64,000 bases of DNA from Candidatus Peregrinibacteria bacterium (lineage in GTDB: Bacteria > Patescibacteriota > Gracilibacteria > UBA1369 > LOWO2-01-FULL-3), in the NCBI GenBank assembly GCA_018654255.1, contig JABILX010000009.1, forward strand, positions 1-64,000, written 5' to 3'. This document shows, piece by piece, positions 1 through 64,000 of this stretch. The position numbers were made by a program, and so were the translations under genes. Within the stretch, counting starts at the first letter, position 1. Each line of letters opens with the position of its first letter. The notes below the pieces were generated by a model. That model made no database searches, had not been told where the DNA came from, and was given only the letters and a program-made list of their open reading frames with translations.

Positions 1-27
1 CGGGGACGGAAGCAGCCCTAGAAAGCG
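1..27 (+). ncRNA. possible 3' part of SRP (4.5S/ffs) RNA, cut by the window edge
   Basis: The first bases contain GGAAGCAGCCCTAG, which resembles the conserved 3' side of the SRP RNA helix 8 loop (…GGAAGGAAGCAGCC… in 4.5S-type RNAs). The 5' half would lie outside the window, so the fold cannot be tested. The match is short and may be chance. Confidence 0.3.
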
Positions 28-70
28 TAAAAAAATTAAAAGTTCTCCTGAAATGGAGAAGGAGAGATCA

Positions 71-1138
71 ATGATAGTAAACAGATTGCCAGGTTACTTC
101 TTGATTGCCTCTATCTTGGGTATTATGTATTTGTTTTATACTTTGATTGAACCATTTTTTACGACATTGCTTGTTGCTGCTGTTTTGACTGTTTTATTTT
201 ATGGTATTTACAGAAGATTACTCAAGTATTTGCATGGTTTCTCTAGGTTGTCGTCGGCTCTTATGTGTTTTTTCATTGTTTGTATTATAGTTGTGCCTTT
301 GGCTGGATTTGTGATTCTTTTGGCTAGGGAAGGGATCGATATGTATGAGACTATTTCTGAAAAAATTGCTTCTGGTTCATTGGATTTCTTGTTTAAATGG
401 GAGGAAGGTGGTTGGTTTTTTGACATAAAGGAGCAGATTAAACCTGTTATTGATCTTGATGCTGTTAATTTGAAAGAGATGGTTGTTGGAGCTGCTCAGA
501 ATGTGAGTTCGTTCCTGGTTTCGCAAAGTGCTTTGATCTTGAAGAATCTTGGAGCGATTCTTATTCAATTTATGATCATGCTTCTTTCTATGTTTTATCT
601 GTTTAAGGATGGAGATATGATAATTGAGAAGCTCACTATTTTAAGTCCAATGCCAAAAAAATATGAAGATCGAATCATAGCTAGGATGGATGAAACTATA
701 AAGGCTATAGCTTTTGGAGTTTTCTTGACTGCTATTATTCAGGGAACTATTGCTGGAATTGGTTATGCTATCGCTGGTGTGTCTAATCCTGTGTTTTGGG
801 GAGCTGCGACTGGTTTGTTTTCTTTGATTCCTATGGTTGGTACTGCTGCAATATGGTTTCCAGCAGCATTGATCACTGGTTTGTCGGGGAATATTCCAGG
901 TGGAGTTTTCTTGGGATTATGGGGATTGTTCTTGGTTGGAACGGTTGATAATTTGGTTCGACCATATCTTATTGGTGGAAAATCTCATATGTATCCACTT
1001 CTGACTTTCTTTGTTGTTTTGGGTGGAATTCTTACTTTTGGTTTGAAGGGTCTGATTTTTGGACCGTTGATCTTAGTTCTTTTGATGACGTTGCTTCATG
1101 TGTATGAACTTGAGTATAAAAACGTTTTGGAAAAATAA
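71..1138 (+). CDS. AI-2E transporter family (PerM/UPF0118) membrane permease
   Basis: Polytopic inner-membrane protein of the AI-2E/PerM family, which exports or exchanges small solutes; the substrate cannot be told from sequence. Hydrophobic segments lie near the N-terminus (a close pair, then one after FSRLSSALM), followed by an amphipathic stretch rich in charged residues (about 95-150) and further membrane segments to the end. The C-terminal half has the family's glycine-rich region (GLFSLIPMVGT, VDNLVRPYLIGG). About 355 aa is the usual length. I chose the ATG at 71 because AAGGAG lies 6 bases upstream; this is one of the few genes here with such a site. The ATG at 53 is in frame and possible. 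An SLH protein gene follows 21 bases downstream. Confidence 0.85.
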   Translation: MIVNRLPGYFLIASILGIMYLFYTLIEPFFTTLLVAAVLTVLFYGIYRRLLKYLHGFSRLSSALMCFFIVCIIVVPLAGFVILLAREGIDMYETISEKIASGSLDFLFKWEEGGWFFDIKEQIKPVIDLDAVNLKEMVVGAAQNVSSFLVSQSALILKNLGAILIQFMIMLLSMFYLFKDGDMIIEKLTILSPMPKKYEDRIIARMDETIKAIAFGVFLTAIIQGTIAGIGYAIAGVSNPVFWGAATGLFSLIPMVGTAAIWFPAALITGLSGNIPGGVFLGLWGLFLVGTVDNLVRPYLIGGKSHMYPLLTFFVVLGGILTFGLKGLIFGPLILVLLMTLLHVYELEYKNVLEK

Positions 1139-1159
1139 ATCTTTAACTTAAATATTACT

Positions 1160-1882
1160 ATGAAAAAATCAAAAATTAAAATGGAACAAGTCCCATTTCT
1201 TGGAGTGCTTTTTCTGTTTGCCGGGTTTTCTCTGTACGGAATTTTGTCATTCAATTCGTCTCTGACGGATTATGGTGATGATATGCATGCGTCTGTGCTT
1301 GTGGCTGCTGAGTTGGCTCCTGAATATTATACTTTCGAAGCCTTTTCTGATGAGGAGATTTTTGCAGATGTGACTGGAAGTCATCCAAACTCTGTTGCTA
1401 TTGCTTACTTCAAGCAAGAAGGATTTATTGATGGATATTCTGATGGGAGTTTCAAGCCTGAAAATGGAGTGAATCGTGCTGAGGCTGCGAAAATTATCAA
1501 CGAGGTAATCTCTTTTGATTTCAATGGTGGAGTTTATGAGGATTGTTTTCCTGATTGTAATGACTTGTGGTTTGAAGCTTATGTATGTGCTGGAGCTGAG
1601 CAGGGATGGGTTGGTGGATTTAGTGATGGGAAATTCTATCCAACATATTCTGTGACAAAAATGCAAGCTCTTAAGATGGCAATTTTAGCTTTGAATCTGA
1701 GTGTGCCTTCTTCTGTTACGGTAAAGCCTTATGGAGATGTTGATTTGGGTACTTGGATGACTCCTTATGCTGCATATGCAAAGAATAATAATGTTGTCAC
1801 TGGATCATTATTTTATCCTGACGAGGAATTGAATAGAGCGAGCTTTGTTCAGCTGCTTTATGGTGTGATTATGTCCCAGTAG
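1160..1882 (+). CDS. small S-layer homology (SLH) domain protein
   Basis: A 240-aa exported protein made almost only of three SLH repeats. Residues about 10-32 form one hydrophobic segment that could be an uncleaved anchor or a signal. The repeats are near residues 75-115 (GYSDGSFKPENGVNRAEAAK), 125-170 (GGFSDGKFYPTYSVTKMQA) and 185-235 (YAKNNNVVTG, NRASFVQLL). SLH domains bind pyruvylated secondary cell-wall polymers in known systems. No effector domain follows, so it may be an S-layer anchor or adaptor. It has no Shine-Dalgarno sequence and follows the permease gene closely. Two longer SLH proteins lie near 7-9.7 kb. Confidence 0.85.
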   Translation: MKKSKIKMEQVPFLGVLFLFAGFSLYGILSFNSSLTDYGDDMHASVLVAAELAPEYYTFEAFSDEEIFADVTGSHPNSVAIAYFKQEGFIDGYSDGSFKPENGVNRAEAAKIINEVISFDFNGGVYEDCFPDCNDLWFEAYVCAGAEQGWVGGFSDGKFYPTYSVTKMQALKMAILALNLSVPSSVTVKPYGDVDLGTWMTPYAAYAKNNNVVTGSLFYPDEELNRASFVQLLYGVIMSQ

Positions 1883-1899
1883 GTTTTCGGTTTGGCGAT

Positions 1900-2622
1900 C
1901 TACAGTTCTGAATCGATTGCTGCTTTGAACGCTTCGAATCCTTGAGCTCCGACGATTGTTTGGTTGTTAATTGAGAAGCTTGGAGTCCCAGAAAGTCCTT
2001 TTGATGTTGCTTCTGCTATGTCTTCTTCGATCTGTGCGTCGAATTTTGCAGATCCATTTTCGTAGCAAGTTGTGAATTTGTCTAGGTCGAGCTCAAGTTC
2101 TTCTGCATATGCAGTGAATTGAGCCTGAGTGTCTTCAGCATATGACCATTGATTCTGGTATAAGAAGATTTTGTCATGCATCTCCCAGTAGTTTTCCTGT
2201 TCTCCTGCGCATCTTGCTGCGTAGGCAGATGGTTTTGCTTTTGAATGAAAACTTAGAGCCATGTCTTTTACTAGATATTTTACTTTACCAGTTGCTATGT
2301 ACTCATCTTTTATAGATGGGAATGTGTTGAAGTAATATCTTTGGCAGAATGGGCATTGGTAGTCTGTATATTCGATTATTGTGACTGGAGCATCTTCATC
2401 TCCAAGAATGTAATAGTCTTCATCTGAAGATGATGGAAGGTCTGCTAGATCGACTTTTTCTACAACTTTGTCTGTTTCTGCGGCGAGGACGTCTGCTTTG
2501 CAATCATCTGCGGTACAAGTTCCTCCAATCATATTTCCTGCTGCGTAGCCTATGATGAAAGTTAGAAGTCCTATAGATAGAAGTTTCCAGTAGTTAGTTT
2601 TGTTGGTTTTCTTAGTGGCCAT
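1900..2622 (-). CDS. DsbA/BdbD-like thiol-disulfide oxidoreductase, membrane-anchored
   Basis: A 240-aa protein with an N-terminal membrane anchor (about residues 10-30) and a thioredoxin-fold DsbA domain outside the cell. The active site is CPFC in EYTDYQCPFCQRYYF, and the cis-proline loop is GTPSFSINN near the C-terminus. Further cysteines lie before and inside the domain. It probably introduces or isomerises disulfides in exported proteins; the cysteine-rich SLH and giant proteins in this window are plausible clients. The open frame extends upstream into the neighbouring ccdA gene, so I chose the ATG at 2622, which gives a proper anchor and leaves 11 bases after ccdA. The two genes form a likely operon. 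Confidence 0.88.
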   Translation of the reverse strand: MATKKTNKTNYWKLLSIGLLTFIIGYAAGNMIGGTCTADDCKADVLAAETDKVVEKVDLADLPSSSDEDYYILGDEDAPVTIIEYTDYQCPFCQRYYFNTFPSIKDEYIATGKVKYLVKDMALSFHSKAKPSAYAARCAGEQENYWEMHDKIFLYQNQWSYAEDTQAQFTAYAEELELDLDKFTTCYENGSAKFDAQIEEDIAEATSKGLSGTPSFSINNQTIVGAQGFEAFKAAIDSEL

Positions 2623-2633
2623 ATATGGGGTGG

Positions 2634-3332
2634 TTAGAAAATGTTTAAGTTGTATTTTGTATACAGAGAATTTATTGAATTTGCAAGATACCCCATATCT
2701 CCTGTCAGCATTCCAATTGCTAGAATTATCAAGAGTAGGGTCATTATGATGCGGAAGATTTTCGCGAAGGTTCCGGTCTTTCCTGTGAGGGCTGAGGTTT
2801 TGGTTGCTAAAATTGCAAGGATAAGAAACGTGAGCCCCATACCTATTGAATAACTTGTGAATAGGAGTATTCCTTGTGTTGCGCTGGTTTCTGACAAGGC
2901 GAGTGTGAATATGCTTCCGAGGACAGGGCCATAACAGGGGCTCCATCCGAATGCGAAGACGATTCCTGCTAGAAGGGACTTTAAAGGAGAGATGTTTGAT
3001 AGAGATTTTGGTAGTTGGATGCGGCGCTCTTTTAAGAGTGCGCGGATTTTGATTAGGCCCGATGTTTGTATAGCGAAAATCAAGATTATTATTCCGCCGA
3101 TTATTTCGATTGTTCTTTTGTGTGTTAGTAGAAATTGTCCTAGAGATCCAACGACTGCTCCAAATATGAAAAACACTACTGTGAATCCGAGTGTGAATAG
3201 AATTGCGTGGAGGATTGGGCTGCGTTTCTGGTTACTGATATATGCAAAATAAGCTGGAATTACAGGAAGGATGCATGGTGAGAAAACGGATATTATCCCT
3301 GCTAGGAATGCTATGAAGAAGTTTGTTTGCAT
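2634..3332 (-). CDS. ccdA: CcdA/DsbD-type transmembrane thiol-reductant transporter
   Basis: A 232-aa integral membrane protein with about six hydrophobic helices, matching the CcdA family that carries reducing equivalents across the membrane from cytoplasmic thioredoxin. The two redox cysteines are visible in FSPCILPVIPAY (helix 1) and GWSPCYGPVLGS (helix 4). It lies directly upstream of the DsbA-like gene, so it probably recycles that enzyme or a related thioredoxin-fold partner; no cytochrome c maturation genes are nearby. The start at 3332 has a promoter −10 only six bases upstream, suggesting a leaderless transcript. Confidence 0.92.
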   Translation of the reverse strand: MQTNFFIAFLAGIISVFSPCILPVIPAYFAYISNQKRSPILHAILFTLGFTVVFFIFGAVVGSLGQFLLTHKRTIEIIGGIIILIFAIQTSGLIKIRALLKERRIQLPKSLSNISPLKSLLAGIVFAFGWSPCYGPVLGSIFTLALSETSATQGILLFTSYSIGMGLTFLILAILATKTSALTGKTGTFAKIFRIIMTLLLIILAIGMLTGDMGYLANSINSLYTKYNLNIF

Positions 3333-3338
3333 GTGTGT

Positions 3339-3366
3339 ACTATATCTGTTTTTGTCGTTTTTTCAA
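3339..3366 (-). promoter_or_regulatory. promoter for ccdA-dsbA-like unit, leaderless
   Basis: On the minus strand TTGAAA (3366-3361), a 16-base spacer and TATAGT (3344-3339) precede the ATG at 3332 by six bases, so transcription would begin at or very near the start codon. It overlaps the 3' end of the lamin-tail gene. Confidence 0.55.
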
Positions 3367-4179
3367 TTTTATTGTGTTTGTTTTGATGATAAATAGTGTT
3401 GTGCCTAGGATGAGGGTTAGGATTAATGGGGTGATTATGGTTGTGAAGGGGAAGGGGGTAGGTGTCTTGGGGGGTGCTGTGGTTGTCGTCGTGGCTCCTG
3501 CTGTGGTTTCCATTTCCGCTTCCGCGATTTTGAAGTCGAGGAGTTTGAATGTGTTTTTGGTGTTAGTTTTTTCGGTCAATAGATGTGTTTTTGTTTCTGG
3601 TTTAAGGAGGAGGACTGCGGTTTCGAAATTGAGAGTTTCTTCTTCGAAGATGATGGTTAGGGGTTTGTTGGTTGTTTCTTCGGTGATGGTGAATGTGAAC
3701 TCTTTGGCGATTTCTGGTGGTTGAGTGATGGTTCCTTCTAGTGCGTAGTAGGTTTGGTTGGGTTGGTTTTTTGTTGGCGTGGCCCAGGTGTAGGTTTGTT
3801 TTGTTCCGGTTGGGGAGAGAATTGTGATGAGGGAATAGGAGAGGCCTTGTTGGGTTGGGCCGTATTGGAGGGAGGTTACTGGTTCAGTGGTTGGGGTTTG
3901 GGCTGGGGTCTCGAGCGTTGTTTCTGGCGCGAAGATGCGGACTTGGTCGCCTTGGTTGTTGAGGTTTATGGCGGTGGCGGATTTTTCCAAGACGTGGAGT
4001 TGGTTTGGTTGAAGGATTTTTGGGTTTTCGATGGTGTATGGTTTGCTTCCACCTTCTTCGTCGTCGAAGGTGTAGTTTTGGAGATTTATTGGATCTGGTC
4101 CGAGGTTAGTGATCTCGATCCATTCGTTTGTGGTGTCTTTGCCTTCTGGGTTTGGGTGGATTTCTGTTATTTGGAGCAT
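3340..4179 (-). CDS. lamin-tail domain (LTD) protein with C-terminal membrane helix
   Basis: A 279-aa protein that starts directly with a lamin-tail domain (about residues 1-90): ITEIHPNPEGKDT, NEWIEITNLG and QPNQLHVLEK are typical. A Thr/Pro/Ala-rich linker (about 225-242) leads to a hydrophobic helix (about 245-265) and a short basic tail, a usual C-terminal anchor with the tail inside. LTDs in bacteria are common in extracellular proteins, yet no signal peptide is present and the frame is closed by a stop 36 bases upstream of the ATG. The protein is very rich in T, P, N and Q, as expected for a gene against the strand composition. Function unknown. Confidence 0.75.
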   Translation of the reverse strand: MLQITEIHPNPEGKDTTNEWIEITNLGPDPINLQNYTFDDEEGGSKPYTIENPKILQPNQLHVLEKSATAINLNNQGDQVRIFAPETTLETPAQTPTTEPVTSLQYGPTQQGLSYSLITILSPTGTKQTYTWATPTKNQPNQTYYALEGTITQPPEIAKEFTFTITEETTNKPLTIIFEEETLNFETAVLLLKPETKTHLLTEKTNTKNTFKLLDFKIAEAEMETTAGATTTTTAPPKTPTPFPFTTIITPLILTLILGTTLFIIKTNTIKLKKRQKQI

Positions 4180-4200
4180 GGGGTGGGGGTGTTTTTGGGG

Positions 4201-4266
4201 TTTTAATCCGGATTAAAATTAACAGGTTAGAGCTAACAGGTTAGAAAATTAATCCGGATTAATTTT
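4201..4266. repeat. paired REP-like palindromes with internal direct repeat
   Basis: Two perfect palindromes share the core TTAATCCGGATTAA: an 18-bp one at 4201-4218 and a 22-bp one at 4245-4266. Between them TAACAGGTTAG occurs twice as a direct repeat (4220-4230, 4234-4244). The second palindrome contains the stop codon region of the adjacent REP-associated transposase, an arrangement known for RAYT genes and their REP/BIME targets. I saw no further copies of the core in this window. Confidence 0.75.
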
Positions 4267-4707
4267 TATGTAAGGTAAGTTAAAAGACAGGTAAGGCCAT
4301 TCTTCTGGTTTGCTGACAAGTTTTGCTTTTACTGGATTGTTTATTACATAGTTGATTGTGTGGATTAAATGTTTTTGATCTTCAATCAGTTTTGGATAAT
4401 ATCTTCCTTCGAAGAGTTGGCCTTTTCTGTTCCATTTTGAATTGAAATGTCTTGAGTGAGATGCTTGAAGATAACTGAGGAATTTAATAATCCCATGTGT
4501 TTTGTTGGGACGAATTATTAAATGAAAATGATTTGGCATTAAGCAGTAACAGATGATGTCAATTTTATATTTTGTTTTGAAATGATTTATTCGGTTAATA
4601 AACCACATGTAATCATCCTTGTTGTAGAATATTTTCTTTTTTTTAATTCCTCTGTTTGTTATGTGGTAGTGTTGGTTTTTTTGAAATGTAAAATTTCGTA
4701 TTGGCAT
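4249..4707 (-). CDS. REP-associated tyrosine transposase (TnpA_REP / Y1_Tnp)
   Basis: A 152-aa HUH-superfamily single-strand transposase. The start shows the strand YHITNRGIKKKKIF, the metal-binding HUH motif is in CLMPNHFHLII (about residues 54-65), and the C-terminal helix carries the likely nucleophilic tyrosine in INYVINNPVKAK followed by EEWPYLS, which is typical of the family. It lies between the REP-like palindromes and the rny gene. Such enzymes bind and cut REP palindromes and are usually domesticated single-copy genes rather than free insertion sequences. No paired accessory gene is present. Confidence 0.9.
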   Translation of the reverse strand: MPIRNFTFQKNQHYHITNRGIKKKKIFYNKDDYMWFINRINHFKTKYKIDIICYCLMPNHFHLIIRPNKTHGIIKFLSYLQASHSRHFNSKWNRKGQLFEGRYYPKLIEDQKHLIHTINYVINNPVKAKLVSKPEEWPYLSFNLPYIKINPD

Positions 4708-5085
4708 ATTTTCACCCTACATTCCATTCCTTACAAAAAACTTAAATTTTTCTTAATTTTTTTATCGTTTTGAGTTTTTATGACAAAAGCTCTGCCAGAG
4801 CTCTGTCCACCCAGACTTTTAATTGACTTTCCACCTCTTTCCAATTAAATTGAGCGTGCACGAAGAAGGAAATTTGAGTGCTTTGTTGACAAGAGAAAAA
4901 ATAAGACAATTACAGGTGAAATTTCTTAATTAAAATTACAAGTTAATAATAAAAATCAGGGAAAAAGAAAAAAGGATTTTTGATTCCGTGGATTAATAAC
5001 GATTTAAGGCAAATTTTATTTTAGATTTCTGTAGGGTCTTCTGTTCTCGGTCAACAAGAGAATAGTATTTTTTAAAACTAAAAAA
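4708..5085. other. intergenic region upstream of rny
   Basis: An AT-rich gap of about 380 bases with no convincing gene. It contains a short palindrome AGCTCTGCCAGAGCT (4788-4802), an inverted repeat TTTAATTG…CAATTAAA (4818-4849), and TTGACA at 4886 that has no good −10 partner at the right distance. A long 5' leader or a regulatory site for rny is possible but not shown. Confidence 0.3.
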
Positions 5086-6615
5086 ATGACACTACTAACT
5101 ACAGTAATCATTGCCGTTGTCGGTCTGGCTGCGGGTGGGTATGGAGGATTCCTTTATAGGAAGCAAATCGTTGAGGAGAAGAAAAAGGATTTGGCGGCAA
5201 AGGCAGAGAAAATTCTTGCAGATGCGAAAGGGAAAGCAAACGAGGTTGTTTATGAAGCGAAAAATGAGGCTTTCAAGCTTCAAGATGAATCTAAAAAAGA
5301 TGAGCAGAGAAGGCGTGAACAGTTGACCAAGGTTGAAGAAAGGTTGGCGAAAAAAGAACAGTCTTTGGATGATAAATCTGAGAATGTTGAGAAGTTGAAA
5401 GGGGAGCTTGAGGACAAGGTTACTTCTGTAAAGAAGCTTCGTGAAGAGGTTGAATCGATTCACAAAATGCAAGAGGTTCAACTAGAAAAAGTTGCGGCTA
5501 TGTCGAAAGAAGAAGCTAGAGAAGTTCTTCTTAAAAAGGTAGAAGAGGATGCAAAACAAGATATAGTATTTACTATCAAGAAAGCTGAGGATCAGCTTAA
5601 AAAAGAAGCTGATGGGAGAGCGAAGTTTATTATTGCGGAGGCGGTTCAGAGATATGCTGCTGAGACGGCTTCAGAGTCGACTGCGACTATTGTGAATCTT
5701 CCGAATGATGATTTGAAGGGTCGAATTATTGGTCGTGAAGGGCGAAATATTAATACTTTTGAACAGATTACTGGTATCGATGTAATCGTAGACGATACCC
5801 CTGGATCTATTGTGATCTCTGGTTTTGATCTGGTTCGACGTTATATTGCTAAGATTGCTCTTGAACGCTTGATTGAGGATGGACGGATCCATCCGGCGAG
5901 AATTGAGGAGACTGTTGAGAAAGTGAAGGATGAGGTTAATGTTCTTATTAAAGAGCTTGGTGAAAAGGCTGTGATTGAATGTGGAGTTGCAGGTTTCCAT
6001 CCTAATCTTGTTAAGATTCTTGGAAGACTTAAATTCCGTGTTACTCATGGACAAAATGCTCTTAAACATAGTATGGAGGTTTGCTTTATTGCTGCGAATC
6101 TTGCTGAGGAACTTGGAGCGGATGTTTCTGTATGTAAGAGAGCGGCTTTGCTTCACGATCTTGGAAAGGCTGTTGATCATGAAATCCCAGGTCATCATGC
6201 AAAGATTGGAGCAGATATTGCTTCTAAATTTGGTTTGCCAAAAGAAGTTATTCAAGCCATCCAGTCTCACCATGGAGATCCTGAGCCAGAATCTGTTGAA
6301 GCTCAGATAGTCTATGCTGCGAATCAAATAAGTAATGCTCGTCCTGGTGCTAATAAGGATAATTTGGATTCATATATCAGACGTTTGGCTGAGCTGGAAA
6401 ATGTTTGTAGTGGGTTTGATGGAGTTGAGAAGACATTTGCTGTTCAAGCTGGTACTGAGGTTAGAATCTTTGTTACTCCGAAAGAAATTGATGATCTTGA
6501 ATCTGTGAAGCTTTCACATGCTCTTGCTAGAAAGATCGAATATGACCTACAGCATCCTGGTCCTGTAAAAGTTAATGTAATTCGAGAGACTAGAGCGGAG
6601 GCATTTGCCGAGTAG
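5086..6615 (+). CDS. rny: ribonuclease Y
   Basis: Membrane-anchored endoribonuclease that starts mRNA decay in bacteria without RNase E. The 509 aa match the family: an N-terminal membrane helix (about 4-22), a long charged coiled coil (about 30-190), a KH RNA-binding domain with GRIIGREGRNI (about 210), and an HD catalytic domain with the metal ligands in ALLHDLGKAVDHE (H357/D358) and SHHGDPEPES. It stands alone between two mobile-like elements. No Shine-Dalgarno sequence precedes the ATG. A large inverted repeat begins directly after its stop codon. Confidence 0.97.
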   Translation: MTLLTTVIIAVVGLAAGGYGGFLYRKQIVEEKKKDLAAKAEKILADAKGKANEVVYEAKNEAFKLQDESKKDEQRRREQLTKVEERLAKKEQSLDDKSENVEKLKGELEDKVTSVKKLREEVESIHKMQEVQLEKVAAMSKEEAREVLLKKVEEDAKQDIVFTIKKAEDQLKKEADGRAKFIIAEAVQRYAAETASESTATIVNLPNDDLKGRIIGREGRNINTFEQITGIDVIVDDTPGSIVISGFDLVRRYIAKIALERLIEDGRIHPARIEETVEKVKDEVNVLIKELGEKAVIECGVAGFHPNLVKILGRLKFRVTHGQNALKHSMEVCFIAANLAEELGADVSVCKRAALLHDLGKAVDHEIPGHHAKIGADIASKFGLPKEVIQAIQSHHGDPEPESVEAQIVYAANQISNARPGANKDNLDSYIRRLAELENVCSGFDGVEKTFAVQAGTEVRIFVTPKEIDDLESVKLSHALARKIEYDLQHPGPVKVNVIRETRAEAFAE

Positions 6616-6796
6616 TAGAGAAAAAGATAATTTTGATACTCGTATCAAACTTTTGTTGAAATCTTGACTTGAAAGCTAAAGATCGTAGACTCTTTGCCTT
6701 TGGCAAATCGGACAGTACGATCTTTTTGACGCTTTCTTCATCTTGATTTCAAATCAAAAGTTCTCTAAATCGTATCGGAAATTATCTTTTTCTCTA
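6616..6796. repeat. 181-bp imperfect inverted repeat, MITE-like or large hairpin
   Basis: The termini TAGAGAAAAAGATAATT (6616-6632) recur as exact inverted copy at 6780-6796. Inside, arms continue to pair with interruptions (GATAC, ACTTTTG, GAAATC, AAGATCGTA on both arms), ending in a small central hairpin TTTGCC/GGCAAA near 6695-6710. The termini begin and end in TA, as for TA-targeting (IS630/Tc1-type) miniature elements. It starts at the base after the rny stop codon and ends shortly before the promoter of the next gene, so it might also act as a terminator. Confidence 0.7.
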
Positions 6797-6819
6797 AAGT
6801 TGTGGTTCTTGAAGTAAAA

Positions 6820-6848
6820 TTGCGCCGAACTTGAGAAGGTGTTACAAT
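6820..6848 (+). promoter_or_regulatory. promoter of SLH gene 6879
   Basis: TTGCGC (6820-6825), 17-base spacer, TACAAT (6843-6848) with a TG one base upstream (extended −10). Predicted leader about 24 bases. Confidence 0.6.
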
Positions 6849-6878
6849 CTCTTTTGGTATTTTTTTAACCTTATTTCT

Positions 6879-8318
6879 ATGAAAAAACTGATGGCCTTGC
6901 TGGCTGGAGCGTTCATGCTCTCTGTGAGTTTGCTTCCTGCCGGTGCGTTTTTTAACGATGTGGCTCAGGACGCGTTTTATTATGACGCGGTAAATTATTT
7001 GAGCGAAGAGGGGATTGTGACTGGTTACCAAGATGGGAGTTTTGGATATGATACGCCTATCAATCGGGCTGAACTTCTTACTATTGTAATTAGGGCTGCT
7101 GGTATCGAATTGGATAATGCTCAGTGGATTGCTTATGCTGGTGAGAGTTGTTTTGATGATGTGTCTGGGGAATGGTATACGAAATATATTTGTTTGGCGA
7201 AGGATCTTGGATGGGTTGGAGGTTATGAAGATGGGACTTATTTGCCTGGTCAGGATGTGAATTTTGTAGAAGTGTTGAAGATCACGATGAGAGCTTTTGA
7301 TATGGATTATGATACAGAGGCTATTCCTTGGTATAAGGATTTGATTGATGAGGCGAGTGATAAGAATTTGATCCCTCTTGGGATAGATGCTTTTGATAAG
7401 AAAGTGACTCGTGGAGAGATGAGTGATTTGATTGCTAGGATTATGAATTATCAGGATGGGACTTTGGATGATTTCTTGGGTGATAAGGTAGATTATATTG
7501 TGACTTATGAAATTATTGAGGCTGGAGTGGATATGTCTGAGCTTTGGGAGATGCCTGATCAGATAGGTGAAGAGGGAGAAGGAGAAGGTGAGGGCGAAGG
7601 GGATACGGGGATTTATTGTGATTCTGAATCGGATTGTCCTGATCCAATCGGTATGGGTTGTTATGATCATGTTTGTTGGGATAGTGATCCTTGTGTTCAA
7701 TGTTCGGAAGGAACAACTTGTATGAAGGATGGTTCTTCAGGGTCTGTTTCTATTTTGTGTTTGGAGTGGGATGACTATAATCTTCCATCGGATCTTCTTT
7801 GGAGTACTTACGATATGGTGATTTCCGTGGATGATAGTGGTCAAGTTGGTGTTGGTTATACAGATTTGCAGGCAAATTATACTGATTTGAGTACTGCTAC
7901 TGGATTTCAGTCTGTTTTTGTTGGAGGAATATTCCTTGTTACTGAAATGGCGATTGGTGTTGAGTATGTAGAAGGTGATGTTTTGTATTTTGGAGTAAGT
8001 GCGTCTTTGCAAGGTGGTAATAGAGACAATTATATTATGAAATATGATGTTGCTACTGACGAAAATGACATTCTATTCCAATATATGAGTGACGTGGGTG
8101 ATAAGATGTGGTTATGGGGAATTGATCCTGTGAATAATTATGTGATTTTCAGTTTGGAAGATCCTTCGTTTGTTCCGTCTGGATGTGAATCTCCTTGGTT
8201 GGATTACGATCTTAAATATATTGAGATTGGAAGTGGAGATGCGGATTTGATTCCTTATGAGGCACCTCAATGGAAGATTGATCTTGAAGAAGAGAAGATG
8301 GCGGCTTGCCCGGGGTAA
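6879..8318 (+). CDS. secreted SLH-domain protein with Cys-rich middle region
   Basis: A 479-aa exported protein. The signal peptide is at residues 1-21 (MKKLMALLAGAFMLS…PAGA). Three SLH repeats follow to about residue 185 (GYQDGSFGYDTPINRAE; WVGGYEDGTYLPGQDVNFVE; ITRGEMSD-like KVTRGEMSDLIARI). A Gly/Glu repeat linker (about 230-240) joins a cysteine-rich module of about 50 residues with eight or more Cys, then a unique β-rich C-terminal domain of about 190 residues. The ATG at 6879 gives the clean signal peptide; an upstream in-frame ATG at 6831 lies before the promoter. It is a tandem paralogue of the next gene. Probably an S-layer-anchored surface protein. Confidence 0.88.
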   Translation: MKKLMALLAGAFMLSVSLLPAGAFFNDVAQDAFYYDAVNYLSEEGIVTGYQDGSFGYDTPINRAELLTIVIRAAGIELDNAQWIAYAGESCFDDVSGEWYTKYICLAKDLGWVGGYEDGTYLPGQDVNFVEVLKITMRAFDMDYDTEAIPWYKDLIDEASDKNLIPLGIDAFDKKVTRGEMSDLIARIMNYQDGTLDDFLGDKVDYIVTYEIIEAGVDMSELWEMPDQIGEEGEGEGEGEGDTGIYCDSESDCPDPIGMGCYDHVCWDSDPCVQCSEGTTCMKDGSSGSVSILCLEWDDYNLPSDLLWSTYDMVISVDDSGQVGVGYTDLQANYTDLSTATGFQSVFVGGIFLVTEMAIGVEYVEGDVLYFGVSASLQGGNRDNYIMKYDVATDENDILFQYMSDVGDKMWLWGIDPVNNYVIFSLEDPSFVPSGCESPWLDYDLKYIEIGSGDADLIPYEAPQWKIDLEEEKMAACPG

Positions 8319-8347
8319 ATTGCCAATAAAATCTTAACTTATAAAAA

Positions 8348-9679
8348 ATGAGAAAGTTTGTTTCGGCGCTTGTGGCGCTGGGTCTTGTAGTGGCTAATTT
8401 CGGGGTAGTGTCGGCTGAGTTTACGGATAGTGGGGTAGAGTTTTATGCGGACCATGTTGATTATTTAGCAGAAAAGGGGATTGTGCAGGGATATGATGAT
8501 GGGAGTTTTGGTTATAATTTGTCTGTAAATAGAGCAGAGATGTTGAAGATTTTGATTGTTGGGAGATTTAATCCTGATCAGACTGAAGAGCTGGCGCCTT
8601 GGAGTTTGTATGCTGGTGAGGGCTGTTTTGAGGACGTTCCGGCAAATCAATGGTATACGGAATATATTTGTTATGCGAAGGCGCTGGGATGGGTCGGTGG
8701 CTACGACGATAATACGTTTAGGCCTGCACAAGAGGTGAATTTTGTGGAGGCGATGAAGATTCTTTTGGAGATTTTTGATATTGGTTATGATGCTACGACT
8801 GAACCTTGGTATAAGGGACTTGTTGAAGTGGCGTCTGAGAATAATCTGACTCCGCTTACAGTCACTGCTTTTGGTCAGAAAATTACGAGGGAAGAAATGA
8901 GTAGTATGGCTTCGGTGGCGCTTGGTATTTTTGCTGATTGTGATGAGGAGGTGGTTGTTGATGAGGAGGTTTGCGTGGCGTATGAATATTATAAGGATTA
9001 TGTGGTGACTTATGAAATGATTGAGATGGGGGATAGTTTTTTGGAGAAGGTTGAGGAAAGTGTTGAGGAGCCTGGGTTGTCTGTTCATGTGTCTTTGGAG
9101 GCTTTGGTCAAGTCTGATTGTGGGGGTTACAAGTGTTTTAATGAGAAATTTAAGGCTTGCGAAGTTTCGAATGTGAACATGGATATGTTTTTCATTTCTT
9201 ATAATTATGAAATATTGGGGATGGAGGATGGTTTGTGTAAGATGAAGAGTTATTATGATGTGCATCCTCAAGAGGAATGGGTGGGGAAGGAAATGATTTG
9301 TGGATTGGATAATTCGAAGGATTTTGAGATTGCTTCGGAGGAGGTTTTGCAGGACGTTTTGGATATTGGTGTGAGCGAGGTTTGTGAGGGGGAATTGCTT
9401 GATTTGTATATAGATCTTGTCCCTGGGGAGAGTTGTGATGATGAGAATGGTACTGGGCCTGATGGCACAAAAATAAATCTTGGGGATGATGGGGCTATTG
9501 AGTGTGTTGATGGGGAGTGGGTGGATTGTCCTGATTGTTTTGAAACTGGGGAGAGTTGTGAGTATGCCGGTGGAACTTATGGCGATGGTGAGGCGTTGTC
9601 TCTTGGTGATTGGGGTCCTAATGAGTGTGTTGATGGAGAATGGGTGGATTGTCCTGATTGTTTTGATTGGATGGACTAG
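8348..9679 (+). CDS. secreted SLH-domain protein with Cys-rich tandem repeats at C-terminus
   Basis: A 443-aa exported protein with signal peptide (residues 1-23, …VVSA) and three SLH repeats closely matching those of the preceding gene (GYDDGSFGYNLSVNRAEM; WVGGYDDNTFRPAQEVNFVE; KITREEMSS). After a YKDYVVTYEMIEMG segment, also shared with its neighbour, the C-terminal part diverges and ends in two copies of a module of about 35 residues (GESC…ECVDGEWVDCPDCF). The even, conserved cysteines suggest disulfide-bonded modules. The pair looks like a tandem duplication with exchanged C-terminal domains. Surface-exposed; ligand unknown. Confidence 0.88.
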   Translation: MRKFVSALVALGLVVANFGVVSAEFTDSGVEFYADHVDYLAEKGIVQGYDDGSFGYNLSVNRAEMLKILIVGRFNPDQTEELAPWSLYAGEGCFEDVPANQWYTEYICYAKALGWVGGYDDNTFRPAQEVNFVEAMKILLEIFDIGYDATTEPWYKGLVEVASENNLTPLTVTAFGQKITREEMSSMASVALGIFADCDEEVVVDEEVCVAYEYYKDYVVTYEMIEMGDSFLEKVEESVEEPGLSVHVSLEALVKSDCGGYKCFNEKFKACEVSNVNMDMFFISYNYEILGMEDGLCKMKSYYDVHPQEEWVGKEMICGLDNSKDFEIASEEVLQDVLDIGVSEVCEGELLDLYIDLVPGESCDDENGTGPDGTKINLGDDGAIECVDGEWVDCPDCFETGESCEYAGGTYGDGEALSLGDWGPNECVDGEWVDCPDCFDWMD

Positions 9680-9706
9680 GGGTGGATTTGGATATAAAAA
9701 TTTGTC

Positions 9707-9746
9707 TTGACGGGGGAAATTAGCACTCTATAATACGGGGTGCTAA
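9707..9746 (+). promoter_or_regulatory. groESL promoter with CIRCE operator (HrcA site)
   Basis: A σ70-type promoter TTGACG (9707-9712), 16-base spacer, TATAAT (9729-9734) is overlapped by the CIRCE inverted repeat TTAGCACTC-N9-GGGTGCTAA (9720-9746), one base from consensus. The −10 box lies in the 9-base CIRCE spacer, so bound HrcA would block polymerase. hrcA itself is not in the window. Confidence 0.95.
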
Positions 9747-9771
9747 TTTTTATGATTTAACCAAGTTTAAT

Positions 9772-10065
9772 ATGACAAAAATCAATCCAACTGGTGATCA
9801 CATTGTGGTCGAGGCAATCGAAGAAGAAATAACTTCTGAAAGTGGGATTATTATTCCTGAGACTGCTTCTAAAGAGAGGCCAATGAGAGGAAAAGTTCTA
9901 GAGGTGGGGCCTGGGAAACTTCTTGATGATGGAAGTAGAAAACAGATGGAAGTGAAGGCTGGAGATGTCGTTCTCTACACAAAGTATGGACCAACTGAGA
10001 TCAAAGTAGATGGAAAGGATTTACTTATTCTTTCGGCTGCTGACGTAATGGCAACTATTAGCTAA
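9772..10065 (+). CDS. groES: co-chaperonin GroES
   Basis: A 97-aa Cpn10 that forms the heptameric lid of GroEL. Sequence begins INPTGDHIVVEAI, has the mobile loop with TSESGIIIPETASKE (about 25-40) and the β-barrel segments GKVLEVGPGK and AGDVVLYTKYGPTEI. It is the first gene after the CIRCE-controlled promoter and 25 bases before groEL. No Shine-Dalgarno sequence. Confidence 0.98.
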   Translation: MTKINPTGDHIVVEAIEEEITSESGIIIPETASKERPMRGKVLEVGPGKLLDDGSRKQMEVKAGDVVLYTKYGPTEIKVDGKDLLILSAADVMATIS

Positions 10066-10078
10066 TTTAACTAAATAA

Positions 10079-11749
<1,671 letters not shown>

Positions 11750-11770
11750 GGATAATAATTTTTTGAAAAT

Positions 11771-12073
11771 ATGTTCAAATTTAAAAAACAGTGGAAGTTG
11801 AATTTTAAAGGACATGATGTTGTTGTGGAAAATTGGTGGGATCTTATCTTGAGAACGGGAGAAAGACTCATAATAGATGGGAAAGTTGTAGATGAACACA
11901 AAGGGTCAGTGGGTTTGTCTCAAGAATTAAAAGGTCAGATAAGGTCAAATGGACGAACTCATCGGGTAGAAGCGAAGATTGGAAGCATTAATTTTGGGTC
12001 AAAATCTGGTTGTCATATTTATGTTGATGGTGAACTCATGGGTGGTGATACAACGAAAAAGTTTGTTTCATGA
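11771..12073 (+). CDS. small unrecognised protein, likely β-rich
   Basis: A 100-aa protein 21 bases after groEL with no signal or membrane segment. It alternates short hydrophobic and polar stretches (VVENWWDLILRTGERLIIDG; GCHIYVDGELMGGD), suggesting a small β-sandwich. I do not recognise the family with certainty. Its position could place it in the groESL transcript, since no terminator is visible between them. It ends in TGA, evidence for the standard code. Confidence 0.6.
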   Translation: MFKFKKQWKLNFKGHDVVVENWWDLILRTGERLIIDGKVVDEHKGSVGLSQELKGQIRSNGRTHRVEAKIGSINFGSKSGCHIYVDGELMGGDTTKKFVS

Positions 12074-12115
12074 AGTTGTATTCACAATGGATGGGGGGAC
12101 TTTTAGGTTGGAGTT

Positions 12116-12817
12116 TTAGTTTTCTTTTAAGCCGGTTATGTTGAAATCTTCAAGTGAGAATTGGGTTGGTGCTGCTGCTGGTTTTTTAGGTATTGTTACC
12201 TCTAATTCGCAATCTGGGGCTATTTCAAATGGTTGTTCGTCTGCATAGATTGCCATAAGTTTTTCTCCTTTTCTGAATAACGTTAAAATGTCTCCTTTTC
12301 TTGCTAAAATAGATTGTACGAGAACATTTGGGGCTGCTCCTAGGTTTTTGTCTTCTGGTAATTTGTTAAATCTAGTTATTCCGTCTGATGTACACATGTT
12401 GTAATTTGTGGCTAGGAATAAGGTTTGTCCCTCTGGAAGACCCGCTGCTTTTCCTTGAACTCTTTCTAATGGTTCTGCGGTTATTCTTGATATCGATATG
12501 TCCGATTTAAATCCAGGTTTAATTGTTGAGGATTCTCCTGGAATAGATTCGCCTTGGCCTTGGTGGATAAAATCTTTGAGTAGGAGTATTCCGAAAACAT
12601 TATCTCTTATTTCGAGTATTACATAGGCTGTTTCAGGGGTTGCTTTTAGTTGTTCGAATCTATGATGCATTTCTATTGGAAGTCTTTGTGGGTTTATTAC
12701 GATTAAATGGTCTTCTGGTCCTGCGATGGTTTCGTTGTTGATTATCATTGGTTCTTGCAGTTTGAAGAGTATGTCCATAGGGACTTCTTCTATTGGAGTA
12801 TTTTCTAGAGCTTTCAT
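12116..12817 (-). CDS. unrecognised 233-aa soluble protein
   Basis: No signal peptide or membrane helix. The sequence is balanced in charge with mixed α/β character (DHLIVINPQRLPIEMHHRF; AYVILEIRDNVFGILLL; LFLATNYNMCTSDG) and a Lys/Pro/Ala linker (KKPAAAP) before the last 17 residues. I cannot assign a family. It is transcribed alone, converging on the gene after groEL, from an extended −10 promoter about 32 bases upstream. Confidence 0.6.
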   Translation of the reverse strand: MKALENTPIEEVPMDILFKLQEPMIINNETIAGPEDHLIVINPQRLPIEMHHRFEQLKATPETAYVILEIRDNVFGILLLKDFIHQGQGESIPGESSTIKPGFKSDISISRITAEPLERVQGKAAGLPEGQTLFLATNYNMCTSDGITRFNKLPEDKNLGAAPNVLVQSILARKGDILTLFRKGEKLMAIYADEQPFEIAPDCELEVTIPKKPAAAPTQFSLEDFNITGLKEN

Positions 12818-12849
12818 GCTTGTTTTTTTTTAGTTTTATTTAGGGAGCG

Positions 12850-12858
12850 ATTGTATCA
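12850..12858 (-). promoter_or_regulatory. extended −10 promoter for the gene at 12116-12817
   Basis: On the minus strand TGATACAAT (12858-12850): TG, one base, then TACAAT. No good −35 is seen. Predicted leader about 25 bases. Confidence 0.45.
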
Positions 12859-12938
12859 ATTTTCTTAGCGAAACGAAACGTTTATTTATTTGCACATCAT
12901 GGTATCATCTGCAGTATATTAATTAAAAAATAAAAACT

Positions 12939-13037
12939 ATGGGAAAAGAAAGAAATGCGAAGAAGAATGTTAAAAAAGTTGGAAAATCATTAAAAGAAAA
13001 GAGACAGGCAAAAAAAGATAAAAAGGCAAATAAGTAA
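12939..13037 (+). CDS. very small, strongly basic Lys-rich protein (32 aa)
   Basis: ATG at 12939 opens a 32-residue frame: MGKERNAKKNVKKVGKSL continues with KEKRQAKKDKKANK and stops at TAA. More than a third of residues are lysine. Similar tiny basic proteins of the pattern K-K-N-x-K-K…S/T-L-K-E-K-R-x-x-K-K are, from memory, found in other bacteria, which supports it being real. A possible promoter (TTGCAC 12890, TATATT 12915, spacing 19) is just upstream. It may bind nucleic acid; that is a guess from charge. Confidence 0.5.
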   Translation: MGKERNAKKNVKKVGKSLKEKRQAKKDKKANK

Positions 13038-13110
13038 TTTTCTGTTTTGTGTGTAACGTACTGCGGTTTTTGTAGTTGTACTTCTTTGCTATGAATAATA
13101 TTGTAAACAC

Positions 13111-13227
13111 AAAGTGGCATTGTTGGAGACTAACCTCTCAGAGGTGGCACTTTAAGCTTAAGCGGTAGAAATTTTTAGCTTTTATAAAGTCCCCTTCTGG
13201 AATTAGAGGAAAGAAGGGGCTTTTTTA
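13111..13227 (+). ncRNA. candidate structured small RNA or leader
   Basis: Between two tiny genes, AAAGTG (13111-13116) pairs with CACTTT (13148-13153) around an inner hairpin ACCTCT-C-AGAGGT (13133-13145); downstream comes TTAAGCTTAA and then an intrinsic terminator. The set looks like a terminated small RNA or an attenuator in front of the 51-aa gene. I do not recognise a known RNA family. Confidence 0.4.
13186..13227 (+). terminator. intrinsic terminator
   Basis: Stem CCCCTTCT (13191-13198) / AGAAGGGG (13212-13219), 13-base loop, followed by C and a run of six T. The stem extends with AAAG/CTTT across a bulge. Confidence 0.8.
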
Positions 13228-13247
13228 TTTCTTAAATTAAATTAATC

Positions 13248-13403
13248 ATGAAAAATACAATTACTAAAATATCAGCGTTTTTACTCTCTTTTGTCGTTCA
13301 ATACCTGATGAGTATGGCGATTGATGTTTTTGACCTGTTGGGCAGACTTTTTAACTGGTGTATGGCGGGTTTCCATAAGAGGTGGCGGCTGCCTGCCGCA
13401 TAA
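13248..13403 (+). CDS. very small membrane protein (51 aa)
   Basis: ATG at 13248 opens a 51-aa frame: MKNTITKISAFLLSFVVQYL, one hydrophobic helix (about 8-35), then a basic tail (HKRWRLP) ending at TAA. It has the shape of a small single-pass or toxin-like hydrophobic peptide. It starts 20 bases after an intrinsic terminator, so any expression would need read-through or attenuation control. Coding status is uncertain. Confidence 0.35.
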   Translation: MKNTITKISAFLLSFVVQYLMSMAIDVFDLLGRLFNWCMAGFHKRWRLPAA

Positions 13404-13492
13404 GAATTGACTGAATATGTTCTTGAAAACCTCTCGTGGAAGCCCAGAAGCTACACGGGGGGTATTTTTATTTTAAATTAACAAATTATATT

Positions 13493-14305
13493 ATGGAAAA
13501 AACAACAAAAGTAAATAACCGGGAAGTTTATCCTGGATATACAAATTTAATCACTAATCCGGCAACATTTTCTTCTGTTAGCCAGTCTCTTGAAGCGGTT
13601 CGAGATATGGGTAAGGATCAGGCTTTGAAATTTCTTGAAGACTTGCTCCGGAAAGGTGATTTGAGTCTTTTGAATCATCTTTCACGACCAAAAGACAATA
13701 TTGTTGAATCTGAAGATCAACGGATTGTTGCGGTTGCTTCTCAGATTCGGTTGATGATGGAAGCTTTGACGAGGGATGGATCTGTGAAGAACATTCTTGA
13801 TCGGAAGGAAGGAAAACCAGGGAATAGGGATCCTTTGGTAGCTGCGTTTAATAGCAATGGGTTCAATGTGCGTTTTTTGGATGATCATCCAGACAATATT
13901 GATCTTGAAAATTTGGTTTATGCTATGAGAAGTGAAATGCGTGGTGTTTTGCCTGATGCGGTTATGTTGAAGGCAACTTCTCATGGAAAAATTTCTGAAA
14001 ATGTCTTGGTGACTGCTCTTACTCATCCTGATGCGTATGACGTGTTGGATAACGAGCGATTTGCTACTGAACATCTTGGGTCGAGGGATTCTATTACGTA
14101 TGGTGCTAATGATTTTTTTATTCCTACTCGAGTGAGACCTGATCGTTATCGTACTGAAGAGATGGCACTTGTGATGTTGAATGAATTGGCTTCTAGACAT
14201 GGTCGTGAGGGGTTGAAGTATATGGTTTATGATGAAGAAGAGTCTGTTTATAAGCATAGCATTGCTCCAGGTGCCTTTGATCAAGGTCACAGGATTTTCT
14301 GCTAG
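13493..14305 (+). CDS. unrecognised 270-aa soluble protein
   Basis: Starts at ATG 13493 (TTATATT ATGG context; an open frame upstream is not likely coding). No signal or membrane segment. The chain begins MEKTTKVNNREVYPG and is rich in helix-forming segments (SQSLEAVRDMGKDQALKFLE; RIVAVASQIRLMMEAL), followed by a mixed part with RPDRYRTEEMALVMLNEL and a final HSIAPGAFDQGHRIFC. I do not recognise it. It ends at a strong intrinsic terminator and precedes two other unknown genes. Confidence 0.65.
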   Translation: MEKTTKVNNREVYPGYTNLITNPATFSSVSQSLEAVRDMGKDQALKFLEDLLRKGDLSLLNHLSRPKDNIVESEDQRIVAVASQIRLMMEALTRDGSVKNILDRKEGKPGNRDPLVAAFNSNGFNVRFLDDHPDNIDLENLVYAMRSEMRGVLPDAVMLKATSHGKISENVLVTALTHPDAYDVLDNERFATEHLGSRDSITYGANDFFIPTRVRPDRYRTEEMALVMLNELASRHGREGLKYMVYDEEESVYKHSIAPGAFDQGHRIFC

Positions 14306-14329
14306 GTGATCTGATTGAGGATTGAGGTT

Positions 14330-14362
14330 GAAAACCCCCGCGTAAAAGCGGGGGTTTTCTTG
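14330..14362 (+). terminator. strong intrinsic terminator
   Basis: Perfect 12-bp stem from GAAAACCCCCGC (14330-14341) pairing with GCGGGGGTTTTC (14348-14359), loop GTAAAA. The A-rich left and T-rich right flanks would let it work in both directions. Confidence 0.92.
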
Positions 14363-14382
14363 TTTCACAGGTCTAGGGGCGG

Positions 14383-14411
14383 TTGCGCGAAAGGGTGTTT
14401 TATGGTATAAT
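14383..14411 (+). promoter_or_regulatory. promoter of gene 14449
   Basis: TTGCGC (14383-14388), 17-base spacer, TATAAT (14406-14411) with upstream TG (extended −10). The −35 hexamer equals that at 6820. Predicted leader about 31 bases. Confidence 0.7.
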
Positions 14412-14448
14412 TTTGTATAAGTTTTAAAAATAAATAACAAAAATAAAA

Positions 14449-16875
14449 ATGGTTGAAAGAATACAAAATGCTGTGTCGACAGTGGGGGAGAGTGTTGCGG
14501 ATGGTTTTGTGAGACTTGGAAAGGATGTTGATAGGATGGTGGGTTCTGTTAAGGACATGATTACCGGGGGCGGTTCTGTGAAAACTCCTGCTGAAGCTGG
14601 GAAGTTCTTGCCACAAGCTACTATGTTAGGGAATGGTTTAGAATCTATAGCTGAAGGGATTTCTAAAAGTATTGAGGGAATTAGAGCTACTTTGACTGGA
14701 GAGGAACTAAAGAAGTTTAATACTGCTTCTAAGAGTCAAGAAAATTCGATAAAAGCTCTTAAAGTTGCACTAAAAGCGCTGAATACTTCTCTGATTGTTT
14801 TATCCGAGGTTGGTATGGCTGGAACTGAGGAGGTAATGACCGAAGAAAAAAAATCAAAAGCTTTGGGTGCTTTTAAAAAGGAATTGAAAAAATTTGGTAC
14901 TGTGGGTAAGAAATTGATGGATGGGTTTAAGAACTATAGAGAAACTTATCTTGAGGTTAGCCGACCAGAAGTTTTTGATATAGACAAGATTGATCAACTT
15001 CCAGTTACCATGGCTGAGTATAAAGAAAAACGGGAAGATGTTTCAGAAACTACTGGTAGTGGACTTGCAGAAATCTCAAAACAAGAAGAAGTTGAGATGG
15101 CTATTGTTGACGCAAGGTTTAAAAATAAAAAATTAATAGATCGTTTTGCGGGATTGACTAAAAATCCTGATAAGCCATTTGGTAGTAAGGCTGATTTTCA
15201 AAAAGCATTGAAATTTCTAGATGAAGTAGCTAAGAAACGTGGACCAGTTGGGAAAGCTGCTAAATCTGTAAGTTCAAGGTTGGCGTATGATGGAAGTAAG
15301 AACTTGTTGATGATTGGGGCTGTCTTTGGTGGAAATCCTGATTACGATTTGAATTTTACTGATTTGGCAAGTGAACTTGGAGTTGCTATGAATGAGGCCA
15401 AAGCTAAAGGTGATTATGATAGTTTAGTTATTCTTCAGGAGATAGAGAAGTTATATATTGTTTATACCAAGGGTGTAAGTGAGATTTATGAGCGTGTTGG
15501 GGAGAATACAAAACTTATAGAGAATTTGAAGGATATTCGGAAGTCTCACGAGGGAATAACTAGTGCTCTTAATACTGTTTCAAGTGCTCCGAATAATTCA
15601 ATCATTGATTTTGAAGAACCAGATTTAAAAGAGTATTATGATTTAGTTTCAGCTTATTCCAGTGAGCTTGGAAATTCTGAGGTTTTGGATTTTGCTATGG
15701 ATGCGAAGAAGCTTAAAAAGCTTGAGAAAAAATCATCGTCAGATGCTATTAGAGCTAGAGATCTTGAATGGAGGGTTACTTCCCGTGTAGATAGGTATGT
15801 TAAAAGGAGAACTGAAAAGATGTTTAAACATATTTCTGATCTGGTAAATAAAGATGAAAAGGAAGATGGTTTGGCTGGTTGGCTAGCATATCCTGAGGAA
15901 ATGAGAGGTGGGGCTTACTATACTTATATTAGGGATGATGCGTTGTTTGAATTGCGAAGGGAATATGAGGATTCTTTCAGAGGTGATAATGTAGAGTTTT
16001 ATAGGCCGTATCGTATTGAGAAGGAATTGATTGGGCTATTGGAGCATTATAAGAGTAGTGATGAGAAAAATAATATGAATAATAGGCAAGAATATTTTAC
16101 TTCTCATAAAGGATTGAAAGCTGAAGTTGAAAAAATGACTAATAAGATTCTTGCTGGTGCTGAAAAGCTTCCTTATTCTCAGTTTATTAATTTAACAAGA
16201 GAGACTTTGGATGTTTTGAATAAACTTGCTCAGGACAACCCTGTTATCAACATACCTGAGATCCATGGTGGAGTTGCTAAATTGATGAGTATGGATGTTG
16301 ATGGAAATTATTTGGGATTTTTGAGAGCTGTTGAATCTTCTGGGGTGCATGGTTCTCATGTTTCTATGGTTAAGCATCAACGTATGCTGCCTAGAGCTGA
16401 ACGTGAATCGGTTGGATACGCTATGGTTCCTGTGTATATGAAGTTGTATGAAGCTTGGCTTGGGCAGGCTAAATCTAGGGCCTGGGATTTATCAGAAAAG
16501 GAAGAATCTGAGAGAGAGGAAGCTCCGATTGAATCTTTGAAAAATGAGTCGGATGGGTGGGGGAAGGAGATAGGACTTTCAAATGAAGAAAACAATAATC
16601 CTAAATTAAATAAAGCTTGGGCAAGGCTTATGGATGATAGGGATGAATTGTATGTAGCTAGAGATATGCTTAAAAAAACTGATAAAGAAGTGCATGAAGC
16701 GAGAGAGGCTCTCCTTGATGACGAAGATAATCTTGATCTAGTAAGAGCATATGGAAAAGCTAAGTCGGCTAATGAGGATGCTGAATCAGCATATGATGAA
16801 GCTGAGAATAAGTTGATTAGAGCTGAAGAGCGTTTTAATACATTGAAGGAACTTTTTGGAGGTTTTAATGCCTAA
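14449..16875 (+). CDS. large unrecognised helical protein (808 aa)
   Basis: An 808-aa protein without signal peptide or clear membrane helix, predicted mostly α-helical and highly charged. The N-terminal 60 residues (VSTVGESVADGFVRLGKDVD…) look amphipathic, and residues about 740-800 form a charged coiled-coil-like stretch (REALLDDEDNLDLVRAYGKA; AESAYDEAENKLIRAEERF). No catalytic motif is recognised. It has its own promoter and is followed by a membrane-anchored acidic protein. A cytoskeletal, scaffold or structural role would fit the composition, but this is inference. Confidence 0.7.
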   Translation: MVERIQNAVSTVGESVADGFVRLGKDVDRMVGSVKDMITGGGSVKTPAEAGKFLPQATMLGNGLESIAEGISKSIEGIRATLTGEELKKFNTASKSQENSIKALKVALKALNTSLIVLSEVGMAGTEEVMTEEKKSKALGAFKKELKKFGTVGKKLMDGFKNYRETYLEVSRPEVFDIDKIDQLPVTMAEYKEKREDVSETTGSGLAEISKQEEVEMAIVDARFKNKKLIDRFAGLTKNPDKPFGSKADFQKALKFLDEVAKKRGPVGKAAKSVSSRLAYDGSKNLLMIGAVFGGNPDYDLNFTDLASELGVAMNEAKAKGDYDSLVILQEIEKLYIVYTKGVSEIYERVGENTKLIENLKDIRKSHEGITSALNTVSSAPNNSIIDFEEPDLKEYYDLVSAYSSELGNSEVLDFAMDAKKLKKLEKKSSSDAIRARDLEWRVTSRVDRYVKRRTEKMFKHISDLVNKDEKEDGLAGWLAYPEEMRGGAYYTYIRDDALFELRREYEDSFRGDNVEFYRPYRIEKELIGLLEHYKSSDEKNNMNNRQEYFTSHKGLKAEVEKMTNKILAGAEKLPYSQFINLTRETLDVLNKLAQDNPVINIPEIHGGVAKLMSMDVDGNYLGFLRAVESSGVHGSHVSMVKHQRMLPRAERESVGYAMVPVYMKLYEAWLGQAKSRAWDLSEKEESEREEAPIESLKNESDGWGKEIGLSNEENNNPKLNKAWARLMDDRDELYVARDMLKKTDKEVHEAREALLDDEDNLDLVRAYGKAKSANEDAESAYDEAENKLIRAEERFNTLKELFGGFNA

Positions 16876-16891
16876 TGCTGAAAATTAGTAC

Positions 16892-16920
16892 TTAATTTTT
16901 CTTAATCTTTGTGGTAGATT
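16892..16920 (+). promoter_or_regulatory. near-leaderless promoter for gene 16928
   Basis: TTAATT (16892-16897), 17-base spacer, TAGATT (16915-16920) with TG one base upstream; the ATG follows after only seven bases. Confidence 0.4.
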
Positions 16921-16927
16921 TCCTCTG

Positions 16928-17410
16928 ATGGATAAAGACGATACCACAATCGATTTAAGCAAACTTAATGAAGATGACTCTTCGGTTTCATCTGTCGATG
17001 TTCCTGACGTTGTTCCGCCAGAGGAAGATGGGTCTTTGAAGGAGGTTGGTGCTGATGTGCCTGATGAGGAATTCAAGATACATCATCTTAATATGGATCA
17101 TGTTGAGCCGATTTCGGCTCATGACGAGATGAAGCTTCAAGCTGTACCTGATGATTCGGATGTTTCGCAGGGGCCTGCTTCAAAAGTGAAGGTGAAATTC
17201 GATAAATTTATTACATTGGTTGCGACTCATACTTATGAGGATATTTTGAAGAAAAATGCGGATGAGGATGTGATTATTAGTACGAATCTTCTTACTGATC
17301 TTGCCAACGCGCATGAGGATGGGGAGGCTTCGTCAAAGAAGTTACCGATGTTATTTGCTGGTGGGTTTGTTGTGGGAATTTTAATTACTTGGTTACTTTT
17401 AAAGGCTTAA
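16928..17410 (+). CDS. acidic tail-anchored membrane protein
   Basis: A 160-aa protein with a very acidic N-terminal two-thirds (MDKDDTTIDLSKLNEDDSS…), a region KVKVKFDKFITLVATHTYEDILKK-like in the middle, and one C-terminal membrane helix (about 140-158, LFAGGFVVGILITWLLL). The topology is a cytoplasmic domain held by a tail anchor. Family unknown. It ends three bases before pyrH and may be the first gene of the pyrH-frr-rseP unit. Confidence 0.65.
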   Translation: MDKDDTTIDLSKLNEDDSSVSSVDVPDVVPPEEDGSLKEVGADVPDEEFKIHHLNMDHVEPISAHDEMKLQAVPDDSDVSQGPASKVKVKFDKFITLVATHTYEDILKKNADEDVIISTNLLTDLANAHEDGEASSKKLPMLFAGGFVVGILITWLLLKA

Positions 17411-17413
17411 TTT

Positions 17414-18142
17414 ATGCCAAAACTGAAATATAAACGCATTCTTCTCAAGATGTCGGGCGAGGTTTTCAAAGGCTCGCTCGCGGCAGGAATTGATTATGAT
17501 GTGGTTGTTGATTTGGCGAAAAGGGTGAAGAAGGTACGTGATATGGGGGTTGATATTGGAATTGTGATTGGAGGTGGAAATATTTGGCGTTATCGGGATA
17601 ACAAAGGAAAGGGAAAAGGTTATGAATTGAATAGAGTGACTTCAGATACGATTGGGATGATGGCTACAAATATGAATGCACTTGCTTTCGAGGATGTTTT
17701 AAACTCTGTTGGATGTGAAGCGGTGGCTCTGAGTGCGTTTCCGACGCCCAATGCTATGAAGACTTATACTGTTCGGCGTGGTCGCAAAGCTCTCAAGAAA
17801 GGAAAGGTTGTGATTTTTGGAGGAGGGACTGGAAGTCCATTCTTTACAACAGATAGTGCAGCTGCGATGCGTGCTCTGGAGATGAGATGTGATGTTCTTA
17901 TGAAGGCGACGAAAGTTGATTATGTTTATGACAAAGATCCTGTGAAACATAAAAATGCGAAAAAATTCACCAAATTAAAATACGATGAAGTTCTTGATAA
18001 GAAATTGGGAGTTATGGATATGACTTGTGCGTCGATTTGTCGGCAAGGTATGCTTCCGATGCTAGTTTTCAATCTGAATAAAGAAGGTCTGATTGAAAAA
18101 GCATGCAAAGGCTTCAAAGTTGGAACTATTATTAACCCTTAA
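17414..18142 (+). CDS. pyrH: UMP kinase (uridylate kinase)
   Basis: Phosphorylates UMP to UDP with ATP in pyrimidine nucleotide synthesis; hexameric enzyme of the amino-acid-kinase fold. The 242 aa are full length. Signatures include RILLKMSGEVFKG at the start, GIVIGGGNIWRY, the UMP-binding region SDTIGMMATNMNALA, IFGGGTGSPFFTTDSAA, and TKVDYVYDKDP near the ATP site. It is followed four bases later by frr, the common pyrH-frr order. No Shine-Dalgarno sequence. Confidence 0.98.
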   Translation: MPKLKYKRILLKMSGEVFKGSLAAGIDYDVVVDLAKRVKKVRDMGVDIGIVIGGGNIWRYRDNKGKGKGYELNRVTSDTIGMMATNMNALAFEDVLNSVGCEAVALSAFPTPNAMKTYTVRRGRKALKKGKVVIFGGGTGSPFFTTDSAAAMRALEMRCDVLMKATKVDYVYDKDPVKHKNAKKFTKLKYDEVLDKKLGVMDMTCASICRQGMLPMLVFNLNKEGLIEKACKGFKVGTIINP

Positions 18143-18146
18143 AATT

Positions 18147-18704
18147 ATGGTAGATAACACAATTCAAACTGCAAAAAGCGGTTTCCAGGCAGCTGTTGAG
18201 AGAATGGGTGAGGAATTCAAGAAATTGCAAATTGGTCGTGCCAGTGCAGCTTTGGTAGAAGGAGTTATGGTTGAAGTGTATGGAGCTCAACAACCTTTGA
18301 AGGCTGTTGCTAGTATTTCGATTCCTGATCCCAAAACAATTTCTATTCAGCCTTGGGACAAAGGTGTTCTTGGTTCTGTAGAAAAAGCCATTGTTGCTGC
18401 TAATCTTGGTTTGAATCCAATGAATAATGGAAATTCTGTCATGATCACTATGCCTCCTTTGACAGAGGAACGTCGCGGCGAAGTTGCGAAGAGAGTTCGT
18501 GAGCTTTCTGAAGATGCAAAAATTTCTATTCGAAATGTAAGGCAGGATGCAATCAATGCTATGAAGAAGGCAAAGGACGATAAACAAATCACAGAAGATG
18601 ATGTTTTCTCTGGAGAAAAGAAATTGCAAGAGGCTGTTGATGAATCAAATAAACAGATTGAAGAAACTGCGAAGTCGAAGGAGCAAAGTATTATGACTTT
18701 ATAG
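18147..18704 (+). CDS. frr: ribosome recycling factor
   Basis: Splits post-termination ribosomes with EF-G. The 185 aa equal the canonical length. Conserved segments are FKKLQIGRASAALVEGVMVEVYG near the start, SIPDPKTISIQPWDKGVL, PPLTEERRGEVAKRVRELSEDAKISIRNVR (split here over two conserved helices) and a charged C-terminal helix. The start is the ATG at 18147 just after the pyrH stop; longer in-frame extension upstream is inside pyrH and lacks family similarity. Confidence 0.98.
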   Translation: MVDNTIQTAKSGFQAAVERMGEEFKKLQIGRASAALVEGVMVEVYGAQQPLKAVASISIPDPKTISIQPWDKGVLGSVEKAIVAANLGLNPMNNGNSVMITMPPLTEERRGEVAKRVRELSEDAKISIRNVRQDAINAMKKAKDDKQITEDDVFSGEKKLQEAVDESNKQIEETAKSKEQSIMTL

Positions 18705-18733
18705 TTAAGTTCGGTACCCTCTAACCCATTCCT

Positions 18734-20347
18734 ATGAATATTATCCTCACAATAGTTTTGTTTATCCTTGTATTTTCAGTGCTAGTTTTGGCGCATGAAT
18801 TTGGACATTATATAGTGGCGAAGAGAAATGGGATCAAGGTTGAGGAGTTTGGGATTGGGCTTCCACCGAAAATTTGGGGAAAGAAGAAAGGGGATACTTT
18901 GTATTCTATTAATTGGATTCCTTTCGGGGGATTTGTGAGGCTTTATGGAATGGATTCTGGGAAAAAGAGCAGGAGTAAGAGTCTGAAAAATTTCAATAAT
19001 AGAAGTATGCGGGTCAGGGCGAAAGTGATGGTGGCTGGAGTTGTGATGAATTTGTTTTTGGCTTGGTTGTTTTTGTCGATTGGTTTCACTTTTGGAATGG
19101 AGCCGCTTCTGGGGCCCAATGATGTTTATGATGCCGTTGATGATGGGATTGTTATTCTTAATGAAGGGATTTATATAAATGAGGTCAAGGAGGGGAGTCA
19201 TGCTGAGACCATGGGGTTTGACGAGGGAGATGCTATTGTTAGGTTTAATGGAAACGAACTTCTAGCGCCTGAACAAATCGAAGAGTTTTTAGCTGATCCA
19301 GTTGGACAGTATGTTGTCTCTCGTGATGGAGAGCTTTTTTGGACGTCTCTTGAGGAAGAGAATTATGTAGATGGGGAGTTGGGGGCTGAAGTTTCAAACA
19401 TGTTCTTTTTTCCGCGTGTAAAAATACATCAAGTTGATTTCTTGTCGAATTCATATAAGGCGGGTTTGAGAGATGGGGATGTCATTATTTCTGTGAATGA
19501 CTCTGAGATATATTCTTTGACTCAGTTTAGAGAAACGGTTGAAGGGTTGGATGAGGCTTATTTTACTGTTTATAGAGATGGGCTTAGACAGGAGATTCTG
19601 CTTGAGCTGGATACAACTAAAAAAGTTATAATAAGTAGTGTGATTGCTGATACGCCTGCTTATGAGGCTGGTTTGGTAGAAGGGGATATTCTGCTTTCTG
19701 TTAATGGTAAATATATAAACAATGCGGTTGATTTTGTTTCTTATGTTACGGAGCATCAGGAGGATTCTTTGGGATTTGCGATTTCTAGAAATGGGGAAAC
19801 GTTTTTTACTGAGATGACTCCGGATGAGGGGAAGATAGGGGTTTATTTGTCTGAGCTTTATGCTGGTAAATACAATGATTTTAGCGTCTATAACGTCGAT
19901 CAATTCACTTCTGTCGTGGAGATCGTAAAAGAGCAACATCCTTTCTATGTGGCACCTTTTCATGCGCTTTCTGAGACTTGGAGGATGACAAAGATGACCG
20001 CTTCTTTCTTTGTTGATTTTGCAAAAGGGTTTGCTCAATCTTTCGAAGTTCCTGATTCTGTGACAGGGCCTGTTGGGATTGCAAAAATGACGTCTGTCTT
20101 TGCACAAGAAGGTATTATTCCGTTGATTCGTTTTGTGGCTTTGCTTTCTATAAGTTTGGCTGTGTTAAATATACTTCCTTTTCCTGCGCTTGATGGTGGC
20201 AAATTGTTGTTTATTTTGATTGAATTCGTCTTGGGCCGAAAAGTGCCTTACAAATGGGAAAACTACATTCATTTCTTCGGATTCCTAATTGTCATCGCAT
20301 TGATTTTAGTGGTTACTTATCAGGATATTTTGAGGTGGGTGAATTAG
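18734..20347 (+). CDS. rseP: site-2 intramembrane metalloprotease (RseP family) with three PDZ domains
   Basis: Intramembrane zinc protease that cleaves anti-sigma factors or signal-peptide remnants. The zinc motif HEFGH lies in the first membrane helix (about residue 22), and the third ligand is in PFPALDGGK near residue 480. Between them are three PDZ-like repeats, each with a G-F/L-x-x-GD loop: MGFDEGDAIVRFNG, AGLRDGDVIISVND and AGLVEGDILLSVNG. Well-known homologues carry one (Bacillus) or two (E. coli) PDZ domains, and the 537 aa are correspondingly long. It follows frr by 29 bases, a usual neighbourhood. Substrate unknown. Confidence 0.95.
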   Translation: MNIILTIVLFILVFSVLVLAHEFGHYIVAKRNGIKVEEFGIGLPPKIWGKKKGDTLYSINWIPFGGFVRLYGMDSGKKSRSKSLKNFNNRSMRVRAKVMVAGVVMNLFLAWLFLSIGFTFGMEPLLGPNDVYDAVDDGIVILNEGIYINEVKEGSHAETMGFDEGDAIVRFNGNELLAPEQIEEFLADPVGQYVVSRDGELFWTSLEEENYVDGELGAEVSNMFFFPRVKIHQVDFLSNSYKAGLRDGDVIISVNDSEIYSLTQFRETVEGLDEAYFTVYRDGLRQEILLELDTTKKVIISSVIADTPAYEAGLVEGDILLSVNGKYINNAVDFVSYVTEHQEDSLGFAISRNGETFFTEMTPDEGKIGVYLSELYAGKYNDFSVYNVDQFTSVVEIVKEQHPFYVAPFHALSETWRMTKMTASFFVDFAKGFAQSFEVPDSVTGPVGIAKMTSVFAQEGIIPLIRFVALLSISLAVLNILPFPALDGGKLLFILIEFVLGRKVPYKWENYIHFFGFLIVIALILVVTYQDILRWVN

Positions 20348-20629
20348 TGCTTGCTATGTGTTTCAATTTGTATTTTAAGAGGGGTTGCGGGGTGTGGTGA
20401 AATGTTTTTTTACTTAAGAAAATTTACAATATCTTGTGTGTAGGTGCCGTTAGGTACCTACATCTAGATTTAGTGTTTTGGCCGAAATTAGGGCTTGAAT
20501 GTCGGGGGGAATGTTATTAATATTCAAAGCCCAACGATGAGAAAAAGGAGAGAGAAATTTAGGGCTTTTCTTTCCAGGGCTTTCTTCATCTGAGGATCAA
20601 ACACAAATTTCACGTTTAATTCAAATTCG
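20348..20629. other. dnaA upstream region with a strong hairpin
   Basis: A 282-base gap. A stem of at least nine pairs with loop GTTA (20440-20461, GTAGGTGCC…GGTACCTAC, one G·U) lies about 170 bases before dnaA; it lacks a T-run so is not a standard terminator. TACAAT at 20425 is a possible −10 without a −35. I find no cluster of DnaA boxes (TTATCCACA-like), so this is not supported as oriC. Confidence 0.4.
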
Positions 20630-22066
20630 ATGTCTAAAAACGCAGACTTGAAGGAGTTATGGATGAATGTTCTTACAAGGCTTGAGCCTACTATAAAAAG
20701 AACTAATTTTATAACTTGGTTCCGAAATACCGCAGCTTTTGAAATAAAAGATTCTGTTTTGGTTATTGGCGTTCCAAATGTTTTTGCTCAGGATTGGATT
20801 CTTGGCAAATACAAAGTGAAGATTCTTCAGGCCGCTCAAGAATTTGCTCCACAACTTACTGGCTTGGAGGTTGAGGTGAAGAGTGAACTTTTGGATAGCG
20901 AGACTCCTTTGAATAATATAGATGTTTCTAAAATAAATTCTTCTCCAGAGAAGAAAGTTAGGAAAGTTCGTGGTAAACAAGAGGTTTCTCTCGGGAATGG
21001 TGTTCGAAGCAAGATGTTGAATGAGAGATATAATTTGGATAGCTTTATTACTGGAAAAGAAAACAGACTTCCACATGCTGCTGCTACTGCTGTTGCTAAT
21101 ATGCCTGGTGGCATCTACAACCCTATGTATATCTATGGTGGAGTTGGTCTTGGAAAAACACATTTGCTCCAATCTGTAGGAAATGCAATCTTGAAAGATA
21201 CTCCAGAGAAAATCGTTCGTTATTTGACTGCTGAGAGGTTTGTTTCTGAGGTTGTTGATTCTATGCGAAATGGCAAGATGGATAAGTTTAAGACCCACTA
21301 CAGGGACATTGATGTGCTGTTGGTGGATGATGTTCAGTTCTTTGCAAAGAAGAATTCGAGTCAGCAGGAATTTTTCCACACATTTAATGAGCTTTATGAT
21401 GCTAATAAACAAATTGTTATAACTTCTGATAGACCGCCTTCTGAGCTTGATGATCTTGAAAACAGACTTACAACTAGATTTGGAATTGGTATGGTTGTTG
21501 AGGTGTTGATGCCTGAATTTGAGACGAGGATCGCAATCTTGCAGGATAAATGTATGGATTGGCAGATGATTATCGATCCGGATGTTCTCGAGTTTATTGC
21601 TGCGAATGTTAGTTCTAGTGTTAGAGAACTTGAGAGTGTTTTGAGACAAGTTATTGGTGAGGCGAAGATTGATAATAGAGTTCCAACCGTGAAGAGTGCT
21701 GCAGAAGTGTTTCAGAGACTTTATAGGGCAAAAGAGATTATTGGACTTGATGTTGATAAGGGGCGTGATGAGAATTTTGTAATGACGGCAGGTGATGTGA
21801 TGAAAGTTGTTTCTAGTTATTACAGGGTTACGGTTGATGAATTGAAAGGAGAGGTGAGGAAAAAAGAAGTGATGGTTCCACGTCAGGTTTGTATGTATAT
21901 GATAAGACATGAATTGAGTGAGTCGTTTGAGAAGATTGGACAGGATTTTGGAGGAAGGATGCATACTACTGTGATGAATGCTTGCAATAATGTCATTAAG
22001 AAATTGAAAAAAGATTCTAGACTGGTAAGAGATATTAATGCTATAAAGAGAGAGATGGGGCTTTAA
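20630..22066 (+). CDS. dnaA: chromosomal replication initiator DnaA
   Basis: AAA+ ATPase that binds DnaA boxes and opens oriC. The 478 aa hold domain I (about 1-80), a variable linker, the AAA+ domain with Walker A GGVGLGKTHLLQ (about 169-180), Walker B VLLVDDVQFF, and sensor-II region VRELESVLRQ, then the DNA-binding domain IV with GRMHTTVMNACNNV at the end (a variant of the DnaA signature, where D/R-H-T-T is usual). It is flanked by rseP and a FecR-like gene rather than dnaN, so gene order is not the classical oriC cluster. Confidence 0.98.
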   Translation: MSKNADLKELWMNVLTRLEPTIKRTNFITWFRNTAAFEIKDSVLVIGVPNVFAQDWILGKYKVKILQAAQEFAPQLTGLEVEVKSELLDSETPLNNIDVSKINSSPEKKVRKVRGKQEVSLGNGVRSKMLNERYNLDSFITGKENRLPHAAATAVANMPGGIYNPMYIYGGVGLGKTHLLQSVGNAILKDTPEKIVRYLTAERFVSEVVDSMRNGKMDKFKTHYRDIDVLLVDDVQFFAKKNSSQQEFFHTFNELYDANKQIVITSDRPPSELDDLENRLTTRFGIGMVVEVLMPEFETRIAILQDKCMDWQMIIDPDVLEFIAANVSSSVRELESVLRQVIGEAKIDNRVPTVKSAAEVFQRLYRAKEIIGLDVDKGRDENFVMTAGDVMKVVSSYYRVTVDELKGEVRKKEVMVPRQVCMYMIRHELSESFEKIGQDFGGRMHTTVMNACNNVIKKLKKDSRLVRDINAIKREMGL

Positions 22067-22078
22067 TATTCTTTGGGG

Positions 22079-23362
22079 ATGAATAGATACTATTACGATT
22101 ATAGGAGGAGTTCTTCTAGGTCGAATGGACCTGGTGGTGGGGTAGGTCTTCTTTTCCCGTTTTTTCTTCTAATTATTATTGGGATAATGTTGGTTCTTGG
22201 TTTTCGGCTTTTTTATGCTTATGTGATTACTGATGCTGAAGATGGTGTTTATTTGTATATTGCGGAAGGGCAGGCTCAGATAAAAATGTGGGGGACTGAT
22301 GAGTATGTCAAAGCCTATAATAAAACTAAGATTTTGCAGGGTGATGAGGTCTATACATCTAAAGATTCGAAGGTTGTTGTTGAGTTTGAGGATGGTTTGG
22401 TGGTTCGTCTTGGAGGAGAAACTTCGGTTGTTTTCAATGAGATCTATGATGATGGGAATGGGGCTGAGGTAGATGTTCTTGTTGATTCTGGAGCGATTTG
22501 GGTTAATAAGACTGCTGTTGGGGCGTCTGATACTGATTTATCTGTTTTGACTGACAATCTTTTGGTTTTTCCTGATACTGGAGGGGCTATTTTTGAGATA
22601 GAAAACCGGAGTGGCTTTGAGGTTGTGCGGACTTTGTTTGGTGGGGTGAATATTGATGTTTATAGCCAAAATGGTGGAACTCAGGTAGACCATATTTTAG
22701 TTGAGGAGAGGAAAGAGGCGTTGTTTGATGCAGATGGTATGAATCGGTTTTGGAAATTTCAGGCTCCTAATGTGGTTGAAGATCTTTCTTTTGATTTTGA
22801 GGAGTCTCCTTGGTATTTGTGGAATGTGCTCGAGGATGAGGAGCCAAGTGATTGGAAAATTGAAGTTGAGGAGGAGGTTGTGGTTGAAGTTGTGGATCCA
22901 GAAGTTGTTGAACCTGAAGTTGTTCTTGAAGAGGAAGTTGTGGTTGAACCAGAACCGGAACCTGAGCCTGAGCTTGAGCTTGAGCCAGAACCTGCGATTG
23001 TTCTTGGTCCGTTAGAAAATCCGAAAGTATTGAAAATCAATGGTGTTGAGTGGGATTCGTCTATGTTCGAAGAAGGGTTGAAGGTTGAATCTGAGACCAT
23101 AAAGATGGAGGGGTCTGTGAAGGGAGCTACTGATGTTGTTGTTAATAATTATAATCTTCAGAGGTTTGAACCTCAAGAGGGGGAGGAAGATTTTGTGTAT
23201 TGGATGAGTGAGGAGTATGAAAACCTTGTTCCAGGTGAAAATGTGTATGAAATTTATGCATTGGATGCAGATGGTTCTCGGAGTGGAAGCGTTCACTTCA
23301 AGGTGATTTGGAGTCCTGAAATTGATGAAATTCCACATGTTATTGACGAAAGTGACGAATAG
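22079..23362 (+). CDS. membrane-anchored FecR-domain protein with acidic Pro/Glu/Val repeat
   Basis: A 427-aa single-pass protein. A short basic Tyr/Arg/Ser cytoplasmic N-terminus precedes one membrane helix (about 25-48), followed outside by a FecR-like β-domain (about 60-210: LQGDEVYTSKDSKVVVEFEDG, GGETSVVFNEI, LVDSGAIWVNK). An EPEPEPELELEPEP linker (about 290-305) leads to a C-terminal β-domain (about 315-420). FecR domains elsewhere sense or bind ligands at the cell surface; no sigma factor partner is adjacent. I chose ATG 22079 over TTG 22073. It starts 12 bases after dnaA, without a visible terminator. Confidence 0.72.
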   Translation: MNRYYYDYRRSSSRSNGPGGGVGLLFPFFLLIIIGIMLVLGFRLFYAYVITDAEDGVYLYIAEGQAQIKMWGTDEYVKAYNKTKILQGDEVYTSKDSKVVVEFEDGLVVRLGGETSVVFNEIYDDGNGAEVDVLVDSGAIWVNKTAVGASDTDLSVLTDNLLVFPDTGGAIFEIENRSGFEVVRTLFGGVNIDVYSQNGGTQVDHILVEERKEALFDADGMNRFWKFQAPNVVEDLSFDFEESPWYLWNVLEDEEPSDWKIEVEEEVVVEVVDPEVVEPEVVLEEEVVVEPEPEPEPELELEPEPAIVLGPLENPKVLKINGVEWDSSMFEEGLKVESETIKMEGSVKGATDVVVNNYNLQRFEPQEGEEDFVYWMSEEYENLVPGENVYEIYALDADGSRSGSVHFKVIWSPEIDEIPHVIDESDE

Positions 23363-23388
23363 GCGTATAGTTCATCGCCTATAATTAG

Positions 23389-25845
23389 ATGATAATGTTT
23401 GAAGAAGGAGACCATGATGGTCTTGATGGCGACGATGCTATTGAATCTGGTGAACCTGTTGACGGGGAATCGGATGTTTCGCGTGTCTTGTCTGAAGATG
23501 GGCTTATTAGAGGGGGAGATTTTCCAAGCACTGATTATGTTGTTTCTTTTGTTTCTGGGTTGCCTGAGGAGTTTGTGACAGCTCTTGCCTATAGCGAGAA
23601 GACGCGTGAAATATTTGAGCAGGTTGAGGAGGTTATTAATTGGTTGATACAGGATTTGCAAGGGGGGCGGCTTCAGAAGCGTTTTGGTGATAAAGATAGT
23701 GTTCGGGAGGGGTTGAGTATGATAGATGATGTTTTTATCAACGTGTGTAGGGTTGTTTTTTATGAGATAAAGAAAAAGCGTGAGGAATTGGGTTTTGATC
23801 ATGAACTTGTTAAAGATGATTATGTTCAGACTATTTATAATCTTCATGATACTTTGTATCTTCTCAGGGATGAGGTTCGAGATAATGGGGATAGTTATTT
23901 TTATTCACATATTATCGGGGTTCTTTTGATTTTGATACGAGAAGGTGGTTTTACCGGAGCTGTTACTCGAACTTCTGCTATTGGTCATGATACTTCTGAG
24001 GACAAGGGACTTCCTATGGCTGAACTTTTGAATATTTCGGAATACACGCACAGACTTACAGGAATACCTGAGGATGAGCTAAAGGTATTTGATAGGAGAG
24101 TTACCAATATTGTCACTGGTCTTACCAAGATTAAACGTGCTGATAAACGTGCTGATAAGCCTATGACTAAATATGAACGTCGTGAAGCTACCTCTCGGCT
24201 TTTTTGGCAGACATTTTTAAAAGAGACAAAGATTGCTCCTGTTAAATTGGCGGATAGAATACATAATATGAGGACTTTGGGTTTTAAGAAAGGGAAGGCT
24301 GGCGATGATGCTCAGGAAAGAATTTCGAGGGAGACCGAGGAGGTTTATAGTCCTGTTGCGAAAATTGCAAGGCTTAGGGATATGTATAGAAGTTTGGTGT
24401 TTGCTACTTTTGAAAATCGTAATCCACAATTTGTGGTTGATTTTGCCTACTTGCAGTTTGAGAGAAGGGCTTTGTTGGATGACTGTGCTGATGATATTGA
24501 ATCTAGTCTTGTTGCTTTGCCTGATGTTGATGGGGTTATGTTTAGAGATATATCAATTTCTGAATATGTGGATTCTCTGGATAAGTCTTACTCTGATGTG
24601 CAAATAGAGAATTTAGACATTAATTGTTTGGATTCTATGCAAGAGTGTGTGGTCTTTGTGAAAGAGGGAGATGACGATATTCTTAATCTTGTTAGTAGTT
24701 ATATTGTTGGTATTTTTGGTATGGAGCCTGCGAAGTCTTTGAATGTTGGTAAGGGTAAGAATTTGGTTGGATTTAGTAGACAGTTTGGGAAACAGCTTTC
24801 ATTTAGAATTATAACTAAAGTTGACTATAATAGAGAGATTAGAGGGGTCTATTTGGATGAAGAGGATGCTTTGGATCCATTCAAAGAACAAATCCAGTCC
24901 TTGCTTGATAGAAGAAGTGCTGGTTTGATTGATGATATTATCAAATCTGCTAAGGCTGAACTTTTGGGTAAGCCTATGCGACTTACCACACCTATGGGGG
25001 ATAAGTATGAGCTTCTGGCGGGATCTTCGTATTTAGATTTTTTGGCAGCCGTGAACCCATATGATCTTGGTAAAGCTGCTTTTGCGGAATGGTCTCGAAG
25101 TTTGGATAGCAAGGGGGCTCGAAAATGTTCTTTGTGGGATGAAATAGAGAGATCTCCTGATCCCAAGGATGTTCCTATGGTGAATGTAAGAACTTTGACT
25201 TCCGAGGAAATAGCTTCCCCAGAGAAAATGCATATTTCGCCACTTTGGCTTTTGTACTGTGTTACTCCGAAGGCTATCGGTATGGTAAAGAGTATTTTGA
25301 AGTCTCCATATTCTTATTATAGGCAAAGGGTTGATGGTGATGGGAATGGGCATTCTTCGACGGTTCTTTCTGAATCTTTGGAGGATGGGTATGAGCAATT
25401 ATATATTATTGAGAATGGAAAAAAGTGTGTTGATGAGCTGTCTGGTCTTTTTGGGGTTCGTTCTCCGAAAATTATCAAGGTTTTGAAGAATGGTGATGCA
25501 AAGAAATCAGATGATTGTCTTTTGCATGAACTTGGTACTGGAAGTGTTAATCCTTTGCGGAAATTGGTTAAGCATATTAAGCCTAGAGAGCGTTGGCATA
25601 TTTCTTTGAGTTTGTTGAATCAGCCTGGAATTATGGAGCATTTCTCTAGAGAATTTGGTAAATGTGGTTTTAGCCTTGGTGGCATCAAATCAAGGCGAAT
25701 AGGGGACTTAGATGAGAGTAAGATGTTTGTTTCCAAGCCTGCTGGTAGTGCTGATTCGATGATAGATACTTATGGATTTCTAAAAGCTTTGATCAGGTTG
25801 AGATTGGCTTATCCAGATCTCAAGGTTACTGATTCAGTTCTGTAG
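23389..25845 (+). CDS. RelA/SpoT homologue with intact HD hydrolase and decayed synthetase
   Basis: An 818-aa long-RSH protein for (p)ppGpp turnover. After an acidic N-terminus, the HD hydrolase domain (about 170-330) has its ligands: H in YSHIIGV, GHDTSEDKG (H200, D201, E204) and ADRIHNMRT (N293). The following synthetase region (about 330-520) keeps the outline but has lost the GYRSLH-type and EVQIR catalytic motifs. A TGS-like segment (TPMGDKYELLAGSSYLDFL, near 530) and a C-terminal ACT-like domain (ISLSLLNQPGIMEHFSREFG, near 750) complete the architecture. I predict a hydrolase-only enzyme. TATAAT at 23380 suggests a near-leaderless start, perhaps at the second ATG (23395). Its partner is the synthetase-type protein at 33188. 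Confidence 0.8.
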   Translation: MIMFEEGDHDGLDGDDAIESGEPVDGESDVSRVLSEDGLIRGGDFPSTDYVVSFVSGLPEEFVTALAYSEKTREIFEQVEEVINWLIQDLQGGRLQKRFGDKDSVREGLSMIDDVFINVCRVVFYEIKKKREELGFDHELVKDDYVQTIYNLHDTLYLLRDEVRDNGDSYFYSHIIGVLLILIREGGFTGAVTRTSAIGHDTSEDKGLPMAELLNISEYTHRLTGIPEDELKVFDRRVTNIVTGLTKIKRADKRADKPMTKYERREATSRLFWQTFLKETKIAPVKLADRIHNMRTLGFKKGKAGDDAQERISRETEEVYSPVAKIARLRDMYRSLVFATFENRNPQFVVDFAYLQFERRALLDDCADDIESSLVALPDVDGVMFRDISISEYVDSLDKSYSDVQIENLDINCLDSMQECVVFVKEGDDDILNLVSSYIVGIFGMEPAKSLNVGKGKNLVGFSRQFGKQLSFRIITKVDYNREIRGVYLDEEDALDPFKEQIQSLLDRRSAGLIDDIIKSAKAELLGKPMRLTTPMGDKYELLAGSSYLDFLAAVNPYDLGKAAFAEWSRSLDSKGARKCSLWDEIERSPDPKDVPMVNVRTLTSEEIASPEKMHISPLWLLYCVTPKAIGMVKSILKSPYSYYRQRVDGDGNGHSSTVLSESLEDGYEQLYIIENGKKCVDELSGLFGVRSPKIIKVLKNGDAKKSDDCLLHELGTGSVNPLRKLVKHIKPRERWHISLSLLNQPGIMEHFSREFGKCGFSLGGIKSRRIGDLDESKMFVSKPAGSADSMIDTYGFLKALIRLRLAYPDLKVTDSVL

Positions 25846-25850
25846 ATTCT

Positions 25851-26861
25851 TTAGAGGTACTTCGCTTTGTTTGTATTGTGGTCCTCGTTTGATGTGGCAA
25901 AAATTGTTTCGCCTTCTGGTGTTGAGAGATAGAACCAATAGTTTGAAGATTTTGGATTTATTGCTGCTTCTATTGATGAAAGGGATGGGTTGCAGATTGG
26001 AGTAGGTGGTAGGCCTTGGACTTTTCTTGAGTTGTATGGGGAATCTGCCGAGAGGTCGGCTGATGTTATCTTATTGTCGTCTTTTGTGTAGAGTAAGGTA
26101 GCATCTGCGTCTAGTCGCCAACCTGAATCGATGCGTTTCCACAAGATGCCTGATACGAGAGATTTGTCTTCTTGGCTGATTACTTCTTTTTCTATTATTG
26201 ATGCCATTATTATTATGTCTTCGAAAGATTTTCCTGATTGGGTTATTTGATCTACGAGTGGTTGAATTTTGTTTTCGAAATTGTCGAGCGCTTTGTAGAT
26301 TACTTCGTCTGGTTTGAAGTCACCTGCGTTGAGAAAATATGTGTCTGGGAATAGGTATCCTTCGAGAGGTGTTCCTGCAGGCAAGAAGTAGTAATATTCA
26401 TATCCTTTGAATTCTTGGGTTGCTTTTGTGAAAGCGCCTGATTCAATTAGCTCTGATTCTGTGAGGCGAGTGTCGATGTCTTTTATGCGAAGTCCTTCCT
26501 GGATAGTGAGGATTGCTTCTGATTTTGATGCGTCTGAGATTATCTGAGTAATTTCTTTTGTTGTCATCGATTGGTTGATCATAAATCTGCCTGAAATTAT
26601 ATCTTCATCTATGTTATTTAGGCGAATATACCAATAAAATGCCCATGAGCTTTTTATTAGTTCTGAATCTTCTAGATTTTTGCCTATTGTCTCTATTGAT
26701 TCTCCTTGTTTAATTAAAAAAGATACTTCTTCTGTATTTTCTGGATCTGGAGCAGAGTTTATTGAATTGTAATATCTGAATGTGTTTGCTGCTATTGCTG
26801 CAATAAAAAAACCGATTATTCCATAAACATACCTTCTGTATTGTTTTTGTGATTTATTCAC
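25851..26861 (-). CDS. mltG: endolytic murein transglycosylase MltG (YceG-like)
   Basis: Membrane-anchored lytic transglycosylase that cuts new glycan strands and sets their length. The 336 aa have an N-terminal membrane helix (about 12-30), a LysM-like region (FLIKQGESIETIGKNL), PLEGYLFPDTYFL, the catalytic glutamate in ASIIEKEV (about residue 218), and the family end PPTPICNPSLSSIEAAINP. It supports peptidoglycan synthesis in this organism. It is downstream of ybaB by 28 bases and converges on the RSH gene. Confidence 0.96.
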   Translation of the reverse strand: MNKSQKQYRRYVYGIIGFFIAAIAANTFRYYNSINSAPDPENTEEVSFLIKQGESIETIGKNLEDSELIKSSWAFYWYIRLNNIDEDIISGRFMINQSMTTKEITQIISDASKSEAILTIQEGLRIKDIDTRLTESELIESGAFTKATQEFKGYEYYYFLPAGTPLEGYLFPDTYFLNAGDFKPDEVIYKALDNFENKIQPLVDQITQSGKSFEDIIIMASIIEKEVISQEDKSLVSGILWKRIDSGWRLDADATLLYTKDDNKITSADLSADSPYNSRKVQGLPPTPICNPSLSSIEAAINPKSSNYWFYLSTPEGETIFATSNEDHNTNKAKYL

Positions 26862-26889
26862 AGGTCGAGAGGTTAATTTGAGGGGGTTT

Positions 26890-27192
26890 CTAGCCTAAAC
26901 CTGGGATATTCATATCTCCCATTATGTCTTTCATTTTTTCAGCTCCAATCTGTTGAGATTTTTCAATTCCTTTGTTGAAAGCTTTTTCTAGAGATTCTTC
27001 TAATACGGCTTTTTTTTCAACTGCTTTTTGGATTGCATCATCTGAAATTTTTACGCTCATGACTTTTTGTTCTCCGTTTATTGTTACTACAACTCCTTCA
27101 CTTTCTGCTTCTATATGAGTGTTTTTTAGCTCTCCTTTGATTTTCCGAGCTTCTTTTTGGACTTTATATAGGTCTTTTGCTTTGTCGAACAT
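26890..27192 (-). CDS. YbaB/EbfC nucleoid-associated protein
   Basis: A 100-aa DNA-binding protein of the YbaB/EbfC family, usually a dimer that coats or bends DNA. It has an N-terminal charged helix (AKDLYKVQKEARKIKGEL), the β-strands VVVTINGEQKVMSVKISDD, and a C-terminal helix ending in MGDMNIPGLG, typical of the family. In many bacteria it lies beside dnaX and recR; neither is present here. It is the first gene of a two-gene unit with mltG. Confidence 0.93.
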   Translation of the reverse strand: MFDKAKDLYKVQKEARKIKGELKNTHIEAESEGVVVTINGEQKVMSVKISDDAIQKAVEKKAVLEESLEKAFNKGIEKSQQIGAEKMKDIMGDMNIPGLG

Positions 27193-27346
27193 GTTTTTTG
27201 GTTAAATTTTGTTGCGAGTTTATCGCGATGACGACTTTACCATAAAAATCTATTGATATAAATAGTCTTTTCCACTAGTATTTGCGCTGCTTGTGCCAAA
27301 GTGCACACCTAATATCTACAAAAAAATATCTTGAAAAATTAAAATT

Positions 27347-28051
27347 ATGGAAACTGTAAAATTACAAGCAAAGAGGAGGGATATGTCTGAAAAGGCAAAA
27401 GATAGGAGAAAAGAAGGCTATGTTACTGCTGAATATTATGGAAAGGGAGTTGAGAACCAACAACTTTTGATTGATTACCAGGGTTTTAGACGAGCTTATC
27501 GTGAGGCTGGAAAGTCTACTGTGATGGAGCTTGAAATCGATGGTGAAGACAAGATTTATGCTTTGATTCATGAAGTCGATTATCATCCTGTTACAGATGA
27601 ATATATGCATATTGATTTGATTCACGTTGATTTGAACAAAGAAATTAGTGCGAAGATTCCTTTCGAATTTGTTGGAGAGGCTCCTGCTGTACGTGAGCAA
27701 CAAGGTACATTCATGTCGGCTCTTGATGGAGTTGAGGTTAAATGTATTGCTAGAGATTTGATTTCTTCGATTGAAATTGATGTTTCTGGCTTGGTAGAAT
27801 TCAGTGATGCTATTAAGGTTTCTGACTTGAAATTGCCTGAAGGGTTTGTTTTGGTAACTGATCCTGAAGAAACTGTTGCTACAGTTCTTCCACCTAAGGA
27901 AGAGGAAGAAGAGGAGATTGTTGTGGCTGAAGGTGAGGAGGGTGCTGAAGGTTCTGAAGGCGCTGAAGGAGAAGAGGGTGCTGAAGGTGCTGAGGGCGGT
28001 GAAGGTTCTGCTGAAGGTGGTGAAGAGAAGAAAGAAGAGGGAGGGAAGTAG
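27347..28051 (+). CDS. rplY: ribosomal protein bL25 (CTC/TL5 type) with acidic low-complexity tail
   Basis: 5S rRNA-binding protein of the 50S subunit, long (CTC) form. The L25 domain is at residues 1-95 (LQAKRRDMSEKAKDRRKEG near the start; ALIHEVDYHPVTDEYMHIDL), the TL5-type β-domain at about 100-185 (FEFVGEAPAVREQQG; LPEGFVLVTDPEETVATV), and the tail from about 190 is a Glu/Gly/Ala repeat (EGAEGSEGAEGEEGAEG) ending with Lys residues. The acidic tail is longer than usual. An intrinsic terminator follows. Confidence 0.95.
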   Translation: METVKLQAKRRDMSEKAKDRRKEGYVTAEYYGKGVENQQLLIDYQGFRRAYREAGKSTVMELEIDGEDKIYALIHEVDYHPVTDEYMHIDLIHVDLNKEISAKIPFEFVGEAPAVREQQGTFMSALDGVEVKCIARDLISSIEIDVSGLVEFSDAIKVSDLKLPEGFVLVTDPEETVATVLPPKEEEEEEIVVAEGEEGAEGSEGAEGEEGAEGAEGGEGSAEGGEEKKEEGGK

Positions 28052-28071
28052 GAATTGTATAAAATTTGATG

Positions 28072-28103
28072 AGAGCGCTCCAGTGCGGGGCGCTCTTTTT
28101 TTG
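28072..28103 (+). terminator. intrinsic terminator after rplY
   Basis: Stem AGAGCGC (28072-28078) / GCGCTCT (28090-28096), 11-base loop, then a run of T. Confidence 0.88.
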
Positions 28104-28173
28104 TTTTTCTTGATGGGTTGACTTTCTCGGTGTTACTGATAAGATTTCCTCTTAGTTTTTTAAATTGTTATTT

Positions 28174-28419
28174 ATGGGTTCAATTGACTTATCTATTGAG
28201 ATTCCTGAGGGGCATGCGGCATATGGTAATGCTGGTGATTTTGAAGTGCATTTTTCTAGGATATTGCAAGCAAGGCGTTGTTTTTTAATGTCTTATGTTC
28301 CTAATCTTAGGGGGAATCAGGTTGTCTTGCATAGGATTAATGATGAAAAAAAAGCGGATGCTGTGCGTGAGATCGCTAGTGAGTTAGGGGTTGAAGTCCG
28401 TGAATGTATTTCGGATTAA
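28174..28419 (+). CDS. small unrecognised protein (81 aa)
   Basis: Begins MGSIDLSIEIPEGHAAYG at ATG 28174 (an in-frame TTG at 28165 is less likely). An 81-aa soluble protein with predicted β-strands, then a C-terminal helix (KKADAVREIASELGVEVRE). The end resembles a small α/β fold such as a GIY or ferredoxin-like module, but I do not recognise a family. It lies between two terminators and is expressed alone. Confidence 0.55.
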   Translation: MGSIDLSIEIPEGHAAYGNAGDFEVHFSRILQARRCFLMSYVPNLRGNQVVLHRINDEKKADAVREIASELGVEVRECISD

Positions 28420-28423
28420 AAAA

Positions 28424-28455
28424 AACCGCGGGAGAAAGTCCCACGGCTTTTTTGT
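28424..28455. terminator. bidirectional intrinsic terminator
   Basis: Stem CCG-C-GGGA (28426-28433) / TCCC-A-CGG (28439-28446) with one mismatch and loop GAAAG, flanked by A-run on the left and T-run on the right. It serves the + gene ending at 28419 and the minus gene ending at 28473. Confidence 0.82.
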
Positions 28456-28472
28456 TGTTTTTTAAATCTCTT

Positions 28473-30563
28473 TTATAAACTCCAGATAGTGTATCCAGCG
28501 ATCATTGGGGCGATGATTAGTGCAACTGTATTGATTACTTTAATCAATGCGTTGAGGGCTGGTCCAGAGGTGTCTTTGAATGGATCACCAACTGTATCTC
28601 CAACAACGGCTGCTTTGTGAGCTTCGCTTCCTTTCCCACCATGATTTCCATCTTCAATATATTTTTTTGCGTTGTCCCAAGCTCCACCTCCTGTACACAT
28701 CTGTATTGCGAGCAATAGGCCAACAATAATTACTCCAGCAAGCATTCCTCCAAGAGCTAGTGGCCCAAGAATGAATCCTACTAGAATAGGTGCACTCACT
28801 GCTAATATGCCTGGGAAAACCATTTCTCTGAGAGCGGCTCTAGTAACGATGTCTACGCATTTACCATATTCTGGTTTTGCTTTTCCTGTCATAATTCCTG
28901 GAATTGTCTTGAATTGGCGGCGAACTTCTTCAACGACTGTGTAAGCTGCTTTTCCTACTGATTGCATTGTTGATGCAGAGAATATGAATGGAAGTAGTCC
29001 TCCGATGAAGAGTCCAATCAATACTCTGTGATCTGAGATGTCAAAAATGAATTCTTCTCCTCCTGTTACGTTTTTTATTAACTCTTCTTTGTATGCTTGG
29101 AATAGCACGAGTGCAGCCAAAGCTGCTGAACCTATAGCGTAACCTTTTGTAACTGCTTTTGTTGTATTTCCTACTGAATCTAATGCGTCTGTGTTTTTTC
29201 GTACTTTTTCAGGTAGACCTGCCATTTCAGCAATTCCTCCTGCGTTGTCTGTGATAGGTCCGTATGAATCGGTTGCGATCACCATTCCTGTAGTTGAAAG
29301 CATAGCTATAGCTGCGATTGCTATACCATATACTCCATTTGCAACTGATGGTGAATTTTCACCGAAGTAGTAAGCTAAGAATATTCCAACTAAGATCAAA
29401 ATTACTGGTAAAACTGTGCTTTTTAGTCCAACTGCCAAACCTGTAATTATGTTTGTTCCAGCTCCAGTCTCTGAAGACTTAGCTATCATCTTAACTGGTT
29501 TGTAACTTGTTGAAGTGTAGTATTCTGTGATTATGGTTATGAAGAGTGTGATGCCGAGACCAACTAATGATGCTAGGAAAATGTATACATCTCCAAGCAA
29601 ATAATCTGTGGCAAAATAAAATCCAATAGCAGATAGCAGACCTGTTACTAACATTCCTTTGTACATGGCTCCCATGATGTTCTGCTTCTTTCCTAGTTTT
29701 ACGAAGAAAGTTCCGATGATAGAAGCTATTACTGCTATAGAACCTAGTGCTAGTGGGTATTCGATTCCCATTGTTCCTAGGGTGTCTGTAAGAGTGCTTG
29801 CAGCAAGAATCATTGCTGCTATCAGGGTAACTGCATATGTTTCAAACAAATCAGCTCCCATTCCTGCGCAGTCTCCAACATTGTCTCCTACGTTGTCAGC
29901 TATTACTGCTGGATTTCTTGGATCGTCTTCTGGAATTCCAGCTTCGACTTTTCCTACTATGTCAGCTCCAACATCTGCTGCTTTTGTGAAGATTCCTCCT
30001 CCAACACGAGCGAACAATGAAATCAACGATGCTCCGAATCCAAATCCGATCAAGGTGTTTGCCGCTACTTGTGCTGGCATTCCTACTACTTTTGTAAAGA
30101 TAATGTAGAAACCACTTACGCCTAATAGAGAAAGTCCTACTACAGCCATTCCTGTTACGGCTCCTCCTTTAAAGGCGACTGATAAAGCGCTTTGGAGAGA
30201 TTTCTTTGCTGCATTAGCTGTTCTGACATTTGCTCTAACGGATACGTTCATTCCAATATAACCTGCAATTCCTGAAAAGAGTGCTCCGACGCCGAATCCA
30301 ACCGCCATCCAAACTCCAACGTTGTAATCACCAGCAGGTATAACGAAAGCAATAATTAAAAATATAATTACTGCAAGAATACCTACGGTTAGAAATTGTC
30401 TGTTCAAGTATGCTTTTGCACCATCTTGTATAGCTTGTGCGATTTCCTGCATTTTGCTATCTCCTCTTGGTTTTCTGACGATCCACGCTATCAAAATGAT
30501 AGCATAAAGGAGTGCCATAAAACTTACGACAACAGCGATAGCAGGTAGAGATGTTTCAATCAT
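28473..30563 (-). CDS. hppA: membrane H+-translocating pyrophosphatase, probably K+-independent
   Basis: Integral membrane pump that couples pyrophosphate hydrolysis to proton export. The 696 aa and about 16 helices fit the family. Active-site motifs are [19 protein letters not shown] and [19 protein letters not shown] (near 210-245), and the C-terminal [19 protein letters not shown]. In the position that separates subtypes the motif reads [10 protein letters not shown] (about 464-473): a lysine there marks K+-independent proton pumps, whereas K+-dependent enzymes have alanine. It would energise the membrane from biosynthetic pyrophosphate. It is a single gene, divergent from the Yip1-like gene. 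Confidence 0.96.
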
Positions 30564-30661
30564 AGCTTTTAAAATTAATGAATATATGTTTTTTTATCTT
30601 AAAGTTGATAGCAGTATATAGATAAAGTTTCTCTAGCTGAAGCGGTCTTTCTCAGATTTTC

Positions 30662-30690
30662 TTGTCAGAATTGGCAAAAGTATGTAGAAT
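30662..30690 (+). promoter_or_regulatory. promoter of gene 30750
   Basis: TTGTCA (30662-30667), 17-base spacer, TAGAAT (30685-30690), about 60 bases before the ATG. Confidence 0.55.
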
Positions 30691-30749
30691 TTTTCTTAGT
30701 TCATGTTTCTTCTTGTGTTTCTCGAAGAAAAATAATAACCCTTCATTTT

Positions 30750-31331
30750 ATGAAAAAGTCACTTCCAGTTGTTGATGTTGTGAAAGATGGTATTGAGGTT
30801 TTGAAATTGAATAAAGTTCAGATGTCGCATATTGCTCATGATCCAAAGGCTACTGTTTGGGCGTTTGGGATTCTTGGGCTGCCTTTTGTTGTTAATATTT
30901 TGTTAGCGATGTTTCAGGAGACTACGTTTATGTATTTGCAGGTTAAATTTTTGTTGATTCCTTTGGTAACTATGGTTGGTTGTATCTTTTTGATGAGTTT
31001 TGTTGCTCAAAAGGTCTTCCATGCAAAAGGGGATCATATGGCCTTTTTTAGAGTGATTGCATACGCTGGTATTGTGACTTGGCTTTCTGTTATTCCTTTT
31101 GTATTGAGTTTGTTTGGTTTGGGTGATGTTTTTAGGTTGTTTAATCTAGTGAATTTGGTTGCTGGGGTTTGGATGTTAGTTGTTACTTATACTTTCTTGA
31201 TTGATTATTATAAATTGAATCAACAGAACGCAATTATTACCATTGTTCTAGGCGTTGTTGGGGCTAGTATTTTGCAGAGTGTTCTGGGAAGGGCGTTGAT
31301 AGGGCCGTTTTATAAATTGATGTATCTTTAG
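30750..31331 (+). CDS. Yip1-like polytopic membrane protein
   Basis: A 193-aa protein with a soluble N-terminus of about 35 residues and five predicted membrane helices, the outline of Yip1-domain proteins. Segments such as FHAKGDHMAFFRVIAYAG (a loop before helix 3) fit that family. No catalytic motif is visible; function is unknown. It is divergent from hppA and has its own promoter. Confidence 0.6.
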   Translation: MKKSLPVVDVVKDGIEVLKLNKVQMSHIAHDPKATVWAFGILGLPFVVNILLAMFQETTFMYLQVKFLLIPLVTMVGCIFLMSFVAQKVFHAKGDHMAFFRVIAYAGIVTWLSVIPFVLSLFGLGDVFRLFNLVNLVAGVWMLVVTYTFLIDYYKLNQQNAIITIVLGVVGASILQSVLGRALIGPFYKLMYL

Positions 31332-31385
31332 GAGCTTTTTGCTTCCAATTCTTGGTCTTATATGATATCTTTTTATCCTTTTTTA

Positions 31386-31394
31386 TGGTATAAT
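31386..31394 (+). promoter_or_regulatory. extended −10 promoter of gene 31416
   Basis: TGGTATAAT (31386-31394), with TTTTATGGTATAAT in full identical to the element before gene 14449. No good −35. Predicted leader about 15 bases. Confidence 0.6.
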
Positions 31395-31415
31395 ACTTTG
31401 ATATAACTGAATTCA

Positions 31416-33143
31416 ATGGATGATAATGCAAAAAATAGAGATGAGGTAGTTCCTTTTCGAGATGATGAAAAGGAAAAATCTCAGGTAAAAAAGAGAAGAA
31501 GGCCTAGAAAAAGGTCTAAAAAGTCTGAGTCTGTGGTTAAGAAAGATGAGGTTTTTAGCGATAAAAAGCCCACGAACCCGTTTTCGGCTCCTGTTGGTGC
31601 ATTTGATCAGCCTCTTGAGCCAGATCCATCTGGAGCGCCAGATTTGTCGGCGGCACCTCTTCCAACGGCTAGTCAGCCTGATACAAGTTTTCCTGCCTTA
31701 GATCCTGTGACTCAAAATGTTGCTGATAAAGAGGATGAATTTAGATATTCTAAGACTGGGCCTGGAGAGGAAAAGGATGCTAATAAGACTGACAAGACTG
31801 AAGATTCTAAAAAAGTTGAAGAAAAACCTTCTCCTTTCATGACGGAAGAGCCAGTTCAGCCTTTTTCGGCACCGGTAGGTCCTCAGGTTCCTGGAACATT
31901 GGATGAAAAAGTTTTGGATGAGAAACCTATTGATCAAGTGGGTCGAACATCTTCAATGCCGGAAGAATCGATAGAGGACAAAGATAAAGAAAAAGAAAGA
32001 ATGATTGAAGATAAAGAAAAGGATGAAAGTATTAAGGCAACTAATGCAACTCCTTTTGAGGAAGGGGCTGTTAAAGAATATGAGCAAAACGATCCGTTAA
32101 CTACTGGACCTGCTGAGGTTATGAAAAATTCTTTGCCTGAAGCTCAGGGAGGGGGTGTCTCTGATGTCGTTGTGGCGGATGTGACTGATGGTGCTGATGG
32201 AGTGGGGGATTCTTTAGAAGACGATAAACCTAGTTTCTGGGATATGTTGGAGGAGGCTGGGATTGAAAAGAGACATATTATAATGTTGGTTTCTGTTATT
32301 GGTGTGATTATTGTTGTGGTTTTATTTTTTGTTTTTGGTGGTTACAAGCTGTTCACAGGTTCAGATGATGATTTTGTGCAGAAGCCGAGTGTAGAACAGG
32401 ATGATGAACCTGCTGCAGACAAGCCTTCGGTCAAGAAACCTTCAACTGGTGATTCTTCAGTTGACTCTGAATTTGATCAACATTTTGCTCTTTCTGGGTT
32501 GGTTAACTCTTATATTTTTGGACTTGAGTTTTCGAGTTATAGAGTGTTGCCTGGATTGAATTTGAATCCTGTAAGTTACGGTGGATCTACTTCTGCTGTT
32601 GATGCTTCTTTGATTGCTGGACAGAATCTGGGAGTTTCAAAGGAGTCTATTTCTTATTATATAGATTTGGTTAGAAGAATTGATAATGCTATCCATGTTG
32701 ATGTTTATAATTATTTAAATCAATATGTTGATAGGCGAGCTGTTCTTCAGGAGCATTTGGCTTTGTTAAATTCATTGCTTCTTGAAGCAGAATCTTCAAA
32801 GAATGTTGTTATTCAAGAATTGAATTCTTTGGATGCTGACTATGAGGCGACTTCATTGAAGAAAGATGAATATGAAACGAAGTTTTTTGATTCGATGGGC
32901 GGCTATAATGGTGATATAGCTTATGATTATTTGGAGTTGTTTGTTGAGGCAAGTCAGATTCGTGTAAAACAAAAAGCCTATTTTAATGCCTTGAATAGTG
33001 TGAATGGTTCTCTAGATGCGGCAATCTCAAGTTTGATTCCTAGAATCCAAGATATTTCTGTTAATGCTGAAGCTTTGATAAAGGGAGTCCGAGTGTTTGA
33101 GGTTACTGGTTCCAATATTGATGCAATTATTTTGCAGCAATAA
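31416..33143 (+). CDS. single-pass membrane protein with long disordered cytoplasmic part
   Basis: A 575-aa protein. Residues 1-280 are low-complexity, charged and proline-rich with two related motifs (NPFSAPVGAF and QPFSAPVGPQ), predicted disordered and cytoplasmic. One membrane helix (about 288-312, IIMLVSVIGVIIVVVLFFVF) is followed by an outer part with a DKPSVKKPS linker and a helical C-terminal domain (about 350-575) with coiled-coil character. I do not recognise the family. It has its own promoter and precedes the synthetase-type RSH gene. Confidence 0.65.
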   Translation: MDDNAKNRDEVVPFRDDEKEKSQVKKRRRPRKRSKKSESVVKKDEVFSDKKPTNPFSAPVGAFDQPLEPDPSGAPDLSAAPLPTASQPDTSFPALDPVTQNVADKEDEFRYSKTGPGEEKDANKTDKTEDSKKVEEKPSPFMTEEPVQPFSAPVGPQVPGTLDEKVLDEKPIDQVGRTSSMPEESIEDKDKEKERMIEDKEKDESIKATNATPFEEGAVKEYEQNDPLTTGPAEVMKNSLPEAQGGGVSDVVVADVTDGADGVGDSLEDDKPSFWDMLEEAGIEKRHIIMLVSVIGVIIVVVLFFVFGGYKLFTGSDDDFVQKPSVEQDDEPAADKPSVKKPSTGDSSVDSEFDQHFALSGLVNSYIFGLEFSSYRVLPGLNLNPVSYGGSTSAVDASLIAGQNLGVSKESISYYIDLVRRIDNAIHVDVYNYLNQYVDRRAVLQEHLALLNSLLLEAESSKNVVIQELNSLDADYEATSLKKDEYETKFFDSMGGYNGDIAYDYLELFVEASQIRVKQKAYFNALNSVNGSLDAAISSLIPRIQDISVNAEALIKGVRVFEVTGSNIDAIILQQ

Positions 33144-33161
33144 TCGAAAAAGTGTTATAAT
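33132..33161 (+). promoter_or_regulatory. promoter of the RSH gene 33188
   Basis: TTGCAG (33132-33137), 18-base spacer, TATAAT (33156-33161) with TG one base upstream. Leader about 20 bases. The −35 overlaps the end of the preceding gene. Confidence 0.65.
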
Positions 33162-33187
33162 CCGACCCCAGTACTTAATAAGCTGAT

Positions 33188-35413
33188 ATGGATAAGTGGT
33201 TTGACGCTATGATTGACGATATTAAGGTTTATCTTCCTCAAGTTGATAGAGATAGACTTCTTTCTGCTTACACTTTATCTGAAACGATTTATAAAGATAG
33301 AATCAAGAATGAAAAATATAATAATTTTATTTTTCGTCCTAGGGATGTTGTGAAAAACTTGATTTCTTTGAAGCCTGATGAGGATACAGTTGTTGCAGCT
33401 TTTTTGTATGACCTGTTGGATTCTGGCAGATTGTATCTTAGAGAAATTGAAGAAGAATATGGTGAGGGTGTTGTTAGTTTGCTTGAGGGATTGCAGATTT
33501 TGAAAAGTATAATGGTTGTGAGATATCAATCTACTGACAAGCTTGATCTTCTTCGTAAACTTTTCTTGGTTATGGCGAAAGATATTAGAGTTTTGGTTAT
33601 TTTTCTTTCCGTGAAAGTTATTCAGATGGATTTACTTGAAGACATTCCTTCTGATTGTAGTGAGGCTTTTGCGACGGAGGTACTTGAGATTTTTGTTCCT
33701 ATTGCGGCTAGGCTTGGGATTTATAGATATAAAATGATTTTGGAGGACAAAGGTTTTAAGATTTTGCATCCTGATGACTATAAAAAAATTCATACCCAGG
33801 TTGGTGAATTAGTTAAGAAGAAAAATGATTATGTAGACAGTGTTTCAAAGATTTTGGCTGATTTTTATAGTGACCATGGGTTTGGTGATGTTAAGGTTTC
33901 AGGGAGGTTGAAAGGGTATTACAGTATCCATAACAAAATGAAAAAGAAGGGACTTCCTACTATTGATGGGATTTATGATGTTTTTGCTTTTAGAGTTGTA
34001 TTGCCTGCGTCTTATAAGGATGGTATAGAGGAAGATGTTTCAAGATTATATGAGTCTTTGGGGATGCTTCATAGTGCCTGGAGACCTATTCCGAGTAGAT
34101 TCAAGGACTTTGTTGCTGTGCCAAAGCCGAATGGTTATAGAAGTTTGCATACAACTATTGTTGGGTTGTCGGATGGTACTATTACTTATCCTGTTGAGGT
34201 GCAGATCAGGTCAGATAATATGCATGAAGAGGCTGAATATGGTGTAGCTTCACACTGGCTTTATAAAGATACTCGTGGCAAGGGATTGGCTATGCTTAGA
34301 AGTCATGCTGAGTGGTTGAAGAATCTTGCGTTTTTGCATTCTGATACGATGAAGGATGAGAAAGTTTTGGACAGTATAAAATTGGATTTGTTTGGTGATA
34401 GGATTTATGTTTTGACACCCAAGGGTGAGGTGAAAGAGTTACCTTCGGGAGCTACTTCTCTCGATTTTGCATACCTGGTTCATACTGATATTGGGCATAG
34501 ATGTTCTTTGGCAAAAGTGAATGGTAAGCCTACTCCTTTTGGCACACAATTGAAGAATGGTGATACGGTCGAAATAGTTACTAACAAAAACACTAATCCG
34601 AAGCTTGAATGGCTTTCTATAGTGAATACTAGTCAGGCCAAGGTTAAGATAAGAAACTGGTTTGCTTCGCAGGATAAGCAGCGGCATGTTAAGACTGGTC
34701 GTGAATATATTAATGCGCAGTTGGGGAAGTTTGGAAAACCATTTTTGACGCCTTCTCTTCTTGGCTTGAAGAAGTTCGAAGGTAGCAATTTGACTGTGGC
34801 TGATAGAGAGAGAATTTTGGAGGAAGTTGGGAAGGGGGTAAAAACTGCTTCTTCTGTTGTGCGTAAAATGTTTAGTGATGAAGATTTACTTGCTTCTGAT
34901 AAGAGAGAGATTCTTGAGAAGAAAGATAAGAGAAAAATGCAACCTACTTCTGAAAGATTGGAGGATAAAATTTTGCTTGGTGGGGTTGATGGTTTGAATG
35001 TAAATATTGCGAAATGTTGTTTGCCGAATTTTGGTGAGAAGATCATTGGTTATGTTTCTCCAGTAAAGGATAGTGCTACGATCCACAAAAAGAATTGTTC
35101 TTTGGTTGGCAGGATGAAGAAGGATCGGATTGTTGATGCTAGTTTCAAAAGTGATGGTGATGTGTCGAGACAGAAGATTTACAGGGTGAGTATAAAGATT
35201 GAGGCTGATAGTAGGGTTGGTTTGCTTGGAGATATTGGTTCAACGGTTGCTTCAAATTCAGTCAATATAGTTAATCATTTTTCGAATGTTGATAGTGATG
35301 GACTTGCTATAGTTAAAATGCTCTTGGATGTTGCTGGTCTTGACCAGTTGGAGAGAGTTTTGGATGCTTTGGAGAAAGTAGAGGGGGTACGGTTTGTTAA
35401 AACGGAATCTTGA
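33188..35413 (+). CDS. RelA/SpoT homologue with intact synthetase and decayed HD domain
   Basis: A 741-aa long-RSH enzyme that should make (p)ppGpp. The N-terminal HD region keeps the fold but not the chemistry: the first His is Arg (FRPRDVVKNL), HD reads YD (FLYDLLDSG, Y74-D75) and the ADRxHN motif is VKVIQMD. The synthetase is intact: GYYSIHNKMKKKG, DVFAFRVVL, PKPNGYRSLHTT and EVQIRSDNMHEEAEYG (catalytic Glu near 336). Then TGS (LTPKGEVKELPSGATSLDFAY), a CC-containing zinc-finger-type segment (VNIAKCCLPNFGEK…KKNCSLV) and a C-terminal ACT domain (about 665-738). It ends in TGA and overlaps recO tail to tail by 17 bases. Confidence 0.92.
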   Translation: MDKWFDAMIDDIKVYLPQVDRDRLLSAYTLSETIYKDRIKNEKYNNFIFRPRDVVKNLISLKPDEDTVVAAFLYDLLDSGRLYLREIEEEYGEGVVSLLEGLQILKSIMVVRYQSTDKLDLLRKLFLVMAKDIRVLVIFLSVKVIQMDLLEDIPSDCSEAFATEVLEIFVPIAARLGIYRYKMILEDKGFKILHPDDYKKIHTQVGELVKKKNDYVDSVSKILADFYSDHGFGDVKVSGRLKGYYSIHNKMKKKGLPTIDGIYDVFAFRVVLPASYKDGIEEDVSRLYESLGMLHSAWRPIPSRFKDFVAVPKPNGYRSLHTTIVGLSDGTITYPVEVQIRSDNMHEEAEYGVASHWLYKDTRGKGLAMLRSHAEWLKNLAFLHSDTMKDEKVLDSIKLDLFGDRIYVLTPKGEVKELPSGATSLDFAYLVHTDIGHRCSLAKVNGKPTPFGTQLKNGDTVEIVTNKNTNPKLEWLSIVNTSQAKVKIRNWFASQDKQRHVKTGREYINAQLGKFGKPFLTPSLLGLKKFEGSNLTVADRERILEEVGKGVKTASSVVRKMFSDEDLLASDKREILEKKDKRKMQPTSERLEDKILLGGVDGLNVNIAKCCLPNFGEKIIGYVSPVKDSATIHKKNCSLVGRMKKDRIVDASFKSDGDVSRQKIYRVSIKIEADSRVGLLGDIGSTVASNSVNIVNHFSNVDSDGLAIVKMLLDVAGLDQLERVLDALEKVEGVRFVKTES

Positions 35414-36047
35414 GTGCCTTTTCAGTTTCAGTTTCTATGATGTCTTTTATCAATCTTTTGAGTTCGATTGTTTCTTCGTCGGATAGTTTTATTTTCAGGA
35501 TGTTTTTTAGTGGATTTGCTTGGATGTAGTAGAAAAGTTTTTTGTATTTGTGTGTTATTGGAGTGTGGAATCCTTTGAATTCTTTTAGATCTGGGAGGAG
35601 TCCTAGGTTGTCGAGTAATTTTATGAGGAATGTTGTTGTTATGAGGAGGGCTCTGTCTTCTGTTTTTGCTAATGTTGTGATTGTTTCTTCAACAAGGTCG
35701 AATACCTCTGGAGTGGTTTCTTCTTCGAGGAGCAATTCATCTGTGATTTTTGCTACGATCATCGCGTTTGTGATTCTTTCTAGGTTGTCTCGAAGGTTTC
35801 TGTGAGAATCATTTTGTTCGATGTCTGTCAGGATTGTGCTGTTTGGACCTCTGTACAGGTTGAAAGTGCAGGTGTTGAGTGTTTCGACTTTACCTGCAAA
35901 TCTAGAGTTTGGTTTGTGTGAGCCTTTTGCTATTACTTTGATTTTTCCGTGATCTCTGGTCAGGATGAAAAGGAGTTTGTCAGTTTCTCCTAGAGTTTTT
36001 GAGCCTAGGATAATGCCTTTTGTTTGGATGTTTTCTCTTTTCTTCAT
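35397..36047 (-). CDS. recO: DNA repair protein RecO
   Basis: Recombination mediator that loads RecA onto gaps with RecR/RecF. The 216 aa begin with the RecO OB-fold (KGIILGSKTLGETDKLLFILTRD-type, residues 10-75, ending KGSHKPNSRFAGKVETL) followed by a helical domain. The four-cysteine zinc finger of many RecO proteins is absent and the protein is shorter than the usual 230-250 aa. The start shares one base with the ftsX stop (TAATG), so the genes are translationally linked. Confidence 0.9.
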   Translation of the reverse strand: MKKRENIQTKGIILGSKTLGETDKLLFILTRDHGKIKVIAKGSHKPNSRFAGKVETLNTCTFNLYRGPNSTILTDIEQNDSHRNLRDNLERITNAMIVAKITDELLLEEETTPEVFDLVEETITTLAKTEDRALLITTTFLIKLLDNLGLLPDLKEFKGFHTPITHKYKKLFYYIQANPLKNILKIKLSDEETIELKRLIKDIIETETEKALKIPF

Positions 36048-36994
36048 TATTCCTCGGTTTTGATTGGTTTTCTAAGGTAGTTGTGGACCGAGAGGATGCT
36101 TGCACAGGTTGCCAAGGTCATTGTGATTATTAATTCGAAGATTATTAATGCAGAGAGATTTAGATTTTCGCTGAATTCAAATAGTGATGTTCCGTCGATG
36201 TTGATTTTGTTTGATAGAAGTGCGAGTAAAATCAGATTTACTCCTATTGCTAGGATTGCGTAGAGGATTGATTCTATGATGAATGGAAGGTGTATGAATC
36301 CGAGGCGGCTTCCGACAAGTCTCATGACGTTTATTTCCTTTCTTCTATTGAAGATTGTGATTTGTATTGTGTTGAAAATTATGAGAAGTCCTCCGAGGAT
36401 GAATGTGATTATGACGTAGAATATTATTTGGTGACTAATGTCTGTGACTTTTTTTAAGTTTTTTGCTACAGATGAGATTATTGATTTTTCTTGGCTGTTT
36501 CCTGATGGAGATTCTTGGACGTTTGATATGTATATTGATAGATTGCTTCCTTTGATGTGGTTTTCGATTTCTACGTGAAACTCTGGATTTGTTGTTGTGA
36601 CTGAGATGCTGGCTGGAAGGGGATTGCCGAGATCATATTTCTCGAATGAATCGTATATGTTTGGGTATGTTGTTTTGACTTTTGAGAGAGCTTCTTCTTT
36701 TGAGGTGTATGTTGTTTTTTTCACTCCATCTAGGATGTTTATTTCGTCCATGATTTTTTGTGCTTGGACTTGAGAGGTCGACTCTTTCAGGTACAAAGTG
36801 AGGTCTACTTTTTCGCTCAGACTTTGTAGTGATGTTTCTGCGATGAAATTAACAGCCAGGATTATGTTGAAGATGAAAAGAATGATTCCAATTACCAGGA
36901 TTGTAGCTATTGAAAGAAATTTATTTCGAAACAGATTCGAAATGCTTAGTAGGAAGGCTTTTTTTGTTAGAACTAGAGGATTTGAGGCTAGCAT
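36047..36994 (-). CDS. ftsX: cell division protein FtsX
   Basis: ABC-transporter-like membrane subunit that, with FtsE, controls peptidoglycan hydrolases at the septum. The 315 aa show the FtsX pattern: an N-terminal helix (about 25-50), an extracellular loop (about 55-185, VDLTLYLKESTS; LPASISVTT), and three C-terminal helices with the family motif RRKEINVMRLVGSRLGFI. ftsE is not next to it and not in the window. Its start lies 74 bases inside the upstream nucleotidyltransferase gene in another frame. Confidence 0.93.
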   Translation of the reverse strand: MLASNPLVLTKKAFLLSISNLFRNKFLSIATILVIGIILFIFNIILAVNFIAETSLQSLSEKVDLTLYLKESTSQVQAQKIMDEINILDGVKKTTYTSKEEALSKVKTTYPNIYDSFEKYDLGNPLPASISVTTTNPEFHVEIENHIKGSNLSIYISNVQESPSGNSQEKSIISSVAKNLKKVTDISHQIIFYVIITFILGGLLIIFNTIQITIFNRRKEINVMRLVGSRLGFIHLPFIIESILYAILAIGVNLILLALLSNKINIDGTSLFEFSENLNLSALIIFELIITMTLATCASILSVHNYLRKPIKTEE

Positions 36995-37427
36995 GTTTTT
37001 CTCTTATTAAAGACGATTTGTATATTCCTGGTTGATACGGCTTCAGTCTAACAATTTTTGTGTCTAAGTTTAAGTCGATTATTAGTTTTTCTAAGTTTTG
37101 TGTGAATGCAAACTGATCGTAGCCGAGTGCAATGATAGAGGGTCGGAAATTTTTGATGGCTTTGGCTTTGTCTTTTTTTTCTCCGAGGGTTACTACGTCA
37201 GACCAGGTTGTTTCTTCTAGGTTTTTTTGTCTTGTTTTCTCGTTGTAGTCTGCTTTTCGGCCTTTTATTTGTTTGACTGTCTTGTCTCTTGCGATCACGG
37301 TGACGATTATTGGATTTGCAAAACGTTTTGCTAAAGCTTTTGCTTGGAGAAACAGGTTTTCGTGCCCTGCGTGCAGATGATCGAAGGTGCCGAATAACAT
37401 TATTGTTTGATTTTCTTGGTCGTTCAT
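36921..37427 (-). CDS. cytidylyltransferase-like nucleotidyltransferase, possible FAD synthetase (RibL-like)
   Basis: A 168-aa enzyme of the TagD/RibL cytidylyltransferase superfamily. Residues about 10-22 hold the nucleotide-binding motif GTFDHLHAGHENL (HxGH), and GYDQ (about 98) and YKSSLIRE (about 138) match other conserved sites. Family members make CDP-glycerol, or FAD from FMN and ATP in archaea (RibL). Because this window also has a riboflavin kinase without its adenylyltransferase domain, an FMN adenylyltransferase role is attractive. The last 24 residues are low-complexity and overlap ftsX. Confidence 0.75.
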   Translation of the reverse strand: MNDQENQTIMLFGTFDHLHAGHENLFLQAKALAKRFANPIIVTVIARDKTVKQIKGRKADYNEKTRQKNLEETTWSDVVTLGEKKDKAKAIKNFRPSIIALGYDQFAFTQNLEKLIIDLNLDTKIVRLKPYQPGIYKSSLIREKHASLKSSSSNKKSLPTKHFESVSK

Positions 37428-37434
37428 TGAGTTT

Positions 37435-37740
37435 TTAATATAGATCTGGGACGAAGAGGTTGATCGCTATCAGGACGAAGAAGATTAGGATCACGATACC
37501 AGCTAAGGTAGCGTCCAGTATTTTATGCGTTTTTTCTCTTTGTGCAAGGGAAATTCGCAAACTGCTTAATCCGTAGATCATTCCTGTGATGATAAAAGGT
37601 ATGTCTAGAGTTTTGTTTACTATCAAGGCTTCTTTCAAATACATTCCGTTTGATATGAATAAGGTTGATCCTATATGAAGGCTTCCGATCACTATGAAAA
37701 ATAGGATTGAGACTTTCTTGATGTTTTGAATTGTGTCCAT
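37435..37740 (-). CDS. small membrane protein, three helices
   Basis: A 101-aa protein with three hydrophobic segments (about 10-30, 45-62 and 78-98) and no recognised motif. It is the first gene of the minus-strand run leading to the nucleotidyltransferase, ftsX and recO, seven bases from the next gene. Function unknown. Confidence 0.6.
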   Translation of the reverse strand: MDTIQNIKKVSILFFIVIGSLHIGSTLFISNGMYLKEALIVNKTLDIPFIITGMIYGLSSLRISLAQREKTHKILDATLAGIVILIFFVLIAINLFVPDLY

Positions 37741-37813
37741 CGCGGGGATTATACAGTAGGGTGGGGGATTTGAGGAAGGGGAAGTGGGTGGAGGATTTAT
37801 CTCGGGAGGCTTC

Positions 37814-37843
37814 TTGACGGAAGGGCGGCTTTTGGTGTAGAAT
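37814..37843 (+). promoter_or_regulatory. promoter of gene 37876
   Basis: TTGACG (37814-37819), 18-base spacer, TAGAAT (37838-37843); leader about 26 bases. Confidence 0.6.
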
Positions 37844-37875
37844 CGCCTCCAAAATTTGTTTTTAACTTTTTTATT

Positions 37876-38454
37876 ATGAGTGAAAGATTAGGAAATGATC
37901 CTGCCAACCCTGTAAGAATTGAAGATTTCCATTTCCAAGGAGGTCCAAGAACTGGTAAGCCCTGGGATTTGAAGGGGATGATTCCGGTTAGTGGAAGTGA
38001 TTATCAAATTGGTATGATGGAGGCGGAGCCTTCTTATGCAGGAGGGAATATGGTTTTAGAGACGGAATCAACTTATGGATTGATAGTGTCTGGGCCTGGG
38101 GGTGACGAAGTTTTACCTGCTAATAAGAATGTTTCTCTAGGGTTTTCGGGGCCCCCAGAGGTCGCTATTGATATGATTAGTCATTGTGATTGTCAGGAAA
38201 TGATTCAAAGGATTGTGGGTTTGTTGAAATCGACTATTCCAAACATTTCATTTATACAGAAACTTCCTACTATAACTCCTTATCCACCTAGAAAGACTGG
38301 TGAAACAACTTTTGTAGCTGATGGAGATGGTAACCCAGAAATTGTTGCTGCCTCTGTTGAAATTAGGCCTGTTTTGGAAGAAGTTTTGGATGATATCCGT
38401 GATAGATTGATGGAAGTTGTTACTACTCCTGGTGCTATAAAGACTAATAGCTAG
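37876..38454 (+). CDS. unrecognised 192-aa soluble protein
   Basis: Begins MSERLGNDPANPVRIED. The N-terminal half is β-like and glycine/proline-rich (LIVSGPGGDEVLPANKNVS), and the C-terminal half is helical with a DCQEMIQRIVGLLK segment and a final RPVLEEVLDDIRDRLMEV helix. No signal or membrane helix. I do not recognise a family. A short hairpin (AGTCTA…TAGACT, 38466-38485) separates it from gatC, so the three genes may share a transcript. Confidence 0.6.
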   Translation: MSERLGNDPANPVRIEDFHFQGGPRTGKPWDLKGMIPVSGSDYQIGMMEAEPSYAGGNMVLETESTYGLIVSGPGGDEVLPANKNVSLGFSGPPEVAIDMISHCDCQEMIQRIVGLLKSTIPNISFIQKLPTITPYPPRKTGETTFVADGDGNPEIVAASVEIRPVLEEVLDDIRDRLMEVVTTPGAIKTNS

Positions 38455-38492
38455 TTGATTTGGGAGTCTAAGTTGTTGTAGACTTGGCCTTG

Positions 38493-38807
38493 ATGAAAAT
38501 TTCAAAAGAAACAGTTGAGCATGTTGCGAAGTTAGCTCGTCTTGGAATCTCGCCAAAGGAGGCTGAGAAATTCAGCGGGCAACTTTCAGATGTTTTTGAT
38601 TATATGGAGATTCTTGAAGAAGTTGATACTTCGAAGGTGAAGGAGACTTCTCAGGTTACTGGTTTGGAGAACGTGAAAGAGAAGGATGAAATTGTTCCTT
38701 GGACTGCATCTGGTGATCCTGTTGAGAGAGATGAGCTTCTTGGCGCTTCGGAGTTACCTGTCGAGTCGAACCAGATTTTGGTGAAGGCTGCTGTAAAAAA
38801 ATCATAA
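38493..38807 (+). CDS. gatC: Asp/Glu-tRNA amidotransferase subunit C
   Basis: Small subunit of GatCAB, which converts Glu-tRNA(Gln) or Asp-tRNA(Asn) to the amide. The 104 aa are typical: SKETVEHVAKLARLGISPKE at the start, a long linking segment with SGQLSDVFDYMEILEEVDT, and the end DELLGASELPVESNQILVK. I chose the ATG at 38493; a TTG at 38484 is in frame. It is 28 bases before gatA. gatB is not in the window. Confidence 0.94.
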   Translation: MKISKETVEHVAKLARLGISPKEAEKFSGQLSDVFDYMEILEEVDTSKVKETSQVTGLENVKEKDEIVPWTASGDPVERDELLGASELPVESNQILVKAAVKKS

Positions 38808-38835
38808 CTTTTTTCGCAATTGCGGACTTTAAACT

Positions 38836-40260
38836 ATGGCGAATCTAAATGAACTAACAATTAGAGCGGTAGCAGCTGGTTTGAGAGCTGGTGATTTTTC
38901 GAGTGAGGAAGTGGCTCAGGATTGTTTTAAGAGGATTCGAGAACGGAATGATGATGTGAATGCTTTTGTGCATCTGACTGAGGAGAGTGCGCTTGAGAGA
39001 GCAAGAGAGATTGATAAAAAAGGTTTCTCGGCGAAAGATTCTTTGTTGAAGGGTGTTCCAGTTGGATTGAAAGATATTTTTAGTACTAAGGGTGTTCGAA
39101 CGACTTGTTGTTCACCTGGGTTGAAGGACTATGTGCCGCCGTATGATGCAAGTGTTGTTGAGCGGCTTCGAGATGCAGGGATGGTGATGATTGGGAAGAC
39201 GAATATGGATGAGTTTGCTTGTGGGGCTTCTACTGAGCATAGTTGCTTCGGGGTGACGAAGAATCCTGTGGATTTGGACAAGGTTGCAGGTGGATCAAGT
39301 GGGGGATCGGCAGCTGCTGTGGCAGATGATATGTGTATTTATTCACTTGGTACTGATACTGGTGGGTCGATTCGTCAGCCTGCGAGTTTGTGTGGGACTT
39401 ATGGTCTCAAAGTGACTTATGGGCGAGTTTCGAGGAGTGGGGTGACGGCGATGGCTTCTTCGTGGGATACGATTGGTCCATTTGGAAAATCTGTTGATGA
39501 TTTGGCGATTGTTCTCGGGGAGATTGCTGGGAAGGATAGGCGTGATATGACTATGCCTGATGAAAAAGTTCCAGATTACACGGCTTCTTTAGGAAAAGGA
39601 GTTAAAGGCTTGAAAATTGGTTTGCCAAAAGAATATTTTGGAGAGGGAATCGAGAAAGAGACGAAAGATGTTGTGATGGCTTCTGTTAAGCGGCTTGAAA
39701 AAGAGGGGGCTGAAATTGTAAAAGTTTCATTGCCGATGACTAAGTATGCGATTGCAGTTTATTATATTTCGATGCCGGCTGAAGTTTCGGCGAATATGGA
39801 AAGATATGATGGTATTAGGTTTGGAAAGAAGGCTTCTGGCGATGTGAAAGATTTGGTTGATCAGTATTTTGTGACTCGTGGAGAGGGATTTGGTGATGAG
39901 ATGAAGAGGCGAATAATGATTGGGACTTATGTGCTTTCGGCAGGTTATATGGATGCTTATTACAAGAAAGCGATGAAGGTGAGGACGAAGATTATTGAGG
40001 ATTTTGCCGCTGCTTTCAAGAAAGTGGATGTATTGATTGGGCCGGTTTCTCCTTATCCTGCTTTTGGGATTGGAGAGAAATTGGATGATCCTCTTGCGAT
40101 GTATATGGCGGATGCACTTACAATTCCTGCGAGTGCTGCTGGATTGCCATCGTTGGCTTGTCCGGCTGGTTCTTCGAAAGATGGTTTGCCAATTGGTTTG
40201 CAAATTATTGCACCTCAGTTTCAGGAAGGGCTTTGTTTGAGAGTTGGGGAGATGGTTTAG
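38836..40260 (+). CDS. gatA: Asp/Glu-tRNA amidotransferase subunit A
   Basis: Amidase-signature subunit that releases ammonia from glutamine for the transamidation. The 474 aa show the catalytic triad: Lys in VPVGLKDIF (about 79), the Ser of VAGGSSGGSAAAVAD (about 154) and Ser in DTGGSIRQPASL (about 178). The Tyr/Asp-rich C-terminal region is of normal length. It overlaps the convergent TrmB-type gene by four bases. Confidence 0.97.
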   Translation: MANLNELTIRAVAAGLRAGDFSSEEVAQDCFKRIRERNDDVNAFVHLTEESALERAREIDKKGFSAKDSLLKGVPVGLKDIFSTKGVRTTCCSPGLKDYVPPYDASVVERLRDAGMVMIGKTNMDEFACGASTEHSCFGVTKNPVDLDKVAGGSSGGSAAAVADDMCIYSLGTDTGGSIRQPASLCGTYGLKVTYGRVSRSGVTAMASSWDTIGPFGKSVDDLAIVLGEIAGKDRRDMTMPDEKVPDYTASLGKGVKGLKIGLPKEYFGEGIEKETKDVVMASVKRLEKEGAEIVKVSLPMTKYAIAVYYISMPAEVSANMERYDGIRFGKKASGDVKDLVDQYFVTRGEGFGDEMKRRIMIGTYVLSAGYMDAYYKKAMKVRTKIIEDFAAAFKKVDVLIGPVSPYPAFGIGEKLDDPLAMYMADALTIPASAAGLPSLACPAGSSKDGLPIGLQIIAPQFQEGLCLRVGEMV

Positions 40261-41024
40261 AATAAGGCTTTTTGTGGGCTGAGTTCTGTTCCTCCAGCGA
40301 AATCCCAGCATATTTGAAAGATGGCTCTTTGGCTGTTTGCGATTTGGGGCGATTTGATTATCATTCCGAGAGGTGTTTCTGATGCGAATGAAATGATTGC
40401 CACTTTGTCGTCGTAGATGTTGATTTCGTTTGTGAATTGGTATTTGTCTTTTGGGAGTAAGCGCATTTCACGGTTGTACTTTGGGTCTTCGGCGTGGACT
40501 TTTTTGCCGGCTTCATCTGCTGTGATTATTCCTTTGAGGTGGATCTTGCGTTTGGTTCTTTTAGTGACGTATTCTTTGTCATACTCTGGCCAGATGTTGC
40601 GGATTGCTTCTGAGTTTGAGAAGTTCAGAATTCCTTTTTTTGTGGTGAGAGTATCTTCGTATATGGCTTTGATTCCTTCGAGTCCTTCGAAGTATTGGAT
40701 CAGTGGATGAACTGTTTCGCCTTTGAGGCGTTTTAGTTTTGGGATGGCGTCTTTGAGTGCTTTTGTTCGTTGTTCAAAAGTTGATGCAACGATTTCGGGG
40801 TCCGTAGGTGAGAAGTATTTTATTCGGTTTTTTGTTACGGTCGAGATGAGTCCTTTTTCTTTTAATTTTTTTAAGATGTCGTATGCGGTGACACGATTGA
40901 TTCGGGCTTTGGTGGCTATGTTCGAAACTACGCTTTGGCCGAGCTCGATCATTGATAAATATACGCGGGCTTCTTTGTCTGTGAGTCCGATTGCAGTGAG
41001 AATTGGGAGAAGTTCTTTTGGCAT
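40257..41024 (-). CDS. TrmB-family transcriptional regulator
   Basis: A 255-aa DNA-binding protein. The N-terminal winged helix-turn-helix (about 8-75: GLTDKEARVYLSMIELGQ; ARINRVTAYDILKKLKEKGL) is typical of TrmB-type regulators, which are common in archaea. The C-terminal part (about 100-255) resembles the TrmB effector-binding domain (SNSEAIRNIWPEYDKEYV; DDKVAIISFASETPLGMII). The ligand is unknown; sugars are usual. It is divergent from glutamine synthetase, so it may regulate that gene. Confidence 0.85.
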   Translation of the reverse strand: MPKELLPILTAIGLTDKEARVYLSMIELGQSVVSNIATKARINRVTAYDILKKLKEKGLISTVTKNRIKYFSPTDPEIVASTFEQRTKALKDAIPKLKRLKGETVHPLIQYFEGLEGIKAIYEDTLTTKKGILNFSNSEAIRNIWPEYDKEYVTKRTKRKIHLKGIITADEAGKKVHAEDPKYNREMRLLPKDKYQFTNEINIYDDKVAIISFASETPLGMIIKSPQIANSQRAIFQICWDFAGGTELSPQKALF

Positions 41025-41295
41025 ATTGTTGTGCGTTAGAGGGGTTGTTTGGTCAAGTCGATTTTTGTTGTAGAAAGTTTCGACAGGTCTTGGGGTTTTT
41101 GGTTGGGGAATTGTGGTCTTGTATATTTTGGAGCACTTGTTTTCGGCTTGTGGGAGCGGTTTTTATTGTCTTTGTCTTGGTCTTTCTACAGGTGGGAAAG
41201 TGCTCTTATTTTACTATTGAAAATTGGAAAAGCAAGGGGTAGGTTTTGTGGTGAAAATTCGCCAAATGGCGAGATAAAATTTAACCAAAACTATT
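41025..41295. promoter_or_regulatory. divergent regulatory region between the TrmB-type gene and glnA
   Basis: A 271-base gap. On the + strand TTGGTT (41099-41104), 17-base spacer and TATATT (41122-41127) could be the glnA promoter with a leader of about 160 bases. A hairpin CGCCA-AA-TGGCG (41260-41271) lies 25 bases before the ATG. Operators cannot be assigned. Confidence 0.4.
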
Positions 41296-42693
41296 ATGGG
41301 AGAGACTGCTTTATCAAGATTGGATGATGAGTTGCGTGGAGAGATTGAAGAATTAGAATTGGGAGAGGCTGAGAAAGAACAGGTGGCTGCAATTGCTGGG
41401 TGTGATCTTGTTACTCTTCATACGAGTGATGTTGATGGGAAGTCACTTGGATTGCCTATGCCTGGTAGACAATTTCCGTCTAGTGTGAAAAATGGTGCTG
41501 GAATTGATGGGTCTTCTGTAAAGGGGTTTGGTCGTGGTGTTGAAGAGAGTGATATGTGGATGGCTCCTGATTTGGGAACTGGAATAGTTTTGCCTTGGAA
41601 GAATTCTATGGATAGGTCTATGGCCAGAGTTGTGACTGATTTGAGAAATGCTGATGGGACTAGCTTTGAAGGTGATGCTAGGTCTATTTTAAGAAGGCAG
41701 CTTAAAAGAGCTGCAGACATGGGTTTTGACTTTACTGTTTCCCCTGAATTGGAATTCTTTGTGTTTCCGACTGATGATGAGGGTAAGCCTATTGCTGTTT
41801 CCAGGGGAAATACTTCATATTATAGGCATCTTCCTGGTCACCTAGCTGACGTGAGGACTGAGATGATGATAAGGCTGGGGGAATGTGGTTTGAATATTGA
41901 GGCTGCTCATCCGGAAGTAGCTGATAATCAGCATGAAATTAATTTCAAGTGTGGTAGTGCTCTTGAACAAGCTGATAAGGTTGTTTTGTTTAGAGATGTT
42001 GTTAAGGATCTTGCCAAAATGTTTGGTCATCACGCTACTTTCATGGACAAGCCAATAGCTGGTGTGAATGGTTCAGGAATGCATACCAATATGAGTTTGA
42101 CTTCTTTGGATGGAGGTGAAAATCTTTTTTATGATGAAGAGGCTGAAGATAAGTTGTCTCTTCGTGCTAAACAGTTTATTGCTGGAATAATGGCTCATAT
42201 AGATGGGATTACTGCTATTGCTAATCCAACTGTGAATTCTTATCGTAGGTTAGTTCCTGGATTCGAAGCTCCTGTTTATAAATCTTGGGGGTATTCAAAT
42301 AGATCTTCTTTGATTAGAGTTCCAAAGGTGAAAAATCCAAAAGCTACTAGGGCCGAACTGAGATCTCCAGGACCAATGTGTAATCCTCATCTTGCATTTG
42401 CTGTGATGTTGGCGGCTGGTCTTGATGGTATGGAAAACGAAATGGAAGCACCTGAGCCTAGGAAAGAAGATTTGTTTAAATTGTCACCACAAGAACTTGC
42501 TGAGATTAATGTTGGCCATTTACCTACGAGTCTTAGAAATGCTATCGGATTTTTGGAAAAAGATGATCTTCTTAGAAAAGCTTTGGGTGATCATACTCAT
42601 CAGTCTTTCTTGAGATCAAAAAGAGCTGAATGGTTGGCTTATAAGCAGCAGGTTCCTAAAGAGGAATTTGAGAGGTATGCTTTGGACTTTTAA
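41296..42693 (+). CDS. glnA: glutamine synthetase, type I
   Basis: Makes glutamine from glutamate, ammonia and ATP; dodecameric enzyme. The 465 aa have the β-grasp domain with GAGIDGSSVKGFG, the catalytic domain with SPELEFFVFP, EAAHPEVADNQHEINFK, the ATP motif KPIAGVNGSGMHTNMS and the Arg/Glu region VPGFEAPVYKSWGYSNRSSLIRVP (the last Glu/Arg pocket). It lacks the NLYDLPP-type loop with the adenylylated tyrosine of enterobacterial enzymes, so it should not be controlled by adenylylation. Full length. It is monocistronic with a terminator. Confidence 0.97.
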   Translation: MGETALSRLDDELRGEIEELELGEAEKEQVAAIAGCDLVTLHTSDVDGKSLGLPMPGRQFPSSVKNGAGIDGSSVKGFGRGVEESDMWMAPDLGTGIVLPWKNSMDRSMARVVTDLRNADGTSFEGDARSILRRQLKRAADMGFDFTVSPELEFFVFPTDDEGKPIAVSRGNTSYYRHLPGHLADVRTEMMIRLGECGLNIEAAHPEVADNQHEINFKCGSALEQADKVVLFRDVVKDLAKMFGHHATFMDKPIAGVNGSGMHTNMSLTSLDGGENLFYDEEAEDKLSLRAKQFIAGIMAHIDGITAIANPTVNSYRRLVPGFEAPVYKSWGYSNRSSLIRVPKVKNPKATRAELRSPGPMCNPHLAFAVMLAAGLDGMENEMEAPEPRKEDLFKLSPQELAEINVGHLPTSLRNAIGFLEKDDLLRKALGDHTHQSFLRSKRAEWLAYKQQVPKEEFERYALDF

Positions 42694-42730
42694 ACGTGTT
42701 CGTTCAAAAAATTAGTACAACCTTTAAAAA

Positions 42731-42763
42731 GAGCTGCTTAATCTGTTGAGTGGTTCTTTTTTT
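42731..42763 (+). terminator. intrinsic terminator after glnA
   Basis: An 11-pair stem (GAGCTGCTTAA 42731-42741 against TTGAGTGGTTC 42746-42756, several G·U pairs), short loop TCTG, then seven T. Confidence 0.75.
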
Positions 42764-42795
42764 GCGTTAGATCGTGGCGCGTATAGTTGAACAAA

Positions 42796-43791
42796 TTATT
42801 TGCACGCTTCGATAATGAATTTCTCGATTTCGAGCAGGAGTTCTCGAGTATCGTCTACTGAGATTTTTATTTTTCCTGTTTTGAAGCTCTTGTCGATTTG
42901 TAGGAGTTTTCCGTAGATTTCTTTGAGTTGTTCGTGAGTAAAGTTTTTGCTTTGGTTTGAGGCGGTTTGAGCGACGAATGGGTGTTGCTTCAAACGTTTT
43001 GCAATTGATTGAGGGTGTTCACCTTGGTTTACGAGGAAATGAGCTTGGATCAGGATGCGGAAATGTCTAACGAGCATGTAGAAAACCATCATCAAGTCTT
43101 CGCCGCTTTCGATCAATGTTTTGAAAACTTTGAGTGATCCTTTTCGATTTTTGGTTGCTATTGAATCTGTTAATTTGAAAATTGAGCTCGAGAGTGATTC
43201 TGCGATCAAGTCTTCTATAAGTTCTTTTGTAATTGTTGTTTCGCGGCCTGATGCTGATATCAATTTGTCGATTTCGTTTGAGAGTTGCCAGAGGTTTGGG
43301 CCGACTCTTTCTGCTAGGAGGGTTGCGTTTGGTCTTTCGATTTTTCCTTTGCGTTTTGTGGTTTCATCTACTACCCAGCTTGTTAGTTGAGCTGGTTGGA
43401 GGGCTTTGAATTCTGTGACGTTTGCGATTTTTGTTAATTTTTTGAATAGGGAAGTCCTCTTGTCTGGGATTGCGTTTTCGGTAAAGACGAGGACGCAGAA
43501 ATCTGGTACTTCTGAACCGAGAGTTTCTACTACTTTCTTTTGTTCTTCTGCTTTCGCTAGGGCTAGATAATTTTTTACTATTACTAGGCGTTTTTCTGCT
43601 AGAAAAGGCATGGCGTTTAGGTTTGTGCCGAATTCTTTTGTATCCAATTCTTTTCCTTCAATGGTTTGTATGTTCATGTCACCACCGTGTTTTTTCTCAA
43701 ATTGATCTGTCCAAAATTTGACTTTTTGGTGGATAGAGTAGGTGTCTTCACCGTAGAAGAAGTAGATGTTTTTTTGATTGGTATCAGTCAT
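42796..43791 (-). CDS. holA: DNA polymerase III subunit delta
   Basis: Clamp-loader δ subunit that opens the β-clamp. The 331 aa have the three usual parts: an N-terminal AAA-like domain without a functional Walker A (YFFYGEDTYSIHQKVKFW), a middle region with NAMPFLAEKRLVIVKNY and FKALQPAQLTSWV, and a C-terminal helical collar (ESGEDLMMVFYMLVRHFRILI). It overlaps nothing and converges on glnA. TATAAT with an extended −10 lies eight bases before the ATG, suggesting a leaderless transcript. Confidence 0.95.
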   Translation of the reverse strand: MTDTNQKNIYFFYGEDTYSIHQKVKFWTDQFEKKHGGDMNIQTIEGKELDTKEFGTNLNAMPFLAEKRLVIVKNYLALAKAEEQKKVVETLGSEVPDFCVLVFTENAIPDKRTSLFKKLTKIANVTEFKALQPAQLTSWVVDETTKRKGKIERPNATLLAERVGPNLWQLSNEIDKLISASGRETTITKELIEDLIAESLSSSIFKLTDSIATKNRKGSLKVFKTLIESGEDLMMVFYMLVRHFRILIQAHFLVNQGEHPQSIAKRLKQHPFVAQTASNQSKNFTHEQLKEIYGKLLQIDKSFKTGKIKISVDDTRELLLEIEKFIIEACK

Positions 43792-43799
43792 GTGTTGGG

Positions 43800-43808
43800 A
43801 TTATATCA
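43800..43808 (-). promoter_or_regulatory. leaderless promoter of holA (extended −10)
   Basis: On the minus strand TGATATAAT (43808-43800) ends eight bases before the ATG at 43791, so transcription should start at or next to the start codon. Confidence 0.65.
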
Positions 43809-43821
43809 ATTTGACATGCGT

Positions 43822-43856
43822 AAAAAAAGAGCTGCTTTTTAATTTGAGCAGCCCTT
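43822..43856 (-). terminator. intrinsic terminator of the giant-protein operon
   Basis: Minus-strand stem AGGGCTGCT / AGCAGCTCT (9 pairs with a wobble) and AT-rich loop, followed by seven T. It lies 37 bases after the 1765-aa gene. Confidence 0.8.
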
Positions 43857-43892
43857 TTATTTGATTTGTGATGTTACGACCTTTGGATGACC

Positions 43893-46800
43893 TTAGAACG
43901 CAACTTTGAGTTGAGTGAGGTCAAGCAGTTCAGATAGTCCTGGAGGAGTGTTGAGGAGGAAGTTCTGGCTAAATTTGATAGTTACAGAACCTTGTTCCAT
44001 CGAAACACTTCCTGAGTATCTTCGTTTGCTGAATAGATCAGCTACGTTTCCGATCAGGATTCCGTTGAATGTTAATGGGTTGTATGAGAATCCTTGAGAA
44101 GTTACCCTGCCGTCATCTGTTCCATCTGTGTCGATTACGATGTATACACCGTCGAGGCGAGTAACTTCAGGGGCGATATTGATATCTCCGTCGATTACTA
44201 TGAAGGCTGCAGATGGTACGTTTTTTGGATTCAATGGTCCAAATACATCTAGAGGTTCATACGTGATGTTACCTGTTATATTCAGATCACCTCCTTTGAT
44301 TATGTATGTTTGAGCTGCAGGATCTGAGACGGTTAGACCTGGGATTGTTATATCTTTGTTTGTGTAACTGTAAATATTTGTGTTTGTAGATGGAGGGAAT
44401 TGATTTGTTATCAATGTCTCGTGCCATCTAGATAGATTTGAGATGTTATTATTGATCTGGTTAACGATGTATTCTTGCTGCCAACTTTCTGCTACTTCTG
44501 CTTTCATTTCACAGATTGTACTTGAGAAGTTTTTTAGTGGATTGTCGAATACTCCTGAACTTGCTCCTTCTACATTTGAATATTTACAAATGTCGTGTGT
44601 TGGAGTTGTTAGGTAAGCTTGGTCGCTTAAGTCTCCTGCTCCTGTTTTTGGAACTTCTTGTTCTTCGATCTCTTCGATTTGGATTGGAGTGATACTTGGA
44701 CCTTGGATGTTCTTTTGTTCTGAACAATAAGCTACATCGATACCTGAAGTAAGCTCTGATGAGAAGAATACGTCTCCACCTGCACGAGTTAGTATGAATG
44801 GGCAGATTGCGACTACTATTGCATCGTCGTCGTCTGAATCTACGTCGTCTCCTTCTAGATCATTGTCTTCGTATGTTTCGAATTCAATTTCGTTAGGGAA
44901 TTGCTCACCACATCCATCTGTTTCAGGATCTAGGTTTTGGCAAGTTTCTTGGTCTAGAGATGTTTCGTTCTTCATCTCGTAGTAGAGTTTGATTTTGTAT
45001 ACGCCTTCGATGTTATTGAATACTAATCCTTCGTCTGCGTCTGCAAATGCTTCTGCGAGATCATCTAGATCGTTTGCGTCTAGGTCTTTGTTTGTTACAC
45101 AGACTTCTGTTGTTTCTAGATCGTTTCCGTCGTATTCACAGATTTCTAGGTCATCATCGTCTTCGTTTAGGTAGGCTTCGTCTGGGTCGTTGTCGAAATA
45201 AACTTCGATCCAAAGGTTGTCTTCAAATACTAATTCACCGCCTTTTGAACCTTCCAAGACTCCGTCTTCAAATTCGGTTTCTTGAATCAAGGCAGATGAG
45301 ACTCCTTTGCCTTCACCAGGTTTGAAATCGATTCTGTATGTTACATATTTACTGTCGGTAGGGAGGATCGTTTCGCCGTTATCACCTTTGTCTTTTGCTG
45401 CTATGTTGATTAGATCATCCCAGTCTTCTGCAAAATCTGAATCTCCTGGGTCATCGTCGAAGTCGCCAGGTCTTACACGTTTCTTGATTGAAGCGTCGAT
45501 CTTTTCTGTGATTTCAGGACTGATTGTAGCTTCACATACTCCTGGATCAGTTCCATCTACTTTGATGAAAACAGTGATTCCTTCATATGGGTTTTTCAAG
45601 ATGTTTGTGTATGAAGTTGAAGTTTCGTGATTGAAGCTTGCGATTCCTTCTGGATTTACTGGGATTGTCCAATTGATTGTCCAGTCGTGATTTGCAGGAG
45701 TGCCTTCTACTTCTACCTCGAAGTCTTCCTCATCTTCCTCTGGATCTAAATTCCAAGATCCGTTTGGTTTGGTTATTTTTAATTCTTCACATTCTGGGTC
45801 TGGATCTGGGTCTGGATCTGGATCCGGATCTGGGTCTGGTTTGTCTGGTTTAGGCACATAAGTAAGTTGGCTAACACATGCTGTGTTTGCTCCTTCGTCG
45901 TTTGCTCTGACTTGTACGATCCAATCTGTTTGAAGTGTTGGGCCGAACATGTAGACTCCGTCGAATGCTTTTGATTCTGAAACTATCAAAGTTGTTTCAC
46001 CATTTTCATCAGCTGTATCGTCGAGGCTCAAGTGTGAGTCATTTGCGGTAGTCAGATTGAACCTGAAATCTCCATCATAGTCACCGAGGGTTCCTGTTAT
46101 ATAGAATCTTGTTGAATCAGGCATCGAAGCAGGTGGCCAAGATGGGTCTGCGTGTAATGCAATGTTTTGACATGCGTCTTTTGCTGGAACTATGATTGAT
46201 AGGTGTTTGATACATCCAGGTTCTGTCAAAGGATCTGAAGATGTAGCTTGTAGTGTGATTATGTTCGTATGTGTTCCAGGGGTTAGGTTTTGCATTGGGT
46301 AGAAGTACACTTTTGTTGTAACTGGAGTCGCGAGTTTTGTTGTAGACCAGTTTTCGATAGGTTCTGGTATTGTAAGTGGTAGTTCTACGATTGGGATTGT
46401 GATGTCTTGTTCTACTGCGAATACTCCATATTGAGAAGTTGTTTTGTAGTCAACTTTGGTTGGTTGTCCTTCTGGAATTTCGTATTCAAGACTTGATTCA
46501 AAAATGTAAATGTCTTCGCTTGGTAGGGAAGTCATAGTTGTTTCGTCTCCAAGTGGAAGACTTGATATGTATGAAGTTATGTTGTAGTGAAGTAATTTAC
46601 AGAATTGGTCTTCTTCAGGTTCTTCTTCTGGTGGACATGCAGGGAGTTGGAATTTACAAGCTGCTGTAACTTGAGCTTCTGTGTAAGTGGTGTCTCCAAA
46701 TGCTGATAAATATCCGAAGATGTTTGTGTTTTCTGGTGAAGTGTATTGAATTGCTGTTTCTTGAGTTTCAAGTGGATTTTCTCCTGAGAACAAACCTATT

Positions 46801-49190
46801 TCTGCTGGATCTGAATACCAATTGAAAGTGGTTGATTCTTGTGGAGCTATGAATGTTTCGCCTCCTACAGACATTGTTATGTTTGAAGTAGCGATTGTTA
46901 TCGGTGTGTCTTCTGCTTTTATACAAGCTTCGCCGTTCATGGTTGTATAATCTACGTCTAAACATACTGGCGGTTCTATAATTGGGAAGTCTTCTTCACA
47001 ATTTTGTTCGTCTGTACATTCTCCAGATACTTTGATTTTGTCTGCTCCTGCGGTTTTTGCGTAGAAGAATACTGATTCTCCTTGGTCTGCTTTTATTCCG
47101 TTTACAGATGCAGGTTCATCACAAGGTGGTTCTGGTGCAAGGTTTTCTGGGAGGTCTTGTGGACCAAAAAAGAATCCTTGGTCTCCGAGATCGAGTTTTT
47201 GGAAGTTATTTCCAGTATTTGCATCTACTGTTATTCCGATATCTCCTGCATCGATGAAGTCTGTATTTGGATTTATGATTGGTCCTAAATCTCCTGAATC
47301 TGCAAGTAATACGCTTGCTAGGAAATTTGAATTTTTGCTTGTTGATTTCGCAGGTAAATTTGCGATTATGTTTTTTATGAATAGTCCAATCTGATTCATC
47401 CCTTCGCATTCGATTTGGTCGAAAGGATTGTCGTATGCGTTTGGATATTTTTCCAAGAGGTCTTCTTCTGTTTCGAAGAACTCTCCGTAGTCTTCATCTG
47501 TGACTTCGTATAAGATTTCGTTGCTCCATGGGTTTCCGTTGTACGAAAGAGTTTCTGCACTAAATTCAGAAACACTTCCAACGGGGATCTGAGAAGGTCG
47601 TTCGACGCAGATGTCTGTACATTCATTGTCGCAGACATCGAGAGTTTCGATACAAGTGGTAGATCCAGTTGTAACTTCAGGTGCTACTCCGTCCGTAAGT
47701 GTGATTTTTTCAATGGTTACTCCTTGTTCGTTTGTGAAGTAAGCTGTCATATTTCCAAGTCCATAGAATTGTCCTTCGATTGTGTCTTGGTTTGATAGGA
47801 GAATTGTTACTGGGAAGTCTGTGAATTCGTTTGGGTTTATCAATGGAGTTGTGATTTTGAGTTTTGGTTGAACGTCTGGTCCTTGGAATCCGGCTGTGAA
47901 TGTGACGTATTGATTAGAAGTGCTTCCGTCGTCCATGTCCACGTTGACTTCGAAATTTGTGTATTTAGGGTCTAGGCTACAAGTGTCTTCTCCCTCTGTT
48001 TCTGTGAGGGTTAGGGATTCGCAGGCTTTTTCTGTGATTACTGGGTCTTCGGGTTCGCCTTCCACATTCACGACAGCTCTGAAGAAGACCCATCCTGAGT
48101 ATTTGAAACATCCAGGATGGTTGTTTACCTCTACCCATACTTTGTTGTTTCCGTCACTTTTCAATTCGAATCTTAAACTTTTGTTATATGTGTAGTCATC
48201 TAGTGATTCGTGTTGGCTCCATGGGATGTCTTCTTCTGTTGAGCCAACAGGACTTTCTATTGGGACCATTGCTGTGTAGACATCGGAAAATAATTTTGTG
48301 ATATGTTCTACTTCTTCACCTTCTTCATTAGTAGTTACGTTGTAACTTATCCATTCATTTGGTGTATCAACTGTCCCATCGTTATCATAGTCTGTCTCTA
48401 TGGTTCCATCTCCATCGTAGTCATAACCTAATTCGACTACTGCGACTGGATCTTCGCCTAATTCTAACGTTATAGTTTGTCCTGGTAATGGCTCTATTAC
48501 TACGCTGTCACTTGCTGTGTTTGCTGTAGAACCTACTGCTCCGTCAACGTCTTCAAAGAAAATGTAATCTCCATTTTCGTAATTAAGTGTATTTTCAAGC
48601 GTGTTTTTGTATGAATTGTCTTCTGAGTATATAAATCCAACTGGCCTGGTTGGATTTGATACATCTATTCCGATTCGTGTTTTGTATGCTGTAACTTGTT
48701 CAGCTGGAGTTAATAGCCCTTTACCGTCATATGGATCAGTACCATTGTTGTGAAATCTGATACCAAAGACTAGTCCGTCCCCGTCTTCAAACCCGTTAAA
48801 TCCTTCTAATCCCATCCATCCTTTTGTGTATAAAATTTCTCCGTCGTCGGATAGGACGAATTCATAATCTTCAGGTCCAACTTTTTCAGCAAATGCTACC
48901 CAAGCGAATTGTCTTTCATCAAAATAAGAACCTCCTTCAACCCCTTCTATGCCTTCGTCTGCTGGATTGTACTCCTGAGTGTTGTCATAAAAGAAATTGT
49001 TGTAACTTGGATATCCAAATCCTGGATGATCTTTTTCTCCACTGATATCTTCGTAATCCCTTGATGGGCTGAATGTTGCCTCAAAATCATTGGAATCTGA
49101 AATTGAGTAGTTTTCTGCTGCATAGGCTGGTGTTATTAGTGTTGATGTGAGTAAGCCTATTGCTACAATGTTTGATATTAACTTTTTCAT
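43893..49190 (-). CDS. giant secreted surface protein (1765 aa)
   Basis: A 1765-aa exported protein with a signal peptide (residues 1-24, ending TPAYA before AEN). The N-terminal 350 residues are acidic and hold a calcium-type Asp repeat (YDYDGDGTIETDYDNDGT, near 260). The rest is a chain of β-rich Ig-like segments with spaced cysteines (SYLP- and TDEDYGEFF-type regions), a PDPDPDPDPDP linker (about 1115-1135), then more β domains and a C-terminal part (about 1530-1765) with IKGGDLNITGNI, FIVIDGDINIAPEV and NTPPGLSELLDLTQ. From memory, this last module recurs in Patescibacteria surface proteins. VPKTG occurs internally but is not followed by a membrane helix. No anchor is visible. Likely cell-surface or secreted. 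Confidence 0.85.
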   Translation of the reverse strand: MKKLISNIVAIGLLTSTLITPAYAAENYSISDSNDFEATFSPSRDYEDISGEKDHPGFGYPSYNNFFYDNTQEYNPADEGIEGVEGGSYFDERQFAWVAFAEKVGPEDYEFVLSDDGEILYTKGWMGLEGFNGFEDGDGLVFGIRFHNNGTDPYDGKGLLTPAEQVTAYKTRIGIDVSNPTRPVGFIYSEDNSYKNTLENTLNYENGDYIFFEDVDGAVGSTANTASDSVVIEPLPGQTITLELGEDPVAVVELGYDYDGDGTIETDYDNDGTVDTPNEWISYNVTTNEEGEEVEHITKLFSDVYTAMVPIESPVGSTEEDIPWSQHESLDDYTYNKSLRFELKSDGNNKVWVEVNNHPGCFKYSGWVFFRAVVNVEGEPEDPVITEKACESLTLTETEGEDTCSLDPKYTNFEVNVDMDDGSTSNQYVTFTAGFQGPDVQPKLKITTPLINPNEFTDFPVTILLSNQDTIEGQFYGLGNMTAYFTNEQGVTIEKITLTDGVAPEVTTGSTTCIETLDVCDNECTDICVERPSQIPVGSVSEFSAETLSYNGNPWSNEILYEVTDEDYGEFFETEEDLLEKYPNAYDNPFDQIECEGMNQIGLFIKNIIANLPAKSTSKNSNFLASVLLADSGDLGPIINPNTDFIDAGDIGITVDANTGNNFQKLDLGDQGFFFGPQDLPENLAPEPPCDEPASVNGIKADQGESVFFYAKTAGADKIKVSGECTDEQNCEEDFPIIEPPVCLDVDYTTMNGEACIKAEDTPITIATSNITMSVGGETFIAPQESTTFNWYSDPAEIGLFSGENPLETQETAIQYTSPENTNIFGYLSAFGDTTYTEAQVTAACKFQLPACPPEEEPEEDQFCKLLHYNITSYISSLPLGDETTMTSLPSEDIYIFESSLEYEIPEGQPTKVDYKTTSQYGVFAVEQDITIPIVELPLTIPEPIENWSTTKLATPVTTKVYFYPMQNLTPGTHTNIITLQATSSDPLTEPGCIKHLSIIVPAKDACQNIALHADPSWPPASMPDSTRFYITGTLGDYDGDFRFNLTTANDSHLSLDDTADENGETTLIVSESKAFDGVYMFGPTLQTDWIVQVRANDEGANTACVSQLTYVPKPDKPDPDPDPDPDPDPDPECEELKITKPNGSWNLDPEEDEEDFEVEVEGTPANHDWTINWTIPVNPEGIASFNHETSTSYTNILKNPYEGITVFIKVDGTDPGVCEATISPEITEKIDASIKKRVRPGDFDDDPGDSDFAEDWDDLINIAAKDKGDNGETILPTDSKYVTYRIDFKPGEGKGVSSALIQETEFEDGVLEGSKGGELVFEDNLWIEVYFDNDPDEAYLNEDDDDLEICEYDGNDLETTEVCVTNKDLDANDLDDLAEAFADADEGLVFNNIEGVYKIKLYYEMKNETSLDQETCQNLDPETDGCGEQFPNEIEFETYEDNDLEGDDVDSDDDDAIVVAICPFILTRAGGDVFFSSELTSGIDVAYCSEQKNIQGPSITPIQIEEIEEQEVPKTGAGDLSDQAYLTTPTHDICKYSNVEGASSGVFDNPLKNFSSTICEMKAEVAESWQQEYIVNQINNNISNLSRWHETLITNQFPPSTNTNIYSYTNKDITIPGLTVSDPAAQTYIIKGGDLNITGNITYEPLDVFGPLNPKNVPSAAFIVIDGDINIAPEVTRLDGVYIVIDTDGTDDGRVTSQGFSYNPLTFNGILIGNVADLFSKRRYSGSVSMEQGSVTIKFSQNFLLNTPPGLSELLDLTQLKVAF

Positions 49191-49215
49191 GATATTTTTA
49201 TTTTAATGAGTTTTT

Positions 49216-52200
49216 TTATGGGAATAATTGAGATCCTCCATCACTATGAGCTGGTGCTTGGATTCCTCCGTCTCCTGCTGATGCTACGTCTCTGCTTGCG
49301 GTTTGAGCTTTGCTAGCATCAACTGGGCGTGTAGGTTGTGTTCTGGCTTCATTTTTTAGTGGTTCTGGATTCTCTTTCGGCGGTTTCTTCTTATCTTTGA
49401 ACCTAGCCCCAATTCCCAAACAGAAGTCTATGTATAGTTTCTGAATTTGTGGGTCTAGTTTTTCGAAGGTTTCGCTTTTAACTGTTATTGTTTCGCCGCC
49501 TTTCTCAATCTTTACTATTCCATCTTGGACTGCTTCGAATCCAGCGTTACCACAATCTGACCAAGAGATACTTCTTGTGGCTGATTTAAGATGGAATGAG
49601 AATTTAACGTCTTTATACTCTATTACAGTAGGTTCTCCTGCTAGCTGATTGCTTCTGAATTGTTCGCATAGTTTTTGGAATGCTCTAACTGCAGTTAGGT
49701 TTCCTGCGTAGTCGCCTATAATTTCTGGGTTTTTGAAGCATTTCATCAGTCTTTCGTAGTTTTCGTTTCCAAGTGCGAACACGATTGCTCCGGTGCTTCC
49801 GACCCTTCTTGCAAATTCTGATTCGAGGAATTGTTTGTATCCTGGGATTCCTGCTAATTTCTCAACTGGACTTGCTGTCTCAAGGAGGACCTTGCCCATG
49901 TCGGATTTTGTTTCGTACATTGTAGCTGTTCCCTTTAGGAATCCAGCAGGTCTGACTGTGCGTTCTGCGGTTGCTATTGATTGGAGTGTTCTTGCAACTG
50001 CTGGAGTGTGTTTACCTCCTTTTTCTGTTGGGGCCTTGTGTGTTCCGTATAGGATTGTTGATCCTCGCCATAGGCTTTCAACTTCTAGTGTAAGGAGTGG
50101 GTGATTGATCAAATTTTCTACTTTGGTGTTTAGTGTGACTTTTGGTACGTGTGATTTTATGTCTAGCACCATCTTTTTGGCCACTTTTTCACCTGTTAAT
50201 CCTTCTTTGACTTCGACTCCTCTGTCTTTCAATCGTTTGATAGCTGCATCGAATTGTGTCTCGAATGCTCCTAGGACGTAGTCTGCGTTATCGAATAATA
50301 TTTCTCGTGTTGAGTTGATGTATTTTACAAATTTTTCTTTTCTCGATTTGTCTTTTAGGAATTCTTTTGCGGCTCGTGGGCCCATTTCTGGGAGGGCTTT
50401 TAAGTGGCCTTCTTCAATCCCTGCATCTTTCAAGGCTTTTGAAGCTAAATCGATGAAGTATCTTCGAGTTAGGTATTGAGCTGCTAAGTTTCTTTCTAGA
50501 TCAGACAGGATTCCATCTTCACCAAGTAATTCTTTGCTGAATAATTTCTTTTCGTTTTCAGCAATGAAAGCAACTACACTTCCTGATTTGTCGATTCTTG
50601 CTGCTAGTTTCTTGTAGAAATCTTTGTCTTCAAATGTTTTGTCCATAAATTCTTTGATTGCTTGTTGAACGTTCTCTTCTGTTTGTTCGAATTTTGTTGC
50701 TGGGATTGAGTCTTTGCCTTCTTCGATCAAAGCTATCTTGTCTAGAAGATCTGCATCAGAAATAGAGGTGTCGATTTCTTTTGCTCGAGCTTTTTTGATT
50801 TCTCTTTGGATTTGTTCGTTTTCTATAGACTTCCATCCTTGCACATCGAAGACTGTCTTGCTTGGTCCAAGTTTGTCAGCGTTTTCACCTCTCTTGACTG
50901 CCCATTTGTATCCTGGGAGTTTCTCGAGATACGCTGCTTCGTGTTTTTGAATATAAAGTCTGTCTCGACCTCCTCTAACTGATTTTCTTTTTTTGATTGT
51001 TATTACGTCTTTTACAGAAGATCCGTGCATTGCTGTCACTGCTGGGAAGAAGAATCTCTCTCTTGTAATGATAAGATTTTCTAGGTTTCCTTCGAGGGCT
51101 AGGCCTTCTCCTTTTCTTGTGTGAACTGCTAGCTCTCCTGCCAATTCTGGGTCAGGATGGACTTCCATTTCTATTTTTCCTCCTAAACTTGGGTCGTCTG
51201 CGTCGAAAATGTGAAGGATTCTCTCTGTACCGACATTTAATTCTTCAACTCTCATGTTTATATCCTTGAGCTTTGAATTTCTGAAGTTTCTATCCGATAG
51301 GTTAGCAAAATCTAATTGGACTTCTTTAGGTTCGCCTATAAGTCTACCAATTCTTCCGTCTGCTGTGATGTATGCTTGTGACATGTTTTCGACTCCTATT
51401 CCTGTGAGTGTGTTGAATCCTAGCTTTTCTTCTAGTTTGTCTTCTACGGCCATTGCCGAGTTGATATTGAGCAGTATTGCTTCTGATTTAAGTAATGGGC
51501 GAGAGACTGTTCCTGCTGGAATTGAGAATTTGATGTATGCAACAGGGAACCCTATTACTATTTCTGATACAGGGATCCAATCTGTTTTTGCTAATGACTT
51601 TGAAGCTGATTTTGCGGCTGATGCCTGCATGTCTGTCAGCTGGAATTTGAGTAGAGAAATTATTATTTTGTTTGACATTTCTACTTTCCCACCAATCTTT
51701 GGGCTGTCGAATAATGGTGCGAATTGAGGAATGTTCTTTGCTTCTGCTATTACTGCCTCTTCTGCGCCTGCTTTTCCGGCATCGTATTCTCTTAATAGAG
51801 CTCGGATTGTTTCGAATCCTTTTTCTTTCACGGTTTCATCAAGTTTGAAGTCAACTGCTTTGCCATAGTTTCTGCCAACTCCGTATGCAAGTGTTGGGAG
51901 TGGCACGAATCCGAATGATGAATGGGATAGTAAACCCGCTATAGCAATTCCTTCGTATGCTGTGTTGCCATAGGCATGTCTGTTTTGTCCTCCTAGTAGG
52001 AGTCCGACTCCACCTGTGACGTTTGCGGCTACTGCTATTCCTAATGTGAATGTAGAATTTCCGGCTTTGAATGAGTAGGTGAGGCCTAGTCCTCCTCCAA
52101 CTTTTCCTTCTCCAGAAACGCCTGCACTTACTACGAGGCTAAAGCCTCCACCAAGATCGATAGGGCATCCTGCTCCAAATAATGCACTTGTATCTCCGCC

Positions 52201-55200
52201 ACCTGCAATTACAGCTATTCCTGCTTGGAATTTACTTATTGCGGTTTTTATTGTGCTCATTTCTGCTTCTGTTGAGATAGCCCATTCTATCCACTTTCTC
52301 ATGTCAGGATTTTTGGGCATTTTGATCGTATCCATCTGTTCTTCGTACTTTGTGTTGTATTCGATGAGGAGACCTAGTTGGAATGCGTCTTTTCGTTCTT
52401 TTAAGAGTTTTCCTACACCTAGGCCTCTTAATCCTAGTTGTCTTACTTCTAGTTCTTTAAGTCTTTTGTTGAATTCACTTCCAGGTTTGAGTTGTTCTGT
52501 GACTTCTTCTTGAGTTGGAGCTGCTCCTTTTTTGCCTCCTTTGCTTAGATACATTTGGAGGGCACCTAGTTTTATGAATTTATTTACTTCTTCTTCTAGT
52601 TTGGCGATGTTTAGAGTTTTGAATCCTCTTACTGTGTCTACGTCATAATATTCGCCGTGGTACATCAAGTAGTTGAATGCAGCGCCTGATGTCATTTGCT
52701 CTTCCAGGCTGCTTTTGTGTTTAAATAGCGTATTCCCATCGAGTTGTGTCATGTACGTGAAGTCTTTGATTCCTTTACATCCGTCGACAATTTTCTTAAC
52801 CCAATTTCTGCCATCTCCTCCGTTACAAAGATCTTTTAATTGTTTGATTGCTTTTGTTTGGCGATCGATGAGTGGGAGTTTGTTTCTTAGGATATCCATG
52901 TCTGTGTGTTTTACCCAGACTCGGGCACCGACTCCGTATTCATCCCATTCGTAGTGACCTTTGTAGTTCTCGAGAGTTCCATCTACTATAGATTGAACGT
53001 TATCGAGAATGTATAGAGGTTCTCTTTTAATTTTTCCTGGTAATTTTGTGAGTAGGATTTGATTTTCCGCATTGATTTTCAAGCATCCCTCTTTTACTAG
53101 TGTTTCTGGGCTTATTTTTAGGAAAAGTGCTTGAAGGAACATCTCATTGTCGATTTGATCGACGTATTTGATGTATTTGTTTTCTAGATCTCCTTCCATG
53201 ATTCTTTTTCTGAAGCCTGCTGTTACTTGATCTACTAGTTTTTGGTCGATACCAATTTCCAGATTTTCTGAATTGTGGAATTGAGAAACTTCACTGAGCT
53301 TGAATCTGTTTCCTGCTGGAAGTGAGAAGTCTGAATCCGTTTCTTCTCCTTGTCTCATCATCTTTAGGATCAAATTTTCCACAGTTTCTAGGGTGTCTTC
53401 TTTTTCAAGCTTTGTAAAATCTAGGTTTTCCAGACTTTCTAGAAGTTCGATTGTTGGCTCAACAATGCTTGAGAAGACTTTGTCCATGAATTCTGCATGG
53501 AATTCGTTTTTTTCTGCTGCAACTAGGCCTTTTTTTATAAATTCTGCTAAGTTGTCTGGGTCGAGCAGGTAGCCTAGTCCTACTGTTTTCCCCATGATTG
53601 TAGATAGGGTTGCTGCGTCTATTGCTGGGTCGAAAACACCTTGTAGATTTGGTTGTGCAAATTTTAAGACTTCTTTGTAGTCCACTCTACGGTTATCCCA
53701 TTCTGTGATCATTTTCACAGCTAGCTTTGGTATTTTATGTTTGGAACTTACATTGAATCTTTGGAGTGCTCTCATGACTGCTTTGTTTCCGTCAAATAGT
53801 GCCCAGTTGTCTAGCATTTCTCCTTCAAATAAATGTTTGTCTTTGAAGCCTTTGATTTTGTATGTTTTTGTGAGTTTACTGAGCATGTGTGCTCTGTTTT
53901 GTTTTTCTGCTAATTCTTCTGCTTGTGTTAGGCGAGCGCTTGTTTTGAGTGTTTTTCCTCTTTCTTTGAAGGTTTCGTAGTCTTTTTTACTTAGATAGTT
54001 CTGTAACATTCGACTTGTCTTGACCAACAGGGCGTCTTTGTTCTCTGGATTGTCGTATCCGTGTTCTTTTGTCCAAGTTACTTTCACTCCATGAAAATCA
54101 ACGGTGATGTTTTCGTAGAATTTACCTAGATCTTGTGACATTGATTTTCCGTGTTCGGAAATTGCTTGAGTGATTCCTTCGAGTGTTGAGTAAACTGGAT
54201 TATTTTCTTTTGCGTCAAGTTTTTCTTTTACCAAGCCCATGTGTAGGTCTAGGTTGTCTTGGACGTATTTTGGTCCTTGGCTCATCAAGAATCTGTCCAT
54301 TGCTTTTTCTTTCTCTGAAAGTTCTTTAACCATTGTGACTTCAGCTCCAGACATTTCTTCGATGTCTTGTTCTGTATTACGGACTATGTTTGCGTGTTTT
54401 CCGAGGATGACACTTTCTTTTTGACCTATTCCGTCATATTTGGATCCTTTTGGGTCTACTCTGAGACCAGAATCGATGTAATATTCATCTGTATCTGCGT
54501 ATCTCCAGATTGCTCTCATCTGTGGAGTTCGTTGTTTGATTTCTCCGTATATGAGTTTGGTTCCTTTTTTTGTTGTGATTGTTAGGGTTCTCAAATTTGT
54601 ATCTGGGTCTTTTACCAATTTGATTTCCTTCACGATTTTGTCTTGGATTTTTTTTACTGCGACTGTTGGGGTTTTTGGGCCTTTCTTGAGATGTTCTTCA
54701 ATAGGTTTAACAGCTGATTCAGCCAGTATTTCTTCTTCTACCATTCTTTCCTGTCTTTTTTCTTCAGCTTTTTCTGTAGCTCTTTTTAGTGCTTGTGAAT
54801 CAACTTGTTTTTTTAATTCTGGTTCTGCAGGAGTGTTGTTTGCGTTGAAGAGAGTTCCTGTATGATCTGTGTATAGGGCTTTCTCCTCTACTTTTGCTAC
54901 GAATTCTTTGCCAGACATTGATGCTAATGATATTGGTTCTTCTTTCTCATATGTGGACTCTACTAATTCTTTTATTTTTGTGAATTTTGGTGTTGTGAAT
55001 TTTTTTGAAGGTTTTCCTTTTACTGTGTGTCCTGGTTTTGAAACTGGGTTAGGTCCGAGGACTTTGTAATTATATGTTCCATTTTCGTAGGATAGTATGA
55101 TTTTTGTTGTTTTCCCTGGGGGATCTATATTTCCGATGATGATTGTGTATTGTTCCGGATTTTCTCCTACAATTAATTCTTTGTGCTCTTTTTTCATTTG

Positions 55201-55887
55201 TGCTGGATCGAGGTTTATTGGCGGGTTTATTAATTGGAGCCTGTATGCTTCAACTTTCTTCCTCATTTCCAAGATGTTCTTTTTTTCATCATCTAATCCT
55301 TGCCTTTGTTCGCGAATCTTTCTCAAAAAGATTTCACGTTTTGATTCTAAATCGGTTCTTTTTTTAGATTTTACTTTGAATTGGCCGATTTCTTTTGGAG
55401 TTCCGTCTTTATCTATCAAAGCTATTTGGATGAAATTTTTGTCTTGTGCTTTGTGGAAGACTATTCCTTTAAACTTTTCGTCTTCTTCTTGGATTTTCTT
55501 TGTCATGGTATCTTCTGAACCCGCTGCTGGATTTTCATGGAGTGCTTCTATGAAATCAAGGTGTTGTAGGTCTTGAGCCATGCTGTCTGATGGATGAATC
55601 ATTTTTGCCATTTGGCCGCACATTTGGTCGACTTCTGTGAGTCCTAGGACTCTTTTGTTGTTAGGGTCAATATGCAAATCTGCGGATCCTGCGAACTTTT
55701 CTTTCATAATTCTTTCAGATTCCTTTTTGCTCATCATTTTAGCGACTGTATCTAGTCGTTTTATTTTCTCGTCAATTTTTTCACCACTTTCTACGTTGAA
55801 ATGTGGCATCTCTTTCATCTCTGTAGAGTTGACAAAAACAAGCCGTGGCTCTTTGAACAGAGAATGGTTTGTGTTGGAATTTTTCAT
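49216..55887 (-). CDS. giant non-secreted-type protein with glycine-rich β core (2223 aa)
   Basis: A 2223-aa protein, the largest here, 25 bases upstream of the 1765-aa gene. No signal peptide is seen. Residues 1-420 are highly charged, with coiled-coil stretches; the middle has many helical, Lys/Glu-rich regions. Residues about 1215-1345 are a Gly-rich, strand-like stretch (AVIAGGGDTSALFGAG; GGGFSLVVSAGVSGEGKVG; TFTLGIAVAANVTGGVGLLL; FGFVPLPTLAYGVGRN) with alternating hydrophobic residues, resembling a β-barrel or β-sheet insert. The C-terminus is a Pro/Ala/Gly-rich tail. I do not recognise a family. Expressed from a strong promoter with the secreted protein, so a common surface or secretion process is likely. 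Confidence 0.8.
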   Translation of the reverse strand: MKNSNTNHSLFKEPRLVFVNSTEMKEMPHFNVESGEKIDEKIKRLDTVAKMMSKKESERIMKEKFAGSADLHIDPNNKRVLGLTEVDQMCGQMAKMIHPSDSMAQDLQHLDFIEALHENPAAGSEDTMTKKIQEEDEKFKGIVFHKAQDKNFIQIALIDKDGTPKEIGQFKVKSKKRTDLESKREIFLRKIREQRQGLDDEKKNILEMRKKVEAYRLQLINPPINLDPAQMKKEHKELIVGENPEQYTIIIGNIDPPGKTTKIILSYENGTYNYKVLGPNPVSKPGHTVKGKPSKKFTTPKFTKIKELVESTYEKEEPISLASMSGKEFVAKVEEKALYTDHTGTLFNANNTPAEPELKKQVDSQALKRATEKAEEKRQERMVEEEILAESAVKPIEEHLKKGPKTPTVAVKKIQDKIVKEIKLVKDPDTNLRTLTITTKKGTKLIYGEIKQRTPQMRAIWRYADTDEYYIDSGLRVDPKGSKYDGIGQKESVILGKHANIVRNTEQDIEEMSGAEVTMVKELSEKEKAMDRFLMSQGPKYVQDNLDLHMGLVKEKLDAKENNPVYSTLEGITQAISEHGKSMSQDLGKFYENITVDFHGVKVTWTKEHGYDNPENKDALLVKTSRMLQNYLSKKDYETFKERGKTLKTSARLTQAEELAEKQNRAHMLSKLTKTYKIKGFKDKHLFEGEMLDNWALFDGNKAVMRALQRFNVSSKHKIPKLAVKMITEWDNRRVDYKEVLKFAQPNLQGVFDPAIDAATLSTIMGKTVGLGYLLDPDNLAEFIKKGLVAAEKNEFHAEFMDKVFSSIVEPTIELLESLENLDFTKLEKEDTLETVENLILKMMRQGEETDSDFSLPAGNRFKLSEVSQFHNSENLEIGIDQKLVDQVTAGFRKRIMEGDLENKYIKYVDQIDNEMFLQALFLKISPETLVKEGCLKINAENQILLTKLPGKIKREPLYILDNVQSIVDGTLENYKGHYEWDEYGVGARVWVKHTDMDILRNKLPLIDRQTKAIKQLKDLCNGGDGRNWVKKIVDGCKGIKDFTYMTQLDGNTLFKHKSSLEEQMTSGAAFNYLMYHGEYYDVDTVRGFKTLNIAKLEEEVNKFIKLGALQMYLSKGGKKGAAPTQEEVTEQLKPGSEFNKRLKELEVRQLGLRGLGVGKLLKERKDAFQLGLLIEYNTKYEEQMDTIKMPKNPDMRKWIEWAISTEAEMSTIKTAISKFQAGIAVIAGGGDTSALFGAGCPIDLGGGFSLVVSAGVSGEGKVGGGLGLTYSFKAGNSTFTLGIAVAANVTGGVGLLLGGQNRHAYGNTAYEGIAIAGLLSHSSFGFVPLPTLAYGVGRNYGKAVDFKLDETVKEKGFETIRALLREYDAGKAGAEEAVIAEAKNIPQFAPLFDSPKIGGKVEMSNKIIISLLKFQLTDMQASAAKSASKSLAKTDWIPVSEIVIGFPVAYIKFSIPAGTVSRPLLKSEAILLNINSAMAVEDKLEEKLGFNTLTGIGVENMSQAYITADGRIGRLIGEPKEVQLDFANLSDRNFRNSKLKDINMRVEELNVGTERILHIFDADDPSLGGKIEMEVHPDPELAGELAVHTRKGEGLALEGNLENLIITRERFFFPAVTAMHGSSVKDVITIKKRKSVRGGRDRLYIQKHEAAYLEKLPGYKWAVKRGENADKLGPSKTVFDVQGWKSIENEQIQREIKKARAKEIDTSISDADLLDKIALIEEGKDSIPATKFEQTEENVQQAIKEFMDKTFEDKDFYKKLAARIDKSGSVVAFIAENEKKLFSKELLGEDGILSDLERNLAAQYLTRRYFIDLASKALKDAGIEEGHLKALPEMGPRAAKEFLKDKSRKEKFVKYINSTREILFDNADYVLGAFETQFDAAIKRLKDRGVEVKEGLTGEKVAKKMVLDIKSHVPKVTLNTKVENLINHPLLTLEVESLWRGSTILYGTHKAPTEKGGKHTPAVARTLQSIATAERTVRPAGFLKGTATMYETKSDMGKVLLETASPVEKLAGIPGYKQFLESEFARRVGSTGAIVFALGNENYERLMKCFKNPEIIGDYAGNLTAVRAFQKLCEQFRSNQLAGEPTVIEYKDVKFSFHLKSATRSISWSDCGNAGFEAVQDGIVKIEKGGETITVKSETFEKLDPQIQKLYIDFCLGIGARFKDKKKPPKENPEPLKNEARTQPTRPVDASKAQTASRDVASAGDGGIQAPAHSDGGSQLFP

Positions 55888-55926
55888 AATATTTTTGTTT
55901 ATATTTTTTGTTTTTTGTATTAGTGA

Positions 55927-55955
55927 ATTATATCAAATTTTGGGCTTTAGGTCAA
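55927..55955 (-). promoter_or_regulatory. near-consensus promoter of the giant-protein operon
   Basis: On the minus strand TTGACC (55955-55950), 17-base spacer and TATAAT (55932-55927) with TG one base upstream. It is one of the best σ70 matches in the window; leader about 33 bases. Confidence 0.88.
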
Positions 55956-56011
55956 CGAGGAAAAGGCAAAAAATCATTATATTTTCTCCCGATGATGGTA
56001 TTCTTCGTTCA

Positions 56012-56692
56012 ATGATAATTATCAACTTCAAAGACTACGATGAATCGACTGGCGAGAACGCTGTTTCTTTGGCGAAAGAGTTTGAAAAAGTTTTCAATGA
56101 AACGGGTGTTCCTATCGTCGTTGTTGTGCATCCTTTTGATCTTCGAAATGTTGTTGAAGCTTGTCCTAATCTTGCGGTGTATTGTCAGACTGCAGATGGT
56201 TATACGTTGGATGAAAGTCACACCAAAAAGAAGACTCAAACTGGTCGAATTACTCCTATTATGTTGAAAAAAACGGGTGCTACTGGAGTCATTTTAAATC
56301 ATGCTGAAAACCCTCTCGTAGATGATGAAATTGAACGAATTGTGAATGATATGAATGCTGATTTTCCTGAGGCTCAAATCGTGGTTTGTGCAGGGAGTTC
56401 AGAGCGTGCGGAAGCTGTTTCGAAACGGGTAGAAGTGGCCTATATTGCTATTGAACCGCCAGATCTAATTGGAGGTGATATTTCGGTAACAACCAGGCCT
56501 GAAATTATAGAGGAAGCTGTTGAAAAAGTGGGGGACAATGTGTTGGTTGGAGCTGGGGTGAAGACAGCGGAAGATATTACAAAAGCAAAGGAGCTTGGAG
56601 CCAAGGGGGTGTTGCTTGCTTCGGGGGTTATAAAACCTAAGGATGGGGGAACTCCTTATGAGTCATTAATTGCTCTTACAAAAGCATTCTAA
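56012..56692 (+). CDS. tpiA: triosephosphate isomerase, archaeal type
   Basis: Interconverts dihydroxyacetone phosphate and glyceraldehyde 3-phosphate. The 226 aa are the short archaeal form; usual bacterial enzymes have about 250. Catalytic residues are in INFKDY (Lys), ILNHAENPL (His) and IEPPDLIGG (Glu), with phosphate-binding GAGVKTAEDI and GVLLASGVIK. The EPPDLIG and NHAENP forms are typical of archaeal sequences. The start at ATG 56012 gives the family N-terminus; the open frame continues upstream without similarity. It heads the plus-strand unit that runs to rpoD. Confidence 0.95.
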   Translation: MIIINFKDYDESTGENAVSLAKEFEKVFNETGVPIVVVVHPFDLRNVVEACPNLAVYCQTADGYTLDESHTKKKTQTGRITPIMLKKTGATGVILNHAENPLVDDEIERIVNDMNADFPEAQIVVCAGSSERAEAVSKRVEVAYIAIEPPDLIGGDISVTTRPEIIEEAVEKVGDNVLVGAGVKTAEDITKAKELGAKGVLLASGVIKPKDGGTPYESLIALTKAF

Positions 56693-56703
56693 CATTACCT
56701 CAA

Positions 56704-58134
56704 ATGGTTGAAATTGTTGCTCTTATACTGCTTAGTTTTTGGACTGTTTTTTTGATTTATGATTTCAAGAAAGCGGTTATCTTTTTGCCTGTGTTTTTTC
56801 CTCTTTATTTGGTGAAGTTTCAAGTTGGTTTTGTGCCTTTCAATGTGATAGAGGTGATGGTGTATTTGACCGGTCTTTTTTTGTTTGGGAAGTTTGTGAA
56901 AAAACGTATTTCTGGCAAGGTTAATTGGATCGAAAAATTGAAGAAATTGGTGTGGGGTGATGGTGCTATTTTCAAGGACGTTAAGGCACGTTTTTTCAAG
57001 CTATTTTTACCTGCGATTGTGCTTGCTTTGGGGTCTGTTGCGGGGCTTTATTTGTCGCATCTTTTTGGGTCTACAATTCCTGCTCTTGGAATACTAAAAG
57101 GATGGGTGCTTATGCCTATGTTATATGGTTGGATCGTCATCAGAGTCTTGGATGATATTGAGGAGAAAAAAGCAACACTTTATGCCTATTTAGTGGCATC
57201 TTTACTGCTTAGTTTGTGGGGGATTTATCAAGCTGTTACGGGGGACTTTATTACCATAGATGAAAGGGCTTCGGGACCCTTTGAATCGGCTAATTATTTG
57301 GCATTATTTATAGCTCCTGCCTTTGCACTTTCTTGTGTTTTAATTTGGCAAAGATTGGAGGAAAATTTCCTTGAAAAATACGAGGAAAAATCTGTGATAA
57401 AGAGGTTTTTTGACAAGGCAAAAAGTCTGTTTGTGAAGATTGAAATTAAAGATGTTTTGTCGCCTGTTTTTGTGTTTGAATTGGTTTGTTTTGTGTTGAT
57501 TGGCATGGCTTTGGTTGCGAGTAGATCTTATGGAGGGATTTTGGGTGTTGTTGGGGCGTTGGTCATATATGCGGCTTATGTGATTTTTCTATCTGTTTAC
57601 AGGAATGGATATGGTGGATTACTGAAGAAAATATCGATTTTTGTTGTGATTGCTCTTATTGGGGTGACCGCTTTTTGGTCGCAGATTGGAACTAGCAAAA
57701 TGAACGATTTCTTGGCTTTTGACAGGCAGAGCTCTTCTTCTGTTAGGGTTCAGACTTGGACTATTACTTTGAAATTAATAGAAGAAAATCCGTTCTTGGG
57801 GCTTGGGTTGGGTAGATTTCAGACTGTTTATGAAGAAAGGGGGGCGGAATTGCTTGGTGTTGAGCCTTATGAGGAGACTATGTTGCATCCTCACAACCTT
57901 GTGCTGTCTACTTGGGCAAATGCTGGTATGGCTGGTGTGATCGCTTTGGCATGGCTCATTGTGGCTGTTTTTTGGTCTCTCAAGAACAAAAAGCTTTCTA
58001 TCGAGGAAAGGCGTTTTGTTGCCTTGATTTTGACTATGTTTTTGGTTGTTTTGCTACATGGAGTTGTGGATCAACCTCTTTGGAAGAATGATTTAGCCCT
58101 TATATGGTGGATGATAATATGTCTAGTAATGTAA
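56704..58134 (+). CDS. O-antigen ligase / polymerase-like (Wzy/WaaL) membrane protein
   Basis: A 476-aa polytopic protein with about 12 hydrophobic helices and a long outer loop (about 365-405) with the Wzy_C/WaaL pattern SVRVQTWTITLKLIEENPFLGLGLGRF split over helix and loop, ending in HPHNLVLSTWANAGM, which carries the family His. Members polymerise or transfer undecaprenyl-linked glycans at the outer face of the membrane. With the WecA/TagO-like enzyme nearby, a surface polysaccharide or S-layer glycan is the likely product; the acceptor cannot be told. It ends 16 bases inside the riboflavin kinase gene. Confidence 0.88.
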   Translation: MVEIVALILLSFWTVFLIYDFKKAVIFLPVFFPLYLVKFQVGFVPFNVIEVMVYLTGLFLFGKFVKKRISGKVNWIEKLKKLVWGDGAIFKDVKARFFKLFLPAIVLALGSVAGLYLSHLFGSTIPALGILKGWVLMPMLYGWIVIRVLDDIEEKKATLYAYLVASLLLSLWGIYQAVTGDFITIDERASGPFESANYLALFIAPAFALSCVLIWQRLEENFLEKYEEKSVIKRFFDKAKSLFVKIEIKDVLSPVFVFELVCFVLIGMALVASRSYGGILGVVGALVIYAAYVIFLSVYRNGYGGLLKKISIFVVIALIGVTAFWSQIGTSKMNDFLAFDRQSSSSVRVQTWTITLKLIEENPFLGLGLGRFQTVYEERGAELLGVEPYEETMLHPHNLVLSTWANAGMAGVIALAWLIVAVFWSLKNKKLSIEERRFVALILTMFLVVLLHGVVDQPLWKNDLALIWWMIICLVM

Positions 58135-58502
58135 TTTCTGGAAAAATTGAAAAAGGGGAAGGTTTGGGATCGAAAATCTCTTATCCTACTATTAATGTGG
58201 TTTTGGATAAGGATGAGGAACTTGAGGGTGTTTATGTGTGCAAAGTGCGATTTACAGGTGATTCGGAGAGAGGAGATGTTTTTGGAGCGGGTTATGTTGG
58301 TGAGAAAAAGAGTCTTCCTGATGGAAAATTTGTTTGTGAGGTTAATTTATTTGAGGAAGTGGGGGATTTGTATGGTTTGGAAGTCGAAATAGAGCTTTTG
58401 GAGAAAATTCGGGATGTACAAAAGGTGAAAAATTTGGAAGAATTAAGATCGCTGATTTCAGAAGACGTTAAAAAATCAAAAGAATGGTTGTTAAAAAATT
58501 AA
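58119..58502 (+). CDS. standalone riboflavin kinase
   Basis: Phosphorylates riboflavin to FMN. The 127-aa protein is only the C-terminal kinase domain of the usual bifunctional RibF: ISGKIEKGEGLGSKISYPTINV (nucleotide-binding Gly loop with P-T) and GVYVCKVRF, AGYVGEKKSLPDGKF and EVNLFEEVGDLYG follow in order. The N-terminal FAD-synthetase domain is missing. FMN adenylylation would need another enzyme, perhaps the cytidylyltransferase-type protein at 36921. I chose ATG 58119; 58104 is also in frame. It overlaps both neighbours. Confidence 0.92.
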   Translation: MSSNVISGKIEKGEGLGSKISYPTINVVLDKDEELEGVYVCKVRFTGDSERGDVFGAGYVGEKKSLPDGKFVCEVNLFEEVGDLYGLEVEIELLEKIRDVQKVKNLEELRSLISEDVKKSKEWLLKN

Positions 58503-59800
58503 GAAAATTAGTTTCCAACACTCATCCGTTGCGACTTTTGTATCATAAGTTGTTTGCGGTTATGGGTGCTATTTGGTATAGGTTTCCTTCGAGAAAAATG
58601 ACTGTTATTGGTGTTACTGGGACGAACGGAAAAACGACTACTGTGAACCTAGTTGCACATATTTTGGAGTCGGCTGGTCACAAAGTTGGGATGACTTCGA
58701 CTATAAATTTTCAAATTGGTGATAAGAAGTGGTCGAATAAGACAAAAATGACTTCGCTTGGTAGGTTTGGTCTCCAAAAAATGCTTCGTCGAATGGCGAA
58801 TGCTGGATGTGAATATGCTGTTATTGAGGTTTCTTCTCATGCGATGACTCAATCTAGGGTATGGGGAATAAATATTGATGTTGGGGCTTTTACGAATGTT
58901 ACTGAGGATCATATTGAATATCACGGAAGTAAGGAGAAGTATTTGGTGGCTAAAGGTGAATTATTCAAGAAGATTTCTTCGAGTAAAAGAAAGTCTGGGA
59001 TTCCGAAATTGTTGGTTTTGAACCAAGGGGATCCAAATTTTGATTATTTTGATAGGTTTGTTGCTGATAGAAAACTTAATTATGGGATTAAGGCTGGGAC
59101 TGTTCGAGCTTCTTCTATTAAATTGCGTCCGGATGGTAGTGATTTTGTTTTGAATATTCCGAATCAAACTAGGGATGTTAAGTTTGGTTTGCCGGGGGAT
59201 TTCAATATTGAAAATGTACTTTGTGCGGCTAGTATTTGTTTGGGATTGAATATTGATTTCGAGAAGATTGTGAACGCGCTTGAGAGTGCGAAGACTGTTC
59301 CTGGTAGATATGACCATGTGAACGCGGGACAGGATCCTTCTATAGTAATAGATTATGCTCACGCTCCAGATTCATTGGAGAAGCTTTTGTCGATGTATCG
59401 TGATCTGACGTTGGACGGTAAGTTATATGCTGTTTTTGGTGCAACTGGTGGTGGTAGAGATAGAAAGAAGCGTCCAAAGATGGGAAAGGTTGCCGATAAA
59501 TATGCAGATTATGTGGTTGTGACAAATGATGATCCTTATGATGATGATGAGATTTCTATAATAGATGATGTTTCCGAAGGTATTGATCGGAAAGAGGGAG
59601 AGGGTTTCTGGAAGATTCCAGATAGGAGAGAGGCTATTAGGCTCGTTCTTGCTTTGGCAAAGAAAGGTGATAGCGTGGTGATTGCTGGAAAAGGGGCTGA
59701 GGAAGTTATGAAGATTCGAGGTGGAACTATTCCTTGGAACGATAAGGCGACTGTCGTGGAACTTCTTAGACGTGATATCTCGGTAGGATTAGTTGAATAA
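58484..59800 (+). CDS. murE: MurE-like Mur ligase lacking the N-terminal domain
   Basis: Adds the third amino acid to UDP-MurNAc-dipeptide in peptidoglycan precursor synthesis. The 438 aa begin with about 35 residues of basic/hydrophobic sequence instead of the usual N-terminal UDP-binding domain; the P-loop GTNGKTT starts near residue 46 rather than about 114. The rest is intact: EVSSHAMTQSRVWGI, TNVTEDHIEYHGS, PGRYDHV, DYAHAPDSLEK, FGATGGGRDRKKRP and AGKGAEE. The substrate motif reads NDDPYDDD rather than the DNPR of diaminopimelate ligases, so another amino acid, such as lysine, is possible. Start at ATG 58484 overlaps the kinase gene. Confidence 0.88.
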   Translation: MVVKKLRKLVSNTHPLRLLYHKLFAVMGAIWYRFPSRKMTVIGVTGTNGKTTTVNLVAHILESAGHKVGMTSTINFQIGDKKWSNKTKMTSLGRFGLQKMLRRMANAGCEYAVIEVSSHAMTQSRVWGINIDVGAFTNVTEDHIEYHGSKEKYLVAKGELFKKISSSKRKSGIPKLLVLNQGDPNFDYFDRFVADRKLNYGIKAGTVRASSIKLRPDGSDFVLNIPNQTRDVKFGLPGDFNIENVLCAASICLGLNIDFEKIVNALESAKTVPGRYDHVNAGQDPSIVIDYAHAPDSLEKLLSMYRDLTLDGKLYAVFGATGGGRDRKKRPKMGKVADKYADYVVVTNDDPYDDDEISIIDDVSEGIDRKEGEGFWKIPDRREAIRLVLALAKKGDSVVIAGKGAEEVMKIRGGTIPWNDKATVVELLRRDISVGLVE

Positions 59801-59813
59801 ATAATTTGTACAG

Positions 59814-60719
59814 ATGGATGGATTTTTGTTTATAGATAAGGAAAAAGGCATTACTTCTTTTGATGTAATTAGGCAGCTCAAGAGGACTGGCCTTATTGGT
59901 AAAAAAAAGATAGGGCATGCGGGGACTCTCGATCCGATTGCGACCGGTCTTATGATAATTGCTTTGGGCGAGGGGACTAAACTTTTGGAGTTTTTGATTG
60001 GTGCCGACAAGGTTTATAGAGCTTCTTGTAAGTTTGGGGAGGTGTCGGACACTTATGATGGTGATGGCGAAGTTGTGCCATATTCAGAATCGTATGTAAA
60101 AGAGATTTCTCGTGAGAAAGTTGAAAAGGTCTTTGAAGACAATTTTCTCGGAAAGATTTCACAGATTCCTCCCAAATATTCTGCGAAAAAGATCGATGGT
60201 AAAAGGGCTTATGATCTTGCTCGTGAAGGTAAGGAATTTGAGATGAAGGCACGTGAAGTAAATATGTATGATTTCAAAATTATTAGTTTTGATTGGCCTT
60301 TGTTTGAGTTTGAGATTAGTTGTAGTAGTGGAACTTATGTCAGATCCATCGTCCATGATCTTGGGCAGATGCTTGAGTGTGGGGCTTATATGACTGATTT
60401 GAGAAGAACTGAGATAGGTTTTTTGGCTGGAGGTAAGAGTAGGGGAATTTCTGTTGATGATGCTGTTAAGGTTGGTGAGGTTTCTGATCTGGATGAAATT
60501 ATTCATGTACCCGAGGAATTATTCGATGGATATCCGTTTTGTGAGATCAATATGAATGATTATAGTAGGCTTAAAAATGGTGGTTTTACCTTGAACACAA
60601 AAAGTATTCAAACGAACGATATTTTGGCTTTCTGTGGCGGTAAAATTGTCGGTGTGCTTGAACCGACCATGAAAAATAAATTTGTAAAATTTAGAAAACA
60701 GATTAAACTCTCCCCGTGA
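59814..60719 (+). CDS. truB: tRNA pseudouridine-55 synthase
   Basis: Makes Ψ55 in the T-loop of tRNAs. The 301 aa have the catalytic aspartate in KIGHAGTLDPIATGLMII (about residue 40), the motif QIPPKYSAKKIDGKRAYDLAREG in the thumb region split over two helices, and CSSGTYVRSIVHDLG. It ends in TGA that overlaps the next GTG start by four bases (GTGA). Confidence 0.97.
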   Translation: MDGFLFIDKEKGITSFDVIRQLKRTGLIGKKKIGHAGTLDPIATGLMIIALGEGTKLLEFLIGADKVYRASCKFGEVSDTYDGDGEVVPYSESYVKEISREKVEKVFEDNFLGKISQIPPKYSAKKIDGKRAYDLAREGKEFEMKAREVNMYDFKIISFDWPLFEFEISCSSGTYVRSIVHDLGQMLECGAYMTDLRRTEIGFLAGGKSRGISVDDAVKVGEVSDLDEIIHVPEELFDGYPFCEINMNDYSRLKNGGFTLNTKSIQTNDILAFCGGKIVGVLEPTMKNKFVKFRKQIKLSP

Positions 60720-61765
60720 ATTATTTTGGTATCATAGCTTTGGTTAGTTTTATTTTGGGCGTTGCTCTTAATTTCTTTGGAATGAAATATTTTCCGAAGT
60801 GGAAAATGTTGGATCGTCCTGAGAAATATAATTTGAATAGGAAACCTATTCCTTATTATGGTGGGATTTTGTTGTTTTTGGCTTTTTTGTTTTCGGTTTT
60901 GATTTTTGTTGATATGTCGAGGGAAGTTGTTGGTTTGATTGCTGGTGGAGCTATAATTATGTTGATTGGGATTTGGGATGATTATAAGGGGTTGAGTCCG
61001 TATTTGAGAATTTTGATGCAGATTGTTGCAGCTCTCGTTTTGGTTGGGTCTGGAATAGGGATATTGTCTATAACAAATCCTCTTGGTGGGTTTATTGATC
61101 TGTCGTCGTGGTATTGGTATGGAATTCCTATTCTTGGAGCGATTTTCACTGTTGTTTGGATTGTGTTGATTACTAATACAATGAATTTTCTTGATGGAGT
61201 TGGGGGGTTGTCATCAGGTGTTTCGTTTATTGCTTCGCTTACTATCTTCTTTTTGAGTGTGAGACCTGGAATTCATGTAGATGTTGCGTCTCAGGAGACG
61301 GTTGCTGTTATTGCTTTGATTTTGGCTTTTTGTTCTCTGGCTTTCTTGGTCTTCGATTTTCCACCGGCAAAGATGTTGATGGGTGATGCTGGAAGTACTT
61401 TCTTGGGATTTACTTTGGCTACACTTGCTATTTTTTCTGGAGGGAAGGTTGCGACGGCTTTCTTGGTGTTGGGTCTTCCAATTCTAGATGCTTCTTGGGT
61501 TATTTTTAGGAGAATTTTTGAAGGGAAGAAACCTTGGCAAGGAGATTTGAAACATCTTCATCATAGACTTCTTGCTCTTGGGATGAAGGAGCAAACGGTG
61601 CTTTATGTTGTTTATGGTTTTTCTGTTTTGTTTGGTGTTACTGCGGTTGTTTGTGTCAGTTCCAAACAGAAGTTATTTGTTATGATTGCGCTTGTTCTTT
61701 TGATGATGCTTTTGGTGGCTGGAATATTGATGGCCTCTAAAACAAAGAAAACATTGAATAAATAG
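60716..61765 (+). CDS. WecA/TagO-like UDP-GlcNAc:undecaprenyl-phosphate transferase
   Basis: Integral membrane enzyme of the MraY/WecA family that loads a sugar-1-phosphate onto undecaprenyl phosphate. The 349 aa with about ten helices contain the Mg-binding NTMNFLDGVGGLSSG, LMGDAGSTFLGFTL, and the HLHHRLL motif near residue 280, which is typical of the WecA/TagO branch rather than of MraY. It starts the glycan that the Wzy-like protein would extend, for a teichoic-like polymer or secondary cell-wall polysaccharide. GTG start overlaps truB. Confidence 0.93.
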   Translation: MNYFGIIALVSFILGVALNFFGMKYFPKWKMLDRPEKYNLNRKPIPYYGGILLFLAFLFSVLIFVDMSREVVGLIAGGAIIMLIGIWDDYKGLSPYLRILMQIVAALVLVGSGIGILSITNPLGGFIDLSSWYWYGIPILGAIFTVVWIVLITNTMNFLDGVGGLSSGVSFIASLTIFFLSVRPGIHVDVASQETVAVIALILAFCSLAFLVFDFPPAKMLMGDAGSTFLGFTLATLAIFSGGKVATAFLVLGLPILDASWVIFRRIFEGKKPWQGDLKHLHHRLLALGMKEQTVLYVVYGFSVLFGVTAVVCVSSKQKLFVMIALVLLMMLLVAGILMASKTKKTLNK

Positions 61766-61804
61766 GGCAATTTGGTATATAAGTATTTTACTTAAGAGGT
61801 TTTT

Positions 61805-63586
61805 ATGGGCGATATTGTTTTAGATATAAAGAATAGGCTTAGCATCGAGGATGTTGTGGCTCCTTATGTTGAGTTGAAGAAGGCAGGCAGAAATTTCAAA
61901 GCGTGCTGTCCTTTTCATAGTGAAAAAACACCGTCTTTTGTTGTTAGTCCAGAAAAGCAGATTGCTTACTGTTTTGGCTGTCACAAAGGAGGAGATATGT
62001 TCAAATTTATTCAAGAGGTGGAGGGGATTGAGTTTCCTGACGCTGTGAAGATGTTGGCGGACAAAGCTGGTGTAAAAGCTGATGTGAAGAAATTCAAATC
62101 CAAAGGAAAGGGAGGTAAGAGTGTGAAAGAAGAATTGATTGAGATGCATGAAGAGGCTTGCAAGTTTTTTGAAAGCAATCTTTTTGATAAAACCAATGAA
62201 GCTAAGGATGTTTTGTCTTATTTGGAAAGAAGGGAAATTAAGAAAGATACTATTAAAAATTTCAGAGTTGGTTTGGCAAAGAAGGAATTTGATCAACTCT
62301 ATAAGCATTTAATTAAAAAAGGTTATAACCATGATTCACTTATTAAATCTGGTTTATTTACTTTGAAGGATGTTTCTGGGAAGGGAATTTATGACAAATT
62401 TAGATTGAGATTAATGTTTCCAATTTTTGACCATATTGGGCGAGTTATTGGTTTTGGTGGGCGTGCCTTGAAGAAAGATCAAATGCCGAAGTATCTGAAC
62501 TCACCAGAGACCCAGATCTATTCGAAGGGACAAGTTTTGTATGGTTTGTCTCATGCCAAACAATCTATCAAGGATGCAGATAAGATTGTTGTTGTTGAGG
62601 GGTATTTTGATGTTATATCTTTGCACCAGGAGGAAATAAAAAATGTAGTTGCCAGTAGTGGGACGGCTCTGACACCTGAGCAGGCGAAACTTATTAGTAG
62701 ATTTACCAAGAATGTTGTTTCTTGTTTTGATACTGATTCTGCTGGAATTAATGCTACGAAGAGAGCTTATGAGGTTTTGCAATATAATAATATGAATATT
62801 CGCACAATTAGGATGCCTGACAAGATGAAAGATCCTGCTGATTTTATGGTTGAATATGGTAAAAAATCTAAGGATATGTTCTCAACTATGATAGAGGATG
62901 CTCCGTATTTCTTGGAGTATTACGTTGATATTTTGAATGCTAAGTTTGATGTGAAGACTCTTGAGGGAAGGAGAAAATTCTTGGATGAGGTTATTCCTCT
63001 GGTAAAGGTATTGTCGAGTAGCATAAAGGTTGATCATTATGTCAGGATTTTGGCGAAATACTTGGATACGAAAGAGAGGTTTTTATATGATGAGATTGAT
63101 AACTTTAAATTGATGAGAGATCACAGGCAGAGTTCCGATTCTGTTCTTCCTAAATCTTCAAAATTGGATGCGAGAGAGATCTTGATAGCTATTATTTTGA
63201 ATCATCCAGATCTTTTTGAACATGTTGATAAAGAGCTAAATAATGATGATTTTCAAGCGGAATTAAAAGACGTTTACATCGAGATTGGCCGTCAGTATAA
63301 TGACGTTCGTACCAAAAAGGAGGGCTTTGATTTCGGAGACGATAATACCGCTAGTCTAAGCGAAAAAGTGATGGTTTTGTCTTTGTATGGAGAGGAGAGA
63401 TACGATGGGTTTGGAGAAGAATCTATACTAAAAGAAGTTGAAAAGTTGATTGACAGCGTGAAGAAAACACGACGAATGCACAAAAGGATAGAGATCGAAA
63501 GAGCTCTAAAAGAAGCCGAAAAAGCTGGGGATAAAGACAAGAAAAACGAGCTTTTGAAACAATTTCAGGAATTATTAACTCAATAA
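61805..63586 (+). CDS. dnaG: DNA primase DnaG
   Basis: Synthesises RNA primers at the fork. The 593 aa begin with the CHC2 zinc domain (CCPFHSEKTPSF, YCFGCHKGGDMFKF), followed by the catalytic core with TOPRIM (IVVVEGYFDVISL, VVSCFDTDSAGINA). The C-terminal part (from about 430) is the helical DnaB-binding region, ending in a charged helix. AAGAGG precedes the ATG at a short distance, one of the few ribosome-binding-like sites here. It is followed by rpoD, the usual macromolecular-synthesis operon order. Confidence 0.97.
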   Translation: MGDIVLDIKNRLSIEDVVAPYVELKKAGRNFKACCPFHSEKTPSFVVSPEKQIAYCFGCHKGGDMFKFIQEVEGIEFPDAVKMLADKAGVKADVKKFKSKGKGGKSVKEELIEMHEEACKFFESNLFDKTNEAKDVLSYLERREIKKDTIKNFRVGLAKKEFDQLYKHLIKKGYNHDSLIKSGLFTLKDVSGKGIYDKFRLRLMFPIFDHIGRVIGFGGRALKKDQMPKYLNSPETQIYSKGQVLYGLSHAKQSIKDADKIVVVEGYFDVISLHQEEIKNVVASSGTALTPEQAKLISRFTKNVVSCFDTDSAGINATKRAYEVLQYNNMNIRTIRMPDKMKDPADFMVEYGKKSKDMFSTMIEDAPYFLEYYVDILNAKFDVKTLEGRRKFLDEVIPLVKVLSSSIKVDHYVRILAKYLDTKERFLYDEIDNFKLMRDHRQSSDSVLPKSSKLDAREILIAIILNHPDLFEHVDKELNNDDFQAELKDVYIEIGRQYNDVRTKKEGFDFGDDNTASLSEKVMVLSLYGEERYDGFGEESILKEVEKLIDSVKKTRRMHKRIEIERALKEAEKAGDKDKKNELLKQFQELLTQ

Positions 63587-63592
63587 TAATAT

Positions 63593-64000
63593 ATGGCTAG
63601 AACAAAAAAATTCATTCAAAATCCGTCTGAGGAACTGCTAGCTGAATTCCCTAAAGAAGTTCAGGGTCTTGTTAAGAAAGGAAGAGAACATGGCTTTGTT
63701 ACTCAACAAGAACTTCTCAAGGCTATGCCGAATATCGAAAATGACCTTATTCTTCTTGATGAAATCTATACTTTGTTTATGGATTTGGGGATAGAGGTTC
63801 TTGATATGAAGGAGAGTCTGATTTGGGGAGATGATGCTGGTTTGGCAGAGGCGGGGGAAGGTGCTGATGATGAGGTGGAGAAAGAAGATCCAAAGGCGAA
63901 GAAAGGTGTTAAAGCTGAAAAAGTAGATGTTAGAAAGATTGAAAAAGAGGTCAATAAAGAAGCGAAAAAGGAAAGGAAAAAGAAAGATGAACCTAAGTAT
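63593..64000 (+). CDS. rpoD: RNA polymerase primary sigma factor, N-terminal part (cut by window end)
   Basis: The first 136 residues: MARTKKFIQNPSEEL, then a region 1.1-type domain (GREHGFVTQQELLKAMPNIE…LYTLFMDLGIEVLD, about 30-75), then an acidic and lysine-rich linker. Regions 2-4 lie beyond the window. It starts seven bases after dnaG. Confidence 0.85.
   Translation, partial: MARTKKFIQNPSEELLAEFPKEVQGLVKKGREHGFVTQQELLKAMPNIENDLILLDEIYTLFMDLGIEVLDMKESLIWGDDAGLAEAGEGADDEVEKEDPKAKKGVKAEKVDVRKIEKEVNKEAKKERKKKDEPKY

Follow-up and report, generated by a model that had tools for sequence, protein, structure and literature searches.

A predicted RelA-like (p)ppGpp synthetase of separate origin in Candidatus Peregrinibacteria

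A long RSH protein with a degenerate HD domain

The window analyzed here is the whole stretch of 64,000 nt at positions 1 to 64,000 of contig JABILX010000009.1 (assembly GCA_018654255.1, Candidatus Peregrinibacteria). Two long-RSH paralogues recur in the order to which this genome belongs: type B, represented in the window by a 741-residue protein (Table 1), and type A, represented by a protein on another contig of the same assembly (C7). The domains of the B protein follow the order typical of long RSH enzymes (HD, synthetase, TGS, ACT), with the HD domain degenerate. Pfam scores are 112.3 bits for RelA_SpoT, 81.6 for HD_4, 73.6 for TGS, and 48.5 for ACT_4, and the protein reaches 512.3 bits against the NCBIfam model TIGR00691 (spoT_relA), above the curated cut-off of 499.2. 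Its top solved relative, Escherichia coli RelA, scores 368 bits, and the match to the RSH family is thus not due to chance. A contig-level scan with the protein returned a single relative, a Bacteroidota record. AlphaFold2 models, computed without alignments, of the B protein and of a second RSH-related protein of the window, encoded from position 23389, were poor, the two mean pLDDT values being 33.0 and 34.3.

Table 1. Coordinates of the features discussed, as positions in the 64,000-nt window
Feature	Position	Strand	Basis
Third RSH copy; HD 6/6, synthetase 0/11, TGS- and ACT-like remnants	23389..25845	+	Alignment and profile comparison
Protein with one strongly hydrophobic stretch; 575 aa, no Pfam match, 44 bp upstream of B	31416..33143	+	ORF
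Clade B long RSH, predicted monofunctional (p)ppGpp synthetase [hS]; ATG start, 741 aa	33188..35413	+	ORF and profile matches
Pseudo-HD domain; aa 44-178, RYDDSV vs HHDEDD	33317..33721	+	Pfam and alignment
FLYDLLD (aa 72-78) replacing LLHDxxED	33401..33421	+	Alignment
Synthetase domain; aa 239-362, 11/11 scored residues, RFKD motif	33902..34273	+	Pfam and alignment
TGS domain; aa 406-465	34403..34582	+	Pfam
Zinc-type motif CC...H...C; C610, C611, H633, C637	35015..35098	+	Motif and orthologue alignment
ACT domain; aa 663-737	35174..35398	+	Pfam
RecO, convergent with B	35397..36047	-	Pfam
Giant ORF, 1765 aa, no Pfam match at 0.001	43893-49190	-	
Adjoining giant ORF, 2223 aa, no Pfam match at 0.001	49216-55887	-	

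Six hydrolase and eleven synthetase residues were scored in an alignment of the B protein with nine reference RSHs, with residue names following streptococcal Rel numbering. All eleven synthetase residues are kept, and only one of the six hydrolase residues survives, the series reading RYDDSV where bifunctional enzymes have HHDEDD. A first-pass annotation of this DNA, made from the sequence alone, had proposed an intact synthetase beside a lost hydrolase, and the counts agree with it. It had also listed synthetase, TGS, zinc-type, and ACT parts, each of which was recovered through the Pfam matches, the residue count, or the CC...H...C motif, whose two first cysteines, histidine, and last cysteine are invariant across a nine-member orthologue alignment. 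Its reading of the HD domain holds in most details: the first His is indeed replaced by Arg (Arg50), and the expected ADRxHN is absent, the stretch reading SVKVIQM. Where it had FLYDLLD replacing the HD motif, only the His has changed, to Tyr, and the Asp is retained.

The RYDDSV series sets the protein apart from bifunctional Rel[HS], in which the HD domain is intact, and the combination of an inactive-looking HD domain with complete synthetase residues is that of RelA[hS]. PMC3153485 (Atkinson 2011) gives an acidic EFDD motif as the mark of RelA; the B protein has RFKD at this place. One alternative is that the HD domain is alive and works with other residues, in keeping with its sizeable HD_4 score and the retained equivalent of D78. 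The changes, however, affect three of the usual four ligands of the metal and both of the acidic residues used in catalysis; moreover, in family f1 no region of the B proteins changes faster than HD, and the substitutions differ between genomes. A live domain is thereby made highly unlikely.

The neighborhood of the B gene is widely shared. Among 35 B loci of order relatives, 31 have a homologue of the 575-residue protein as the immediate upstream neighbor, and in 32 recO is convergent beside B. No homologue of the tested window neighbors was found beside 27 of 29 A loci, the other two having one. Because the conserved neighborhood includes genomes in which B retains its HD residues, the domain decayed in place.

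The RSH complement of the genome

In the genome (1.237 Mb, 9 contigs), RelA_SpoT matches twice and HD_4 four times. The Rel encoded on C7 is a 779-residue member of clade A with complete residue sets (hydrolase 6/6, synthetase 11/11) and three hydrophobic segments according to hydropathy. Another HD_4 match, on contig C1, is an HD-only protein of 298 residues (L005 1060-1956, minus strand), the C-terminal part of which is cysteine-rich and carries CxxC pairs.

The third long copy lies in the window itself, and its synthetase is as nearly erased as the first-pass annotation had described, with none of the eleven residues left beside a full HD set (6/6). That annotation had further cast this protein and B as a reciprocal pair arising from one early duplication, and end-to-end profile alignments with both clade A (99.9%) and clade B (99.7%) are in line with such an origin, as are the opposite residue counts. 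The role of hydrolase partner is, however, filled across the order by clade A, on C7 in this genome, and a pairing of two window proteins is the wrong frame because the C7 Rel and the C1 HD protein are also present. A search of 88 other order genomes gave relatives of the third copy at 75 bits or above (with one value of 74.9, that of G182, rounded up) in only three (G018, G155, and G182), weaker matches being mostly ordinary HD domains. The gene sits between FecR-like and MltG genes, as it does in G018; in the outgroup G026 these two genes overlap and nothing lies between them. On an HD+TGS tree, whose branches here are 3.5-5.2 changes per column long, the tests allow the third copy to group either with A or with B. 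A reciprocal pair from a single duplication is therefore very unlikely. What stands of the early-duplication claim is that an old duplication did take place inside the lineage, giving clades A and B; it is not supported for these two window proteins as a pair.

The HD region of the third copy is 28% identical to that of its nearest relative (G018), compared with 72% between the two A proteins of this genome and G018. As judged from these alignments, it is a very fast-evolving copy of putative hydrolase type and not the orthologous partner of B. The division in this genome is not fully reciprocal, since its A protein keeps 11/11 synthetase residues. Instead of a pair of the type [Hs]+[hS], the genome has [HS]+[hS], as in E. 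coli, given the intact-looking synthetase of A.

Paralogues A and B across the order

The relatives are mostly draft genomes. Both Pfam domains (RelA_SpoT and HD_4) were present in all 41 of the genomes made up of the present one, 24 of family f1, and 16 of the same order. A later set came from 39 further order genomes, with 60 newly retrieved loci and a second reading of one earlier locus; its 61 proteins (32 A, 29 B), assigned by best BLAST score rather than by tree, with closest calls of 362/322 and 360/324, gave the same picture as the earlier rows and are included in the order totals. Nine near-duplicates were restored for these counts, which leave out the rows that were short, truncated, confined to HD, or strongly divergent.

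Phylogenetic analysis separated the long RSHs of the class into clade A, which has 36 rows and includes the C7 protein, and clade B, which has 59 and includes the 741-residue window protein. Both clades appear in the main tree (105 rows, after removal of 23 that were truncated or unread, short, confined to HD, strongly divergent, or near-duplicates) and in a second tree built from synthetase and TGS columns only (104 rows), in which A and B each form one side of a branch with support of 92; many other branches are weak. Class A and B together form one side of a branch supported at 93/95. In each clade, the protein of this genome is sister to that of G018, the pattern that vertical descent would predict. 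Thus, on tree evidence, A and B are ancient paralogues.

The placement also bears on whether B is RelA proper, acquired from proteobacteria. Such a transfer would account for the same loss of HD and for E. coli RelA being the top solved match, and there is one other genome of the class, G063, in which a protein joins E. coli RelA in the tree. Nevertheless, A and B each branch apart from both RelA and SpoT of E. coli. AU tests reject joining B of this genome and of G018 with E. coli RelA (p 0.0026), f1 B with RelA and the G063 protein (p 1.9e-6), and A of this genome and of G018 with SpoT (p 2.7e-9); a single clade of all B with E. coli RelA is allowed (p 0.12). The gene neighbors shared by B loci across the order, including genomes with an intact HD domain, likewise argue against a proteobacterial source. 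An origin as RelA proper is hence extremely improbable, and is already refuted unless branch length misleads the tree. Rejection of the RelA grouping and retention of RFKD instead of EFDD together make B, on present trees, an independent RelA-like putative synthetase and not a member of RelA. The phylogeny that the first-pass annotation had called for thus separates B from E. coli RelA and leaves the third copy free to join either clade.

Several observations were made alongside in the same class. The G063 protein (G063:C21, L187), which joins E. coli RelA with support of 99 in the main tree and 94/86 in the analysis with the AU tests, has an EFCD-type acidic motif and is likely a transfer. 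The tree contains 18 class B proteins, eight of which have lost the HD residues; the genomes of these eight all have one or more additional HD_4 matches. HD_4 proteins of ~920-1100 aa occur in families f19, f20, and f30 (G043, G044, G054, G064, G078, G094, and others), and short RSHs of ~440-475 aa (L086, L081, and L110), with a degenerate HD domain and intact synthetase residues, apparently constitute a third type in several genomes. The synthetase frames of some class members read through TGA; TGA recoding occurs in Gracilibacteria.

Within the order, the two clades have changed in opposite halves. Every B synthetase is complete (11/11 in 76 of 76), each with an RFKD-type motif, and of the 68 B proteins with all HD columns, 56 retain at most four of the six HD residues and 12 retain all six. 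In clade A, by contrast, HD is nearly always whole (6/6 in 66 of 68, 5/6 in two), and the synthetase varies: among 70 proteins, 35 have 11/11, seven have 10/11, and 28 have 9/11 or less. Mean pairwise identities in f1 point the same way, being 0.69 for HD and 0.50 for synthetase in clade A, and 0.40 and 0.60, respectively, in clade B; the single Rels of class family f21 have 0.63 and 0.60. It might be argued that B has another job, for example with another nucleotide, and that its HD loss has nothing to do with (p)ppGpp balance, given its long isolation and a product that is only predicted; the unbroken conservation of the scored synthetase residues and motif in all 76 B proteins speaks against this, and we consider it barely credible.

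The C-terminal regions differ as well. In a strict search, the zinc-type motif was found in none of 67 order A proteins and in 58 of 70 order B proteins. Crude hydropathy placed at least two hydrophobic segments in the last 170 residues of 54 of 67 A proteins and of none of 70 B proteins; 13 of the 67 A proteins have no tail of two or more such segments. Lacking the zinc finger and usually bearing a hydrophobic C-terminal tail, clade A would no longer read the ribosome and is probably membrane-tethered.

The order preserves several stages of this divergence. As the sole RelA_SpoT protein, B retains both residue sets in full (HD 6/6, synthetase 11/11; G026, G034, G038, G133, and G149), as does A where it stands alone (G032 and G182). 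Seven genomes (G027, G036, G083, G093, G147, G180, and G181) have A beside an HD-bearing B; thus, A does not force HD loss in B. The present genome and G018 have an A with both residue sets beside a B without HD, and in many f1 and f2 genomes an A missing some synthetase residues accompanies a B without HD.

An HD-lost B is always found beside A or another HD-bearing long RSH, save in three genomes of 76-79% completeness (G010, G017, and G024), in which no other HD-bearing long RSH was found. In raw counts, B has lost HD with A present in 51 cases and without a scored A in 10, is intact with A in seven and without it in five, and is unscorable in three. Seven of the 10 genomes without a scored A hold an HD-bearing long-RSH frame or part not scored as A: a split frame (G006), a contig-end piece (G021), a divergent 943-residue protein (G035), and those of G120, G126, G153, and G160. 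The G006 case (G006:C46, L128) is a clade-A gene in two frames of 224 and 572 aa, reflecting either an assembly error or an interruption of the gene between its HD and synthetase parts; the G035 protein (G035:C31, L146) is a long RSH with HD 6/6, synthetase 3/11, and eight hydrophobic segments. Fisher's exact test on hand-checked counts of HD loss in B against the presence of a partner (58, 0, 7, 4; G149, 79% complete, omitted) gave p 0.0004, a value not to be taken at face value because the genomes are related. Parsimony on undirected trees with many weak branches gave seven HD-state changes in B and, at a threshold of 9/11, 10 synthetase-state changes in A. In this lineage, the hydrolase of B decayed before the synthetase of A.

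A divided alarmone system and its known counterparts

Judged by its observed residue content, domains, orthology, synteny, and tree position, the B protein is very probably the vertically inherited Rel of the lineage at its ancestral locus, in which HD decayed, the synthetase and a ribosome-sensing C-terminus were kept, and hydrolysis was left to A. According to PMC9974481, the TGS, zinc, and RRM/ACT parts of RelA serve ribosome sensing, and a pseudo-HD can act as a regulatory domain in RelA. By analogy, B would make (p)ppGpp on detecting a starved ribosome through its TGS, zinc, and ACT parts, and its dead HD may serve as a regulatory pseudo-domain. Clade A, with its HD kept, zinc finger absent, and hydrophobic tail, would remove the alarmone, perhaps helped by the third copy and the C1 protein; in many relatives, A would also have lost synthetase function along with its residues, giving [Hs]+[hS].

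This kind of split is known, since three comparable cases have been described. In RelA[hS]/SpoT[HS] of beta- and gammaproteobacteria, as set out in PMC3153485, one copy of a duplicated Rel likewise lost HD and kept synthetase, TGS, zinc, and ACT parts, and the other kept HD. The division of labor that the first-pass annotation had likened to RelA and SpoT is borne out at the level of predicted function; its origin, by the AU tests, is separate. B has RFKD and not EFDD, and its partner A lacks the zinc finger and usually has hydrophobic C-terminal segments. The RelA[hS]/SpoT[Hs] pair of Moraxellaceae, for which PMC9974481 presents the Acinetobacter baumannii SpoT structure, is a full split with a pseudo-synthetase hydrolase and resembles many f1 and f2 relatives; the present genome differs in that its A keeps 11/11 synthetase residues, and the order differs in that several stages persist within it. 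RshB of Bacteroidetes, again from PMC3153485, is a lineage-specific duplicate of Rel whose HD domain has strongly diverged, as in B; the Bacteroides sequence included in the tree, however, groups with its own phylum and not with B. Bifunctional Rel of Bacillota and others shares domain order and RFKD with the window protein, which has lost HD.

The division of RelA and SpoT is the textbook case of a regulator divided after duplication, and splits of this type are known from few lineages. An open-access literature search, in which absence is weak evidence, gave among the papers listed no work on RSH duplication in these bacteria or on a long RSH with a transmembrane tail. An independent recurrence with surviving stages, together with a zinc-less, hydrophobic-tailed hydrolase partner, therefore looks unreported. 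More tentatively, and with rather less than even confidence, we suggest that the alarmone system of these ultra-small bacteria may be divided spatially as well as chemically. A soluble synthetase that reads the ribosome (B) would stand opposite a membrane-embedded hydrolase (A) that has lost ribosome sensing and reads the state of the envelope or of host contact through its helical tail. Such an arrangement would have been reached repeatedly, with every step still alive in one family or another: first [HS] by itself, then [HS]+[HS], then [HS]+[hS], and lastly [Hs]+[hS].

The order thus offers a second, independent natural experiment in dividing a regulator, with the intermediates alive, in genomes of ~1 Mb that have otherwise been losing genes. 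Two questions become directly accessible: which half is the first to decay, and whether, in the hydrolase, a membrane tail takes the place of ribosome sensing.

Follow-up and report, generated by a model that had tools for sequence, protein, structure and literature searches.

A conserved two-gene locus of Candidatus Peregrinibacteria pairs a giant leaderless protein with a predicted beta-barrel core and a giant surface protein

Membrane beta-barrels are tied to the outer membranes of bacteria, mitochondria and plastids and to insertases of the Omp85 type. Among the closest described systems, the 12-stranded porins of the KdgM/NanC type come with signal peptides, BAM and an outer membrane. Intimin/invasin and the classical autotransporters combine a barrel with very large accessory regions; they have a signal peptide, the barrel lies at one terminus, and the passenger is on the same chain. 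Cell-cell interaction in the CPR is poorly understood. CPR bacteria have been proposed to lack an outer membrane and PilQ (PMC6744442), and in a related CPR lineage, Vampirococcus lugosii, several very large proteins have been predicted at the membrane (PMC8080830). No paper combining Peregrinibacteria with a beta-barrel was found in the literature searched.

Here, we analysed a 64,000-nucleotide stretch of DNA from Candidatus Peregrinibacteria (positions 1 to 64,000 of contig JABILX010000009.1, GCA_018654255.1), hereafter the window. It contains two very large adjacent genes between tpiA and holA, with the following features:

56012 to 56692, plus strand: tpiA (triosephosphate isomerase), the upstream flank (Pfam TIM, E 8.9e-21)
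49216 to 55887, minus strand: giant leaderless protein of 2223 aa; an ORF with an ATG start and order-wide homologs in the same gene order
55834 to 55860, minus strand: N-terminal motif LFKEPRLVF at residues 10-18; in relatives a charged linker comes next
52288 to 55887, minus strand: N-terminal part of the giant, residues 1-1200, charged and fast evolving, with low column conservation and no family match
51853 to 52245, minus strand: Gly-rich beta-meander of residues 1215-1345, predicted to form the first set of barrel strands (composition, alternation, strands in both models, structural matches)
51577 to 51852, minus strand: predicted helical insert, residues 1346-1437 (homolog lengths, helices in the homolog model)
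51490 to 51576, minus strand: predicted second strand set of about three strands, residues 1438-1466 (both models; in the structurally matched range)
50908 to 51165, minus strand: residues 1575-1660, the family's best conserved block (ITRERF ... SSxxDxITI), from column conservation
49468 to 49962, minus strand: conserved C-terminal domain with a near-invariant CxN, residues 1976-2140 (conservation; homolog pLDDT about 70-90)
49399 to 49443, minus strand: C-terminal amphipathic strand KLYIDFCLGIGARF, residues 2149-2163 (alternation; type conserved in relatives)
43893 to 49190, minus strand: partner, a surface protein of 1765 aa with a signal peptide and a strongly conserved C-terminal part of about 320 aa
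42796 to 43791, minus strand: holA (DNA polymerase III delta), the downstream flank (Pfam DNA_pol3_delta)

The chain of the giant is coding, as homologs of similar length, free of internal stops, occur in the same gene order. A preliminary description of this DNA, made from its letters alone, had proposed a leaderless protein of 2223 aa, and this was borne out: the ORF has an ATG start, its N-terminus has no hydrophobic stretch, and the top hydrophobic 19-mers fall in the Gly-rich core and at about residues 1438-1461. The N-terminal Sec signal peptide that goes with porins is absent from the giant, and no typical signal peptide was seen by eye in those N-termini of relatives that were read. 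Sequence searches against Pfam, NCBIfam, PHROGs and PDB gave no significant match to a known domain, in keeping with the earlier statement that no domain could be recognised. A known family spanning the whole chain, which the preliminary description had regarded as one possible outcome, was rejected because these searches were empty or insignificant, and a viral structure library gave no match at E <= 0.001.

The Gly-rich region (residues 1215-1345) differs clearly in composition from the whole chain, with 23% versus 8% Gly and 8% versus 30% D/E/K/R. In 20 of 20 homologs its hydrophobic alternation exceeded that of shuffled versions (z 1.1-3.8, combined 9.7, the homologs not being independent), and the Gly content of the core was kept in all 20 as well; the core is conserved in the form of long strands with dyad alternation. 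The helical insert measured 82-98 aa (about 90) in every homolog measured.

The giant family (about 1,500-3,300 aa, leaderless) belongs to one GTDB order (Candidatus Peregrinibacteria), whose members are tiny and apparently have a single membrane. A search with the single sequence detected it in 26 of 99 related genomes. The profile search of Patescibacteria genomes that had been proposed in the preliminary description found it in 58 of the 89 genomes of the order; in the 287-genome sample of the phylum every hit fell within the order. The early suggestion of a phylum-specific protein is thus corrected, the family being specific to the order and not spread through the phylum. A broad contig scan with a six-row alignment as query gave named relatives that were mostly records of Candidatus Peregrinibacteria, Peribacteria, Gracilibacteria or Patescibacteria, three being labelled Nitrospirae/Nitrospirota. 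In six genomes of the order in which the first profile gave no hit, a giant of 1569-3038 aa was found at the corresponding position, some of these being cut by contig or stretch ends. Each of the six, taken singly, matches the family by HHalign (probability 87-99.6%, the weaker matches depending on a block of about 120-140 columns). The three from family f4 reach 99.8% when combined, and a wider profile matches one of the six.

Intact loci have the order tpiA (divergent), giant, partner and holA in families including f1, f2, f4, f8, f10 and f13, and synteny reaches outwards beyond these four genes. In the window 25 bp separate the stop of the giant from the start of the partner, and gaps are short in most loci. 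The partner was found in 67 of 88 genomes of the order. Matches to the two proteins are associated across these 88 genomes (Fisher p 0.008), a value that serves as a guide only, since the genomes share ancestry and the profile misses some of the giants. In five genomes (G031, G053, G060, G067 and G076) tpiA lies beside holA with small other ORFs or nothing in between, and both giants are absent. This joint absence with retained flanks is the strongest evidence that giant and partner form one unit. The conserved pairing with the 1765-aa protein that had been suspected from the window alone is therefore upheld, as a two-gene unit with a fixed order in many families.

Several small genes were also observed at these sites. 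Two of the empty-site genomes have, in place of the giants, a protein of about 470 aa with an N-terminal membrane segment (L181 1787-3202 and L182 2357-3760). Some families have a small extra gene upstream of the giant or between both giants. In family f2 it encodes 155-190 aa and lies ahead of the giant (L049 3791-4351, L050 17258-17725, L085 7753-8247, L090 14253-14825). In family f8 a third gene for 163-178 aa lies between the giants (L077 6721-7257, L080 7101-7637, L084 7007-7498, L096 10110-10640); its product has an N-terminal membrane segment and a cohesin-like domain, with a Pfam Cohesin hit of E 0.0018 in one case, below the cut-off.

The partner starts with a typical signal peptide. 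On its own, its C-terminal domain is found in further families of the class as well, beside other genes. The same architecture was looked for in the sister families that have this domain and was rejected, as the inspected neighbours are not such giants. In sister family f21 (L139, L141-L143 and L146), a surface giant with this domain adjoins a putative VirB4/TraG-type ATPase, assigned by eye. Matches to the domain in G396, G408, G417, G430 and G389 contain many in-frame TGA codons, as expected if TGA is recoded in these genomes of the class. In one genome of the order (G071 C64, L084 7532-12799) the partner gene appears to be split into three ORFs, possibly by a frameshift or an assembly error, and the match has one internal TAA. 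V. lugosii belongs to a related CPR lineage and its predicted membrane proteins are likewise very large; the partner's C-terminal domain is spread more widely in the class, whereas the leaderless giant was found in the order only.

To characterize the Gly-rich core, AlphaFold2 models of the window protein (residues 1001-2190) and of a homolog (L051, 21% identical over the alignment) were obtained from shallow alignments of 13 rows. The window protein model has a mean pLDDT of 56, with 23-40 over the Gly-rich region, where seven to eight consecutive strands are drawn; transmembrane barrels are its top structural matches, with Z no higher than 7.4, a value that falls into the background of the tool (7-8). 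The L051 model has eight strands (block means of pLDDT mostly 54-72), a helical insert (helices 59-84) and then three strands (41-50). When it was compared with solved structures, 50 of 50 among the matches listed were transmembrane beta-barrels or complexes holding one, and 43 chains had Z >= 8. The best match is the 12-stranded porin KdgM (Z 13.2, 147 of 171 residues, 3.4 A). These Z scores are a second look at candidates proposed by Foldseek, which by itself gave a best E of 0.063, not significant. The comparisons barely reach the C-terminal half of the giant, so that the lack of a match there is uninformative. The C-terminal amphipathic strand, which is followed by a low-complexity tail, is part of the barrel in one model only, and the two models disagree on barrel closure by a C-terminal strand. 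In the predicted strands of L051 the hydrophobic face is 6% charged versus 15% for the Gly/polar face (13 rows).

Judging from these models, the Gly-rich core and the second strand set likely form a barrel fold. Alternation, the homolog model and its structural matches thus support the earlier proposal that residues of about 1215-1345 form barrel-like strands. The limits given there did not hold, as the predicted barrel runs on to about 1466 with the helical insert of about 90 aa. The opposite outcome, a soluble globular insert, was not obtained in the predictions, and the barrel may insert into a membrane. It is improbable that the barrel is an artefact and that the region forms another beta structure, such as a sheet, a solenoid or a fibre-like fold, with the alternating Gly-rich sequence favouring a drawn barrel. 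The shallow alignments, the low to moderate confidence and the background-level matches of the window protein model would fit such an artefact. On the other hand, a homolog of such low identity exceeds the background with barrels only among the matches listed. Searches with the Gly-rich alignment also lean towards barrels, all of them insignificantly (designed barrel TMB2.3, E 0.062; YadA_anchor, 0.021; OMP_b-brl, 0.025).

Compared with known systems, the L051 core resembles KdgM/NanC porins (NanC, Z 11.4) in its predicted strand meander and barrel size, with a sequence identity of only 7-8%. In contrast to these porins, the barrel is predicted here inside a giant protein that has no leader, and no Omp85 could be detected in the order. 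The barrels of invasin (Z 11.4), intimin (11.2) and NalP (10.4) also match L051, and such proteins, like the giant as predicted, have a barrel accompanied by very large accessory regions. However, the giant lacks a signal peptide, there is no BAM here, the barrel is predicted at an internal position (about residues 1215-1466 of 2223) and, unlike the passenger of autotransporters, the large surface protein is encoded by a separate gene.

The outer-membrane families searched for were missing from the order. Omp85 (PF01103) was found in 0 of 59 genomes, and POTRA, secretin and LptD each in 0 of 40, while 7, 8, 6 and 2 of 14 control genomes, respectively, were positive. With no signal peptide and none of these families, a porin-like barrel in this order would be without a known assembly route or membrane. 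One alternative, somewhat unlikely in itself, is that the giant is a cytoplasmic scaffold, a role that the preliminary description had suggested beside that of a secretion machine part. Its Gly-rich region would then fold as a barrel or sheet that is soluble and serves assembly or the binding of lipid or of partner chains, while the protein, kept on the cytoplasmic side, would help to make or export its surface partner. The missing assembly families, the lack of a signal peptide, the high charge outside the core and the long helical parts of the models are all in line with this. However, the L051 model matches membrane barrels and not soluble ones, and the barrel size and polar, Gly-rich face would suit a membrane barrel better.

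We tentatively prefer, at somewhat less than an even chance, that the giant acts together with the surface partner as a pore or anchor associated with the envelope; the scaffold ranks close behind. An envelope-associated pore or anchor is favoured by the fixed and widespread locus, the joint absence, the conserved alternation and Gly content, the hydrophobic strand face, the L051 matches, the weak sequence leads to barrels, the signal peptide of the partner and the membrane-segment protein between the giants in family f8. Strand pLDDT that is moderate in L051 and poor in the window protein, the insignificant Foldseek result and the lack of a known route or membrane weigh against it.

Many giants start with a short stretch and a motif like R-[LF]-V-[FY], followed by a linker rich in Glu, Pro, Ser and Lys. 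The strict form R[FLIMVP][VIL][FYWH] occurs within the first 45 aa of 17 of 36 giants versus 28 of 1024 other ORFs of the sampled genome stretches, an enrichment that is a guide only, given that the giants are relatives of one another and that the motif was picked after their sequences had been viewed. The motif may act in docking or targeting. A role as a general export signal was rejected and is not claimed, because outside the giants only three ORFs fit motif plus linker, a rate close to that of internal control windows (13/5663). The small gene directly upstream of the L090 giant has the same N-terminal motif, and a similar R-[FL]-[VI]-x motif with a disordered-looking linker was seen in other leaderless proteins of the class (L141 2644-5439 and 7674-10010; L101 16618-17493).

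The motif also bears on the possibility, which we consider distinctly improbable, that the giant is an exported pore former or delivery device. It would then exit by a route other than Sec, for which the motif may be the mark, and its barrel would insert into the membrane of a host or neighbour while the surface partner provides contact. Conservation of the motif amid variable N-termini, the absence of an evident outer membrane of its own in the order and the predatory habit of a related CPR lineage with very large surface proteins (PMC8080830) are consistent with this. However, the analysis identified no export machine, other sampled ORFs show no evident enrichment of the motif, and the fixed vertical inheritance suits a core function equally well.

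Taken as an envelope-associated pore or anchor, the giant would belong to an envelope locus of two genes that is specific to the order. From the upstream gene, a giant lacking a Sec signal would be made in the cytoplasm. Its core would be a porin-like barrel of about 11-12 strands, in which a helical insert, possibly a plug or gate, separates strand 8 from strand 9, and a mixed alpha/beta C-terminal half would follow the barrel. The downstream gene would produce a giant surface protein exported by Sec. Their joint role in the lifestyle of these bacteria might be, for example, attachment to, or exchange with, other cells. It is unlikely, though conceivable, that a single-membrane CPR order has, within a giant leaderless protein, a porin-like barrel that needs neither Sec signal nor BAM and serves, together with the giant surface protein, as pore or anchor either in the membrane of the bacterium itself or in that of a neighbour. 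The fixed two-gene locus and its natural empty sites make the question of the barrel testable by comparison. If an order in which neither an outer membrane nor Omp85-type insertases can be detected has kept a porin-like barrel, this would either break the rule that ties such barrels to both or point to an envelope layer or a delivery route not yet recognised in the CPR.
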